From NCBI GenBank assembly GCA_030374765.1, contig JARGXX010000031.1, forward strand, positions 310,001 through 374,000: a stretch of 64,000 nucleotides of DNA, in the 5' to 3' direction. The notes below the pieces were generated by a model that saw only the letters and a program-made list of their open reading frames with translations, did not search any database and was not told where the DNA came from. Position 1 is the stretch's first letter. The number at the start of each line of letters is the position of its first letter. The position numbers and the translations under genes were made by a program. This stretch comes from Agarophyton chilense. Taxonomy: Eukaryota; Rhodophyta; Florideophyceae; Gracilariales; Gracilariaceae. Shown here piece after piece: positions 1 through 64,000 of this stretch.

Positions 1-814
1 ATTGCATGTCACTTCATCACGAACGGGACTCACAAGTTCTTGCCTCTTACTTGCCAGGCGATGAAAAGAAACATACGACCAGTTGTTTGGCGCTGATATC
101 TTCCTGTCACGCCTCACTGATTCTGTACAGTACTCGGATGACTCTGTGCTTGATGCGCTCTCATTTTGACCTCTTGACTCAAACAACGGGTTTATAAGAT
201 TTGCAACTGCACTTCTTGTTCCCACGCTCTCGCCGATTCGTCTTGGCCCTCTGATGCCTACGCATTCTTAGAATTCAATAAAAGTTCCGGATATGATCTC
301 ATTCCCCAAGTACATTTGTTGCACAATGTTGATAACACAACAGATTCCGTACGGAAATAGGAAAACTTTCTTGCGTTCTGAGAACGAAACGAAAGTGTAG
401 TCCCGGGTTCATGTCGAAACAAAAATGTACTCGGTCATGCACATATATTCTCCACATTTCTGGCGCAGCCGTTTCATCAACCGTTCCATCTTTCATCCGT
501 CTTCTCTCTTCAGGCTTTCACTTCTCTACACCAAGTCGCACATTAGCCTAAACTAGTTTCGAATCTCTTCACCACGTTCTTCGGAGTTGTTCAGCAATGT
601 AACCTTCGATCCAACAGAATCCTTATGCCGCACAAACAAGACAAGACAGTACATGGTATGAAGAACGCGTTCTCTCAGTTCCCACTCGCAACTACGAGTC
701 CCGCCGGAGAGATAAACAAGATGATTATGGCAAAGAGGTTCAAAGGCGCATGCGTGAAATATTCAATCGGAAAATGACGTTATTGGAAACGCGTGAGTAT
801 AACAAAGACAAACC
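1..814. other. unresolved sequence left of the first LTR
   Basis: No gene can be supported here. One stretch on the plus strand (about 615-825) stays open and reads as charged, coding-like sequence rich in Arg, Glu and Lys, but it has no start codon and matches nothing I recognise. It may be a remnant of a retrotransposon or of a decayed gene. Confidence 0.3.
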
Positions 815-1598
815 TGTAGAGTAATATCCCGCGAGGAGAAAAGACACTCAAGGTGTTCGAAGCCTTGCTCCCTTATTCGGGGAACTCAGCGTAGAGCCTT
901 CCGTATCTCCCAGCTGTAGGCGTAGCTCCATGGAGACTTCGGGATATACCACGGAAGTGGGGATAGAAACGAGTATAAACTCTCCGATAGAAATGCCAAT
1001 AACCCTTGGAACAGAACAAATAAAAGGATAAATATAGGGGGAAACTCCAACCGAGTAGTAGAAATAACAAGAACCCAAGAAACAACGCAATACTGGGGCG
1101 GAGAAGAAACCTGTAACACACAGTAAAATATAGGAATAAAAGAAACAGGAAAACACACAAAGTCTAGTAAGAATATCACTCCTTAAGGGGTGCCGGTGGG
1201 ATAACTGAACGGATGGCAATGCGGATACCCTCCGAAGGGAGTAGTAATCCTGCAAAGGCAGTCACAATTAGAGCCGAACACACGGTACCCATATACTTGG
1301 TGATGGCGACGGCGAGATCGCTGGAGCCCAAGTACTGTGCTACTGTGGCCACTAGACTAATTAATTAAATAGAATAAAATAACCTAGTGCCACTTATTAT
1401 ATTACTACATTTCTAATTAATGTTCTTCTCATGTGGGGACCCATTACAGCGATGATCCCTGCCTTCTAAATATACCACGTTACCATAGCGCCAATATCCT
1501 ACAACTTTCCTCTCATAAGTAGAGCATCCCCCACGAGAGTATCAATATTAACTTATGAGTATTCGACACCGGAATACCGCCGAGGGCGTTGCACTACA
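815..1598 (-). repeat. diverged gypsy LTR
   Basis: This block begins TGTAGAGTAAT and ends GCACTACA. It follows the same layout as the LTRs of element X: a 'caaggtgttcgaagcc' motif near the left end and a terminal '(G)CGTTGC(T/A)CTACA'. It is clearly older, with heavy divergence. The flanking 5-mers (aaacc, gcgac) do not match, so no target duplication survives. Sequence left of it (781-814) only weakly resembles the shared primer-binding site on the minus strand. Short open frames on its minus strand are LTR composition, not genes. Confidence 0.6.
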
Positions 1599-2268
1599 GC
1601 GACAAAGCGAGCTCACCGAGCCACTATATAGTGTGGATTAATATAGTAAACTTTCTACCTTAAAACAACGCAGATAAAAAACATGTGAAATAACCAGCAA
1701 TGCTGCTCCAACTTCCACTTGTACCACGGACCAGGCATCCAGAGAGGCCGAATTAAAATTCGTCTAAAAAGGACTGGTGCAACCTCTACGGGTTACGCCA
1801 CAGTCTCTCTTCGAGAAATAGGATAATGACGAGTCGAAGACTTCCAACTGATCGTCTGAGAACAACCCTCTTCTTCACTGCGGACGCCCGTCTCGTTCAC
1901 AACGATCTTCAGTCACCAATGGTTTGATTCCTACCAGAGAGAATAAAAAAAGCACCCAGGCCTGAAGAATCTAAATTATACGTGAAGTGCAATGCCCTTC
2001 AAGGGGGTTTCTTCCCAGGACTTAGAGATTTCGCTCGCTTGAGGACTAGCTTGGTCTATGACAAGCTATACGCCGACGGCCGGTTAGGACCGGAGGTGCA
2101 CACTGGTGGAACACGTGGACTGCACGGATGCCGACGCTCGAGTGCGAGGCGTGCCACACGTGGCCCGGATTCTACCTAATAGTTAGTATTATTTAGTATT
2201 ATTTAGTATTTATTTCGCTACGCTATCGCTATTTAGTGTCTATTTTTCGGGCGCGCGCCCACTGTCAG
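1599..2268. other. non-coding repeat-derived spacer
   Basis: I see no gene. About 2183-2212 holds a short AT-rich direct repeat, a 'ttagtattat' unit three times. The overall texture, an AT-rich block inside moderately GC-rich DNA, resembles the middle of the element Y LTR. It may be a decayed LTR that was then hit by the solo LTR at 2269. Confidence 0.3.
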
Positions 2269-3191
2269 TGTAGAGCAACGCCCAGTTAGGAAATAGTTGA
2301 AGATGCAACTAATAGAATGAGGGTTGAACCCTCCGAGGGTTATGACTATGATCCCCTCTAAGGTGTGCTAAGGTGGCACGGTTTTCTGGTTAGAGTTCGC
2401 CTATGAAGGGAAGATTCGGATGGCCCATGGTTGGATTGGCCCCGTGATACACGTGGCTTAATTTCGGCACCGATTTCCGGATATTTGTTAGAACGTTGGA
2501 CTTTTGGGCCCTGACAGTGGGATCTCCACGTGTATGGCCCTGAGCAGGTGTGCACTACTGTAATTAGTAGAGTTTAGTTAGTGGGCCCTACTTAGGGAGA
2601 CGAGATCTGACAGTCCGAAGCTCAGAGTAAATGGGAACCAAGGTTGGTCTTCGATACCTTTAGAGGTTCTTCGTCGCCATCGTTTCGGCCTTACAACCCG
2701 GAACGGACTCTGGATAGCAACGCCTGCGTAGGGACACGACTCCACTTGGAGAGTGCCCACGTTTGGGTTCCGTGCAACCACCCCCTTGAGACCGCTCAGA
2801 CGACCTGCGTGCACGATACCCCGTGGGGATTCTGCTTACTTGTTGCGTGCTTTTTGTGTTTCCTTTCGAGGACAGGTTTTCGCCCCTGTATTGGGTTTCT
2901 TTTGTTGTTTCGCCCCTTTTCTGGTTCTCGGGTCCGGTGCCTGTCAGTGCCCGACCCTCGCCCCGTTTTTCCTCTTCGCCGGATTTTCCCCCGTTCTTTG
3001 GGATACCCATACCCATTCCCGACCCAACGGTTTCTACCCCTCACTTCCGTCGGTACTGCCGGAATCCCTCGTGGGAGTTACACCCCACACTACGGGTGGA
3101 ACGGAGGGCTCGGTCTCTGAGTCTGCCTCCCCCAGGGAGCAAGGCTTCGAACACCTTGAGAGCACTTCCCGTCGCCGGGTTTTGCTCCACA
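2269..3191 (+). repeat. solo LTR of the element X family, with perfect target duplication
   Basis: The block starts TGTAGAGCAACG and ends TTTTGCTCCACA, and is the reverse complement of the LTRs at 30834-31749 and 41614-42529 with only scattered differences. It is flanked by GTCAG at 2264-2268 and GTCAG at 3192-3196, an exact 5-bp target-site duplication as expected for a Ty3/gypsy integrase. No gag-pol of the same element lies next to it. It is therefore a solo LTR left by LTR-LTR recombination. Several open frames across it in both strands recur at the other copies and are LTR sequence, not proteins. Confidence 0.92.
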
Positions 3192-3807
3192 GTCAGGGGC
3201 CGCACGCCATACTCCTTAGCAGGTTATCGCTGATCCCCAGTAAACACCCTCTTGGGAGATACGAAGGAGGGAGTCCTGGCTGTGAAATATTTTCCTTCGG
3301 CGTGTCTTCACCGCATACTGCGTTAGCACCCGTTGTACGTTAGTTCATCCACCCCTCTGTCTACCAGAGTGCTATCAACACCGTGGGTTCATATTTAATC
3401 GCAGAAACTTGTCGCAGTCTCGCCCCTGTATATGGTTTCGCCCCCGTTTTCCTCTTGTTCTCCTTTTTGGCTCTCGTGAGTGGCCGCCTCACTCACCTCG
3501 CTCGTCCACCTAATACGAGTGTTTCCTCGCTTCTTTCCCGACAATCGCCGTGGTACCGCTCCGTCCAGGATTGGTCACACCCCGGACTGTGTCGTGCTCA
3601 CCTAAACACTTAAGGTATATCCCGCCAGATTGGTCTCGGTCTTACACCTGACTTCGTCGTGCCTTTCCAGAATGGCTCTGTTTCTGTGCTCGGCTGGGAC
3701 GCGTCTCCTCCGCCTGAGGCGTGTCTCTCGAGAGAAAAAGATCCCGAACATCTTTGTGGTGTCTCCGCTCCAAGCGTTGTCCTACAATAAGAACCGTCAG
3801 CATCGGA
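3192..3807 (+). other. LTR-like or leader-like remnant, no gene
   Basis: After the solo LTR target duplication, about 3418-3475 again reads 'cgcccctgta' followed by pyrimidine-rich text like the interior of the X LTR. This suggests a second, older LTR or leader fragment in plus orientation. It leads directly into the gag remnant at 3808. Boundaries cannot be placed. Confidence 0.3.
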
Positions 3808-4345
3808 AGTTCGTTTCCTATCGATATTATTGAATGGAGAATTGCTTTTCGAATCGTACACCCCGTTGCACGGGTAAAGTGAAAATTTTCATTGAGCGAA
3901 TGTAGGCATTAGTGAGGAGCCTGAACTTTTCTGGAGAGGATCACTTCTTGGTGTTGGATTTACTCGCACGCATTGTGGCTGAAGCCAATAAACTAGAAGT
4001 GAATGAAGGTCAGGCCTATCTTACACTGCCGTACTTTATCCTTGACGTCGCCAAGGATCAATAAATATTTGTAGGACACGTTCCTTACGTCCCTCTAAGG
4101 AAGAGTTAGCTCTTGGATGGAAGTGGTACAGTATCTCATGAGGTCTCACGTGACTAACCACTCGACTCAATGGGCTATTCTTGCTCTTTTTCATACAAGC
4201 CAGAAGTTTGGAAAAACGAAATCCGAATTATCGGTAAGCCTCACTAAGGCTTTCCATAGGTGTGGAAATGATTACTCTACAGTAGAAAGCGCATCATCTA
4301 CATTGACGGCTTAGACCCAGCCATCAACAACCCTAGTATTTCAAT
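3808..4345 (+). pseudogene. gag: Ty3/gypsy gag (capsid) remnant
   Basis: Translated in shifting plus-strand frames, this stretch follows the capsid part of the W and X gag proteins. It shows the 'SYRYY' motif, then a 'TGKVK..IERM' segment, 'LVLDLLARIVAEANKLEV', 'QAYLTLPYF', an 'EVVQYLMRSHVTN' segment, and finally 'SVSLTKAFHRCGNDYS' before an 'IDGLDPA' block. Several stops and frameshifts break it. It lies downstream of LTR-like sequence in the same orientation. It may be the 5' part of old element Z, whose pol starts near 9.8 kb, or a separate fragment. Confidence 0.75.
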
Positions 4346-5750
4346 GCTACTGGTTTCTCAGGGTTTTGAGAACCCACACCTGACGGAAGAGTCCAAAAAA
4401 CTGATATAGGGAGTCTTTCCTACTTTTGAGGCGTTCTCAATACCAAGGTATACTGTCTTGCTTTGCGAGAGCTCCTGAAACTAATTAGCTGTGTAGAAGT
4501 GTAGTGCATCTCAACACTCGTTTGAACCATTACTTTTGTACTAAATAAAAACAATCTTCTACGCCAGAAGACCAATATGACTACAAACATCTTGACTGTC
4601 TACTATCGCCTTGTCTCCAAGAGAGCGCGATTACTGGACCATAGAAGGTAAATGTAATAGAATTTGATGGTAACAAGGCGGCGTGAAAATCCACAGAGGC
4701 AAACCTCTAAGTAACTAGCCTAAATTGTGGAGAATATCGGCGATATGCGTCGATGTGCGGTGGAAACTATATAGTAGTTTGAAAAAACCTGACCGAAAGA
4801 TGTAGTTGTAGCCAAAGTAAATCCTGTCTTCATCACACAAATTTGATGGAGGTAAAGTTCCCTATATGAAATATATCGCACTCTATAGACTACACAGGGG
4901 GTGCCGGCAGGGCACGGTCTCTGATCTAGTCTCAACATTTTGAACAGGACTATCTAAAAAGCCAAGTGGCCACTCTATTTCTGTTTTAAATTATGTTACT
5001 ACTACATTTAGAATAAATGACCCAGAAGGTATATGCCAACACCAAACGTATCCGGTTGAACCTAGAAAATAAACTTTCTAAAATTTCGCGACATATTGAT
5101 CCTCCGCATCCTTGAAAGGTATTTTTAAAGAAGAATGCTCCTACAACTATAAGAGAGTCTAAAGATTTTAGGTTCCACCATTATACAGATCGTAAGTATT
5201 TTTCGTTCAATCTATCGGTACTTTACAGGTTTGATTTTTGAAGAAACTTTTAAAATAATTCAATGTTTAGTTGGTTTTATTTTTTCTTGGAAATACAAAA
5301 CAAACATGCACAGTTTTTTTTGAATACTAAAAACTTTTATAAACATTGAACTTAATTGTTCAGAAACTCACATTTCCTTAAACAAACATGATGAGGCCAA
5401 AAACTACTCCGTCTTTTTCAGCTTCTTAGTGTTGCTGAAAACAAGAAGCAATTCACAGGTTGCTGGAGTTTAGATGCTGAAGTCATTTGCGGTTGTGGTA
5501 TTTCGAATGCATGGAAGATGGACTCTCGTTGACAGTCTACAAAACAGTTTACTTTTTGAACTGAATCAAAACATGAGAAACGGACCATAAAATTTTCAAA
5601 CCTGATCGGATTTTAATATAACCAACACCGAACGAACAAATGAAAAATTCTATGTTTTTCTGGGTATTGCGGACCAAAATCAATTAAATTAAACTTTTTG
5701 AGGGACGAGGTGTGATGAGGAGTGTGAAAAGGGTTTACGGCCGCACCACT
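4346..5750. other. AT-rich non-coding stretch
   Basis: No gene is supported. From about 4950 to 5700 the DNA becomes AT-rich with homopolymer runs. It resembles the AT-rich arms of the inverted-repeat element near 30.3 and 43.0 kb, but I cannot find matching terminal repeats. Confidence 0.3.
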
Positions 5751-7030
5751 CTTCATAGCACGACCACTTCTCTGCTTCTCGGCCTGCAGCAACGACGCAA
5801 TTGAGAACGTTTTCTAAAAGTATAAGAATGTACAGGATGTGCCTTCAATGACACATTCGGCCATATCAAGTTGGCATACGCTGCATCCCATCCCGAACTG
5901 GGAATATAATTCACTTTGAGCTGGGCTAGTACTGACATGAGTGATCGGTCTGGAATCCCCAGTGCCGAATGTTGTTTTCTTGGCTTTGCCACATATTTGC
6001 CTCACTCCCACCATTTTTTTTCTGGTACCATCGCACCATCGCACCTTCGCACGTTTTGTTTTCTGCTTTTGTAAAATTTTTTTATCCTTCCCGCTCACCC
6101 TCATCCTCCTCTTCTCCAACCTGTCTTCCCCAACCTCTCAGCCCCAATCCATCAAGCACAACGCCCTACGACCTCGCTCCTTCGAAAACTCTGAATCCGA
6201 TCTATGTGCACCAATCCTGAATGCACTCTCTCTACCCAAACAAGCTCGAAGGTGACCAGGACATAGAAGAGTCTTTTGGATATCACACCGATCGCCCGCT
6301 CACAGGGCTGAGAGAACAGAACGCTCGCTTCACTTACGTCGCAGCGTTTCAGCTCTTCGAATGAGCCCTCAACCTAATAGCAGCTGGGAACAGTTATAGC
6401 GATTTTCATCCTCTTCACCGGAGGGAGTTCGTCCAATGTGGATTCCAAGACATCCGCCAAATTAACTGAAGATCTGAACCAGTGCACTAGCAATTCGATT
6501 CCAAATTCCATTCAAAGCCTCAGATATACTCGCTCTGCGGCAGCTCTCGCCAATCTGACGCCAAAACTAGATGTGCAGTATTTGAAACAGAGACATTTTA
6601 TTACGTTGTGAGAGTCACTATCAATGCAGTTCAAAGAACGCCGGATACAGCTGCCCTACGGCGAACGCGACAGCGAATGTAGGACCTCCTGGGTTTTAAC
6701 GATGGTACTACAGAGCTAATATTGGTGCCATATTTTAGATGGAAGACGCGGCGAAGGCTTCGATAGAGCTGGGAGGCAAGCGCGGAAGATATCGTTGGAA
6801 TATGCCCGGAACTGTAGGAAGTCATGAGACAGAAAATCATATTGGCAGATTTGAACAATTTTACCTGTAGGTGTGTTGTAGAAGTGCGAACTGGTATAAT
6901 TTCAAAGGCAAGAGGAGCAATGACTTCAAGAATGTCGACGTTTCGACAAAGTTCCAACTTGGGAACGGCGGCTGCGTACATAATCACAGATTGCAATCTC
7001 AGAATTCCTCGCCCCAGACTGAGCGCTTAA
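5751..7030 (+). pseudogene. unrecognised decayed coding region
   Basis: A pyrimidine-rich tract (about 6000-6200) is followed by a 47-codon open frame starting at about 6221 (MHSLYPNKLEGDQDIEESFG...). The same frame continues, with stops, as protein-like text up to about 6700, and a further short frame runs 6824-7030. The run looks like a decayed host gene rather than a mobile element. I do not recognise the family, and the minus-strand frames here may be shadows. Confidence 0.25.
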
Positions 7031-7740
7031 ACGTCTAGTACATTGAACAGTGACCAAACTTCACGCCCCCACCCCCTATATGTTCTGAGCTTCTTTCTAC
7101 GTTCAGACTTGAGATAGCCACACTCCTTCAGCTATCTCACATGAAAGCTCTCATTCAATCCATAATCCCAGTCACATGCTTGTTGCATTAGGCTTCCGTT
7201 TCACTTCAAAAGAGTAGAACTTTTCATACATATTACTATCAGGGGGGTTCGACGAATGATTTATCGTTTCTTGTTGTACTGTTCTTCGAGTGGCATCTTC
7301 TTTCCATCAGGTTTGTGCTGGTTTTATTCAATGTGTCGCTCTCACTTGTCTCGAATGCGTTACTCTTTCGTACAAGCTTTTCAACGGTTCTTGGACAATA
7401 TTCTATGCTACGAGACTTGATGTCCCTTCGCCGTCACCCTTCACGACTATCTGACTATGAAGAGGAACATGAACCTTGATTACTAATGAGTACTGGATCT
7501 TAGAGGTCGGAAAGCCCTTCAAAATGAAGATTTTATGATTTCGAAGCACATTCTCTGATCGAAAAAGCTCGAGTAACTCACGGAGAAACGAAAGAAGGGA
7601 CGACAATGGTCCTTCCTCTCGTATGTATGGGCAAGGAAGACGTTTAATGGATACGAGCTCACTCTCAAGTCCAAATCTGTCCCTCGCACGGAGACATTAT
7701 TCTCTAGGTGTTGTACCAAAGCAGCAGCAGCCTATAAGAT
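7031..7740. other. no gene seen
   Basis: Both strands show only short frames. The stretch 7580-7740 shifts toward codon-like Ser/Arg-rich text and may be the lead-in to the zinc-finger remnant that follows. Confidence 0.3.
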
Positions 7741-7960
7741 CGAAGAAGAAGAATCGGATGGAAGCTTCGACAACCGAATCACTTGTCTTCTCTGGAACCC
7801 AAGCCCTATAAATGTTCAACTTGTGGAAAACGTTTTCATATGGTGGAGCAAATTAAGAGGCATTACGGATTAGTGCACCACCAGATTTGATCCTACAGGT
7901 GTGTGGAATGAGATTTTCCCTTCTCTACAAGGCAAAATCTCAAAGTGCGTAGGAAGACAT
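7741..7960 (+). pseudogene. C2H2 zinc-finger remnant
   Basis: At 7795-7866 the plus strand encodes a complete classical finger, KPYKCSTCGKRF followed by HMVEQIKRHYGLVH (C-X2-C-X12-H-X4-H). A second finger begins right after (YRCVE, then DFPF), but its second cysteine position is a TGA stop and the final histidine is missing. Upstream, the same frame is Arg-rich. This is either a decayed zinc-finger transcription factor or a zinc-finger transposon protein. No start codon or full gene can be defined. Confidence 0.55.
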
Positions 7961-8890
7961 GAAAGAAAAGGCATTGCCTTGAGAAAGTGTCTTCGGAGGT
8001 AAACTGTAAAAGAGAATCAGAAATTCTGGACTGTTGAAGCCTACAAACGGTTGCAGTGGTGCAAAACTAGCACAGCACATAATTGGAACGTAAAAGGTTT
8101 GGAACGCAATGGTGGGCGCTTCCAATTCTAGAGCAGGCAGGCTCCATAGTCTAAATCGCCCAATTTAACTACAATTGGAACCCGACTTATTTTCGTTTTC
8201 GTAGACATAAGCCTATTCTCATTTTAAAGCGATTCTATCTTCGACCTAAACAAGAGTGGCGACTCCCTCGGGAAGCGCAAGATAGCGCCTTTTGAACCTT
8301 CCTTCACCCATAAAACAATTGAAAGGTGTCGTGTATGGACTTCTTAAATGGTTAATGCTTGTTGAAATTTAGCTGCAGACTTGACAGGAAGATGTACAGA
8401 ATCTGTATCAAAGTAAACTATGCCCGCAGATGTTGATAAGCCACTGATTTTAAACGTGTCGCACTGTCTCTTGTTTGGTTTAAGCGAAATCATGGTCTGC
8501 GAATGACACACACACCTTCCATCACAACCAGGGACATTGAAATTTTGCTGCTCAGGGGTTAGATGGGTGAGAGATCAAGAGACAACACCCAAGTCACCGT
8601 TCTTCTATAATTTCTCTACCACTACACGTTCTTGGAGCCTACAGGTTCGGTGCAAGCGCAGCATATACAGGTACGAGAGATGGCTAAAGGTAACGTATTG
8701 CTCGTGTAATCGGAGTCAAGAGTGTGGTCATGTCTTGCCGGGAGCAACCTGTGGTGCTGCGAGTTCGACTTGGCGGTCCACTTGATACGCTGTGGAAAGC
8801 AGCAGCTCCAAGATTGGGCTGCTAGCAATGGGTCAAGGAACGCCGAACGCCACATTGTGGGAATGAGATTTGGCGTACACAAACAGGAAG
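7961..8890. other. no gene seen
   Basis: No supported coding region. Minus-strand sequence in 8620-8880 may be the decayed 3' end of the transporter-like remnant that lies to the right. Confidence 0.3.
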
Positions 8891-9573
8891 CCGTATATCA
8901 ACGCCAGAAACAAATTAAACCGAATTTGAGGGGTAAACTTGTGTAGAAAATTGCAGCTCCCAGAAGAACAATCGCAATCTTGTTCTTCTGCACAAGGTAG
9001 CGTTGAAAATTGCTCGACACAGCTTCAAACGCAGACAAAACTGACAAGAGGAATCCCGCACAGAGAGCAAATGAAATACATTGTGGACTTTGGCTGAGAC
9101 AGGTTGTAAATAGAAAAGGTTGGCTGCTGTTGATCGAAAAGGGAAAAAAGAGGGCGACATGAAGGGGTGAGAAGATTCGGGACAAAAGCTTTGTCGGTGG
9201 CTCGGTAACTACCGGCACAGTAGCGTAGTCTAAAAAAGAAAAAGATGAAAGTAGAGCAATTGAAACACGACCACGAATAGCCCAACAAGATTGTTCGAAA
9301 GAGGGCACTGGTAGAGTCAAATTTGAAGTCGTTGCAAATCATGGATATCTCCATTGCGGCATACACGCCACTAGGAATCGAATGGTCCAATGAAATTCTC
9401 TCGACGGTAGTTACACACCGAGGAGCATAACTCTTGGCGACTGTGAAATCTTGAAAGGTCGTGATAGAGTAGAAAAAGAGCGGAGGGTAAAAGAATGAAA
9501 TGAGGTTGGTAAAGATGAGCAGCGGCTCGATTCGTAGGACTGGAATACAATGTCTCTGGGTGTCAACACGCAC
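8890..9573 (-). pseudogene. decayed drug/metabolite (TPT/SLC35-type) transporter
   Basis: The minus strand reads a hydrophobic protein: an aromatic-rich segment, then FTVAKSYAPR, then 'PSGVYAAMEIS', which resembles the 'GxxxALDIxxSN' helix of triose-phosphate and nucleotide-sugar transporters. After a frameshift comes 'VFQLLYFHLFLF', and in another frame 'CAGFLLSVLSAF' with 'RYLVQKNK', resembling the family's later helix and 'Q-LLQK' loop. Frame changes mean it cannot be translated intact. A CTTTTTCTTTTTTAG near 9230 looks like a splice acceptor, so a spliced gene is not fully excluded. Confidence 0.35.
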
Positions 9574-9789
9574 CCCTCACCACTCAAAACAGAAAAACTT
9601 TAGTGCATCCAAAGCATATCTAAACAGAAACCATAGCGCATCTAATTTTTATATAGTACTGCTTTGCCCATCATGAATACATCTTATTCACCTTCACGTG
9701 TTCTTCGAAACAATTTCCAAAACTACTTTACATCACCAGGACATCATGATGCACAGCACTCCATCGACGGAGTATCTTTTGTATATTCT
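9574..9789. other. junction before element Z pol
   Basis: Short AT-rich stretch. A plus-strand open frame from 9664 runs into the decayed reverse transcriptase, but its first part matches nothing. Confidence 0.3.
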
Positions 9790-10670
9790 ACGGATATCAA
9801 GGTGTTTCACTGGGTGAATGCATCGACAGTCTTGGAGAAGCCAATGTCTTTACTACGCTGGCCACAAATCGGGGGTTATGGCAAGTTCCCATTGTTCCAA
9901 AGGACCAAGATATGACGCCGTTTGTCTTTCTCGAAGAATGGTATCGCTTTAGGCGAATGACTTTTCGTTTAACAAATGCTTCTGTGATGTTTCAGCGTAC
10001 TATCGATACTATTTTGTCGCGATACAAATGGAAGACATGCTTGGTTTCTTAAGATGACATCATTGTTTTCAGTAATAATATTAAAGATCCCTCCATAGAA
10101 CTGGAAGAGATCTCCAAAAAGCTAGGAGAGGCTCACAGAAGCTAGAACAACCTTAAGAAATCAGAATAGTTTACAGATTATGTGAAGTATCTAGGACACA
10201 GGATCAGACCAGAAATGGTGGAAATAAAAGAATTGCAATCTGTTGCGATTTGTGAGGCAAAACCTTCTAGAACGAAGACCCAATTACTAGCCTTTGTGGG
10301 GCTTTGTCACTTCTACAGACGATTTGTATCTCGTTATTCGCGTTTCGTAACGCCTCTGAACTCTTTGTTGAAGAAAAGATAGCCTGTGCTGTTGGAAGAA
10401 TTCGTAATATCAGAGACGAAAGCCTTCGAAAAGTTGAAGCGAAGGCTGACATCAACTACTGTTTTAGCAATTCCGAAAATAGGTCTTCTTTATTCCGTCA
10501 ACATGGATTCAAATTAATATCAGGTAGGTTTTGCCCTTTTTCAAACGGACGAAGACGGCAATCGATATCCCATTGGATACTTGTTACGGTCACTGCATTA
10601 GAGAGAGAAGAACTGTTCGGTACCAGAAAAGAAATGTCTTGCTATGGCGTGGGTTCTAGCGACTCCACAG
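9790..10670 (+). pseudogene. pol: element Z pol, 5' part: reverse transcriptase and first half of RNase H
   Basis: Plus-strand frames follow the element X pol closely. They show 'IDSLGEANVFTTL', then 'WQVPI', 'YRFRRMTFRLTNAS', 'ILSRYKWKTCLVS', a stop in place of the residue before DDIIVFS, 'YVKYLGHRI', 'FVGLCHFYRRFV' and 'TPLNSLL'. The RNase H start follows as 'NRYPIGYLL', 'CSVPEKKCLAMAWVLATPQ'. The motif A aspartate is replaced (LATN in place of LDAN) and there are many stops. The frame is cut at 10670 by the insertion of element Y and resumes at 16717, so this is the left half of a split domain. Confidence 0.88.
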
Positions 10671-11116
10671 TGTGAAGAAGCAACGACCACGGTTGAGTCC
10701 TGCAAGCCACCATGGTCTGAGGTACCTTACAGACGCCACGTGGACTGGTCGACCTCAGCTGGACATATTTAGATATTTATTTTATTTTATTTAGTGTGAT
10801 AGGATAGCTTCACAGTGCAAGGAACATCCCAGCGCCTCGCCATTGATATTTACTTGGCTTGAGTGACGCGTCTCCCTTAGAATCAGGTAGGTACCTATAG
10901 GATACTATATTACCCCCTTTGGTACATAAGTTCTACCATTTGGTATTCAAGCCATCGTTTTTGTAGCTCTGACCTGTAGGAATACGCAAGAGACGTCCGC
11001 CCATTGCACCAAGTACTCTGAAAGTGCCGCCGTCATGGATACGGACCTTAGGACCGGCTCTACCTCGCCACCTTAGGTTGAGGCCAGTACGCTGACCCAC
11101 CAGTCATTGGGCTACA
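10671..11116 (+). repeat. element Y 5' LTR
   Basis: Runs TGTGAAGAAGCAACG to GGGCTACA. The first ~95 bp and the last ~85 bp match the right LTR at 16537-16711; the middle ~270 bp, which is AT-rich, is absent from the right copy. The two LTRs otherwise differ at numerous positions, pointing to an old insertion. Confidence 0.8.
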
Positions 11117-11119
11117 TTT

Positions 11120-11139
11120 TAGTCTTCTGACTTACAATC
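11120..11139 (+). other. putative primer-binding site of element Y
   Basis: TAGTCTTCTGACTTACAATC lies 3 bp downstream of the 5' LTR. It aligns with the sites next to the 5' LTRs of X (41592-41611, minus) and W (22829-22846, minus), which read TGGTCTCC(C/T)GACTTAGAA. Conservation across diverged elements supports it as the primer site. The primer tRNA was not identified. Confidence 0.55.
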
Positions 11140-11241
11140 TTTTACGAATAATTGAACGGACCACTGGAAAGAAGATTTATCGGGCTTCTAACCTTTGGGT
11201 TACTTCCCCAGTGAACCAGAAGTACAGAAGCAACCGCCATC

Positions 11242-13480
11242 ATGGATGCAGGAAACACACCCAATCGACCAGAGCATATGACTATTACGGCTGGACAAGT
11301 TGCAACCACAACGTCGACCATGTCGCCTGACCCTCAGGTTGATACCGTTAGCGACCACAGGAGCACGAGAAGCCAGCCACAAAAAGTGCTGACCTCCCTG
11401 GACAACCCTGGAAGGATTCACCGAGCACCAACGGTGGCAGCGTGTTTACGAGAACGCCTCTCCAGGGCCACTTCTAGGCCAGGGACACCTCAAGGAGAAC
11501 CCTGTAAGACCGAAGGAATTAGAGAGAACACTGCCGCAGGGCTTGCCGACATTCTCTAGTCCCGTCTCCGTGAGCTCTGCTCAGCCCATGTGGATTCCAT
11601 TGTGGACATGCGGCTCGCTACGGCGATCGCGGATCATACGGATTACCTCATTACGAGAGTAGTCGTTAAGGTAATGGAGTCTGAATTATTCATAGAATCC
11701 CTCCTACAGGCCATTCAAGGAGCACTCACCAACCAGTCAGGCAAACCCGTCTCTAAGACCACTCTCCAAGCTAACCATCCGGTTTCCATATGGCAATCGC
11801 CTACCGAACCCTCACGAGTGGCGGCATAACCCACCCTTCGCCGTGCACACGATCAGGGAAATCCAATGGAAAGACAATCTAGGAGCAGAAGAGAAGCTCT
11901 GCGTCTAGAAGAGAGACAGATTGCTTGACCCAAAGGACAATATGAGGTAAAGCGACCTCAAGGCTCCATCGGATCTGATAGAGAGATCGATCCTTTACGT
12001 CCTCATTCCGTCGGAAAGAAACGAGGTAACCGCAGGAGAAAAAAGAAGAGAAAATTCGGACACGAGTGATCCCGATTCGGACTCAACCGAAACGAACGAC
12101 TCGAAAGTGGATGAGGCTGCCGTTCGAGGCCACAAACCACTGACAACCACAAACGAACTTTTCGTTAAGATTCTGGAATACCGGAATTGCCGATTGGACG
12201 ACAGGTCTCCGAAATATTCTGGTTCGGTGGCTCGAAGAGTCGCCAAACGGGCTAAACAGATGCAACTAACCATTACGGACAAGTGCTCGGGTTCCGATCC
12301 CATTGCTGTCCTTAGGTTTCCTAGTTTGTTCCGTACGGCGTGTGATCAGAACGGTGTCCACGAGGGAGCCGCTCTGTACATTTTCCAATTCTTCCTCACA
12401 GGACAGGCGCGTGACCGAGTGGTTTCGAAGATATCTGGCACAACTGACGGTGTGGATGCTCAAGACCGTGAGCTCCTCAGGTCATATCCTCAGGTTATTC
12501 AGTACCTCTCGGGAACCTAATCCACGGATGATGTTATAATGGATGCCTACCAGGAAGTGATATCCTTTAGGCAGAGCTCCAAAATGACTGAATCGGCTTT
12601 CGCAGAAGAACTATGAAAGAAAGATGACAGATGTGGAAACTTATTCCCCAAAGGACGGCTCAAACTCCATTTCATCACGGGATTACTCCCTGCCGTTTGG
12701 ACGCATGTCCGTATTTACCACACGGAAATCTTACAGTAATCTTTCCGACGGCTCGTAATCTATGCCGAAGGTTATGGCAAAATATACTGGAATTCCAGGT
12801 GCAATGCTGATAGATCCAGAGGATGCGCAACTCCATTGCGTAAACCAAACCAAGCCCATTTGGTTAGCTCTAAGGAATCGGACATGAATTCATCACTCCA
12901 TTACGCCGACTCGGGAGATATCATCGCGGTTAATTCCAGTGCCACTACGTCTGGGCCCCCATCATATACCTCCCAAGAAACTACAGCCACCACTAGACCA
13001 CCCACTTTAGAGTATTCCCCCTTTCCCCCCCAGAAAGACGTTTTTTTCGCTCACCAACGGCTTGCTTCCTCCGCCTTTCCATGGTCCAACTCTGTGACTG
13101 CACGAAGTATCTGCCTGAAAACTCATGCAAACATCTCTTAGCCTTAAGAGAAGAGAATCACAAGGTGCGAAGTTCAGAAGGAATGTTTAACAGGGAACAA
13201 CAACGAGCCACAAGAAAACCTGGAAGCTCCCGCTTTGCCGCACCTCCGGATACCCCAATGAAAGCCCCACAGGTCCATGCCATTGTGGACCCTACCGACG
13301 ACCTCGAATAGGAACCCCATTCTCAGAAAGAAACGGAAACCCCATCGGAAAACGCTTAGAGGGTCGACGCGAGGGAAATCTTCCGTCTCTGAATCCATGC
13401 CTCAACCAATAGGACGGTTAGGAGCCAAGGAGCTCTTCACCTCCCAATACAAACTAAAACCATTGGACCACTCGGAATAA
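11242..13480 (+). pseudogene. gag: element Y gag, broken
   Basis: A first open frame (11242-11559) starts MDAGNTPNRPEH and is Thr/Arg/Pro-rich like the N-terminus of gypsy gags. After stops, the frame at 12107-12520 carries a capsid segment, KRAKQMQLTITDK then 'GSDPIAVLRFPSLF', 'EGAALYIFQFFLTGQARD' and 'YPQVIQYL'. This aligns with the capsid of X and W (KRLSITLQ..., 'DPILVLDFLAR', 'AQAYLALPYFLKGMAED', 'SEAVQYL'). A cysteine-containing stretch at about 13085-13140 may be a decayed zinc knuckle. Several stops and shifts make it non-functional. Confidence 0.75.
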
Positions 13481-13487
13481 ACCAGAA

Positions 13488-15000
13488 TTGGAAAACAGTA
13501 ACGACCCTGTCTGTATCCTCAGGAAGGAGGATTATAAAGTTCGAACAACCATGGGACTACGTTTCAACAACTCCCGAGTGTCCACAGCCGTATTGGACAC
13601 GGGGGCGCTGGTCCCAATTTGGTCAATTCTAAGCTTTTTTCATTTGGTTTGCAAAAATTTGTTCAGGCAAGGAAGACCCCCAGGATTATCCCTGCATCAC
13701 GTAGACCAATGGACATTAAAGGATTAGTACCACTCTACCAACAATTAGGACAGTTCAAAGTCCGGAAGTGGTTCCTTGTATGTCCTAGCTTGAGCGCTGA
13801 TGCAATCCTAGGGACTTCTTTCATCGATCGATACATTTAGGCCATTTAGCCAGGCCTTAAGAAAGTTGCGTTCCATCGTGCATCTTCCATCTCCATAATT
13901 GGTTCCACCCGGGCCCAGAAGCTAACCTCAAACGAGCAATTATCTCCGAAGATACTAATTCCAATAAGGTTCGCTTATCGTCATAACGATACCCCCGATG
14001 ACCCAGACCACCTTATAGGTCCATTCCCAGTTCTCAGGTCTCGTGGCGATACAGAACCACCCGAAAACGGTTCTGAAGCACCCCACTTTAATTGCCAAGG
14101 GAGTGATGGACATTCAATCCAAGAGGGCCTTCTTGTTCACGATCAGAAACTTCCGAGATGGGCCCGTACGGTTACCTAAAGGTACAGTGATTGGCATCAC
14201 TCTACTTGCCCCAATGGCCATTATGGACGCCGAGCTGGATAAATTTTCAATTACAACTCGCGACGAGGACGTCGCCTCTTGGGAGCGGACAGTTGCTATC
14301 GGCACAAAAATAGAATCCTATAGGCCCCAGGTGATTGATCTTTTCAGGAAATACCAGACCACGTGGTCATGTAGATTGGGCAAAATCAGAGCCACTACGC
14401 ACTGCATTGACAGTCAGGATGATGCTAGACCACAGCTCCAGCACCCATACCTCAAAGGCCTGAATTGTAGGGAAGTTGTCGCCGACCAGATGGACAGAAT
14501 GCACAAAGCTCACGTCATACAGCTAGCGCCTCCTAACCAATCCAAATGGGCAAGTCCCCTTGTCCTCACGGCTAAGACAGATGGCTCCGTCAGATACTGT
14601 GTCGACTATAGGAAGCTGAACGCAGCAACCAAGAGGGACTCATATCCGATATCCCGTATAGATGACTGTCTAGATTCCTTAGCTGAAGCAGCCGTATTAA
14701 CCACACAGAACGCTAATTCCGGATATTTGCAAATCCCTATGGCTGAGGATGGGAAAGGGCTGACAACCTTCACCACCCATAATCGTCTGTTCAGGTTTAC
14801 TCGTATGCACTTTGGTTTAAGGAATGTGCCAGCGACCTTCCAACGGGTAATGGACATCATACTGTCCAGAGTCAAATGTAAAAACGCCCAACTCTATTTG
14901 GATGACGTAATCATTTTCTCACGTACCGTAAAGGAAACACCTCTGCCATGTGAAAACGGTACTAACAATCCTACAGGACGCTGTAGTAACACTTAAACCC
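13488..15000 (+). pseudogene. pol: element Y protease and reverse transcriptase
   Basis: An aspartic protease start is seen at about 13530-13620, with VRTTMGLRFNNSRV followed by the active-site AVLDTGAL; the rest of the protease shifts frame. A 317-codon frame (14043-14996) covers most of the reverse transcriptase: 'WASPLVLTAKTDGS', 'RYCVDYRKLNAATKRDSYPI', 'FRFTRMHFGLRNVPATFQR' and the catalytic YLDDVIIFS near 14897-14923. The motif A position that should read LDANSGYW reads QNANSGYL, so the first catalytic aspartate is lost. The frame ends soon after YLDD. Confidence 0.85.
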
Positions 15001-16380
15001 CGCTAATGCGCCTTCTTTCAAGCCTTAGTGAACTATCTCGGTCCCGTCGTCCTCCCAGGAAAGTTAAAGGTACCCAAACGGACCACGGATGCGATCCAAC
15101 AGGCTAAAACTCCTAGACGGATCTACGATCCTTCTTGGGCTTGGGCAATGTTTCCCGACGTTTCGTTAAAGAGTTTTCTAAAATTTCAGCCCCTCTCAAC
15201 GCAATGTTGAAGAAGGGAACACCTTCGGAGTTGAGGGCATTACCGAGGAACAATACCAGGCATTTCAGTCCCTAAAGAAAAATTTGCTGAACCCACCTAT
15301 ACTGGCTTTCCCAAAACCCAGTAGGCCCTTTTTCGTGTAAACAGACGCTCCTGATGTCCAACTGGGATGTGCATTGCTACAGGAACAATATTAACCAAAG
15401 AATTATTGACTTATTGGATACTGGAGCAGAACGCTCACCAGCGCGGAGCGATACTACAGTACTACCGGAAAGGAATGTCTCGCCATCGTATGGTCTGTAT
15501 GAATACTTCGACCATACCTCGAGGGAACTAGGTTCACCATAAGGACAGACCACGATTCACTTCGCTGGTTATTCAATATGATCGATGCATCAAGTCGCCT
15601 CGCTTGTTGGCGCCTTAGGCTGTCAGAGTATGGCTATGATATAACCTATAGGCCAGTTATTAAGCACCCGCCAGCAGATGCTCTCTCGTGAATCATTACC
15701 GACGGAACTGATGACATGCCATTGGAAGACCTCATTCCTACTCCCTTCACAGATGAAAATCTTCAGGATAATACGGAAACAGATTACCTTATGGGTACGG
15801 CCAGAGCAGATGATCCTGAGGTAAAGGAGAATGAAGTCTACTTATTGGAGTAGGAGACATTACTACCCAATTGAACACCGCCTCAGATTAATTTAATGAC
15901 CCCAGAGGAAAAAGAGCTCCTCCCTAAAACCATTAAAGAACTCCTACAGGCCCAGGTCGAAGACGAGTTCTGCAAGGAAACGGCCCAATTGGTGGGAACC
16001 CCTGGATGCTTATTCGACTACGACCGATTCGGACTACTAGGTCGCCGCTCACCACTTGATGGCGCACTCAGACAGGAAGTACCAAGGCCACTGGGGACAC
16101 GATTCTTATACCTCGCCCATTTCACTCGCTTGGCTGGTCAACCTAGGGGCCGACGAATGTACCAGAGCCTAAAGAAGTTCTTCTACTGGCCACATATGGC
16201 ATAGGACCTATGGCAAATCGCCCGGAACTGCACTTCGTGCGCATAAATCTGAGGGTCTCGCGCCAACCATCAAGCCAAATTGAAAATTTTCCCCGTCGCG
16301 CCCAATGGTAAGGAGAGCAACTAAGCACTCACGTCCCCCGGATTGGTCATGGGACGTCGACATGTCGGACACGGCACCGC
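15001..16380 (+). pseudogene. pol: element Y RNase H and integrase zinc domain, truncated
   Basis: Broken frames show the RNase H ('DHDSLRWLFNMIDASSRLA', then 'WRLRLSEYGYDITYRP') and a linker. At 15896-16204 an open frame carries the integrase HHCC zinc-binding domain ('RFLYLAHFTRLAGQPRGRR', 'MYQSLKKFFYWPHM', then after a stop 'ARNCTSC'). Traces of the integrase start ('DWSWDVDMSDTAPLVS') follow to about 16380. The catalytic core, tail and any accessory ORF are deleted before the 3' LTR. The loss explains why this copy cannot move by itself. Confidence 0.8.
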
Positions 16381-16523
16381 TCGTTTCCATGCTATTAGGG
16401 TGCTGATTATCACGAGGTTCTGACCGTGAAGGCAAGATTGGGGATTCACTTATAGGTCCAATTACGGCCAGACCCCCAGGAAGGCGTGAGGCAGTTTGGA
16501 ATTCGCCGCGACGGTCGAATCCT

Positions 16524-16711
16524 AAGACGGGAGATATGTGAAAGAGCAACGATTACGGTTGAGTCCTGTAAGCCGCCAGGGTCTGAGGTATCTTACAGAC
16601 GCCACATGGACTTTCCGACCTCAGCTGGACATGGATACGACCTTAGGACAGGCTCTACCACGCCACCTCAGGTTGAGACCAGTACGCTGACCCACCAGTC
16701 AATGCGTTGCA
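16524..16711 (+). repeat. element Y polypurine tract and 3' LTR with internal deletion
   Basis: Purine-rich AAGACGGGAGATA at 16524-16536 precedes the LTR start TGTGAAAGAGCAACG at 16537. The LTR ends GCGTTGCA at 16711. Compared with the 5' LTR it lacks about 271 bp between 'cagctggacat' and 'ggatacg'. It is followed by TACAG, the right half of the target duplication. Confidence 0.8.
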
Positions 16712-16716
16712 TACAG

Positions 16717-17960
16717 CTTTATCTACAAGGAGTACAGTTCGTCGAAAATACGGATCACTCATGTTTTTGATGGATTATGTCTATATAAAATCCTTTGGGA
16801 GGGTTAATGTGATGGCGTTTGCGCCTTTCTGAATTTGAATTTACCGGAAACTACTGGAAGGAGACTTCAAACGTTCATGCTTACGCGTTTTCGCGACTCG
16901 AAAACTTGGGCGAAAACCATTCGAAAACCGATGATGAGATACCGTATTTTGTAATGGAGAATTCGAGAACGAAAAACAAAGAAGAGCAGAACACTCTGGC
17001 TGAAGAAGATTTTGCATTTGATTTATTGGTAACCCAGACTACGAATACGGGTCCATATCATCAACTCGAACAAATAACGCTCGAAGAGCTTCTGCGTGAC
17101 CAGGTCAAGGACGCCTTCTGTTCGGCTCTCCGCTCTGCATCTATCGGGAGGAAGAAGATACCTTTTCGAGTGGATGATCGAAGATTTTTTGTTCGAACTG
17201 TCGACGCTCTTGATCAAATCTTGATATCACACGTTTTGAAGAGCATAGTACTGCATTTGGCTCATAAATCACAGTTTTCTGTTCGTCCAGGAAGAGCAAT
17301 GTTGTATCTATCCCTCAGAACAGAATTTTATTCACCTAATTTGGCAATGATGTGTCAGAATTGATCAGCATAGTGCGCAACATGCTAGAAATAGAGTTAA
17401 TTTGTGAAAGAAGGTGAAATCACTGAAATTTTTCCCGGCGTGAGCGCCTCTGCAGTATGTCAATATCGATATACTCCGAGAATGATTCGCTCGAAGCGAG
17501 AAAACAGAAACCTTCTGGTAAATACTGATCACTTCTCGAACCCTGTCAGGAGGGTTCCACTAAAATAGAACACCGCTGACGTGATAGCACAAGCGTTTAT
17601 CCACCATGGGATGTATTAATACGGACCGCCGGAGACTCTGCTCTCAGATTATGGTAAGCAATTCGGAGCACGCTTCGTTCAAGATGTGTTGAAGATACTG
17701 GTAACTAGAAATTTGGTCACCACAACACATCATCCGCAATATAACGGGCAGGTGGAACGGTACAACCGTACGCTACTCGACGCACTACGGCACTAAATCG
17801 TTGAACACCCCCAATGACTGGGATATGTTCGCAGATACTCTGCTCTACGCGTACAATACGCAGATTCATTCGACTACAACGTTAGCGCCATTGGAGCTTC
17901 TACTATCACGACGCCCACCGGCTTTGGGAATCGAGATTAGCTGAAACGGAGTCGAAGATG
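16717..17960 (+). pseudogene. pol: element Z pol, 3' part: RNase H end and integrase
   Basis: Reading resumes after element Y with 'LYLQGVQFVENTDHSC', the RNase H catalytic TDH region, then 'WRLRLSEFEF' and 'HAYAFSRLENL'. A 181-codon frame (16819-17364) holds the integrase zinc domain ('ILISHVLKSIVLHLAH' to 'LYLSLRTEFYSPNLAM', followed by CATC in another frame). The integrase core follows with stops: 'LLSDYGKQFGARFVQDVLKI', then 'TTTHHPQYNGQVERYNRTLL'. These match element X ('LLSDNGGQFASKFFQDVCRI', 'TTYHPQGNGQVERFNRTIL'). Many stops show long decay. Confidence 0.88.
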
Positions 17961-18229
17961 AGAACAAGCCGATGCCGGCTCAGTTTCAACTACTGTGGAG
18001 ACAAGAGCGACGCAAACGCACTCCACAAGCCGCAACCAAGATGGGAAACCCCTCAAGCACGCTACAAACGCAATCAAGACGGGTCAGTACGGCGGGCACT
18101 CCCGGATATCCGAGTTAGGGGCACTTCTACCTGAGAATAGAAAAGAAGGTTAAACGGAAATCCGGAAAAGAAGAGGAACGGAAGTGACGTCACATGATAA
18201 AGCCAATCGCGACTTAACCACTTGAACTT

Positions 18230-19240
18230 GTCGAACAGGGCGAGCACACGGTTTTTATCCTAAGAGGTAAAGAGGTTGATTAGCTCACTATAGACGACTA
18301 CCCAGTAACCAAAGAACGAATCATTCGCAAGGTCGGAACCCCTATAGGTAATCACTGCGGGAGGCTTCGCAGGACAACCAAGAGGACTCTCGATTTCATG
18401 CCAAGATCAAGGGATAGAAACGTACCGCCCGATGCGCGAGTTAAACCGAATTCGGCCGATTTTCAGCGTTTGGTAAGGGACCAAGTATCCTAGTCATGAT
18501 CGAGTGCGTTTCTCTCATCGAGGCAGTTCCCAATAAGGATCATGGCTTTTCCGAAGATAATGGAACTGTGCTCGTATCTGAGAACTGTCGAAACTGAGGG
18601 CCATGTTGGATACTCAGCGTACGCTGCGCCACAGTTGAACATCCTAATCCACGAGATTCCCGACATACGGGTAGGCTTCTCCCTTCGTTCAAGCGATCCA
18701 TTTATCGAAGTTCAAAGCTTCTTATGATGGAACTGTCCCAATCACGCGAGGCATCCACTTGTACACTTGTCCAGGAAACGTTTCGCAGGCTTTCGCCCTG
18801 CTTTCGGAGCCAAAGTGGCTTACTGTGTTATTTTGAATCGCACAGTGTCTGAGCCAGTCGCTCTTGAACAGATCATACCACAGAATACCGTTAGGAAGTT
18901 TAACAGCGTCTACATATTTACCAATGAATTTTCGTCGTGGACAGCCTTAGGGTTAAACCAGCGAGCACGAGCGAACATCGCGGTGTGCTGCATTGGGGTC
19001 CGCCAGACGAAGTCAGCATAGTGCAGGAAGTTCCGGATCGCAGACAATGATGAATGCAGAACGGTTGCTGTGGAGGAAAGGTATACTGGGCTACGACCAG
19101 AGGAAGAAGTCATAAGTGGCGCTGTTCGAGATCTTGGAGCGAAACCACCCGAAAAGGCGGTGGTTTGATGATGTACTGGGTTATCCAGGTCGTCGAATGA
19201 CGTTTGAAGATTCACAATTAAGCGGGTATTGTTCATCGTG
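18230..19240 (-). pseudogene. decayed antisense accessory ORF of element Z, homologue of 31792-33687
   Basis: The minus strand, opposite to Z gag-pol, carries a broken coding region aligning with the 631-codon antisense ORF of element X. Matches in order are 'ARARWFNPKAVHDENSL' to 'SRAPWFHPTAVRDDELI', 'DAVKLPNGI' to 'DGLLPGGLP', and 'IRAQFHYLRKS' to 'LRAEFRYLQRH'. Further on, 'GYLVPYQTLKIGRIRFNS' matches 'GFLVQYSHVELERIRNTA', then 'IGRYVSIP' matches 'VGRFVPLP', 'SPLGCPAKPP' matches 'VPRGCFAELPP', and 'SFFGYWVVVYSEL' matches 'PNSGYWALVAAEW'. The region sits between integrase and the putative 3' LTR, the same slot as in X. Stops and frameshifts abolish translation. Homology is evident by eye over about 300 residues. 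Confidence 0.8.
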
Positions 19241-19255
19241 AGTGGCGCCGGTTAT

Positions 19256-19330
19256 AGAAGAAGACTTGAGGAGCGATAGTGTCAAGGTGCAACGTTAGGA
19301 GTTCGTTGAGACCGGGACACCATAGTGAAG
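19256..19330 (+). repeat. putative polypurine tract and 3' LTR start of element Z
   Basis: Purine-rich 'gaagaagacttgaggagcga' (19258-19277) is followed at 19280 by TGTCAAGGTGCAACGTTAGG, which resembles the X family LTR start TGTAGAGCAACGCCCAGTTAGG. The end of this LTR cannot be located. It lies just past the antisense ORF remnant, as expected. Confidence 0.45.
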
Positions 19331-19999
19331 CAAGCTGTCGATATGCTTTAGCATTCTTGCCCTGCCAATGCTCCGCGCTTAACGCAGGAGATATGTAACA
19401 TTTGAGATACGCGTTGAATCGAATGATCGAAAATCATCGAAGTCGATATACGGCATTCATAATTTATTCTTGGTGCCACACTCGGTCACCAAATATTATG
19501 AAAAGAACACTTCATGGGAAGATCGGAAATTAGGATTAAATTAATTGCACTGTGCTACCGTACACTTTTACGGTGTGACCACGAAATACTTTATTCGTTT
19601 GTTTTTAAATAATTATCTTGTGGCACACGACAGTGTACAAATTACAGTACAGTAGCTCCTTTGCCTCCTGGCACAGTAAACAGCGCTTGGCTCTGCTTGA
19701 CGAATGCAGAGGCCAAACAACAACCAACCTACCACCATCTTGGTGTTCAAGTGGAATCCTAAAATCGCTTTCGACTAAGAAGTGCCTATTGCCTTCGTGC
19801 TAATAGCATTTGTGCTATAACTCTTTTTGCGAGATCATCTTGTCATTTGCGCTGTTTTGCGCTTCTTTATTGTTTGTTCTGTGTGTTGTTTTTCTTGTTC
19901 TTTTGTGAGGGCACAAGAGTTATCGAGTAGTATCTCTTGTCTACACGTCTAATTCTCCCCTTCAGGCTCCTCTGATCATCCACTTTCACACAACTTCTT
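19331..19999. other. no gene; probably decayed LTR and spacer
   Basis: No coding region is supported. The interval probably contains the rest of the element Z 3' LTR. Runs of T and inverted short motifs (cgtacacttttacggtgtg, 19557-19580) are present without a recognisable element end. Confidence 0.3.
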
Positions 20000-20500
20000 T
20001 CAAAGACAGTTGCTCATAAGGCAACGCCCGCTTCCCGAGATGTTTCTATGGACATCCATCTGCTATCTAGTACGCTACAATCTCTTTTGGAAGAAAACGT
20101 ACCACTCTTTTTAAAAGACCAGAGGCCAGATGCCGATATAGCGCGATAGTCAAATTCAACAATTACCAGATAATTCACTGCTACTGACGAAATATAATTG
20201 AGCAGAGAAGTGATATCGTATGGAGCAGATTATTATTCGCGTCGGCGATATCCATTCCTGGACCATAGAAAAAACTATTCCGAAGTGTCGACGGTATGAT
20301 ATCAGCATTGATCAAGTATAGCGCGTCTCCTGTATCCAAAATAGATAACTGTCTAACCATGAACTGGTGTGATAGGCCAAGGTCTGCATTCACTTTTTAG
20401 TTACGCTTGGCCATTACAAGGACTCTATCCGAAGTACGGGGATTTGTAAACCGTATCTACGGACGACGTAAAACGGCTAGGTGTCCCGAGTCCACGTCGG
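20000..20500 (-). pseudogene. pol: element W protease remnant
   Basis: Minus-strand frame 20181-20393 reads 'LGLSHQFMVRQLSILDTGDA', the aspartic protease active-site region, and then 'GPGMDIADANNNLLHT'. It aligns with element X ('FGLSNKFMVRQVSVLDTGAA', 'GPRLDIADANNNPLRT'). Similarity trails on to about 20000 with stops. Reverse transcriptase, RNase H and integrase are absent, so W is truncated a little downstream of its protease. It follows the W gag in the same orientation. Confidence 0.8.
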
Positions 20501-20557
20501 TTTTAGCCATATTCCTTGTAAGGATTGTGACTGGTAAGTGAGGCGGTGACGCCTCGA

Positions 20558-20620
20558 GCGTCTTCAAACTCAACTTAGAAGACGCCCCTCCATCAGGGGA
20601 GACTCCCATGTCTAGTTTTT
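20558..20620 (-). promoter_or_regulatory. element W gag-pol junction: candidate -1 frameshift site with hairpin
   Basis: On the minus strand, gag ends with codons AAA AAC TAG (20612-20620). A short GGGAGTCTCCC hairpin follows after a 7-nt spacer, then a perfect stem GCGTCTTC/GAAGACGC (20558-20585). Slipping back one base at AAA AAC puts the ribosome in the protease frame, which stays open in W for about 40 codons up to a TAG. Element X has the same arrangement. The heptamer is G AAA AAC, not the classical A AAA AAC, so function is inferred. Confidence 0.45.
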
Positions 20621-21025
20621 CCGGTTCGAAGCTTCCGCAACAAGCGGTCGACCTCCATCCGGGGAAACAGACGGATTCCTATTGTTGGGTACGATGTTCT
20701 GGTTCTGCTGACCAGCGTTCGACGTTTCGATTACTGCACGCGGTAGGACCGTTGTCGACGGACCAAAATTAGTTTCGGCTCGAAGATACGACCAATTCGG
20801 AACTCGAGCTTGATCGGCAGGCGATAGAGACTCGTATTGAGTGAAAACAGACGGCATCTCCCTCAAGGTCAACGTGCAACGGAGCGCGATTCGGTAACAG
20901 AGATGACAAATAGGTGCACTCGACGCATTAAATGGCGGGCGAACATTCATGTCCGTCCGTGGGTGTGGTTGTGTGTCTCTCCACCCAGGACGGGTTGTAC
21001 GCATTGCGTTTGTCGCATGAGCGAG
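20612..21025 (-). pseudogene. gag: element W gag, C-terminal part after a frameshift
   Basis: Open frame 20612-21004 continues the gag of element W after a frame change at about 21010-21030. It reads RPGWRDTQPH, then 'ICHLCYRIALRC', then 'QYESLSPADQARVP', matching the nucleocapsid end of X gag ('RPGWRDTAPR', 'ICYLCYLRGHKAPDC', 'QYEALTPEEKARVP'). The zinc knuckle C-X2-C-X4-H-X4-C of X is damaged here: the histidine and spacing are lost. Confidence 0.8.
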
Positions 21026-22687
21026 TTAAGCTGCGGTAACTCTTATACCACCATAGAAGTCTGAATCACCTTCAAAAGTTTCAACAGAAGTAGATGGCAA
21101 GTCCGTAGTGGCCATCGAATAATTATCATTCCCAATGAAGTGGACGTTATCGCGGTACGTTCCAAGGTGTTTTCTGTTGAAGAGTAAAGGAGACGGTGAA
21201 GACACTTCCGCGTGAAGTACCTTGGACGGACGACGTCCAGTAGGTTGTCGGGCACAGAGTGAGTCTCCCTCAGCTTGGGCGTACTGTATCAGTTCGAAGT
21301 AGGAAATCCTTCGTTTTTCTTCACGGCGTCGCGCAACAAGCGCTCTTATGGCAGGATCAAGTCCATCAACAAACATTGTACACCGCTCGGACGCGGAATA
21401 CACATTACCACATCGGTGAAACGCCTTCTTCAAACGAGTTGAATAGACCGTTTCGGTTTCACCAGGCTTCTGTTTCGTATCGCGGAGAGCGAGGATTTCA
21501 TCCTGAATCGCGGTACCAGTGACGTATGACCTCAAAAGGTATTGAACGGCTTCGGGCCAACATGGAACTCTTCCTTCCGAGGCTCTCGAGGATCCTCGAA
21601 CTGAATTGTACTGATCTTCAGCCATTTCTTTAAGGAAGTACGGTACGGCAATGTAAGCTTGCGCCTGGTTCATTGGAAGGATGTCAGCTTCCTGAATCAA
21701 TCTTGCAAGAAAGTTAAGTATTAGAATAGGATCGTCACCATTGAATTCCTGCAAACGCAGTGTAAAACCCATTCTTTTGATACAGTCATTGACTTTTCCA
21801 GTGCCCTGGGGTGTGCGACTCAACGAGGACGAGTCCAGCCGATAGTAACGGTACGAAAGTAGCTTCCGGTATAACAGATTCGTCGACTTCGGATCCTTCA
21901 ATCCAAGGTGACGGCAACCCTTCTTGCGGGAGCGAAAAACTCCTTGGGTAGTACGAGTAAACTTCGAACGTGTCATCCGAGAATTTCGGTGGTGATTATC
22001 TTCTTCTGAGGAGTCAGAGGATGATTCCGCATAGTGGCGGTTAGAATGAGAACTAGATGAACCCGAACTGTAACGTACATCTTTTTTGGAATGACGACGA
22101 CTTCGTTTCTTCTCGAATCCAATCGAATGAACTGACTTGGCAATTTCATCCGCCTTGGCCGCAACTTCTTGAACCAATCGGATTGTCGCTTCAAGCGTGT
22201 CCAAACGACCTTGGAGTCGTTGTGAGTTAGCGCGGACGCCATCCACGTGGTCTGCGTATTCCTTTTTAAAAGTGCCTGGAACACCCAGACATTCCAAAAT
22301 GAAGTTCACATCTCTTCGAAGGACCCAAATTTCTCCTAAAACATCCCGAACATGGGCGTCATCCACAATACGACGGAGTTCGGTAACCTCAGGTAACAGA
22401 GAAATATGAGCGATATTTGCAATGTGCAAACGCGAGTCCAAGTTTTGGTACTCAGTCGACTCAATGATTCGGTTTACCGCTGACGGTGTTTCAACCATTG
22501 GTTTTGGTACCGCAGGGGGGACCAATTGATGTTTAGAAGCAGATGAGGGCGCTCCACGAGCTTCAATATCATTTTGATCAGCAATTAATTCCTCCGAAGC
22601 GGAAATCTGCGAGCGCAATTCAGCACGTGCTGTACTCCCTGCCGCTCGTGCGGAGCCCTTCCTTGACGTGGGGGTAGGCTGGGACAT
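21026..22687 (-). CDS. gag: element W gag, long intact ORF (capsid region)
   Basis: A 553-residue frame from the ATG at 22687 (MSQPTPTSRKGSARAAG). I chose this start because X gag begins at the equivalent MSSPTRGSTTG; the open frame extends upstream into the leader without a better start. Features: a Ser/Ala-rich N-terminus; a segment with heptad-like 'LRRDVNFILECLGVPGTF'; a Ser/Arg/Asp-rich middle; the capsid with 'KRMGFTLRLQEFNGDDPIL', 'QAYIAVPYFLKEMAEDQ', 'EAVQYLLRSYVTG', 'FHRCGNVYSASERC' and 'MFVDGLDPAIRALVARRREE'. The frame shifts after residue about 550, so nucleocapsid is out of frame. Gag would assemble the intracellular particle. The LTR at 22849 lies just upstream, so this is a 5' end of an element. 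Confidence 0.85.
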   Translation of the reverse strand: MSQPTPTSRKGSARAAGSTARAELRSQISASEELIADQNDIEARGAPSSASKHQLVPPAVPKPMVETPSAVNRIIESTEYQNLDSRLHIANIAHISLLPEVTELRRIVDDAHVRDVLGEIWVLRRDVNFILECLGVPGTFKKEYADHVDGVRANSQRLQGRLDTLEATIRLVQEVAAKADEIAKSVHSIGFEKKRSRRHSKKDVRYSSGSSSSHSNRHYAESSSDSSEEDNHHRNSRMTRSKFTRTTQGVFRSRKKGCRHLGLKDPKSTNLLYRKLLSYRYYRLDSSSLSRTPQGTGKVNDCIKRMGFTLRLQEFNGDDPILILNFLARLIQEADILPMNQAQAYIAVPYFLKEMAEDQYNSVRGSSRASEGRVPCWPEAVQYLLRSYVTGTAIQDEILALRDTKQKPGETETVYSTRLKKAFHRCGNVYSASERCTMFVDGLDPAIRALVARRREEKRRISYFELIQYAQAEGDSLCARQPTGRRPSKVLHAEVSSPSPLLFNRKHLGTYRDNVHFIGNDNYSMATTDLPSTSVETFEGDSDFYGGIRVTAA

Positions 22688-22828
22688 ACTGTAAACAGTG
22701 AACCCACCACTTCGAAATACCAAGTAAACCAAATCGAAAGCCTCGAAGAGTAATAGCAAAGTAACAATGAATATCCGTAGCAAAAGGGATCTGATCTTCA
22801 AATCTTCAATACCTGTCAGGTTCTTCCC

Positions 22829-22846
22829 TTCTAAGTCAGGAGACCA
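22829..22846 (-). other. putative primer-binding site of element W
   Basis: On the minus strand TGGTCTCCTGACTTAGAA begins 2 bp after the LTR end. It differs by one base from the same site in element X, although the surrounding leader sequences differ. Confidence 0.6.
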
Positions 22847-22848
22847 GA

Positions 22849-23657
22849 TGTAGAGCAATCCCAGATGGGGAAGTACGTCTCGGGTGTTCGAGTCCCGCTC
22901 TCGTGAAGAGGGGTAACTCAGCGAACGAGCCTTCGTGCCACCGATGCGTGGGTGTAGTAACACGATGGTTCAGGCAGTATCAACGAAGGTGATGAACCCA
23001 GGAAAAGGGGAAGAATCAAAGGGGAATCCAAGGACAAGGATATTCTGCGGACAACGGCAAAGTGTAGGGCGAGAATGTAGGGCGAAATAGGACAAACGAA
23101 CAGGCGTACAGAACTATGAAAGGGGTATCCACACTGGATAAGCGAAAGAAAAACGGGTAAAAACAACCCTATACAGGGGTGGTGTACTGACCTAAACACA
23201 AGAAAACCAACAAAAGAAAGAAACACACCAATATCGATGGTGCAGTGACGCCTGAGCTTCCCGAGGGGATAGATTAGCCAAAACGGTCGCGGTTCCTCCC
23301 GTTAAGAGACGGAGACTCGCGTAGGCGACATAATCTAGAGCCAAGCACTCGGTTACCATTTACTTGGTGGTAGCGATGGCGTTAAAGCCATCGCTAGAGT
23401 CTATTCTAGACAGTGAACTACACGTGTAGACTATAATAGTGCAAACCTGGTACATACACGTATCATACGTGTAACCCCAGCCTTGCACGTCCCTCGGTCC
23501 ACTACGGTCCTACTGTAGAGACTTAACTAACATACCTTCTAAGGTGTCTAAAATACTAAAACTGATATTACTCATAAAATCACCAACGCGGTCCCCGATA
23601 CATCGAACGCCATATGAATAGTGCCCCGACAGGGTATACGCGCACGCGTTGCTCTAC
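22849..23657 (-). repeat. element W 5' LTR
   Basis: Runs, in plus coordinates, from TGTAGAGCAATCCC to GCGTTGCTCTACA, an 809-bp block sharing both ends and several interior motifs with the X LTR but strongly diverged. In element orientation it is the 5' LTR, with gag following on the minus strand. The matching 3' LTR is not found, so W is truncated. Confidence 0.75.
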
Positions 23658-23749
23658 ATAAAGAACTGCATCATTGAACCGAATTGTTGGAGAATGTCGA
23701 GCATTTTTGAAAGCCGACGTCTTCTTTGATTCATCGCAGCCCACCTCAC

Positions 23750-24900
23750 CTTACTTTTTTTTCAATTTAATATTCTTCAATAGTCCGTAGTTCATCGGCC
23801 AAATACCCACTTCCTTGAAGCTCTTGTTGATGGTTAACGGAGTTTTCACGTGATACTTCTCCATTGCCAACTTTATTTCGAATGTAACATTACCATTCGT
23901 GAAATCCTCGCTGAGAAGGAGCGCATATCCTACATCACGAGTTTTTTATTTGAAATTTTTGTTAATATAGGAGTTACAAGGTTAAAGGTAATGTGAGGCG
24001 TGCCCTGGTCATTGAATGACATGTCTTTTGTTTTTGGTGCATACATCGATCCACTACATGCCTTTCCTTGAGCTATGTTTGTCGAGAAGAAAATAAAAAT
24101 CTCTCTCTTGTGGTATAAACTGCCAAACATACCGCACAAAATGATGCATTAGCACTGTGAGAGTTTTTTTATCTATGAAACCTTTTCGGCGGACCTATCA
24201 CTGTGATGCCGTTCATAATTGAGTCATCTACACACATCCAGCTGTATCGGGCGGAAATACTCGAAGCCTGGATAGTAGGAATGGGATGAATCCAATCTGG
24301 AACTAACTTTTTCCCTGCTGCAATGAGGAACGGCGGTGCTTTTTTCTCAAATGTATTTCGCAATTATGACTGCTTTAAGATGTTTTCCGTTGTTCTTAAG
24401 ATTATGGCGCCTATCGAGAAAATGTGATTTTAAATAACAAAAGAGTATGACGTGATTTCCTTACTATAGGTTTACGGCTGTGTAGTCTAGGTTTAAGATT
24501 TATCAGAGTCGTAAAATATTGTTGCATGGGTCACTCTCAATTCTTGTAATACATCTCTAAGAATGCCAAACTGTTGTAGATGTTCTCTCTCGAAGTATTT
24601 GTGGGACATATGCTCCGTGTTGCTAAAGGTCAAATTTCGATTTCATACCAGAACTGAGGGTATTGCAGAATCCGATGGAACGCATGTGCGGTATCCTTTT
24701 CTACTATCCGCTATCACTTTCGCCAAAACGCTTTTCATAGCGTTTATGCCAAATGTAAATCCTTTTTTGGCGACAAAAAGTGCGCATTCAACCACTAAAC
24801 GTTCATCAAACTCTGTCAAAATATGTTTGCCTAAATGACACGATGCGGGGTGACCACTTGCAGATTTGGAGCACCCCGGGGGTGACACTGTCTGCTGGGG
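23750..24900 (-). pseudogene. decayed pogo/Tigger-type transposase
   Basis: The minus strand, read across several frames, gives the order of a pogo-like transposase. A CENP-B-type HTH comes first ('ILTEFDERLVVECALFVAKK' and 'GFTFGINAMKSVLAKVIADS', within 24643-24888). Next come 'ITVIGPPKRFHR' and the DDE core 'KGFIDKKTLTVLMHHFVRYV'. The signature 'LLDKHSSR' follows, then 'HYL-PCNS-INKNFK' and a C-terminal 'TINKSFKEVGIWPMNYGL'. This matches the family pattern LLDGHSSH and THLLQPLD. Frame changes and stops are frequent, so it is dead. The GGGG/TTTT-rich segment at 24880-24990 separates it from the next HTH fragment. Confidence 0.7.
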
Positions 24901-24975
24901 TTGTTTTGGGGTTTTTTGCTTTTTTTGGCTTCAGGGGTTTTTGGGGTTGTTTGCACCTGTCACCCAGAAGGTGGT

Positions 24976-25390
24976 CTAATCCTGCAAGCGTTCCCCCCCG
25001 AATTGCACAATATTTTTTCTACCTGACTTGTTTGAAACGGAATCAAGCAATCTCTTTGGAGTTGTAGATTCGTTGCGTTTGAAGGCTTCGCAAATCCGAT
25101 AGACGGTTGCCCGAGAAAGGCTACACGATGACGAAATCGTTTGAATTGCCGCGTTGCTCTTCAAGAGGTGTGCGGCATTTTTGCGGGTGGTTTTTTGTAT
25201 GCCTCGAAATTGGTTTTGATGTTTGAGTTTGGATGTTTTCCTTCTCGTTGAAGCAGGCGTTTTGGCGTTCCCCAAGCAGACATGTAGTGGAATAGACAAA
25301 TCGCGAGGGAAGCTGGGGCTTCGTGACCTTGAGTCTGTGAGCGATGGCAGACACCGAAATGTGTGACTCTCAGGAGAGGTGAAATTTATC
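24976..25390 (-). pseudogene. transposase HTH fragment (Tc1/mariner-like)
   Basis: Minus-strand frame 24976-25392 contains a helix-turn-helix, 'KNAAHLLKSNAAIQTISSSC' followed by SLSRATVYRICEAFKRN, and then the basic 'KSGRKN' common after the first HTH of Tc1/mariner/IS630 transposases. An overlapping frame ('MSAIAHRLKVTKPQLP') suggests an earlier frameshift. The right end is cut by the left LTR of the copia element at 25387, and the left end by the GGGG/TTTT-rich segment. No catalytic domain is left. Confidence 0.45.
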
Positions 25391-25473
25391 AAACATTACA
25401 GTAGAAATATCCTGTACATAAGACACACGACGACGAGATCGAAGTAAAGACGAGTCAGAGCCTTCCTCTCACA
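25387..25473 (+). repeat. copia 5' LTR
   Basis: 87 bp, differing from the right copy at only a handful of positions. Very short for an LTR. Confidence 0.8.
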
Positions 25474-25486
25474 GGTTATGGACCCG
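25474..25486 (+). other. copia primer-binding site, possibly half initiator-Met tRNA
   Basis: GGTTATGGACCCG directly follows the 5' LTR. Its complement, GGGTCCATAACC, resembles the anticodon arm of initiator tRNA-Met around the CAT anticodon. Several copia lineages are known to prime from the 5' half of that tRNA rather than from its 3' end. One or two bases differ from the usual loop, so this is tentative. Confidence 0.45.
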
Positions 25487-25721
25487 ATGCTACGCCAACA
25501 TCGAACGTAACATCCCACCGCCACTCCACCAGCTCCTTATCCTCACAAAACCGCTCCCGCACCCCTCTCCAACGACGAAGACGCCCGACCCCCGGGAAGA
25601 CCGTCGCCAACGACGGCAAAAAATCAAGGATATCAACGACATCACAAACAAACTCTACCAACAATCCATCGTAGCATCAAACGACAACCACAATCCACAC
25701 GACACCACACAGCACAAAACT

Positions 25722-26640
25722 ATGGACAACGAACGTCAACCGCGACTTCCGGAACTAGACACATCTAATTACGCCCCCTGGTACTTAACACTCGAAACAT
25801 ATGCGACAACGATCAAAGCCAGCGTCTACTACACCAGCAATCCTCCCCTTCCGCAAGACCCAGCAGCACTAGATCTCCACACAACTCGAAAGTCCAAACT
25901 ACTGTCAGCCATCCTGAGCAGCGTCCCTTCAGCAATACTCGGACTCCTACTAGTACCAGAGGATCGTCCTACCTCGCATGATCTCATCACAGCAATAAAA
26001 AACATATCAATCAGTCCACCAAAGACGACCACAAATACCTGAAGACCGAAGCCGAAAATGTCAACTACACCGCCGACACCAACATTGACGATTACGTGAA
26101 AACTCACACAACCATTCGCCAAAAAATGATTGCAGCGCGACACCCCAACATCTAAGATGAACAGACTACGGTTGATTTCATTATCAACGGGTTGAAAAAA
26201 GAGACAACCCTCACCTCCATTCTAGCCCCCATCGTCCTTCAAAAACCCAACACAATCAAGGAATTCGTCAGAAGCTTTAAAGAACTTCATGGCCTCTACC
26301 ACCGCAACACTCATCGGCCCCGCACGCATCCACATCCACGCAATTTACAAGAGATTATACACCAATGCGATTCACAGGAGACTACTTCCCACGAGGCTGC
26401 AGGCAATTCAGACGCACGTACAGACCCTTCCACCGTGGAGAGAAATACACCCAACGCCGACTTCCGCCAGGATCCATACCGTGCAAATTCCACACCGCCC
26501 TCGGTGTACCCTACATACACACATATGAGGAATGCATGGATCGCAGGCATTCCAAACTTCACGCCAAGACGCAAGCTCGCATGGACACCCTGACGCCGAT
26601 ACACCCTCCCTACCACTACTATTATCCGCCGAACCATTAG
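25722..26640 (+). pseudogene. gag: copia gag, broken
   Basis: The ATG at 25722 starts MDNERQPRLPELDTSNYAPW, a typical copia gag opening ('L...NY..W'). The frame ends at 26042, and gag continues in others: 'TVDFIINGLKKETTLTSILA', 'IKEFVRSFKELHGLYHR'. A metal-binding motif is visible at about 26480-26545, with IPCKFHTALG followed by VPYIHTYEECMDR, a C-X2-H...H-X4-C arrangement in place of the usual CCHC knuckle. Gag would form the particle and bind the RNA. Frameshifts prevent translation as one protein. Confidence 0.75.
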
Positions 26641-28140
26641 ACCCCCCCCTCCGGGCAATGCGACTTCCGAACAGGAAACCAACAACGATGGTACGTTCAT
26701 CCTGGACAGTGGGGCTCACCCCACACACCTCACCTCCCCGACATCCACAATGACACCGACTACACACCCCATGATAACCCACACCGCTACCGATTAACAG
26801 ACACCATGCACGCATCATGGAACAATCAGCATTCGCCCCCAGAAGAGTAAGGAAACTCTGAAAACACACGCCGTGGCGAACAAATACATCCAACACAACC
26901 TCATCTCCGTACACGATCTAGCATCACGCTATGGCCTCATTGCCTTCACGCCCACCACAGGTTATGTTATAGACACACAAACCAACCCCCCAAAGATCTT
27001 AGCGCAGGCAAAGTGGAAAAACAATCAGTATCGATTGAAAGGACACATAGAAAACAATACACACGCTTACACCTCGAAAACGATACCCCGTAGATCGCCA
27101 GTTACCAAAAAACCGACATCCCCTCCACGCCATTCTTTCCTCCACACAAACAAGACCAATCCGCCTCAGCCCACAAAGACTGCAACGACACCAAGAGCAC
27201 CAACCGTCACTAGCAGTCTCAATACGCGCAACAACATCCACACCATGAATATGATGCACAATCCGACAATCATCACACCACAAACAGAAGTTCAGACAGC
27301 AGTACAAATCTGGAACCTAAGACTAAACCATGTTCATCCAGCTAAACTGGCACTTACAACAACCCAAAGACTAATTCCCTCCATGCTTAAGACCCTCCCC
27401 AAGGACGTCACATTATCATGCAGCGCATGCCGACACGCACAACATTCCCCAGCGCCACACAACCCCAAGATCCACTACTATCCAGTCGGCGCGTAAATCA
27501 GCTCGGATACTTGCAGGCCGGTCAACCCAACCTCCACGCATGGTAACAATCACATATTATTAATCATATGTGCAAGAAGCCGCTTTGCGATCGCCCATTT
27601 CATCAAAGACCGCAAACAAATCCCCAGTTACATTGATACCACGCTTCACCACATCAAGAATCGAATGCAACACCCCCTCTCCGACTTCAGAAGCGACAAC
27701 GCCAAAGAATATACATCAAAGACGATGACCGCTATATACAACAAACATCAGGTACAACACCATCTTCGCACGCCCCATCAGCCGCGAGAAAATTCCATAG
27801 CCGAACGATTCAACCGAACCATGATGAATTCCGTTCGTGCCCTGCTCCACACAGCCAAACTCGACGACATGTATTGGGAAGATGCAGCCAAAGATACAGT
27901 CTTCAAATATAACCTATTACACCACTCATCTACCAATACCTCTCCCTTCCAACAATGGTACGGTACACCCCCAACAATCTCCAGAATTTTCACATTTGGG
28001 GAACTAGGTACCATACCGGCATACGCACCAAAACAAAAACTACAAACAAGAGCCGACCCGGCACGTTATATGCAAGCAGTTACCCTTAAACATATAATGG
28101 TACTGAACCTACGAACGCAACAATACCAGCAAATACGAGC
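26641..28140 (+). pseudogene. pol: copia protease and integrase, broken
   Basis: The protease appears at about 26680-26760 as GTFILDSGAHPTHLTSP (active-site DSGA). Frame 26873-27496 carries 'YIQHNLISVHDLASRYGLIA' and the integrase zinc domain, 'IWNLRLNHVHPAKLAL' with 'LSCSACRHAQHS' (H-H and C-X2-C). Frame 27665-28144 holds the integrase core: 'DFRSDNAKEYTSKTM' and 'HQPRENSIAERFNRTMMNSV', the second and third acidic catalytic positions. Next come 'LLHHSSTNTSPFQQWYGTPP' and 'FTFGELGTIPAY'. A frameshift between 27497 and 27665 breaks the protein. Confidence 0.82.
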
Positions 28141-29870
28141 ATAAGGTTTTCTTCCATATCACCAAAAACACGACCCCACCATCACTGCAGCAACAGCGTT
28201 CAAAGCCCGAGCCCTCTCCAAGCAACGCATACCCACACAAATTCAAGTTCACACCCCTCCCCCAGCCAATCTACATCAAGCTCGACGCTACCCCGATGCT
28301 CTAGAATGGAAAAAAGCACACAATCTGGAACTCGACAGTATCGACCAACACAACAGCATCCGCTGGTTACCCAAGCAATTCATTCCGCCAACGGACTACA
28401 TCATACCCCTAATGATGCTCTATAGATATAAACGGTCAGCAGAGGGTGACATACGGCAACGCAAAGCAAGATGAAATCTCCAAGGGGACATGATGAAGCC
28501 AGGCCTACACTACAATCCAAAACATACCACAACCTACACAGCTGACAGAATAACACAACGCCTAATCCACGCTTTACACACAATGCATAACATGCCCCTC
28601 GAACACTTCGACATAAAAAGTGCTTAACTCCATGAACCTTACCTTCACGATCGACCAATATACGTCAAACAAATGCAGCGGTTTGACGGGACGTACGCTC
28701 ACGACGGAAAGTACGGTCAACTCATTGGCAACCTTTACGGATCGCCAACAGCCGCTTATTATTACAATCATGGACTCAAGACCTTCCTCACCAAATTGGG
28801 CTTCACAGCATCGCAGCACGACCCGTGCCTCTACATACGGCACACAGACACCGTTATACTCATCGTCAGCACGACAATCGACGATTTTCTGGTCCGCGCG
28901 GTAACCAAGCCCCTCATCGACCAATTACATAAGCAACTTCTGCAAAAATACAAGATCAAGAGATTAGGAACCCCCAATCGCTTTCTTCATTGGACTCTCC
29001 CACATATTACAGAAGGATCACTTCATGTCTCACAACCAGACGCGATCGAAGCAATCCTCGAACAAACAAATATGGGCAACTGCAATCCGGCATTAACCCC
29101 CTACCATCAACGTAAACCCCTAGATCAACAATCAGATACCGCAACACTCTCATCCCACGAGGCTTCCAGGTACCGACAGATTCTAGGCGAAATACGATAT
29201 ATGGCAGACAGCACGCGTCCCGACACCATCTACGCCACGAATCGCCTCGCTCAACAAATGCACCACCCTCAACAGCATCACTGGCAGAACTTCAAGAAAC
29301 TATTACGCTACCTCAACATAACCAAAACTTATGGTCTACTGTTCAAGAAAGGTAACAAAACCAGCCACCCACATACCGTATTCAGCGACGCGGACTATGC
29401 AAACGAGAAGAACCGCAAATCGATAACGGGTACCGTTCACTGTATCAACGACACCCCTATATCGTGGCTTTCTAGAAAACAATCAATTGTGGCCTTATCA
29501 ACGACCGAAGAGGAATACATTTCCGCCACTCACTCCACGCAACACACACAATGGCTACAAGAACTCCTGGACGACACCACAACTTCTCCAATATCTCCCA
29601 CCGCGCATCACATCGACAACCACTACGCCATCATGATAGCAGAAAATCAAGCCCCGACAAAACGAAGTAAATACATAGACATTTGACATCACTGTCTCCA
29701 ACATCATATCGCTAATGCGATCATCACGCTACACCGAATCCTAACAAAGGTTATGACAGCCGACATCTTTACCAAACCGCTCCACAGAGATCGCTTCCAT
29801 TATCTCCGAAATCGGTTACAGGTCTGCCCACGCCCCAGTCAAAAATGCGTCGCAGCAACCGGGGACTGTC
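28141..29870 (+). pseudogene. pol: copia reverse transcriptase and RNase H, broken
   Basis: The reverse transcriptase start is in several frames ('KRSAEGDIRQRKARWNLQGD', 'LEHFDIKSA', then a stop). From 28673 a 337-codon frame gives 'YGQLIGNLYGSPTAAYYYNH', the motif 'TTIDDFLV' in place of the usual YVDD, and then 'YRQILGEIRYMADSTRPD'. RNase H follows with 'TVFSDADYANEKNRKSITG', 'ISWLSRKQSIVALSTTEEEY' and 'HTQWLQELLDD', and after a stop at 29684 'VMTADIFTKPLHRDRFHYLR'. A second TGTCAAACACC with a purine run before it at 29861-29877 is an alternative LTR start. Confidence 0.85.
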
Positions 29871-29914
29871 AAACACCCTCTTGAACAAGACTATGGCTAC
29901 GCCACATTTTTAGG

Positions 29915-30001
29915 TGTCAAACATAACAGTAAAAATATCTTGTACATAAGACACACGACGACGAGATCGAAGTAAAGACGAGTCAGAGCCTTTCTCTCAC
30001 A
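29915..30001 (+). repeat. copia 3' LTR
   Basis: TGTCAAACATAACAG to CTCTCACA, near-identical to 25387-25473. Confidence 0.8.
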
Positions 30002-30285
30002 AAAACTCATCACAATTTGAGCCGTTTCTCAATTTGAGTCGGTGTGATTGCTACCTACTGTACTACTGTACTCACACGCAGCGACGATTGGGCAACCGTA
30101 CTAACGATGGTGACTCTGCACTGCTAGCTAGCTAGACTGCAGATTAATCATTTTAAACCCCTGTGGCCTACAGGCACCGACAGATGTTCTTGAGGTCGCC
30201 ATCTGCAACTGCGAGGGAATATGAGCAATACCTTCCACCTTCTTGTTTCTTGGATTGTTGGTTTGCCACTTTCATGTAAGTCATA
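30002..30285. other. short spacer, no gene
   Basis: Contains the direct repeat 'caatttgag(c/t)cg' twice (about 30010-30045) and a 'ctagctagctag' run. No element end or coding region is visible. Confidence 0.3.
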
Positions 30286-30412
30286 AAGTCTGTTTCAAAA
30301 ACATATCCCTTGCACAAATATTTCGTAAATTGCCTTTTCGACTACAGTACACTCAATGAAAACAACACATGAAAAATATCAAGTCAAAATACTGTTTCAA
30401 AAACATATCCTT
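30286..30412 (+). repeat. left inverted repeat of the mariner-like element
   Basis: Two copies of the CATATCC motif, at about 30291-30309 and 30394-30411, in the same orientation. Confidence 0.65.
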
Positions 30413-30833
30413 TCGTCAGTCATATTCTCTACAGCGCGCTTTTAGTAGTTTGTTTTCGCCTCTTTAACCCTACTGAAACTTGCAGAGAGTGTTTTAATTT
30501 ATTCAATAAAAAAATGAATTAAATTAAACGTGATTCTTTCATAGTAATTTGTGATACAAACTTTCGAATAAAAACCTGTACTGAACTGTCTAATTTGCCC
30601 ATAAATCATCTGATCTAGCACTCCATTGGTGTTTTCAGTAAAGTGTACATCGGAAATTCGTCATGAAAGATCCGTATCAGTCATATTTAAATCATTCATG
30701 TACTGTTTCTAAACATTTGACTTTTTTACAAGCGCATTATCCTGCTAAAAATCATAATTTAATTCATACGTAAAGTAGGAATAAAGTAGCATATAACTTT
30801 CTAACACTTTATCATAACTTTTTAAAGCCATTT

Positions 30834-31749
30834 TGTGGAGCAAAACCCGGCGACGGGAAGTGCTCTCAAGGTGTTCGAAGCCTTGCTCCCTGGGGGAGGC
30901 AGAATCAGAGACAGAGCCCTCCGTTCCACCCGTAGTGTGGGGTGTAACTCCCACGGGGGATTCCGGCAGTACCGACGGAGGTGAGGGGTAGAAACCGTTG
31001 GATCGGGAATGTGTATGGGTATCCCAAAGAATGGTGGAAAATCCGGCGAAGAGGAAAAACGGGGCGAGGGTAGGGCACTAACAGGCATCGGACCCGAGAA
31101 CCAGAAAAGGGGCGAAACAACAAAAGAAACCCAATACAGTGGCGAAAACCTGTCCTCGAAAGGAAACACAAAAAGCACGCAACAATTAATCAGAACCCCC
31201 ACGGGGTATCGTGCCCGCAGGTCGTCTGAGCGGTCCCAAGGGGGTGGTTGCACGGAACCCAAACATGGGCACTCTCCAAGTGGAGTCGTGTCCCTACGCA
31301 GGCGTTGCTAACCAGAGCCCGTTCCGGGTTGTAAGGCCGAAACGATGGCGACGAAGAACCTCTAAAGGTATCGAAGACCAACCTTGGTTACCATTTACTC
31401 TGAGCTTCGGACTGTCAGATCTCATCTCCCTAAGTAGGGCCCACTAACTAAAATCTACAGTAGTGCACACCTGCTCAGGGCCATACACGTGGAGATCCCA
31501 CTGTCAGGGCCCAAAAGTCCAACGTTCTAACAAATATCCGAAAATCGGTGCCAAAATTAAGCCACGTGTATCACGGGGCCAATCCAACCATGGGCCATCC
31601 GAATTGTCACTTCATAGGCGAACTCTAACCAGAAAACAGTGCCACCTCAGCACAACTTAGAGGGGATCATAGTCATAATCCTCGGAGGTTTCAATCCTCA
31701 TTCTATGAGTTGCATCTTCAAGTATCCCCTAACTGGGCGTTGCTCTACA
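30834..31749 (-). repeat. element X 3' LTR
   Basis: In plus coordinates TGTGGAGCAAAACC to GCGTTGCTCTACA. Near-identical to 41614-42529 and to the inverted solo copy at 2269-3191. The polypurine tract AAGGAGGGGAGA (minus strand, 31750-31761) abuts it, which fixes it as the 3' LTR. Confidence 0.93.
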
Positions 31750-31791
31750 TCTCCCCCTCCTTAAGACGAGGAAGAACATTCCGAGCCGCGG

Positions 31792-33687
31792 GTGTCTCGC
31801 TTTCCGGTCACTATATATACTTCTCTCCCAATGGGGTCCTTCACCACTTCTGAGGATCGCCACAAAACCGGCACATCGGTACAACTTTCTTCTACTCCTC
31901 CGACTTTAGGCGATAAGCAACTTCTCGCAACAGCAGTCTCAACCAGCCCTCTCAAAGGAATGAACCCATACGTCCTCAACCCGCTCTCGGGGCCATCGGC
32001 CTCCGCGCCGGCGGACAACGAAGCTCCCCAGCAGGGTGGGTATTTCTCCGGTTTGGAGGCGGCTCCGTCAGGTACCGAACCTTCCGCCTCGGCGAGCAAT
32101 CGACATCCTCAGGAGGATTTGGACATTAACGCGGTGGCTTGGAACTCCGCTCATGGGATGCCCTTGGTAGCAAACTCCAGAGGTTGGATCTCAAACGAAT
32201 CCTTTCGAAGGTGGAGTCCCCTTACCAATCCGGTGATATATTCCCGCGCTCCGTGGTTCCATCCGACAGCGGTTCGCGACGATGAGCTCATCGACTCCTA
32301 CGTGGAGGACGGCTTATTGCCGGGTGGCCTACCTGTCGAGGTTGTACGTTCTCCCGATTGGAGGGCGCGGGTAGCCATAGAGCCTCAGTATCTATACCGC
32401 GGTCGAGGGGAGTCCCTGGACAAGGCGCGCGCAGCGATGGCGGCTCTGGACTACCAGCGATTGGAGAGGTCACGCTTTGACCATCTGGTTCCCCCGAAGT
32501 ACGGGTTCGATGTCGCCTATTACCGCACGTTCGGTGAGGTCTCCTACGGGGATAACCTGGCAGCCTTTCCCGAAGCCGAGTTCCGCGGACCGGGTTTTCC
32601 TCTCCGAGAAGATATGCTCCAATGGAGTCGTCCCATCCTTCGGGCTGAATTCAGGTACCTTCAACGGCATTTTACCCAGTATGGGTTCGGTCGACGCGTG
32701 CGCTTCGAGCGCCGCTCGCACTCCCGTTTCGGGTTCCTTGTCCAGTATTCTCACGTGGAACTGGAGCGTATCCGTAACACGGCGAAGGTTGGGCGATTCG
32801 TGCCACTTCCAGCTTGGTGGAGTAAGGTCGAGGTCCCCCGAGGGTGCTTTGCTGAACTGCCCCCATGCATCTACTATATCGGGTCTCGTTTGATGCACGA
32901 CCCGAACTCGGGATACTGGGCCCTCGTTGCAGCCGAGTGGGCAGCCCGCGTAGCGGCGCACCTCCTCTGGGATGCTCATGACCATTTCCGTATCTGGTAT
33001 ATTACTCCGATGCTACAGACCATCATGCGTCAGATCGACCTTGTCCCAGCGTTGGGTTCGGCCAGCAGCGTGCAGGACCTGTATCCAATCTTGGACGTGA
33101 TCGACAACACCCAATGGGATCGAGTTCCAGTGGAAAATCAGCCCGCAGGGGAAGAATCCGCGCGAGACAAGTCTCCTGGCCGGTACGATCCGGGCTCCGG
33201 TAACTGGGTCTATTACAATCCCTTTGAAGGGGTTCGCATTAGCGCGGCGCAAGCACGGGCGCTGATTGACTCGCCTCGACCGATGCCGGTGGGGCACCCG
33301 ACGGGGTTCATTTATACCGACGATTACGAGTACGAGCCTCCAGTAGACCTGGACGATCCAGCGTTGGATAACGACATGCCAGCTCCTAGTGGAGTACTCC
33401 CTGTGGAGCCATCTGCACCCTTCCAACCAGTGGGAACGACCTCAGCTGCGGCGGCGAATGCATCCGGTGGCGGTCCATCTGCTCCCCCCGGGTGGGGTGT
33501 GAACACCCTTGCGCAGGCGCCGGTTGTCACTCCGCAAGCGGATAGTGTGCGACAAGGCCTCGTGAACGCGGGCTTTCCGATTCCCCCGGGTATGACGGAT
33601 GTGAGCCAGATGTGGGCTTTCGCCTCGGCGTACCATCAGGGTCAGAATCCCAACGGTGGGGCGGGTCCCTCTTCGGGCTTTCCGTAG
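31792..33687 (+). CDS. antisense accessory protein of element X, 631 residues, unknown function
   Basis: An uninterrupted frame between integrase/chromodomain and 3' LTR, on the strand opposite to gag-pol. Residues 1-110 are Ser/Pro/Ala-rich and probably disordered. Residues about 115-450 look globular, rich in Trp, Tyr, Phe and Arg, with a basic patch GFGRRVRFERRSHSRFGF and hydrophobic 'YWALVAAEWAARVAAHLLW'. The C-terminal ~180 residues are Pro/Gly/Asp-rich. No zinc finger, protease, polymerase or signal peptide is seen. A decayed homologue lies in the same slot of element Z (18230-19240), so it is an inherited element gene. A TATATATA at 31812-31819 lies inside the first codons, so the real start may be a later Met (about residue 57). 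I do not recognise the family; capsid-like, RNA-binding or regulatory roles are all possible. Confidence 0.8.
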   Translation: MSRFPVTIYTSLPMGSFTTSEDRHKTGTSVQLSSTPPTLGDKQLLATAVSTSPLKGMNPYVLNPLSGPSASAPADNEAPQQGGYFSGLEAAPSGTEPSASASNRHPQEDLDINAVAWNSAHGMPLVANSRGWISNESFRRWSPLTNPVIYSRAPWFHPTAVRDDELIDSYVEDGLLPGGLPVEVVRSPDWRARVAIEPQYLYRGRGESLDKARAAMAALDYQRLERSRFDHLVPPKYGFDVAYYRTFGEVSYGDNLAAFPEAEFRGPGFPLREDMLQWSRPILRAEFRYLQRHFTQYGFGRRVRFERRSHSRFGFLVQYSHVELERIRNTAKVGRFVPLPAWWSKVEVPRGCFAELPPCIYYIGSRLMHDPNSGYWALVAAEWAARVAAHLLWDAHDHFRIWYITPMLQTIMRQIDLVPALGSASSVQDLYPILDVIDNTQWDRVPVENQPAGEESARDKSPGRYDPGSGNWVYYNPFEGVRISAAQARALIDSPRPMPVGHPTGFIYTDDYEYEPPVDLDDPALDNDMPAPSGVLPVEPSAPFQPVGTTSAAAANASGGGPSAPPGWGVNTLAQAPVVTPQADSVRQGLVNAGFPIPPGMTDVSQMWAFASAYHQGQNPNGGAGPSSGFP

Positions 33688-34033
33688 TTCCGCCTTCGGG
33701 TAATTGTAGAGTCCATAGCTTGGCGACAATAGTAAACTTCTGATATTTGCATAACTTCTTTTCTTCTTCCTTCCTAGAATCTTAACTTCTACTTCATCTT
33801 CTTCATTCCTTCTTAGGATCTTCTTCTCCACTTCGTGGGTCTTCTTTTCCTTTTTTTCATCATAAACTGTCCCGATAACCGGTGCTGTGTTCCCCGGTTA
33901 ACGGCGCTAGGCCGAGGGCCAGTAGACATTCCCTCTCAATACGTGTTCTTCGGGATACTCTCCTCAATTCCTCTTCAGAGGTCCAACATCTTCCTCACTT
34001 CGAGGTCCCATCCACAACAGTTCCCGTGGTGGC
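33688..34033. other. spacer between antisense ORF and chromodomain
   Basis: 346 bp with pyrimidine-rich runs. Transcripts of the antisense ORF and of gag-pol would overlap across it. No gene seen. Confidence 0.4.
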
Positions 34034-34395
34034 TTACCCGACTTGGGCACGATCCAGACTTGGAGGCAAGGTTACCCGAGCGCGTCGGTGATAGGATAAA
34101 ACCTTAGACCTCGGAAGGTGCTCAATGGGTTCCACTGTATCCTCATCAGGCGAGAATCCGTACCATCGGACTTGGTAGCGAACTTCTCCCTCGGAGGTGT
34201 AGATGTGACGCACGATGCGATCGATAACGAATTCCTGCGGATACACTTTTCCCTGTTCGGGCTTCTCTTCCATCTTGGAACGCTCTAGTTCCCTTGAGGG
34301 TGTCAACATAGGGTCTAGACACACCCCGGTGGGTTCTTTTCCGTGTTGCGTGCGGGTCTCAGCACTTCGTCCAAACGGCGCCGAGTGGCCTGTGG
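34034..34395 (-). pseudogene. element X chromodomain, out of frame with integrase
   Basis: Minus-strand frame ending at 34034 reads 'EFVIDRIVRH' then RYQVRWYGFSPDEDTVEP and 'IEHLPRSKVLSYHRR' (core 34085-34234). This is a chromodomain: beta strand, then the W-x-G-F and D/E-x-T-x-E-P motif, and a C-terminal helix. The aromatic-cage positions are F, W and F. Chromodomains at the integrase end are the mark of chromoviruses, where they steer insertion to modified histones. The frame is separated from the 555-codon integrase frame by stops between 34395 and 34534, so this copy cannot make the fused protein. Confidence 0.82.
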
Positions 34396-34533
34396 GCTAC
34401 GTTGTAACTTCCGTCTACGGAGTCAAAACGGCCCAGTTTTGGGTTCTTCTTAAAGCTGAGATCTTCCCGATAACAACGGTGTTCTTAGATTCCGTGACAG
34501 TTGAGAAACCGCGACGCAGTAGCGTCTCCAATC

Positions 34534-36792
34534 TCAGGGGGGTACGACTTCAACGTCCACCCGAGCTACGGGGACGAAGGTTGCTCTTGTGCAACGCGCC
34601 GTGCGACGGAGGCGGTTTGCGCGACGGTTGGTCGTCAGAGCCTTTGATTGGCTGGGTGCCATTCGACGTGTGCCACATAAATGCGCGGGCGCCGGTTGCC
34701 ACTCCGCAAGCGGATGTGAGGTGGCGCTTTCGACACGCGCTAGCACTCTCCTGAGCTGTCCCCGACGGGTCTCACTCATTTCTTTCCCATTCCTGATGGT
34801 TCTAGTGTCTCCATAGGAGTTCCTACTCCCATTCCATAACGGAAAGCCAAATTTGGTCAACCTCGTCGTCGAGATCTTCCCCGTGCGGGTCCGCTGACAC
34901 AGCTCGTTCCCGAGAAAGCAGGGTTTAAGTGTGCGACACCTCGGTGTCTCGTCCGCGGCGGCGGGTGATCGTCGGCTCTGTAGGCGTTCCGGGTGCGGAG
35001 TTCTCCACACGACTCTCCCTAGGCGGGGTTTCGTCATCTTTTCTGACGTCGTGCTCGGCTGGGTCGGCGGTGATGTCCCTACCCATACGCTGGGTTGTGA
35101 CTTCTCTTTCGCCGGCTCGGTCGGGCTCGCCGTCTCACTGTGAGAACTAGATTCCCTGTTAGGGCGACTGGCTGACGCCGAAGCATCGTCCTGCGAAGGA
35201 ACTAAGTCCTCCTCCCCCTCCTTAGGCGGAGAGCCAGGAGGTTTGATTACCTCCGGTGGGGGAGTAACTCTGTAAGAGTTCGTTGACTGGGCCCTTGAGG
35301 GAGCGGGCCCAGGTTCGGGAGTATCCGAAGTTTCCGGTAGGTCGTTTAAACCACGTTCCGGGTGCGGAAGTATAACGGGGCGGGTGTTCAAATCTCCGCC
35401 TGACGGGTTAACTTCCGTTGAATCATCCCCTGTGGAGGGCGTTGGTGCCGACACCACTTCCACATTTGGGTTGGGCGCTCTTGTGATGCGGTCCCTGGAG
35501 ATCTGTTCGTGGGGGTTAGCGATATCCAATACCACCGTGTCCGGGTCTACAGAAACTACACGATAGGGTCCGTCCACAATTGGCGAAAGCTTGTGCCTAC
35601 GTTCCTTTTCAGGATTATAGTATTCCTTTCGAAGGAAGACGAAGTCGTCGGGCTCCACCTGAGGTAGAGGTTTGCGAACCCGATTGTCAAAGTCCTTCTT
35701 GTAGGCACGTTGAGCTTTGTCCATTGCTTTCCGTGCTATCGGCACCATCTTCGTAAGCCACTCCTTCCAGGCTTCTCGGTACAATCCCGGTGACGGGTAC
35801 GTCGACAGCGTCGGTTGAGCCTCGATGGCGACCGGCGGCGGTGTCCTCGACAGTACCAGTTCGAATGGGGATAACGATGTAACCCGATGTACCTGGGTGT
35901 TGTATGCATACGTGATAGCGTCTGTGTACAAGTCCCAATTCTTGGGGTGATCCGCAACATACGATCTCAAGGCGTTGAGTATCGTGCGGTTAAACCTCTC
36001 CACCTGGCCATTCCCCTGAGGGTGATACGTAGTAACAAATAAATTCCTTACATCAAGGATTCGACATACATCCTGAAAGAACTTTGATGCGAATTGCCCT
36101 CCGTTGTCGGATAACAACTGCACCGGCGGTCCATATACGAACACCCAATGGGTCACGAACGCTTGCGCGACGGTAGTGGCGGTGATCCGCTTCAGCGGCA
36201 CAGTTCTCGTTAGCTTAGAGAATCTGTCAGAAATGACAAGCAGATACCGATGACCTCAAGGCGTCCTGATAAACTCCCCTAGGATGTCTATGGCCACGAA
36301 TTCGAGTGGAGCCCGTGACGGGAACAGCGTCAACTTCTTAGAGTACTTCCGAAGTTTGACGTCATTCTTGGCACAATTGGCGCAGGCCCGTCTGACGGCG
36401 TAACAATCGAATGCCATTGCCGGCCAGTAAAAGTCCCTTCTCAAAGTGAGGTACAGTTTTCTTCCCCCGGGGTGGGCGCCAACCTTCACATAGTGAGTGA
36501 GGTGTAATACCCTCTGTTGTAGGGTGTGCGGCACCACTATCCTCGGGCGAGGTCCAACGGTCCTGATTAGGTAACCCTGATCGTCGTCCTTGAAAGGTAA
36601 CTGAAATCCTGCGTTGAGGCGAGCCCGAATCCGTGTACAGAATGGGTCGAGCTGTTGCTCGCGTATCATCTCCTCTGGAGAGATAGGTATGAAAGAGCCG
36701 GTCGGCGAATCCAGACTCTCGTTGACGAGTATATCGTCACAAACATCATCCGTCAGCGGTTGAGCTCCTCCCTCGAGGTCCAATACCATAAA
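34534..36792 (-). pseudogene. pol: element X integrase and proline-rich tail
   Basis: Direct continuation, in the same frame, of the pol ORF after its TGA at 36793. It opens with a linker, then the HHCC zinc domain ('QRVLHLTHYVKVGAHPGGRK', 'DFYWPAMAFDCYAVRRACAN', C-x2-C). A second in-frame TGA lies at 36256-36258, inside 'GEFIRTP-stop-GHRYLLVIS'. The catalytic core follows: 'LLSDNGGQFASKFFQDV', 'TTYHPQGNGQVERFNRTIL', then 'YAYNTQVHRVTSLSPFELVL'. A typical C-terminal fold ('DFVFLRKEYYNPEKERR', 'GPYRVVSVDPDTVVLDIANP') precedes about 250 Pro/Ser/Thr-rich residues ending at 34534. Apart from the two stops it looks well preserved. Confidence 0.9.
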
Positions 36793-39162
36793 TCATGGGA
36801 TGTCATCGTCCTCGTAGGGTTTCGTTTCCGCTGTGGTTCCCAAGTAGAATAGTGCATCAGCCTGAGTGTTCAGCTTCCCTTTCTTGTACAGGATCTCAAA
36901 GTCGAATTCCGACAGTCGGAGACGCCAGCGCATAAGGCGGCCCGAGGGTTCGGAGATCTCCAGGAGCCAACGCAAGCATGCGTGGTCCGTATGGACTTTG
37001 AAACGAGTACCCATCAGATAGGGGCGAAGTGTAGCTAAAGCCCACACAACAGCTAAACATTCTTTCTCGGAGACCGAGTAGTTCCTTTCATGGACACTCA
37101 GGGAGCGTGACCAGTACCCAATAGGGTGACGTTCACCATCCTCAGAGGATTGGAACAGTGCACACCCTACTTGGTTTGCACTAGCCTCGGTGTCCACTTC
37201 GTAAGGGAGCCCAGGATTGGGTAGAGCCAAGATTGGCGGCGATGTTACGGCATTCACCAGTGCCGTGAAGGCAGACGCTTCCGCGACGCCAAAAGGTTCC
37301 AGTTTAACTGGTTGTCCCTTCGTCAGGAGCCTGTTGAGGGGGGTGGCAATATCCGCAAAGTTCGGGACGAATCGGCGATACACGTTACACAGACCTAAGA
37401 AGGATCGCAACTCCGTTTGAGTTTTCGGGTGTTTTGCTTCCTTTAAGGATTTCACTCGTACTTCATCGATTGAAAGCTGTCCGGAACCGATGATATGACC
37501 CAGATACTTAACCGAATCGGTGAAAAACTCGCACTTCTTGAGTTTCAAGGTGATTCCCGCGTCGCGGAGTATCTTCATTACGTCCCTGACGTGTTCGAGG
37601 TGGTCATCCAGGTTGTTGGAGAAGACAATAATGTCGTCTAAATACACTAGACACGTCCTCCACTTGAAGGGAGCCAACAGATTGTCTATCGCCCGTTGAA
37701 ACGTTGCGGGGGCATTTGTCAACCCAAAAGACATCCTCCGGAATCGGAAAAGTCCTTGATGACACACGAGAGCCGTTCTGTCTCGATCTTCCTCCCTAAT
37801 AGGGACTTGCCAGTAGCCCGAATTGGCGTCGAGGGTAGAGAAAACAGTAGCGCTCCCAAGGGAGTCGATGTATTCGTCCATCCGAGGGATCGGGTACACA
37901 TCCTTAATGGTTACCTCGTTCAGGCGTCTGTAATCGATGCAGAAACGCCACGATCCATCCGGTTTCGGAACTAACACCACTGGTGAGGCCCAAGCGGACT
38001 GGGCAGGTTCAATTACGCCCGCTTTAAGCATCTTTTCCACCTGAGATTTCTCCTCTTCCCGAGCTTTCGGTCCAGCCCTGTAAGGGTGTTGGGCAATAGG
38101 CCGAGTTTTCGGTAACAAGTCGATGCGGTGTTCAGTAATCCCAATAGTTCCAAGGGAACCATCCCACATGGGGGTAAATTCACGAAGCATGTGCCTCAGC
38201 TTCTCCCGATGAGATGAGGGTACATGGTTGAGATCCCATTCCTCCAATTCCTGAACAGGATCCGTCTGGTCTGCTCCTGTGATAGGGGCCGTAACCTTCT
38301 GAGGTTTAAAGTGTTCAGCGTGTGGAGCTGCAGTCGTATGCTCACCGTCTTCCGCGATTTCGGCAGTGTCCTCCCCCTCCTTAGGGTCCGCCACACCAAG
38401 GACCTCTGCGATAGAGATATTTGTAGGTACGACCGCATGCGGGTGTGGAAGAACAGAACCCAGGATCTGGTGTTTGACCAAATGCTGCGTTGTCTTTCCA
38501 ATGTTGGCTACCAAAACCTTGAAAGGTTTATCCGGTTCCACGGAGACAACCCCATTCGCAAGGGCGAGTTGACGCCGCGTATACAGAGACGGGTTGGGTT
38601 GTACCACATGCACACCAATTTGCTTGGTAACAACTGTGACCCAAACCTGAGTTTCTTGCGGGATAGCCATTGACTTCGCAACCTTTACCCGTGTAGACAC
38701 CGGGTCCTTCTTCACAGATTCCTGCGCGACAGGGAGAGGAACGCGTGTTCGCGCTGCTCCCTGTAAGGGTTTACGAACGATTGGGATCGTAGACCCGTCT
38801 TCGAGTTCCACAGTTCTATTCCGAGGACGGATGGCTTCCACGAAGCGGTCGCAAAAGTCACAACCCAGTATGACTGGTGCTGCAAGTGACTTGCATACAA
38901 TAAACTCTAGCTGAACGAGATAGGAGCCTAACCTCACCATGAGGGAAATTGTCCCTAGTGTCCGTAGCGGGTTGTTGTTCGCATCGGCGATATCCAAACG
39001 TGGACCGGTACGAACTTGAACCCGGAGCAGCGGGGGTAATAATTCAACATGAATTAAGTTAGGAGCGGCTCCTGTATCCAGGACAGATACTTGACGAACC
39101 ATAAACTTGTTGGACAGGCCGAAGTCGGCGAATACTTTATAATTCCGCTTGGCCATTACCAT
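36793..39162 (-). CDS. pol: element X pol: protease, reverse transcriptase, RNase H (789 residues)
   Basis: Aspartic protease at residues about 5-110 ('NKFMVRQVSVLDTGAAPNLI', active-site DTGA). Reverse transcriptase at about 390-570, with VLVPKPDGSWRFCIDYRRLN, 'STLDANSGYWQVPI', 'FRRMSFGLTNAPATFQRAID' and catalytic 'YLDDIIVFS'; all three aspartates are present. RNase H at about 650-780 ('YEVDTEASANQVGCALFQS', 'NYSVSEKECLAVVWALATLR', 'VHTDHACLRW', 'TQADALFYL'). The start ATG is internal; no ATG joins it to gag, so it is probably reached by frameshifting from gag (39360-39365). In this copy a TGA about 90 bp upstream of the ATG blocks that. The ORF ends at a premature TGA, with integrase continuing in frame. 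Confidence 0.93.
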   Translation of the reverse strand: MVMAKRNYKVFADFGLSNKFMVRQVSVLDTGAAPNLIHVELLPPLLRVQVRTGPRLDIADANNNPLRTLGTISLMVRLGSYLVQLEFIVCKSLAAPVILGCDFCDRFVEAIRPRNRTVELEDGSTIPIVRKPLQGAARTRVPLPVAQESVKKDPVSTRVKVAKSMAIPQETQVWVTVVTKQIGVHVVQPNPSLYTRRQLALANGVVSVEPDKPFKVLVANIGKTTQHLVKHQILGSVLPHPHAVVPTNISIAEVLGVADPKEGEDTAEIAEDGEHTTAAPHAEHFKPQKVTAPITGADQTDPVQELEEWDLNHVPSSHREKLRHMLREFTPMWDGSLGTIGITEHRIDLLPKTRPIAQHPYRAGPKAREEEKSQVEKMLKAGVIEPAQSAWASPVVLVPKPDGSWRFCIDYRRLNEVTIKDVYPIPRMDEYIDSLGSATVFSTLDANSGYWQVPIREEDRDRTALVCHQGLFRFRRMSFGLTNAPATFQRAIDNLLAPFKWRTCLVYLDDIIVFSNNLDDHLEHVRDVMKILRDAGITLKLKKCEFFTDSVKYLGHIIGSGQLSIDEVRVKSLKEAKHPKTQTELRSFLGLCNVYRRFVPNFADIATPLNRLLTKGQPVKLEPFGVAEASAFTALVNAVTSPPILALPNPGLPYEVDTEASANQVGCALFQSSEDGERHPIGYWSRSLSVHERNYSVSEKECLAVVWALATLRPYLMGTRFKVHTDHACLRWLLEISEPSGRLMRWRLRLSEFDFEILYKKGKLNTQADALFYLGTTAETKPYEDDDIP

Positions 39163-39300
39163 AACTCGATCCGGAATACGGAGATTACGGGACCGTATCC
39201 ACGGGCGACGAAGGACACTAAAGTATCCCGAGTTAACGTCGGTGTCAGCCGTTCACCTTGAAAGGATAGTCACAGCTGGGGAGCGAAGCTGGAGCGCCTC

Positions 39301-39365
39301 GGGCGTCTTCAACTCCGGCTTAGAAGACGCCCCTCCCGCAGGGGAGACTCCCAAGTTTAGTTTTT
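39301..39365 (-). promoter_or_regulatory. element X gag-pol junction: candidate -1 frameshift site with hairpins
   Basis: On the minus strand gag ends AAA AAC TAA (39357-39365). A 7-nt spacer leads to GGGAGTCTCCC, then a 10-bp perfect stem GGGCGTCTTC/GAAGACGCCC (39301-39332). One base back, the frame runs through the hairpins toward the protease; in X it meets one TGA (about 39252) that is absent from W. The same layout at 20558-20620 in W supports a function. Confidence 0.5.
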
Positions 39366-41386
39366 CGAAGCGGACCCCACCGAACTCGGTGCAGCTGCCT
39401 CGAAGGGGACCGGTTGTTCCCCGTTCGCGGGTACAAGTTCTGTTTCCCTGTCAGCAAGGTGGGCTCGGAGTATCCTTTGTTCTTCATAGGACCTACTCGG
39501 GACTCGAGCTTTCTCCTCAGGGGTCAGAGCCTCGTACTGAGCGATAATTCGTGAACCCTCCCGCACGGGAAATGTGCAGTCTGGTGCTTTGTGACCACGG
39601 AGGTAACATAAATAGCAAATCAGCTCTGCCGGGTTCGGTTGTGGACGTGAATCCACGCGACGTGGTGCTGTATCCCTCCATCCGGGGCGAGAGAACCGAG
39701 CAGCGGTATTCGCAAAAGGTAGCGATGCGGCTGGCACCCTCCGTCCGTGGGTATAGAGTGCAGGGTCTTCATCCGTAGTTGGAGCGGATGTCGACGGCAA
39801 CTCAGACGTACCCATAGATTCGGGGTTACTTCCCATGAAGTGAATGTTATCATTGACCCCCACAGGGGCAGGGCCTTCTGCGAGTGACAAAGACGAGTTA
39901 CCTCCATCGGCGAGGAGTGCACTTGTCGGCCGACTCTTTCGGTTCTGCCGGGCACGGAGAGTATCCCCCTTAGCCTGGGCGTACTGAACCAGTTCCAAGT
40001 AGGTCATCTTGCGCTTCTCTTCCCGATGTCGGGCAACCAATGCCCTTATCGAGGGATCCAAACCATCCACAAACATGGTGCATCTCTCGTAGGCGGGGAA
40101 TACATTCCCGCATCGGTGACACGCTTTATTCAAGCGAGTTGAATACACCGTTTCGGTTTCCATCGGCTTCTGCCGCGTATCCCTTAATGCAAGGATTGCT
40201 TCCTGAATCGCATTTCCAGTAGCGTATGACCTCAAGAGGTACTGCACCGCTTCGGACCAGCACGTGACTCCCCCTTCCGAGGCTCGGGATGATCCACGGA
40301 CGGAGCTGAACTGGTCTTCAGCCATCCCCTTTAAGAAATAGGGTAATGCAAGATACGCTTGCGCTTCACTCATACCGAAGATGTCAGCCTCCTGGACAAA
40401 CCTCGCAAGGAAATCGAGCACCAGAATTGGGTCTGTTCCTGTGAACTCCCTCTTCTGTAGGGTGATGCTCAGCCTTTTGATGTAGTCCTTGACCTTACCC
40501 GTTCCGCGGGATGTTCGATCTCCCGAAGGGTTATCCAACCGGTAATAGCGGTACGATAGCAGCTTCCGATAGAGAGGATTCGTCAGCTTCAGCTCCCTTA
40601 ATCCAAGGTGTTTCCTACCCTTCTTCCGGGTACGGATTGCCCCTGAGAGGTGTAAGTAGCCTTCGACCGAGTCGCCCGGGATGACCGGCGTTCATCTTCA
40701 CTATCCGAAGATTCGGAGGACGAACTCGATGGCGAGCGATTGGGATCGGAATCCGATAAATCCTCTTGGAGGTGAACCCTCTTCTTGGACTTGCGGCGGT
40801 CCCGTTTAGCGGAGCGGTATTCTTCGTCTTCCGAAACGTCGGGTTTATCCTTCGAGGCTTCTGTGTCTCCGTCCATACGGATAATGGCCTCGAGGGTGTC
40901 CAGCCGAGCTCGGAAGCGTTCCGCTTGCACGCGGTGTTCCTCCACGAGGCTCCGGTACTCCGGGATAAAGACCCCAGGGGTACCAAAGCTTTCTAAAAGG
41001 GAGTTCACATCCCTCCTCAGGGTACGAAGGTCATCGGCGACTCTCTGCACCGAGGCGTCCTCCACCTTGAGGCGGAGGGTAGTAACCTCCTGAAGGAGCT
41101 CGACGTGAGCCGCGTTGGCGATATCGATTCGAGTCTCCAGGCGCTGTAATTCAGGGTCGGCCCGACTTCGGGGTGCTGCTGAGGGGGTCTCCACCACTGG
41201 AGCTGGGCCCACAGCTACGACCTCTCGAGGACCTGAAACCACTGAGGGTGCTCTCCGAGTGCCCGGATCGATACCGGAATCGTTCCGACCTTCGGGAATT
41301 GAGCTCCTCGGCTTAGGCGGGGCCGGGGGCACTGAATCCGCTTGACGGTTCGATCCAGTCGTGGAACCACGGGTAGGCGACGACAT
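39357..41386 (-). pseudogene. gag: element X gag, split by a one-base frameshift
   Basis: N-terminal frame 40598-41386 starts MSSPTRGSTTGSNRQ and holds a coiled-coil-like stretch ('ADDLRTLRRDVNSLLESFG') and an Arg/Ser/Asp-rich middle. C-terminal frame 39357-40538 holds the capsid ('KRLSITLQKREFTGTDPILV', 'QAYLALPYFLKGMAEDQ', 'ACHRCGNVFPAYERC', 'MFVDGLDPSIRALVARHREE') and a zinc knuckle ICYLCYLRGHKAPDC (C-X2-C-X4-H-X4-C). Comparison with W places the break at the C-run 40640-40643, where one base appears to be missing. Gag builds the particle and packages RNA. A sequencing error in the homopolymer cannot be excluded. Confidence 0.9.
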
Positions 41387-41591
41387 GCTGCAGACACGAC
41401 ACCGACGATTCGGGGTAACGATGAAATTCGATCACGAGATTCCCGGAGAACGGATGACGTGACACAAAACAAAAATAAAAACCAATTCCACCCTTTCCAA
41501 AGGGGACCACTACAACAAATCTTCACGACGGTGCTTCCTCTTCCAAGAGATATTCCAACACGTGGATGACCAACCCAAAAGTCCGAGAACG

Positions 41592-41611
41592 GATTCTAAG
41601 TCGGGAGACCA
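41592..41611 (-). other. primer-binding site of element X
   Basis: Minus-strand TGGTCTCCCGACTTAGAATC, 2 bp after the 5' LTR. Conserved in W and, more loosely, in Y. The tRNA with a matching 3' end was not recognised. Confidence 0.65.
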
Positions 41612-41613
41612 CT

Positions 41614-42529
41614 TGTGGAGCAAAACCCGGCGACGGGAAGTGCTCTCAAGGTGTTCGAATCCTTGCTCCGTTGGCGAGGCAGACTCAGAGACAGAGCCCT
41701 CCGTTCCACCCGTAGTGTGGGGTGTAACTCCCACGGGGGATTCCGGCAGTACCGACGGAGGTGAGGGGTAGAAACCGTTAGATCGGGAATGGGTATGGGT
41801 ATCCAAAAGAATGGGGGAAAATCTGGCGAAGAGGAAGAACGGGGCGAGGGTCGAGCACTAACAGGAACCGGACCCGAGAACCAGAAAAGGGGCGAAACAA
41901 CAAAAGAAACCCAATACAGGGGCGAAAACCTGTCCTCGAAAGGAAACACAAAAAGCACGCAACAAGTAAGCAGAACCCCCACGGGGTATCGTGCACGCAG
42001 GTCGTCTGAGCGGTCCCAAGGGGGTGGTTGTACGGAACCCAAACGTGGGCACTCTCCAAGTGGAGTCGTGTCCCTACGCAGGCGTTGCTAACCAGAGCCC
42101 GTTCCGGGTTGTAAGGCCGAAACGATGGCGACGAAGAACCTCTAAAGGTATCGAAGACCAACCTTGGTTACCATTTACTCTGAGCTTCGGACTGTCAGAT
42201 CTCATCTCCCTAAGTAGGGCCCACTAACTAAACTCTACAGTAGTGCACACCTGCTCAGGGCCATACACGTGGAGATCCCACTGTCAGGGCCCAAAAGTCC
42301 AACGTTCTAACAAATATCCGAAAAGCGGTGCCAAAATTAAGCCACGTGTATCACGGGGCCAATCCAACCATGGACCATCCGAATTGTCACTTCATAGGCG
42401 AACTTTAACCAGAAAACAGTGCCATTTCAGCACACCTTAGAGGGGATCATAGTCATAACCCTCGGAGGTTTCAATCCTCATTCTATGAGTTGCATCTTCA
42501 AGTATCCCCTACCTCGGCGTTGCTCTACC
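41614..42529 (-). repeat. element X 5' LTR
   Basis: Same length (916 bp) as the 3' LTR and nearly identical; the outermost base pair is changed (CTACC in place of CTACA). In element orientation, gag follows it. Confidence 0.93.
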
Positions 42530-43403
42530 CGTTGTTGCTTTTAAAATCGCTATTTTAATTGGTGTTACTTTAAATATGCCATTTAAAACCATCTCAGATG
42601 TAAAACCAAAGAAATTTCTTACAATACTCAAATTTGATTTGCAATTATCATGCTAATAGAATTTGTAGAAACATGTTTCTTCCATATTCACAGTTTTTGA
42701 ACAAAAAAATTTCTTTTTTTCATACGTTTTGATAATGAGTCTTTTCTGAAGAACAAAACGCACGTCTGCGTTTATGGTGCGTTTTCAAAAGAAATTTTTT
42801 TTGTTGTTGTATAGTTTAAACAGTTTTGACTTTTTATTTTGCCTCATATTTAAGAACATTTTACATTCAAACACTGTTTTGTTTCAATTGGTTTTGCACG
42901 ATGACGTATCTTAGAACAGATAAAGCTTACTTCCACGCGTTTTTGTGTTAGAAAGAATGCGATATGGTTCAAACATCGCCTGAATTCATACCGAACAGAG
43001 TTTTCTGTAATAATTGTTTGTTCTTGGGATTTTTATTTGTTTTTCCGCTATAAAAGTTGGGATCATGCCTTTGTGGTCCAATCTAATATTTTTATATAGT
43101 TTTGGCAAGATAAAAGTGGTACAGAAGTCATAATGGAGCTCTTTATTGTATAAAGGATATGTTTAAGAAACAAGTTTTTTGACTTGAAAAGGTTTTATTC
43201 GGTGAGAAATTGGCTCTACAGTACAGAAAACGCCATTTTTGGCCCGGTTTTAGGAAGGGATATGTTTTTGAAACGCACTGTACCAGAAAAAAGCTCACAT
43301 TTCTTTTCCACACGGAAATCTGGAAATTCTTCGAGGCAAATATAATCGAAAACCTTTTTCAAAATGTCGCTTGTTTGGAAACAAAATTCTGACATCCATT
43401 AAC
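42530..43403. other. right arm of the mariner-like element and CLC 3' flank
   Basis: AT-rich, no coding region. The right inverted repeat ends at 43280 with TA at 43281-43282, after which the 3' flank of the CLC gene begins. Confidence 0.5.
43152..43280 (-). repeat. right inverted repeat of the mariner-like element
   Basis: Two copies of GGATATGTTT(A/T)(A/T)GAAAC, at about 43153-43169 and 43258-43275, inverted relative to the left pair and with the same spacing. Confidence 0.65.
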
Positions 43404-46082
43404 TTACTCTACCTTAATCCCTTTCATGCGGTTGAGGACTTCCTCTATGCTTTCCGGCAACACGTCTTTGCGTGTCAATATCCCACACACTCGTCCACCC
43501 CTCATATTCGCAACAAGTATATGACGAGCTCCAGTACTGCGGAAAAGGGAATACGCCGTAGAAGGCATTGCTCGATCAGACATCAACAGCGGATCTGGAT
43601 TAATGTGCGGCTTTAGATCGATCACAGACTTCAATAGCTTCAACTCTTTTGCTCGATTAATGACTACACTTTCGTTATTTTGCTTCAGTAGCGACGAATT
43701 AGGCCACGCCGCATCAAGATTTTCTCTTGAGATCTGGTCTTGATCTACGTCGATCTCGGCAGTTGAACGTTCATGCTTGTCACATTCATGTTTCAGAAGA
43801 GCCACCAGTGTTCCTCTGTCGATGCTCCCGACAAGTTCGAATTCAGGCACATCACTTTCATTTGACGACCGCTTCGGTGGAGTTCCTTGGAAAGATTCTG
43901 AAGACGTATTTCGAGAAGCTTCATTGTCGTTTGGATGCTTGGGAGGTGAATCTTTATCGAAGTCATCCCCGACACCAATGTCTTTCTTCTTCATTTTCCT
44001 GCGGTTAAGCACCTCCTTCTTGTCTGTGAGGGTAACAAGCTTGGTTGCTCCTTCGTCAAATATTGTTGCCTGCAAGCCGACATGATCTGCGGTAATGATG
44101 GTTGAAGCAGGAACTTGTTTGTCGATTTCATGGGCTTCTAGTTGATCTAATTGAGAAGCGAGTAGTGAGGCATTGGACACATGAGCCATTTCCGCCGCAA
44201 CTGCATTGGCATCTCGTAGTTGAGGCACATCAAGCGACGAAGCTTGCATTTTTCGATTGAGCTTCAAAAACACGGGAAATGAATGGTGCTCATTAGATCC
44301 GAGCATTCTAACAAGAGCAGAAATCCTTGAAAGACGGCGAACACCAATAACCTTGCTTTCCATTACATCAGACACACGAAGGCGAACATATGATTCAAGC
44401 TGAGGGATTTCAGTCGACAAGTATGGAATTCCCTTCAAACCGATGTGAAGATCATATATTCCTTGTTTGTACAAAAAGTCGCCAGTCAGCTTGGCAATGA
44501 CGGAAACAAAAACAGCGGTAAAAGCACCGGTGTATCCTCCAACGGCTTCGAGCGCGATTACTGATACCGATATGGTTCTAGTAATCCCGGCAAGCGCCGA
44601 AACGGCTCCCACGAATGCAAATCCCCCTAGAGAAATGTCGGTGCGCGACGGAAATATTGCTTGCATCGCCATCCCAATGAGGCGGCCATATACACTACCC
44701 AACAAAAACCCAGGGAAGAATACACCGGCAGGAACCGCAGCGCCATAAGTCCAAATAATGAAAATGAAGTAGTACAGAAGAGCCACTGCTAAGGCCGCAG
44801 CAGAAAATTTTTCAGAACCAGTAACGTAAAGAAGAGAACGCACAACAGAGTCTGCAGGGTTATAAATCGCGGCCGCCCAGGGAGAGTACTGACCTTCCTC
44901 GCAATGAAATCGGGAGAAGTCTCCGATTTGTGAGATACTGAGAGCATTTTCGATGATGTTGTTTGAAGGCTGACAATCATTGGCAATGTATGGGATAACG
45001 ATCCGCAAGAAGGCCGTTGCCGCAGCAAGAAATGCGCTTTCGAACAGGCGACGTTTGGGTTGCTTGACGTGTTCGTAACGAAATAAGGTAATATATTTGT
45101 TGATTAGGGGCAGAATCGTTCCAGCCAAACCTCCCACGACTCCTATAACGACATAGACAGGTATATCCTTGAGCAAAAAATCCGTGTTTTGTAAAGGGGC
45201 AAGCTTACCGATGTTATTGAGAAAAAAACCGTTAAAGCCATCGCCCGGGATTCCGACAGCCAACAGGTTCAGAATGCGTATGACGGTACTACCAACAAGG
45301 CACCCACACAAGGTGATGACACCAAGGTTCCAATTCCAATGAGTGGCGGCCTCTTCATAGACCCACATCCATGCCCCCATAGGAGATCCAAAAGCAACTG
45401 CGACTCCAATAGCAGCACCAACGGCTGCGAAGTCTCGCTTCCACGCTTCCGTTCTGAATACGCGAAAGAGTGAATTGTTCCAACGCCATGAGAAACGAGA
45501 ACTTGCAGCCTGGCTCATTCCAGCACCCAGAATAGCTCCGGCATGAATCATAGGACCTTGTTTACCGCACACAAGCCCTCCAGCTAAACTGAATGTTATA
45601 CCTACGGCCTTGACGAAGAAGGAGTTGATAGCGAGAAAGCCCGGTACTCTGACACCGTTCAGATAGCTTTTCAATTCTGGAATGCCAGAACCAGCTCCGA
45701 GCGGTGCAATATACACAACCATGAGCGAAGCAATGAGAACGAATACGGTGGACAGTGCGACGAAAAGGAGAACTGCAACCCAGAAGTTTGTTAGGCGGAA
45801 CAGGCGGGCAGTGGCTGTGTAGAGGCCAATCAGAAGTCCCCTTGTAAGCTGGTCGACAAAAAAGCCAACTATAGCAAACAAAAAACCTATGACCAAACCC
45901 AGGAAACCAGCCAGACGCAGGTGACGGACGCGTTGTTTGGAGGACTTGGGGAAATATGACTCAATGTTGGCCGGGGACGGGGATAGACGAGAGTCTATGG
46001 TGTCGAATTTGTGCGTGCGGGGTGCGAAGAAGGCGGCGTAGGACAGAGCGTAGTTGTCGCCATCGTCGAACGATTGTGACAT
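43404..46082 (-). CDS. CLC-family chloride channel or chloride/proton antiporter with CBS pair
   Basis: 892 residues, one exon, ATG at 46082. The membrane core spans about residues 55-545. CLC signatures are visible: GSGIPELKSY (131-140), GKQGPMIHAG (173-182), the 'VYEEA' segment (241-245) and PAGVFFPGFL (451-460), with the conserved tyrosine in 'QGIYDLHIG' (about 543). Two CBS domains follow, 'RVSDVMESKVIGVRRLS' (from about 569) and one at the C-terminus ('ARHILVANMRGGRVCGIL'), separated by a long acidic linker. Serine in GSGIP points to chloride preference. The gating glutamate of GK(E)GP is glutamine (Q175), while the inner proton-path glutamate is kept. Likely an organelle or endomembrane anion transporter. 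It is divergent from the next gene across about 1 kb. Confidence 0.95.
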   Translation of the reverse strand: MSQSFDDGDNYALSYAAFFAPRTHKFDTIDSRLSPSPANIESYFPKSSKQRVRHLRLAGFLGLVIGFLFAIVGFFVDQLTRGLLIGLYTATARLFRLTNFWVAVLLFVALSTVFVLIASLMVVYIAPLGAGSGIPELKSYLNGVRVPGFLAINSFFVKAVGITFSLAGGLVCGKQGPMIHAGAILGAGMSQAASSRFSWRWNNSLFRVFRTEAWKRDFAAVGAAIGVAVAFGSPMGAWMWVYEEAATHWNWNLGVITLCGCLVGSTVIRILNLLAVGIPGDGFNGFFLNNIGKLAPLQNTDFLLKDIPVYVVIGVVGGLAGTILPLINKYITLFRYEHVKQPKRRLFESAFLAAATAFLRIVIPYIANDCQPSNNIIENALSISQIGDFSRFHCEEGQYSPWAAAIYNPADSVVRSLLYVTGSEKFSAAALAVALLYYFIFIIWTYGAAVPAGVFFPGFLLGSVYGRLIGMAMQAIFPSRTDISLGGFAFVGAVSALAGITRTISVSVIALEAVGGYTGAFTAVFVSVIAKLTGDFLYKQGIYDLHIGLKGIPYLSTEIPQLESYVRLRVSDVMESKVIGVRRLSRISALVRMLGSNEHHSFPVFLKLNRKMQASSLDVPQLRDANAVAAEMAHVSNASLLASQLDQLEAHEIDKQVPASTIITADHVGLQATIFDEGATKLVTLTDKKEVLNRRKMKKKDIGVGDDFDKDSPPKHPNDNEASRNTSSESFQGTPPKRSSNESDVPEFELVGSIDRGTLVALLKHECDKHERSTAEIDVDQDQISRENLDAAWPNSSLLKQNNESVVINRAKELKLLKSVIDLKPHINPDPLLMSDRAMPSTAYSLFRSTGARHILVANMRGGRVCGILTRKDVLPESIEEVLNRMKGIKVE

Positions 46083-47136
46083 ATTTTGCTATCAAAAAGG
46101 GGAGAAAGAGACGGTACGACGGGAAATGGAACGACAGCAATTAGGTTGGGCCGTCAGTGCAGCTGTCAAGAGGCGGGGACGCGCTGAGATACGGAGGTTA
46201 GAAGGCAATAATGAGGTGACGTGGGATGAGGGGGAGTCAGGTCACGACGGCTGTTGACACTGGACAGTGGCTGCAGATATATTAGGACAAGCGTCGGGGA
46301 GAGAGACTATGCTTGGCACAGACAGCGGACCGAAGCGCTGACCTAACTAAGGAGAGAGGTTATGCTTGACACAGACAGCAGACCGAAGCGCTGACCTAAC
46401 GAAGGAGAGAGGCTATGGTGCGAACTCATGAGTCCAAACAGGGCGTAAAGCAGGCAGAATACAAATAACGAAGAGAAGCAAGTCTGTTGACTGCATTGCG
46501 AAGGCTGCCGGAGGCGTTATGGCAGTCGGGAGAGGCAGGAGAGCTGACGAAAGGTCGGTGCCACGGAACGAAGGATGATCGTGTGCACGTGGGCGCACCA
46601 TGTGTCTACGCACGGGGCTGCGTTTGTGCGGCGTGTTCAACAGCCGTTCGGGGCTGGGAGACTCTGTCAATATGCTTGCTGGTGCGCAATCGCCCGCCGC
46701 CCCGTGTTCCGCCGCCATCACTCTGCCAGATTGGACAACTGCCTCGTGCGCTTGGCGCGTGCTGCATGCGCCACTCGAGACTGCTTCGCAGCTGTGTACT
46801 GGCGCGGCTGCCAATAACATCGTGTCATACGTGGAAACTGCTTTGCGCACCCGAATTCCAGAGTCCAATTTGCTCTCGCGTATGACCCTGCCTGTGATGG
46901 ACTTTGCTGCTCCTTCCCCCCCATCGCATACTTACATATCTTCGGTACACATAGCCCTCTCTCTCTAGAGGGTAGATAGCGGGCCATCCGCCGCGCACGC
47001 AGCCACTCACTGTCCGGTCGTCAGCCTCCTGTTGTCTGGCCTTCCCGCCTCCTCGCTCCCTTGCCTTCCACTTATCGCTCGCTAACTGCTTGTCCCTCTA
47101 CCGCACTCCCCCGCTCCTCGTTCACCATCCCGCGTA
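46083..47136. other. divergent promoter region with a 53-bp tandem duplication
   Basis: Spacer between CLC (-) and CHO2-type gene (+). At about 46301-46415 a 53-bp unit starting 'tatgcttg(g/a)cacagacagc' occurs twice with a partial third copy. Open frames of 80-150 codons cross 46413-46990 on both strands. They overlap in five frames and look composition-driven, so I call no gene. A pyrimidine-rich tract (47020-47130) precedes the CHO2 start. Confidence 0.5.
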
Positions 47137-49086
47137 ATGAGTCTGTCACCTAGAAACGGCCGCACTACCACTGGCCATGTTTTCCCACTACCCGCGACCA
47201 CCGACATGTTTCAAACCTTAGCCTCGCCACCCAGATGGGGACCCGCTGAGTATTTTACCCTGTTTCTTGTTCTTTCGCAACTGATCACTATTCCCGTTAT
47301 GTGGCTGCTGCCGCGCTTCTATTTCATTGCAGTGTTTGCGTTTTGGAGACTTGCGTACAATGTCGGAATTGGCGCACTACTTCACTTTCAATCTAAACGA
47401 GCCTCTGTAACCACGTGGCTTCACGCGCTTTCACCCTCGGCTCGCGCCCTTGTGCATTGGGCTAGCACCAAATCCATGCGCAACGATTATTCGTGGGAGA
47501 AGCTCCCGTCGTGTTACAATGCTTGGATTGCATTCCGCGCTCTTTCCATGCTTATTCTCACCAACGATGGTTTTTCGTACTTTGTACTGGCAGTCAAGTG
47601 TTTCAATCCGTTACATACATCCGCCTTTTGGAAGCTGCTCGTCTGCGTACCAGCAGGTGTAGCATTGATCGCTCTGTCACTCTGGGCAAAGGGCGCCGCC
47701 CACCACGTGCTCGGTGATTTCGCCTGGTACTGGGGTGATTTCTTTTTCCTGGTTGACGCTGATCTCAGCTTTGATGGCGTTTTTGAATTGTTTCCGCATC
47801 CTATGTATACCGTAGGCTACGCCGCTTACTACGGAGCTGCGCTAATCTGCCGTTCTCATGTGTTGCTTGCCGTTTCGTTGTTGGCTCATATGGCGCAGCT
47901 ACTGTTTCTTGCCCTTGTCGAAGAGCCACACATACAAAAAATATACGGCCCGAGTTCATCCATCTCTATCGACCAGCAACCTATTGCTCAGTGTGAGTCG
48001 GATACGCCGAATCAGCCCTCGAAGTCATTATCTTCGCAATATGACGAGTTTTTGCACGCCGCTCCCCGTTTTCCAGTTATTGTTTCACTTGCTGTCGCAT
48101 TTGGCACTGTTGCGACGTTGGCAGTATCTTCGCGCCCATCCAGCACAAAGGCTGTGTTCTTGCTTTTTTCTTGGCTGGTAATTCATTGGGCGCTTCTCTT
48201 ATACGCTCTTCACAAAACAGAAGATGGAAAGAGTAACTATTGGATGCGACTGTTCACGTCGAGGGGGTATTCCACATTTCATGTGTTCTCTGCCTGGCAG
48301 CTCACCTACCTCACCTCTTTCATTGCCCAGCACGCTCTCTTTCTGATCACAGCATCTACATTTGGGCCGTCCAGAGCACAGAGTAGTACTTCTGTCTCGG
48401 AAACTGTATCAGGTGTACTGGTTGGATTCTCATTGACGGCGATTGCAATAGTCAGCTTAGCGTCTACGTGGAATGATATTGGATACTTTGGCTTCTTTTA
48501 TGGAGATTTCTTTGTGGCCCCACCGGAGCAGAATCTGCAAACATCTGGAATGTTTCGCTATGTCACTCATCCTGAGGCCACCTTAGGTTATCTGGCCTAC
48601 TACGGAATCTCTTTCATCAAGCAGTCACGCGCTTTGTTTCTCATCACACTTGTTTGTCAAGTGATTCACATACTATTTGTCTTTACACATGAATCGGAGC
48701 ATGTCGAACGAACATACAAGAATTCAAGAGACTTAACTGCTCTGGAGAAAGCGATGTTAACTCTTCCAATCATTTCTTCTGCTTACAATTTGGGACGTGG
48801 TTTGTTCAGTCATTTGTCGCACTATGTTGATACCGTTGGGAAAACTCAAGCCCAGCAAACAGTTCGACAACTTAGCGTCCGCAAGGAGCGATTGAAAGCC
48901 GATTTGAACAAAACGATTTCCAATGCTCGCGAAAAGCATATGAAACCAAGAACAGAAGAGTTGCGCTCACGAGCGAAGTCTGTTGTCGGTGATATCGACT
49001 GCGCCAGTATTGTTTCCATGTTGGGAAGCCGAGGAATTCGCGTTGAACCTGTCTCCCAGTCTAAAGTTGGAGGAGAGCGAAAGTAG
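47137..49086 (+). CDS. phosphatidylethanolamine N-methyltransferase, CHO2 type
   Basis: 649 residues, one exon. It is a polytopic membrane protein with two copies of the phospholipid-methyltransferase core. The first is at about 200-235 ('WGDFFFLVDADLSFDGVFEL', then 'FPHPMYTVGYAAYYG'); the second is at about 448-490 ('FGFFYGDFFVAP', 'NLQTSGMFRYVTHPEATLGY'). This duplicated layout is that of fungal Cho2, which methylates phosphatidylethanolamine in the endoplasmic reticulum on the way to phosphatidylcholine, using S-adenosylmethionine. Fungal Cho2 proteins are longer (over 800 residues), so this is a compact version. The C-terminal 80 residues are charged and probably cytosolic. Start chosen at the first ATG after a pyrimidine-rich leader. 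Confidence 0.88.
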   Translation: MSLSPRNGRTTTGHVFPLPATTDMFQTLASPPRWGPAEYFTLFLVLSQLITIPVMWLLPRFYFIAVFAFWRLAYNVGIGALLHFQSKRASVTTWLHALSPSARALVHWASTKSMRNDYSWEKLPSCYNAWIAFRALSMLILTNDGFSYFVLAVKCFNPLHTSAFWKLLVCVPAGVALIALSLWAKGAAHHVLGDFAWYWGDFFFLVDADLSFDGVFELFPHPMYTVGYAAYYGAALICRSHVLLAVSLLAHMAQLLFLALVEEPHIQKIYGPSSSISIDQQPIAQCESDTPNQPSKSLSSQYDEFLHAAPRFPVIVSLAVAFGTVATLAVSSRPSSTKAVFLLFSWLVIHWALLLYALHKTEDGKSNYWMRLFTSRGYSTFHVFSAWQLTYLTSFIAQHALFLITASTFGPSRAQSSTSVSETVSGVLVGFSLTAIAIVSLASTWNDIGYFGFFYGDFFVAPPEQNLQTSGMFRYVTHPEATLGYLAYYGISFIKQSRALFLITLVCQVIHILFVFTHESEHVERTYKNSRDLTALEKAMLTLPIISSAYNLGRGLFSHLSHYVDTVGKTQAQQTVRQLSVRKERLKADLNKTISNAREKHMKPRTEELRSRAKSVVGDIDCASIVSMLGSRGIRVEPVSQSKVGGERK

Positions 49087-49805
49087 TTTTGGGTACGCCT
49101 GGGTATGGACCCTTTCCGGTTGTTATCAGTACTTTTTCTATAGCATCTTAGGAATGGTTCACCATCTGCTTTTGTGGCGTTCCCTGCGATCTACCAGCAC
49201 GAATCTGACGAAAGTACCGAGTCTCATCGACTTGAAGAAATGCGTTTTAGAAGGTTGTTCACAGATGCGAACACGCGGGGTAAAACATGTACAGAGAATT
49301 TAAGGAAACTTACAAACTTAAGCGAGAGTGCGTGGTTGCCTTGCGGAAGGCCATTAGCCCATCACTCAAACTCATACATGTGGAAGAAAGTGATTCGGAG
49401 GATCTGCCGCGCACCTCGGAAATGCGAGTACTAGCAAGAGGAACGACTGGTATCTATGTTTTATAGTGCTCCTTTTTGGTTCAATCATGGTCGAGTAAAG
49501 GTGAGTTCCTCGCGGCGACCATTCGAGGCATCGCCAGTAACGTTGCTCATTAGTCTTTAACAGTCATATATAACACAACGAAAAACACGCGGGAAAGAAA
49601 GCAAACTTAACCATTCTGCATTGACAATGTCTCTGAACATTTTTTTAGTGTTAGGATGTCTGGTTCTGATTGTCGGATGTAGTCATTTTGAATAAACCCA
49701 ACTTCTCATCAGATGGTCTTGCAGCCTGACATTATTATAGTTTCCTCTAGTTGAACAGATAATATTCCTTCGTTCAAGCTTTGCCAATTAACTTAGCAAG
49801 AACAA
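49087..49805. other. convergent spacer
   Basis: 719 bp between two convergent genes. A 59-codon frame from the ATG at 49287 (MYREFKETYKLKRECVV...) looks mildly coding-like but has no recognisable family. I would not call it without transcript support. Confidence 0.4.
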
Positions 49806-50831
49806 CTATTTTGTTTCTTTAGCTTCCTCCCCATCTGCAATCAGGGGCTTGGTATCCTCAGAAACTTTAGAGGATTGAGCATCCTGTGCTGCCAATTTCT
49901 TCTTCATTTCTGATCTTCGAACTAGTGTGTAAAACAATGAACCCACCAAGATCACTGCGACGCTTGCAGCGCCCCACACATTAATTGGATTCCTGTAGAC
50001 TATGAGTCCCAAAACAGTTTGCGCTGCAGCCTTCGCGGTTGCAGACACATTGTGGGTAAGAGGAGAAGTATACTTGATTTGGGCGGCAACAGCAAAAGAT
50101 ATGCAAATGCCAAAAACGCCACCGGTGACCATCATGAGCCAGAACTTGAGTTTGAGGATGTTTTCTGACATGAGGATTACTTGCGGTTCACCGAAACAGA
50201 GAATTAGAGGAATGAAGATGATAGCGGCATTCATGTTGTTGTAGAGCGTGAGTTTCCATGGATTATTATCGACAATTGGGAATTTCTTCTTGACATAGAT
50301 AGCATTCATGGCCACGAAAAAACTAGCCGCTACACCAAAGAGTACTCCTTGCAAGGACCATCGCATTTCGTTTTGATTGCCGACAAGAAATCCTGATACA
50401 ACCAGTGCACAACAAAGTGTCGCCGGGAACGAAGTACGCTGACCCAAGATGATGAAGTCGAAGACGACATTGAAAACAATGGTGAGAGAACGAGCAACCT
50501 GATAGAATGAAATCTCAACGAATTTAAGGCAAAGGTTGTTGCACACCATCATCATGGTAAAGACGAATGACAGCGGAAGCATCTGCCTCAGCACATCCTT
50601 CTTGAGTTCAAATTTTGGCACATTCGCGATACCGAGTTCGCCCAAAACATAGCATCCCAAAACAGTTACTACACACTGAAACCATGTAATGAATAATGGG
50701 GCGTCAAGCTTTCCTTCGGGATCCGACAGAAGTGTTTTATTGACAAACACCATTGTAATACTTATAGACCAGTAAAATGCGACCGCAAAAAAGACCGCGT
50801 GCATCGCAGCCGTCGTAGCACTTTTCGCCAT
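49806..50831 (-). CDS. Golgi nucleotide-sugar transporter, GDP-fucose transporter type
   Basis: 341 residues, one exon, about ten hydrophobic helices, drug/metabolite-transporter fold (SLC35). The C-terminal signatures match the GDP-fucose transporter (SLC35C1) group: 'LYNNMNAAIIFIPLILCFGE' and 'QIKYTSPLTHNVSATAKAAA' followed by 'QTVLG'. The N-terminal 'VFVNKTLLS' and central 'VEISFYQVARSLTIVFNVVF' and 'YVKKKFPIVDNNPWKLT' also fit. The Lys/Glu-rich tail (about 310-341) is cytosolic. It would exchange GDP-fucose for GMP across the Golgi membrane to feed glycan fucosylation. A related GDP-sugar such as GDP-mannose cannot be excluded from sequence alone. Confidence 0.88.
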   Translation of the reverse strand: MAKSATTAAMHAVFFAVAFYWSISITMVFVNKTLLSDPEGKLDAPLFITWFQCVVTVLGCYVLGELGIANVPKFELKKDVLRQMLPLSFVFTMMMVCNNLCLKFVEISFYQVARSLTIVFNVVFDFIILGQRTSFPATLCCALVVSGFLVGNQNEMRWSLQGVLFGVAASFFVAMNAIYVKKKFPIVDNNPWKLTLYNNMNAAIIFIPLILCFGEPQVILMSENILKLKFWLMMVTGGVFGICISFAVAAQIKYTSPLTHNVSATAKAAAQTVLGLIVYRNPINVWGAASVAVILVGSLFYTLVRRSEMKKKLAAQDAQSSKVSEDTKPLIADGEEAKETK

Positions 50832-53779
50832 TTTGAGTATGGCACGAACGGTAACGACGACCTAAGGATATCGGAGAACGGGGCTCGGGATAATAACTAC
50901 GATGAAACGTTTTGTAGAGGCTGCGAGCCTTGTACACTTTCGAGCCTTTGACGAAGGGCTTGAACGTTAGATAGTCGGTTCTTGTTGGCCTTTGTTGGTG
51001 TCACCAAGTTGGTGACGGTCGCGAATTGGACGCAACGAAGGTGCTTGTTGATCGCGCCGCGATGATGGTGGACTGGAACGGTACTTTAACAAATGGCATT
51101 GATAAAGTCGTTAAAGTTAGGAATTAGAAAGGGCAACACTGGCAGTTTGCAGTGTGACGTGAACTGTTCACCATAACTGTAAGGTGCGTTCTACAGTATT
51201 GGAGCTCGCCAAGATTGGAAAAACCTGCTGCAATACAGTAGCAGGTAGGTCTCAGTATGATGCGAGCTGTGTTTGGTATGCTTTGAGGCCTCCCTTAACC
51301 GTATAAGCTGGTGGGATCGCCAGAATTGTGCCTTCTGATCCTAGGTACACAATCTCGTGATGATGCTATCGTATTGCGCTCCCATCGCAGGAAAGATGAT
51401 ACTTTTTGACGTACTACCGACGACACCTGTACGACTGCCAATGCTACTTCTGTGAAAATAGTACTGCTTTAGTTAAAGAGGTGATTGAATGTGAAGTTGA
51501 TGATGAAGAACTCTACAGAAGGTTGGTAAAGACTACCGAAAGCCATAGATCTCTAGTGTGGCAATCTAAGTTGGAACTCTTAAAACCAATGCCTTTCGAC
51601 GTCAACAGGGAAGGTCCGACTTAAATACACAAAACCTGGGCTGCCATTGCCACGCGGAGCCAAAATAGATAGTGGCAACGATTGCAAGAGTACTTGGAAA
51701 ATTACGAGTGCTAAGGGTCCCAGAAATTATTGTAGTATACGTGGAAGACTGTATTTTCAGACGAGACTCGCCATGACTCGCCAGAGAAAAAGAGCGTGTG
51801 GAGAGTGTTTTGCGTAAGAATGCGAAAGGTCTGGCTAAAGCATGTGGAGAAGTCGACGGCTGATGAACTCGAAATCGGACACTGGGAATGGCTTTTTTTT
51901 AAACCTCTCTCATCTTTTGTACCATGAAAGTTTAGATGAGGCCGTAAAAGAAGACGAGGAGACCGGGTCACTTTGACTTCTTGAAAAGGAAAACAAGGAC
52001 GTATGCAAAAGAACCTCAAACTTTCGAAATCGAATTAAAGTGTTACGTAGTGGAATGGAAAAGCATAGTACTGGGAGTTTGCGGTCGATGTCAGGAGGAT
52101 GTTATGGTTAAACGATTTGGGCTTCTTGCAAGTACCCCCTTTGTACATACTTGTCGCGCAATCCAGTTCGTGGTATCACCCTTTGCAGACTCGATTATGT
52201 GTTGAGAAGTTTGGAAGCATTCAGAATCATTTTGAGTGAGAATTCTCCTTCTATCGGAATGCATCTTCTAGTCTAAGGTGTTTTCCATTCAGCGCTTATG
52301 CTCATGAGCGATTCTGGGACACCTCTTTGGTTCAAGAAGCTCTTTTATTTTGTGAGAATGACCTTGTAGAGCAGGAAGTTCACTACTTAAGAAGCTTTAA
52401 AAGAGTTGACAAGCTGTTGATGTCGTGAAACTGAAATGATGAGAATGGGATTACCAGCTGATGGTTTTCTGGTGCGGAGAAATGCACTCTAGAATTTTGC
52501 GTTATGTTCCTTGTTTCAGAAATACAAAAATAGCTACTTAGCTACTTCATTTAGATTACAAATAGCCTCTCAATGAAACCTAAAAATTCAAAGACTCTTG
52601 CGTGATTATTTCGAGCCATGATTGTTGCTCTTTCTCTCCGTAGTCTCAGCTCTGCGCAGTCAGACGATTTAGTTTGCGGGCATAGAAATCTCGGGGGACT
52701 GAAATCGATATGGAAAAAGCGGGAGTCCTTGTATTGAACGGATGGATTGCGGGAAATAAAAGCCACTTCGTCCCCCTATAAATAGAACTCATTCCTGGTT
52801 TGTCCCACAGCTTCTGTCTTGTACCACCTAAAGACAGAGCAACAAGCCTTCGATTTCTTTAATGAATACCGTGTGTGGCACTCATGCAATCTTCCAAGAC
52901 GAAGAGTACTATTGTTTACCAAAGTATCGAAAGTGTAGCCACTTCAGCACAAGAGCTTCTACCAATCGTGCTGGGACTGAAGCAATGGCTTTTGAACTGG
53001 AATGGTATCGCTTTAGCTAGAATATACAGATGATACACTCACTGCAAAGAAGAGAACAGCATTCAAGAATCTGGCCCCGAAATTTTCGTTCTGTGCAAAA
53101 AGTCGTTCTGTGCTGCGACTTTGGTTTTTGTAACACATGTGGAGCTTGACCATAACCTTAGGTCACGGGGATTAAAAACTCTTCGGAGGCTGGCAGCGCT
53201 CATCTTTGTTGTTGTCGTCCTTCTCTGATTCGACCTCCTGCTCAGAGGAATCAAGATTCTGCAACACTCGATCAGCTACCGAAATTTTCGATCATTGTGC
53301 AACGAGCAAACGGGCGGACGATTTTTTTGGCCAAGTAACCAAATATGTCCATGAACACTTCACTAAATACGCCTCGTCGTGGATATGATGGACAATCACC
53401 TGTGTCTCGACCATTTCCTCACCACGCAACAAATCATTTATTCGGATCAGGATGAGTGTTGCCCGACAGAATACAGTGGTGGCGCTTTCATTTACAGGAT
53501 TTCATTCTTTACGGCGATCTTGATGATCAGAAGCAAACTGACAAGAAAACGTTTCAAAGCTTTCTCATTCGAAGCCATCTTCAGCACGCTTCGGCATTTA
53601 TTCACGTACACGTCGAGGTACTCAACCAGAACAGATTTACGCAACGCTGATATGACTCGAGCCAAATTCAGGCAGCCCAAAAGGTTTACGCTCAGCCTCG
53701 CGTGCTTCGTCTGAGTTTGAGATTATTCCAAAACGGGATATGGAGGCTTAAGCCTTGGCATTGACCATCGTTATATTTT
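50832..53779. other. long unresolved intergenic region
   Basis: Nearly 3 kb with no confident gene. The best open stretches are plus 51406-51624 (72 codons, Cys/Glu-rich, 'CQCYFCENSTALVKEVIECE'), plus 51981-52205 ('KRKTRTYAKEPQTFEIELKC' and 'VCGRCQEDVMVKRFG'), plus about 52820-52945 ('LKTEQQAFDFFNEYRVWHSC') and plus 53379-53714. They lie on the same strand in changing frames, which fits a decayed gene or transposon. I do not recognise the family. The 500 bp nearest 50832 should hold the transporter promoter. Confidence 0.35.
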
Positions 53780-54390
53780 TTATTGTGCAAGAGAGTCAAT
53801 CCAGTCCTGAACAGGGTCTCCAGAAGATGGTTTTCCAGCTTCAACAAGGATATAGTTAGCTAACCTTTTCGACTTAGAACAAAAACGTTGTACCATAGAA
53901 AGCCGAAGAAGAATTGTTCACTTACCCGCTCCAGCCTTTTCCATTTCTAATGTTTGATTGGCAGCCTTTAGTTCGGCAATTTCGGCTTCCTTCTCAGCTA
54001 TTTTAGCAATATATGCCGATTCGCGGGCACTAACCTGGCTAGACTGTTGACCAGAGAGGGATAGTTAGAAGCTGTCCAAAGAAATTGCAGTAAATAGAAA
54101 AAAGCTCAATAGAAACTGGAATAAGGGTATAAACATACCACTGCGATTGCACCACTCGCAATCCCTACTATCACAGCACCCAAACGCGAAAACTGGTGAG
54201 AAGAATGGTTTAAAGAGATCCCAAAGGCAACAAATCGTCAGTTTTTCGGAGAAAGGAGATTCGAAGAGGTAAGACTCGATCTGCGCTCCATGATTCACAG
54301 ATCGTCTCATAAACTCACATGTCTCAAGCTGCCAGCCTTGGAATTAATGGAGGTAGAAGCAGCAGCTGCCATATCATGTGCCATCTGCAT
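53780..54390 (-). CDS. small four-exon gene: membrane-anchored coiled-coil protein, 100 residues
   Basis: Reconstructed from splice signals on the minus strand. Exons: 54390-54319, 54192-54139, 54043-53926 and 53838-53780. Donors are GTGAGT, GTATGT and GTAAGT; all introns (126, 95 and 87 bp) end in AG. Exon lengths sum to 303, exactly 101 codons with a TAA stop, and phases agree. An in-frame TAA just upstream of the ATG fixes the start. The protein has a short Ala/Ser-rich N-terminus, one hydrophobic stretch 'LGAVIVGIASGAIAV' (about residues 28-42), a coiled coil ('YIAKIAEKEAEIAELKAAN') and a polar tail 'GDPVQDWIDSLAQ'. An organelle membrane protein is possible. Family not recognised. It is the most intron-rich gene in the window. 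Confidence 0.65.
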
Positions 54391-54954
54391 TTTTTAAAAG
54401 AGAGTTCGACCCTCAGTGATACACAGGAATTGTGGAAGCCTCGGGATGTAGAGAAGATGTCGTACTCGTCGTTAGTCGTGGGAATGTTTGGACAGATGGT
54501 TTTTAAGATCGCACCCGGTCGATATTGGCAAGACAGCTGGCATACGCTCGAACAGCGGTAGATACTGTACAGCTTTCTAGGAAAAAATGGAGCGGGTTTG
54601 AGGGGTAATTTTTGCATTCATTTTTTTGTCCGTCGAAAAGATCCCCGTTGACAGTTGTCATAATTTGGTCCGCTAGTTTTGCTCCAACTCGTGTAGTAGA
54701 TGGCAAAATTATTGTTTGCATTGATTCTGTTGATTAAGCTTAACTATCGCCCACGAGCAGTGGACCATGAATGGTAGACCAGAAGCAGCAGTGGGTAAGG
54801 TGGGCGACATATTCGGACTCAACTTCTTGCTACAAAAGATTCCTTGAGCCTTGAAACTCTTCACGACCGAGCTAAAAGAACGGAATAACCCAACGCCCAA
54901 CAACGTCCCTGGGGACAGCACTTCTATAACCTCTTGCTCGGCTTGAGTCACAAA
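54391..54954. other. divergent spacer
   Basis: 564 bp between the four-exon gene (-) and the phosphatase (+). It should contain both promoters. Open frames here are short and on both strands; none is supported. Confidence 0.4.
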
Positions 54955-55719
54955 ATGCGCATTCTAATCATTCGACACGCTGATCCAGAATATGTCAATG
55001 ACACAATCACACCCCAAGGGAGAAAGGAAGCGTTGGCACTTGCGGAACGCCTCGCGGGCGGTCTGGAAGGGAAAATAACTCATGTCTACACAAGCCCTAA
55101 AGGTCGGGCGAAAGCAACAGCTGCTCCAGCTGAAGAGGCTCTCAACTTGACAGCTTCCGTCGAGCACTGGACCAGAGAACTATCGTATTGGCCACGGGTT
55201 CGCGGAGGAGAACGCCCGGGTGAGGGTGGCCTCGCAATGTGGGACATTTCCGCCACAGAAGTTCGCTCATCGGAAGATTTGGGATCAATATCACAGTGGG
55301 AAGCAGTTTCCGAGCTGAAGTCTGTTAAGTCCAACTTTCAGACTTTGCAAACGGAAAGTGATGCTTTCATAGCCCGCCACGGCTACGTCCGGGAGGGTCA
55401 TCACTATCGCATCGTGAAACCCAACCGAGATATCATCGCCGTGTTCTGTCATGGCGGGTTTGGTCTAACTTGGCTTTCGCACTTACTCGGACTTCCTCTC
55501 GCAATGACATGGACTTCGTTTTACCTGCCGCCTAGCTCGGTCACCACAATTCTATTCGACGAGCGCAGTCCTGACTTTGCGTACCCTCGAGCAATTGGAG
55601 TTGGAGATATAGGCCACCTCTACTCAAATAGCCTAACCCTAGCAGTGAGCAAATATGAACGTCCAAACGTGTATGGGAGATGGAAGCGGCCTAGTGGCAT
55701 AAAGGCAAACTTTTGGTGA
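54955..55719 (+). CDS. histidine phosphatase family protein (phosphoglycerate-mutase-like)
   Basis: 254 residues from the ATG at 54955. The open frame extends 7 codons upstream but only from TTG, so the ATG directly before the first strand is the natural start. Catalytic features: 'MRILIIRHADPEY' with the phospho-accepting His8 after Arg7, 'SPKGRAKATA' with the second arginine (about 51), 'TREL' with the acidic residue (about 75), and 'IAVFCHGGFGLTWLSHLLGL' with the second histidine (about 166). The first motif is RHAD rather than the commoner RHGE. It has no targeting signal and is probably a cytosolic phosphatase on a small phosphorylated metabolite; the substrate cannot be told. Confidence 0.85.
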   Translation: MRILIIRHADPEYVNDTITPQGRKEALALAERLAGGLEGKITHVYTSPKGRAKATAAPAEEALNLTASVEHWTRELSYWPRVRGGERPGEGGLAMWDISATEVRSSEDLGSISQWEAVSELKSVKSNFQTLQTESDAFIARHGYVREGHHYRIVKPNRDIIAVFCHGGFGLTWLSHLLGLPLAMTWTSFYLPPSSVTTILFDERSPDFAYPRAIGVGDIGHLYSNSLTLAVSKYERPNVYGRWKRPSGIKANFW

Positions 55720-56506
55720 TTGTAAAACAGAGTCAGCACAGCGTTTACGATGGTTTCCATTCGTGCTAAATAAAGAATGTTCTCGAATACTGACGAAAGA
55801 TGTTTCCAACGAAAAAGATTCTCGATTCTAACAAGTAGGCGAAAAAGAAATGCTCAATACCATTCCACCGAAGGTCGTTTGAAACTGCTTGCTGAAGTTC
55901 ATAGGTCTTGACTTGCCGCAAATTTCGCCTTCGACGTCCATATGAAATCATTGGGTTTCTACAGGTCATCGCGCCTCTTTGAGTCTTTTCTTCCATTAGT
56001 AATTTATTCCAGGAGTATTCCGACACAGAAGAGGATGTACGAAAGGTACATCTAATCGATTAGCCTCCCAAATTTCTGGCTGGTACATTGTACCATTTTA
56101 CCATTTTACCGCGTTTTCATTGCTTTCGATTCTCAAGTTGGTCGAGAATGATTCTTAGTCGTACGCATAGTTAAGTGAGTTCGTCATAGCATCGACTCGG
56201 GGAAATCGCTGTTACAGGTTTTCTCATGTCTGTCGATAGGATGCATTGATTTTAGTCGCGTACAGTACAATAATTGAAGATTTCTAATGTATCGTTGCAA
56301 GGTAAGTCACTGCTTCACTGAAAAAATAAAGCTATGAAGGGTAGCGATTGCTACCTTCGAAGTTCACATCCCTGTTTCCTTTTTGTTCGTTCGTTCGGTT
56401 TCCATAACATGGACACAGCGTCCGCAGATTTCGGCAATCTTGACTCAGAAGCCTTACGACCCGTGCAAATAGACTCTTCGGCGCTGCTGTTTCTTCTTTT
56501 TTCAAT
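55720..56506. other. spacer upstream of the Pus7 gene
   Basis: 787 bp between two plus-strand genes. No gene seen. A 67-codon frame at 56334-56537 overlaps the Pus7 start in another frame and could be an upstream ORF of its leader. Confidence 0.4.
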
Positions 56507-59410
56507 ATGCCAGTCACAGAAAGAGAGGTGGCAATAACCGAACGTCTCAGCCCTGCCTCATCTTTTCGCGCCGTCACAAAGCAATTCGTTGACGACTTCA
56601 TCGTCAATGAAATAAGTCAGCAAAACACCTTGCTGAAGCTTACAAGCCTTCCACGCTCCAGTGCTAAACGCCTTCGACCGAGTTCATTTGCACCATCTAG
56701 CATTCCATTTTCGGAAGTGGATACCTTCTTTCCTGCGCACAATCCTCCACCATCCATTGCGCTCTCTGCTGCAATTTCAGAAGGCCAATCCTCACATTTG
56801 TTTCCGGTTTTGACAGATAAGGAATCGAGGACCAAGGTACATGAATGGGTTCGGAATTATTTACCTTCGTTTATCGGAGACACCTTGCAAACCGATGAAG
56901 GGCAGATCATTCGCCTTCGTCTACGCTCTAAAACAAAACCGTGGAAACGTCGTCGCAAGGATGGCAACAACAGCGATTGTAAGAACCTAGATGCTACCAA
57001 AGATAATACCTATGACCCAAGAGAACAACAGAATGAATATAGTGAATCATTTCCAAGAAACTCGTTGGTGAATTTTTTCTTGTGGAAGAGAAATCGTGAT
57101 ACTACAGAAGCGTTGACAATGCTTGGAAATGCTCTATCAAGAAACGTGAAACATTTTTCATACGCAGGCACCAAGGATAAGCGTGCCGTTACCACGCAAC
57201 TTGTTCAGATACGCGGGGTACAAGAAAGGGACCTTGCGCGTGCTAATTCAAAGCTTCTTCGTCGAGATCGTAACCGTGCTTCAGTTCTTGTGGGAAATGT
57301 CTCCGTATCCAACAATTCCAAATCATCACAGCTTCGTCTAGGCGATCTGCAAGGAAATCGATTTACTCTTGTGTTACGTGACGTTGAACAAAACTGTGAC
57401 GATAGAATTCAGACAGCGATAAACAATATCATTCATGTAGGCTTCATCAATTATTTCGGTTTGCAACGGTTCGGATCGGGAGTTTCCCCGACACATGTGA
57501 CTGGATTTGCTGTTCTCAGAGGCGATTTCAAAGAAGTTTGTCGCCGAATTCTCTTACCTTTGCGCATTGGTGAGGATGACGCAAAAATGAATCCAGGTCG
57601 GAAACGTTTTGTTCGAGCTTTAGAGCAGTACGCAAGAGATGAGATTACACCAAGAGAGTTACTACCGCAGCTTGCGCCCTGGCAACGGATTGAACGGGCT
57701 GTCGTTGAATCATTGGCGAGTGATGAAAATATAGGTGTTTCAGTTCCCGACTACAGGAAAGCATTCGGAAGGTTACCGAGATTTTTACGAATGATGTATG
57801 GGCATGCTGTGCAGAGCTTTCTTTGGAATGTCATGGCGTCAGAACGGATTAGGCTCAGTAAACCAGATTTGAAGAATAACAGGCATGCTATTGAAGGTGA
57901 TTTAATCACCAAAACCGATAACCATGAAGCTGATCTATCCTTCAAAACAGAGGTGCGACAGGTCACCAAAGAAGAGGAAATGGAAAGGTCTGTTTCGGTG
58001 TACCGTGTATTGATACCTGTACTAGGGTCTGAGGTCCAATTACCCCTCGCCCCATATGCTAGAAAAGCACAAGAAATCATTGAAGCAGAGAAGCTAGATC
58101 TGAAGACGCATTCAAAATCAGAATATCAAGTGAAAGGAACTTACCGCCGCTTGCTTGCTGTGCCCAAAGATTTTGAGTGGAAGTTTGTCTCGTACAACGA
58201 CAGGTTTGATATCATAGTGCCATCGGAAGTTGACGCTCTTTTGGCTGAGCTGAGAGAAAGGAATGAGAGCAATCCAAAAATGAACGAGACCCAAAGAAAT
58301 AATCCGACAAAAGCCGATGACGAAGAAACCGTGGCAAAAGAAACTCTTTCTGCTGCCGAAAAAGATGTCCAGGCAAGGCATCATGTTGAGGAATTGATGA
58401 AGGCAAGGATGGCAAACGAGGGAAAAGCTGCTGTGACTAAATCAGTAGAAATAAGAAAGGATTCTACGATCTCGTGCGATGAAGAGCAAGGAACCGTAAG
58501 AGATGTGAACCAAGAATATCGGGCGGGGAACGAAAAGAGCTTCAAAGAATCTGAAGAAGACGTGGTCGTCAAGCAACCGGTTAGGGTTTGGGAAAACATG
58601 TATGGTGGGAATGCGCAAGACAGGGAAGAAGCTAAAGGCTTGAATACTATAGGCGATGATAGCTTTGGTCAGGATACGTGGGCCGACGACGGTGAAGAGA
58701 AAAAAGCCCCAAAACCAGATGCTGATGGATGCCTCGACGTTGAAAAGGAGGATGTCATGAAGAGAGAAACGCATGAACAGATAAAAGAAACAATTGAGAG
58801 CATAAGTGTTGAAGACGGAACGAAGAGCAAAGAGATACTCTTCGAAGCAGCTAGCAGCGCTGCCGCTGACGACAAAAAAGACCTAGAAAGCAAAAGGAAA
58901 TTTGAGAACAAAGAGGGATGCGATGATGGTGCTGGACCCTCAGAAGCACCGACCGTTCATTCTGCGGAAGAGAATGGAGGCGATGTTGCGCGTGAAGTTT
59001 CGCCAAAGGAGGACCAGAGCATCTCAGTAAAGGCCGGGACTAATGAAGACGAACCAGCAAAGGTCGTGACCATTAAAGAAGAAGGTCAAGGTATATACGT
59101 AGGGGATGCTCACTGCGATAAAAAAGAGGACGCGAAGAGTCATGACTTTCTACCTCAGCGAGAATTGAATGCAAAGGATGACAGTTGTAGTGATAGCATC
59201 GGTTCTGCTGACCCAAAGAAGGCCTGGAACAAGAGTATCGACCACGGAAAAGGGCCTCGGAGAGCCCTTGTTATTTCGTTCAGTTTGGGGTGTGCTGAAT
59301 ACGCTACTATGCTAGTGCGTGAATTGACTGGATTCGAGAGTTCCACAGCTGTTCAAAAAGCATTGCAAGAAATTGCCGAAGAAGCATCTCAAACAGATCA
59401 ACTGAACTGA
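56507..59410 (+). CDS. tRNA pseudouridine synthase, TruD/Pus7 family, with a large acidic insert
   Basis: 967 residues, one exon. Family motifs: N-terminal 'AITERLSPASSFRAVTKQFV' with 'DDFIVNEI', 'NALSRNVKHFSYAGTKDKRA' with the catalytic aspartate (about 224) and VTTQ, 'NYFGLQRFGSG' (315-325), 'GHAVQSFLWNVMASERI', 'YRRLLAVPKDFEW', and the closing strand-helix 'ALVISFSLGCAEYATMLVRE' (about 919-938). Pus7 converts uridines to pseudouridine in tRNAs, U2 snRNA and mRNAs. Unusually, about 340 Glu/Lys/Asp-rich residues (about 580-915) separate the VPKDFEW motif from the last core element, making the protein much longer than the usual 650-700. The insert is probably a disordered loop. The start ATG sits just before the first conserved block. 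Confidence 0.93.
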   Translation: MPVTEREVAITERLSPASSFRAVTKQFVDDFIVNEISQQNTLLKLTSLPRSSAKRLRPSSFAPSSIPFSEVDTFFPAHNPPPSIALSAAISEGQSSHLFPVLTDKESRTKVHEWVRNYLPSFIGDTLQTDEGQIIRLRLRSKTKPWKRRRKDGNNSDCKNLDATKDNTYDPREQQNEYSESFPRNSLVNFFLWKRNRDTTEALTMLGNALSRNVKHFSYAGTKDKRAVTTQLVQIRGVQERDLARANSKLLRRDRNRASVLVGNVSVSNNSKSSQLRLGDLQGNRFTLVLRDVEQNCDDRIQTAINNIIHVGFINYFGLQRFGSGVSPTHVTGFAVLRGDFKEVCRRILLPLRIGEDDAKMNPGRKRFVRALEQYARDEITPRELLPQLAPWQRIERAVVESLASDENIGVSVPDYRKAFGRLPRFLRMMYGHAVQSFLWNVMASERIRLSKPDLKNNRHAIEGDLITKTDNHEADLSFKTEVRQVTKEEEMERSVSVYRVLIPVLGSEVQLPLAPYARKAQEIIEAEKLDLKTHSKSEYQVKGTYRRLLAVPKDFEWKFVSYNDRFDIIVPSEVDALLAELRERNESNPKMNETQRNNPTKADDEETVAKETLSAAEKDVQARHHVEELMKARMANEGKAAVTKSVEIRKDSTISCDEEQGTVRDVNQEYRAGNEKSFKESEEDVVVKQPVRVWENMYGGNAQDREEAKGLNTIGDDSFGQDTWADDGEEKKAPKPDADGCLDVEKEDVMKRETHEQIKETIESISVEDGTKSKEILFEAASSAAADDKKDLESKRKFENKEGCDDGAGPSEAPTVHSAEENGGDVAREVSPKEDQSISVKAGTNEDEPAKVVTIKEEGQGIYVGDAHCDKKEDAKSHDFLPQRELNAKDDSCSDSIGSADPKKAWNKSIDHGKGPRRALVISFSLGCAEYATMLVRELTGFESSTAVQKALQEIAEEASQTDQLN

Positions 59411-59523
59411 TTGAGTGCCCAAGTTCTCCAAGATTAACTCTTCATTAAGGAAGACATCAGACCGCTCGCGCATGGGTTCTCGAAAAGATCTCGGACAAGC
59501 CCCCTTGATAAATAACTTTTGGT
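59411..59523. other. short convergent spacer (113 bp)
   Basis: The 3' ends of the Pus7 and HisC genes face each other; their untranslated regions must be very short or overlap. Confidence 0.5.
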
Positions 59524-60810
59524 TTACAATCGGTCCAGTTCATCCAGTGCAGAGTACATAACCTCCATCTGTTGTTCAGTCCCCATAGATACCCGCACAC
59601 AATCTGTCAAACCTGGAGTTGTGTAGTAGCGAATCAAAATACCGCGATCTTCCAATTGCTGCTTAATCTGTGCTGCCCTACGGCCGCTTCCCACTCGACA
59701 AAGAACGTAGTTAGATTGGGAGGGGTAAGGACGTAACCATTCATACTTTTCGATTCTTTTGTAAAAGATATCGCGTTGCTTGACCATGCGATCAACTTTT
59801 CCCAGCAAATCGGCCTTTTCTTTTATAGAGACTATGGCAGCAATTTGCCCGGCAACGGATACATTGTACGGTTGCTTGATCTTCCAAATATGCTTTATAA
59901 TTGATAGAGGAAATGCACCGTATCCAACCCGCATGCCAGCCAAAGCTGCCCATTTCGAAAATGTTCGCAACACGACGAGGTTTTCATATGAAGGAACCAG
60001 GTTGAAAACATTGACGTTCGCAAACTCGAAGTAGGCTTCGTCGATCACAACAACTGTCGGCAATGCAAGCAAACGCTTGACACCCTGCTCCGACAAAACG
60101 CTTCCATCTGGATTGTTCGGACTAGCAACGAAAACCATTTTTGGAGGGGAAGGCTCTTCTGCGAAAACTGTTTCGATAGCTGCTAAATCTACTTCGAAGT
60201 CAGAGCTGCGAGGGACAGTAATAATACGTGCCCCGTTCACATCAGCATCGAACTTGTACATGCCAAATGTAGGCGGGCAATTGATGATACTGTCTTGTGT
60301 GCCTGGGGTAACGAAAAGGCGAAACAGCAAGTCAATAAGCTCATCAGCGCCGGCTCCAGCCATGATATACTCTTTTGGTACATTCGTGTACTCTGAAATG
60401 GCATCTCGCAAGAAGGAGGACTCTGGATCTGGGTAGATGTGCAGATATTTGGCGTTGGCGAGGGCAGAGGCTACCGATGATGCCGGGCCGAACGGGTTTT
60501 CGTTGGCGTCAAGCTTGACAATCTCTGAGGGATGGCGACCTAGTTTTTCAGCCAGCACCTCGTACGGAAGAATGGGGCTGTATGGCGCGATTTCACGCAA
60601 CGCAGGTCGTATAGAATCTTCTGGTGAAAACGGCTTTGTTTGACGCAACATTGCTCTCACAGGAAGGCGTCGAGAAGCGCAGTTCTTCGTTGCAGCGACG
60701 AAGCGGTTATTAGGAAGGCGGAGCGGTAGGCATATCTGGAACGCAGAAACGGAGGAGATCATGGCGATGTCTGCGCGACCTCGTTTGCTAATCGACAGAC
60801 TTTGCGCCAT
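59524..60810 (-). CDS. hisC: histidinol-phosphate aminotransferase, plastid-targeted
   Basis: 428 residues, one exon, ATG at 60810. It is a class I/II PLP aminotransferase that transfers an amino group from glutamate to imidazole-acetol phosphate in histidine synthesis. Signatures: 'VKLDANENPFGP' (99-110), 'AGAGADELIDLLFR', 'SPNNPDGS' (230-237), 'VVIDEAYFEF' with the PLP-contacting Asp257 and Tyr260, and 'VLRTFSKWAALAGMRVGYG', where Lys286 forms the Schiff base. The first ~60 residues are rich in Ser, Arg and Ala with few acids and lie outside the catalytic fold, as in a plastid transit peptide; the mature enzyme probably starts near 'IRPALREIAPY'. An alternative start is Met17. No frameshift or missing catalytic residue. 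Confidence 0.95.
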   Translation of the reverse strand: MAQSLSISKRGRADIAMISSVSAFQICLPLRLPNNRFVAATKNCASRRLPVRAMLRQTKPFSPEDSIRPALREIAPYSPILPYEVLAEKLGRHPSEIVKLDANENPFGPASSVASALANAKYLHIYPDPESSFLRDAISEYTNVPKEYIMAGAGADELIDLLFRLFVTPGTQDSIINCPPTFGMYKFDADVNGARIITVPRSSDFEVDLAAIETVFAEEPSPPKMVFVASPNNPDGSVLSEQGVKRLLALPTVVVIDEAYFEFANVNVFNLVPSYENLVVLRTFSKWAALAGMRVGYGAFPLSIIKHIWKIKQPYNVSVAGQIAAIVSIKEKADLLGKVDRMVKQRDIFYKRIEKYEWLRPYPSQSNYVLCRVGSGRRAAQIKQQLEDRGILIRYYTTPGLTDCVRVSMGTEQQMEVMYSALDELDRL

Positions 60811-61355
60811 TGCAGATTCAGCAATGCACTACTGCGATCTTACGAAGGTATGTTCGAGGAAGAACCTTCAGTCTGATGCACGGCAAGGGGAGAGCAGCGC
60901 GGACACGTGTCACCTCGAAGCAACGGAGAAGCACTCTGCTGGGCAGCCACTCCACGTGTTCCACTCTGCCATCTGTTCACGCGGGCACGTGTTCAAGAGC
61001 CAGGCCAACCGGTATGCATCTGTTTTGCCCAATTAAAATGCAAGCGGCGATGTGGGAGAAAGTGAACTCGGGCAAGAAGGCAACAAGCTTGTTGGACTGC
61101 TGGAGTGTGCTGTCCTTGCTGGCCCCCGTTTCGCTCTTGCCGTGCTGGCTGCATTTGGCGCGCCCAGTCGCCGCCATCGACCATCCTCCGCTGCCATTTA
61201 ATCACTGGCGAGAATGTTCTTGCAGCCGAACTTGGTTACTAGGCACCCCTTGCTTCTCCAAACTAACCCAACTAAATCACTAACCAGGCATTTGTGTGAC
61301 AATTGCCTATCCCGTTTACAACATCTTTCTCGCTCGCACGCTTTCCCTCTAACTC
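60811..61355. other. divergent promoter region
   Basis: 545 bp between HisC (-) and IST1 (+), which would share it. Open frames on both strands overlap and are not supported. Pyrimidine-rich text (61290-61350) precedes the IST1 start. Confidence 0.4.
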
Positions 61356-62471
61356 ATGAAGGCTATGAAAGGCGTGTTTGCGCGGAGGCTCGCTCGCGCA
61401 CACGAGCAGCCCACGGCGCCAGCCAACGTAGCCCCAGTCGCCCCTGCTATGAACCCCCCGCCCGCCTGGAACCCCACTCATTTTCGTGTACAGCTCAAGA
61501 TGGCAAAGAATCGTATCGACATACAGCGAGGAAAGAAGGAGAATGAAATACAGGCCACGCGTATCGTCATCGCCGGCCATTTGCGCTCTCACAAGGAGAC
61601 TTTGGCGCGCATTCAAGCCGAACGAATCCTGCGGGAGCTTTCACAAATAACCGCGTTTGATGTCATAGATACTTTTATTCAACTGCTGCAAACCCAGAAC
61701 AATGTTCTTGCTGTGCAGAGAGATTTTGACGCTGCCCCTCAGGATGTGAAAGAAAACGTCGCCTCAGTTGTGTTTGCTTCGTCCAGACTAAATATACCGG
61801 AGCTGCAAACCGTCTGTTCCATGCTTCGCGATCATTTTGGCCCCGCCGTTATCGACCCATTGCGAAGCATTACCGGCCCGAATATCAAGTACATCAACAA
61901 GACCCTAGCTGTCAGTTTGGAAGGTGGGACTCCCGATGGTTTCCGAGTGCTGGAGGAATTGTCGAGCATTGCAACAGAACATCAGATCAACTGGATTCCA
62001 CCACCCGAGGACATTCATCTTGACCAGGGGAGTGCTTCACGCATGTCAGACCCAGGATACTACCGACCAGAGCGCTTCCCACAAGCTGCAAATATTCCTG
62101 GCCTGTCAGTACCGCCTGCCCCATCTGCGCCACCGAGCAATATTCCGGGCTACGCACCGTACGATAGCATGCCGTACCCTGGTGCGCCGTATGCCCCACC
62201 GCCTGGGATTCCCCCGACAGCCCCTCCGTTTGATCCCTCTGCCGGCGCTCCCGGAACACTGTATCCATTTCCGGATTATAATGCCCCTGGACAACCACCA
62301 AGCTTTATTCCACCTCCCCCACATGCTCCGCATAGCGGCACCAGCCGAGACAATCGCGGTCCTGACGATGGTGGCGCATCGTTACCTCTTCCTCCCTCCC
62401 TTCCTCCCAATCCCTCTTTTTTGAATGATGATGCATTGGAGGCAAGATTTAGAGACCTGAAAAAGAAATAG
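61356..62471 (+). CDS. IST1-like ESCRT-III-associated protein
   Basis: 371 residues, one exon. After an Ala/Pro-rich N-terminus, the IST1 domain (about 45-215) has the expected basic start 'FRVQLKMAKNRIDIQRGKKE', then 'AGHLRSHKETLARIQAERIL', 'VVFASSRLNIPELQTVCSML' and 'ALEGGTPDGF'-like text, a long helical hairpin as in ESCRT-III. A Pro/Gly/Tyr-rich region (about 235-345) follows. The protein ends with 'DDALEARFRDLKKK', which fits the MIM1 consensus (L-x2-R-F-x2-L-K) bound by MIT domains of Vps4 and spastin. It would act in membrane scission and endosomal sorting. A second in-frame Met (codon 4) is an alternative start. Confidence 0.9.
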   Translation: MKAMKGVFARRLARAHEQPTAPANVAPVAPAMNPPPAWNPTHFRVQLKMAKNRIDIQRGKKENEIQATRIVIAGHLRSHKETLARIQAERILRELSQITAFDVIDTFIQLLQTQNNVLAVQRDFDAAPQDVKENVASVVFASSRLNIPELQTVCSMLRDHFGPAVIDPLRSITGPNIKYINKTLAVSLEGGTPDGFRVLEELSSIATEHQINWIPPPEDIHLDQGSASRMSDPGYYRPERFPQAANIPGLSVPPAPSAPPSNIPGYAPYDSMPYPGAPYAPPPGIPPTAPPFDPSAGAPGTLYPFPDYNAPGQPPSFIPPPPHAPHSGTSRDNRGPDDGGASLPLPPSLPPNPSFLNDDALEARFRDLKKK

Positions 62472-62729
62472 GAATGTATTTGTGTAAACTAAGCACAGGC
62501 GGAAGGATTCCTTTTACGCTAGTTTGTAAATGTTAAAATGAGAAAAGCCCACAACGGTGACAATGAAGATTTCTTCTTAGAATACGATGGTCTCTCACAG
62601 ACAAAAGAAAAACTGAGGGGGTCGAGCGACGGTGCTACACGTCAGCGGTGTAGTGCTACAACAAGAGCCTGAAACTCGTAACGGATTCCGTTTTGAGGCA
62701 TGGCTATGGGAAAGTAGATCATCATTCTA
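62472..62729. other. convergent spacer (258 bp)
   Basis: 3' flanks of IST1 and GcvH. No gene seen. Confidence 0.4.
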
Positions 62730-63270
62730 CTATTCCGCAAGGGTCTTTTCGTATTCCTCTGCACTCAGGAGCCCATCGAACTCGGCAGGATCAGAAACCT
62801 TGACCTGGAAGATCCACCCACCATCATGGGGATCTGAGTTGATAAGATCTGCCTCGTCGGTAAGACTGGAGTTGACACCGACAATTTCACCAGTCAATGG
62901 CGAGTATATATCGGCAGCCGCTTTGACAGATTCGACAGTGGCAGTGCGCTCGCCCGATACAGCCTCAGCACCGATGTCCGGCAAGTCAGCAAAGACAATA
63001 TCGCCGAGAGCAGACTGCGCATGATCAGTGATGCCAACTGTCACCACATCACCATCTTTCTTGGCCCATTCATGAGACGCCTTGTACTTGCGATCACTGG
63101 GGTCTTCGCGGTCGTTAAGAGATTGTTAGCCACGAATGTGGATGAGCTCAATCAGAAAATTGCCGTTCGAACTTACAAGAAGAGAAGGCACGTGCGAGCG
63201 ACGGGCGGAAAAAGGCGGGGGCCGTTTGCGCAACGCGACGCAATGGAAGGGAGCGAAGAATGGTAGCCAT
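62730..63270 (-). CDS. gcvH: glycine cleavage system H protein, mitochondrial, one intron
   Basis: Two exons: 63270-63177 and 63103-62730, separated by a 73-bp intron with donor GTAAGT and acceptor AG. Together they give 468 bp, a 155-residue protein. Exon 1 encodes a classic mitochondrial presequence ('MATILRSLPLRRVAQTAPAF' and on, Arg/Ser/Ala-rich, no acids). Exon 2 encodes the lipoyl carrier: 'YKASHEWAKKDGD', 'VTVGITDHAQSALGDIVFAD', and 'ATVESVKAAADIYSPLTGE' with the lipoylated lysine (about 92), then 'HDGGWIFQVKVSD'. It shuttles the aminomethyl group between the P, T and L proteins. An upstream in-frame Met at 63336 exists, but the presequence starts naturally at 63270. Confidence 0.93.
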
Positions 63271-63701
63271 GATGATCGACCCAGGAAGAAGAAAGCGCGC
63301 AACGTGCGAGATGAGTGAGGTCGGAAACAAGGACAAAGGGTTAATATCTGTGTCAACGCCCAGGGCACTGCATAGAGTGCGGTTTTATCACTCACTCCGG
63401 AAGTGTAACGGTGGGCTAATAAATGCACAGGGGCAATCGTCCAAAAACGAGCGCACAAAGGAAGCATCGTGTGGCTAGCGACGCAGATCGCGTGCATCAC
63501 CTGCGCCAGATCTGCGCGCATCATGCTCAAATCTGTTGAACCACGTGTCAATTCTGTATGCCCTAAGGCTCAGCTTAGGATCCGATGTTCTCCACCGCGA
63601 AGCAATTACCTTTCGATAAACAACAAAGATTCACGACCCTAGTAATTCGCCTCTCCGGCTGCGACGGAGTCCTGTAGGCCCTCTGCTTACCAGAGCTCTC
63701 G
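63271..63701. other. spacer upstream of gcvH
   Basis: 431 bp between two minus-strand genes. Should contain the gcvH promoter and the 3' flank of the gene to the right. No gene seen. Confidence 0.4.
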
Positions 63702-64000
63702 TCATCGGGCCTGCCACCGGCGCACCAGACTACGCGAGATTGCGTTTGCTAAAGCGCTCCCCTCTGCTGTTCTACTTGGCCCCATAACTTCTGCCTCCTC
63801 TTTTTGTTCCGCAGCCTCCTGCTTGTGTCGCAATTTTTTCTTCTTCTTCTTCTTTCGCCCACTCTCACTGTCTTCAGTTCGCTCGCGCTTCCGCTTCTTC
63901 TTCTTATCGCCTTTTTCGTGTGAGTCTCCTTTGGACGAAGCTCCCAGAATCAAATCCTTCTTCGCTTTAGTCAACTTGTCCACCTTTTGTTGTCCACCTT
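63702..64000 (-). CDS. lysine-rich protein, C-terminal part, runs off the window
   Basis: The minus-strand frame ending at 63702 has a Met at 63983 but stays open to the window edge, so the gene probably starts outside. The visible part has 'DKLTKAKKDLILGASSKG' followed by a very basic run of Lys and Arg with 'RTEDSESGRKKKK', a Gln/Glu-rich stretch and the end 'ALANAISRSLVRRW'. The basic runs look like nuclear or nucleolar localisation sequence. A FAM32A-like nuclear protein came to mind, but the conserved C-terminal helix of that family is absent. Function unknown. Confidence 0.6.
   Translation of the reverse strand, partial: GGQQKVDKLTKAKKDLILGASSKGDSHEKGDKKKKRKRERTEDSESGRKKKKKKKLRHKQEAAEQKEEAEVMGPSRTAEGSALANAISRSLVRRWQAR

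Follow-up and report, generated by a model that had tools for sequence, protein, structure and literature searches.

Element X and its antisense open frame

The window analysed here is a stretch of 64,000 nucleotides from the red alga Agarophyton chilense (contig JARGXX010000031.1, positions 310,001 to 374,000 of the forward strand) in which two retrotransposons, X and Z, are of main concern (Table 1). Element X lies on the minus strand between LTRs that are 96.6% identical (31 mismatches in 916), and its gag, its protease/RT/RNase H preceding the integrase, its LTRs and its polypurine tract are arranged as in Ty3/gypsy elements. Pfam scans of the gag-pol frames matched RVT_1, RT_RNaseH and gag, and the scores for protease and integrase (rve) fell under the cut-offs. 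The C-terminal end of pol carries a domain that, from its motif, we take to be a chromodomain; it is found in X and in a second family, Y (by cross-similarity), and in L070, a copy of the family to which Z belongs. X is classed as a minus-strand Ty3 chromovirus because this domain trails the integrase. The copy in the window is probably not autonomous since its pol region contains in-frame stops. Elsewhere in the window (2269-3191), an X-type LTR in the opposite orientation is 93-96% complementary to the LTRs of X and is perhaps a solo LTR.

An open frame (31792-33687) runs antisense to gag-pol in the stretch that separates the chromodomain from the polypurine tract, and does not overlap the pol frames of X. 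The preliminary description had reported this 631-codon frame between pol and the 3' LTR, and its position and strand are confirmed, though its first codon is GTG; in-frame ATGs occur at 31831 and 31960. The chromovirus label given there likewise agrees with the chromodomains of X, Y and the Z-type copy.

Table 1. Features of elements X and Z, in positions of the 64,000-nucleotide window
Feature	Position	Strand	Basis or remark
Antisense open frame (accessory gene)	31792..33687	+	GTG-opened, 631 aa; copies elsewhere in the genome
Probable coding part, starting at the conserved Met	31960..33687	+	575 aa; N-terminal alignment
Conserved core domain	32188..33270	+	Residues 120-480 numbered from ATG 31831; conservation, pLDDT 82.5, pTM 0.84
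Putative promoter (TATA-like box) of the accessory gene	31812..31819	+	Sequence
3' LTR of X	30833..31749	-	LTR pair comparison
5' LTR of X	41613..42528	-	LTR pair comparison
Polypurine tract of X, adjoining the 3' LTR	31750..31764	-	Sequence; similar block in Y
X gag, in two open frames	39357..41386	-	Second frame matches Retrotrans_gag
X pol with in-frame stops: protease-like, RT, RNase H and integrase	34534..39162	-	Open frames, Pfam, similarity
Protease/RT/RNase H of X	36793-39162	-	Within the pol region
Integrase of X	34534-36201	-	Within the pol region
Chromodomain closing X pol	34037..34288	-	Y counterpart 49% identical (E 2.1e-18)
Decayed accessory-gene homologue in Z	18278..19236	-	tblastn, P0016 match
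gag-pol remains of Z (gag, protease/RT/RNase H, integrase)	12200..18259	+	Similarity

Start and candidate promoter of the antisense gene

The antisense gene probably starts at ATG 31960. This codon is favored because the N-termini of homologues align there and because an upstream ATG present in Y is absent at L025, a diverged locus whose gene is approximately 62% identical to that of Y. The residues read from 31960, MNPYVLNP, correspond in the alignment to the N-terminal MNPNHNL of protein P0001 and MDPNAGSNPF of P0010/P0012, and Met48 is the counterpart of their first residue in the Y protein. GTG 31792 and ATG 31831 were set aside as starts on the same evidence. A longer N-terminal form is possible since shared variants in codons 1-43 of X appear to be constrained too, on small numbers (8 synonymous and 8 nonsynonymous, ratio 0.36).

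A TATA-like box, which may belong to a promoter of the antisense gene, lies close to the polypurine tract in X and also in Y and L025. At the X box, TATATA is kept in 24 of 46 X loci; most of the 22 from which it is missing read TATACATA. In Y and L025, TTTATA occurs 27 bases (counted by eye) past the TTAAG that ends the polypurine block. The box would fit a promoter located just within the element with a leader of about 90-120 bases. At the other end of the gene, a pyrimidine-rich stretch directly follows the stop in both X (window 33750-33860) and Y (L009 3060-3210), where it consists of short tandem repeats; it could be a transcript end or a second sense-strand polypurine tract.

A decayed homologue in element Z

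Element Z contains a broken homologue of the accessory gene. A tblastn search of the window with the X protein matched Z at 18931-18284 and 19185-18928 on the minus strand (E 2.9e-18), and the reversed-window control yielded nothing better than E 5. Protein P0016 is 54.8% identical to the Z gene over 217 aa (E 4.5e-72). The gag, RT and integrase of Z are on the plus strand and the accessory homologue on the minus strand, giving the same slot and orientation as in X. Thus, the decayed Z homologue proposed in the preliminary description is upheld by significant tblastn hits of the X protein at 18-19.3 kb, and the motifs quoted there, WF(H/N)P(T/K)AV(R/H)D and GYWxxV, are present in both elements as WFHPTAVRD/WFNPKAVHD and GYWALV/GYWVVV.

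Two comparisons place element Z of the window in the Z-type family: over 1014 bases, the DNA of its integrase shares 72.9% identity with the integrase of L070, and the remnant of its accessory gene shares 54.8% with P0016. In L070 itself, integrase and chromodomain are opposite to the accessory gene. Among the RT relatives of Z listed (at least 125), the other 124 are 64-73% identical to Z. One sampled relative, L069, has no accessory homologue in 2.6 kb, a stretch which also holds sequence that, judged by motif, is presumably copia-like. The antisense layout should not be assumed for every Ty3 family of this genome.

Other element remains occur in the window. Beside Z, a gag and protease fragment on the minus strand (20205-22687) is 43-59% identical to X without an adjoining pol match, and possibly represents another truncated Ty3 family. 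Fragments of gag and RT on the plus strand (3834-4287 and 9777-10664) are 47-49% identical to X and indicate at least one further Ty3 element; the X-protein tblastn over the whole window detected no accessory homologue near them. The frames at 26873-29686 (plus), which have a strong C and A skew, are presumably copia-like, a name given by motifs rather than by a family scan.

Families, slot and strand across the genome

Copies of the gene were listed throughout the 79.8 Mb genome with the best matches first, so that intact copies are favored. As judged from sequence similarity, the accessory gene is carried by at least three chromovirus families (X, Y and Z-type), whose proteins are mutually 31-43% identical, with the Y protein approximately 35% identical to that of X. 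There are at least 71 X-type genes, of which the other 70 are 93-96% identical to the window copy. At least 23 matches are Z-type, these being the top 23 of the 79 listed in the search with P0016 (55-62% identity, 575 bits or more); stops interrupt 22 of the 23, and none is among the 82 matches listed in the Y-family search. The grouping is based on a step in score, with one of the 23 checked by its flank, and we infer that they form a single family.

Of the 68 loci that were read, 46 belong to the X type and 21 to the Y type, with 39 and 18 distinct ones respectively, and the last is L025. An identical Y gene is found at four of them (L009, L010, L011 and L012) on three contigs, reflecting either very recent insertions or assembly/segmental duplication. 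In each of the 46 X-type loci, the gene is preceded by an X LTR in its own orientation and followed downstream by a pol or chromodomain match on the opposite strand, and all 21 Y-type loci have a pol tail downstream on the opposite strand; since loci were picked by the presence of the gene, these counts show the place of the gene and not the share of elements that are without it. One Y-type locus, L026, also has an X-like integrase piece upstream. Of the 68 loci, 59 (46 of X and 13 of Y) have a block that resembles the X polypurine tract with up to 5 substitutions. For 44 of the 71 listed X genes, an RT lies within 9 kb among the 150 RTs listed, in each of the 44 downstream and on the opposite strand; the other 27 have none among those 150. 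The distance to the RT is only 2.1-2.6 kb in 8 of these 44 pairs, versus 3.8-4.1 kb. At L003 (516-1064), the integrase core nearly abuts the chromodomain as if the long linker were absent, perhaps marking a deletion subfamily.

Gene capture is known for LTR elements (described in PMC7264820), so the accessory gene could be a host gene taken up by one element. At L025, the pol tail was not found within the flank, which would suit capture, though the locus retains a block resembling the end of the Y LTR. However, the gene is present in X, Y and Z, and element flanks surround 67 of the 68 loci read, among the matches listed in this genome, making capture by a single element highly improbable. With only 31-43% identity among the three proteins, any capture would be old.

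Coding capacity and selection

An open frame opposite a sense gene may arise by chance or as its shadow, and two observations on X and Y are in keeping with this: tblastx of X against Y also detects similarity, less strong, in minus frames (best E 1.1e-18), and the opposite strand of Y contains an open frame of 253 aa. The accessory frame is, however, the best of all by tblastx (E 2.9e-76). It is stop-free in 19 of 38 gap-free X copies, whereas each of the other five frames is stop-free in 0 of 38; among gap-free Y copies the figures are 2 of 13 against 0 of 13 (the copies were ranked by score, which favors intact ones). Together with the third-position bias of shared variants described below, these results leave a chance frame with next to no probability.

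Among the 39 distinct X copies, variants seen in a single copy are near neutral (177 synonymous and 423 nonsynonymous, ratio 0.79), whereas those common to at least two copies are constrained (68 synonymous and 78 nonsynonymous; ratio 0.35 for doubletons and 0.41 for commoner variants), a significant contrast (Fisher P 1.2e-4). Shared X variants fall at the third codon position in 79 of 146 cases (P 7e-7). Constraint is strongest in the core (0.31), and the N-tail (44-119) is unconstrained (0.95). The 18 distinct Y copies show the same trend without reaching significance (0.81 for singletons versus 0.66 and 0.53 for shared variants, P 0.19), and Y singletons have a slight position bias as well (P 0.04). 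The pattern in X is that expected if selection acts on active lineages and inserted copies decay.

The functional product could instead be the antisense RNA, acting as a dsRNA or interference regulator, and antisense transcripts are discussed as regulators for some elements in a review (PMC7264820). Against such a role, X and Y match at the protein level (about 35% identity, with the tblastx optimum in the accessory frame), the accessory frame alone is open in copies and the shared X variants favor third positions. These three observations argue that a protein is being kept, and the RNA as the functional product in place of the protein is very unlikely.

The accessory protein

Protein database searches revealed at least 16 homologues, the named ones being from Agarophyton chilense and Gracilariopsis chorda (including BWQ96_10156), and neither plant nor fungal proteins were among the homologues found. 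The Agarophyton chilense proteins share 85-94% identity with X or 53-90% with Y, and the tree of homologues is deep and two-sided. Searches of Pfam, PHROGs and PDB sequences gave nothing significant for the accessory protein. Seven proteins had no Pfam match at E 5, and six scanned at E 10 gave only weak matches to Ish1 and E3_binding, both in P0016. In viral contigs, 5 stretches fit a pattern and 0 were confirmed. No description of this gene was found in the titles and abstract openings of open-licence PMC literature.

AlphaFold predicts a confident, mostly helical core (pLDDT 82.5, pTM 0.84) preceded by a serine- and proline-rich N-tail without structure; after the core come a C-tail that is acidic and, at the C-terminus, a short helical motif. 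The core has an invariant pattern rich in arginine and glutamate. With a pI of 5.5, the X protein as a whole is not basic. Fold searches with the full model against PDB and viral models, and with the core against PDB only, returned no match. The C-terminus of P0016 gives an Ish1-like score (E 0.0026), which is a hint only as its best score of 18.5 bits is below the Pfam gathering cut-off of 26.6; an Ish1-like score was obtained for 2 of 8 C-terminal pieces, and a third piece scored weakly with EAD1. Two leucine-rich-repeat constructs matched by C-terminal profile A6 (E 2.7e-9 and 1.4e-4) were dismissed, as the match covers just 17 positions and was judged a short repeat-like helix match.

The preliminary description had proposed that the elements retain a gene older than the divergence of X and Z, and that the protein of this gene has no recognizable match. 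The first proposal gains support from the presence of the gene in at least three families, the shared slot and strand, the constraint in X and the deep, two-sided tree. The homologues in other elements that it called for were found in Y and Z-type elements, with a layout that is constant throughout the X-type and Y-type loci read. As to the second, no known family or solved fold emerged from Pfam, PHROGs, PDB and fold searches. It also suggested a particle component, an RNA-binding regulator or a silencing suppressor as the function, any of which is possible on the present results.

A possible regulatory role

The antisense accessory gene, lying between pol and the 3' LTR in at least three chromovirus families, may code for a nuclear protein that regulates transcription or replication of the element itself, a reading that is preferred here but held tentatively, at a little under an even chance. 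Transcription of the antisense mRNA would begin at a promoter immediately interior to the polypurine tract, with the TATA-like box some 120-150 bases ahead of the conserved Met, and would run away from the 3' LTR and stop short of the pol tail. The protein, with its S/P-rich N-tail, helical Arg/Glu core, acidic C-tail and weakly Ish1-like C-terminal helix, would act separately from Gag-Pol, and production from the opposite strand would allow its dose to be set independently of gag-pol. A dose separable from gag-pol fits a regulator better than a part of the particle. The regulatory reading is favored because the protein code is kept, the placement permits separate transcription and signatures of membrane proteins, enzymes or capsids were not recognized. 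The nuclear role that we suggest is based on analogy with GENE23 of Grande and with the TRP28 proteins of Retand.

The protein could also be a component of the particle or its assembly (a Gag partner, a capsid decoration or an Env-like protein) made from the opposite strand. It has a long, conserved, mostly helical core, and it occupies what a review describes as the retroviral env slot (PMC7264820). An Env-like protein would be in sense orientation and have a transmembrane segment; the accessory gene is antisense, and its hydropathy maxima of 0.93 and 1.22 (19-residue Kyte-Doolittle mean) reveal no strongly hydrophobic stretch. Additionally, Pfam gave no Gag, capsid or Env family, the fold searches of PDB and viral models (full model) and PDB (core) gave no match, and antisense expression would be uncoupled from that of gag, so that a particle component is considered unlikely.

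Suppression of host silencing, or another counter-defence activity, is an improbable function as well. The invariant Arg/Glu-rich pattern could suit such a protein, and the families that bear the gene are numerous in the genome. Yet no RNA-binding family or fold match was obtained, and the antisense mRNA of a suppressor could itself pair with gag-pol RNA to form dsRNA.

Comparison with known antisense genes

From flowering plants and from the fungal Boty elements, LTR retrotransposons with extra antisense genes have been described, the role of these genes being given as unknown (PMC7264820, PMC11963269). The antisense TRP28 proteins of Retand are predicted to bind DNA (PMC7264820, PMC11963269). 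Retand is a non-chromovirus that was found solely in flowering plants in that study (PMC11963269), whereas the carriers here are chromoviruses, and TRP28/Transposase_28 (PF04195), which is contained in the antisense proteins of Retand, was not found by Pfam scans of the accessory proteins. GENE23 of maize Grande is likewise antisense in the corresponding slot; according to the review it is nuclear and has a promoter of its own upstream (PMC7264820). Its host is of another kingdom, and the likeness is one of layout, drawn from the description in that review and not from sequence. Outside plants, Boty brtn of Botrytis cinerea is, as here, an additional antisense gene of a Ty3 element (PMC7264820, PMC8365987), but it is fungal and was compared by description rather than by sequence. 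In HTLV, the 3' LTR holds an antisense promoter (PMC7264820), and HBZ/APH-2 are retroelement regulatory proteins coded antisense (PMC11963269), an analogy of layout only.

What is new is that the carriers are chromoviruses of a red alga, that the protein family is a different one, that at least three families in one genome have the gene and that it is under constraint in X. The numerous open copies and the four identical Y loci make direct testing feasible, and the core is a structural target if its fold is new. A wider proposal, which is possible but rather doubtful, is that red-algal chromoviruses possess an ancient, lineage-defining antisense gene for a self-promoted regulator of unseen fold, invented independently beside those of plant and fungal Ty3 elements and located in the same slot as HBZ of HTLV. 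The slot and strand shared by diverged families, together with the constraint in X, suggest that an antisense-encoded regulator may be a recurrent solution among Ty3 elements.
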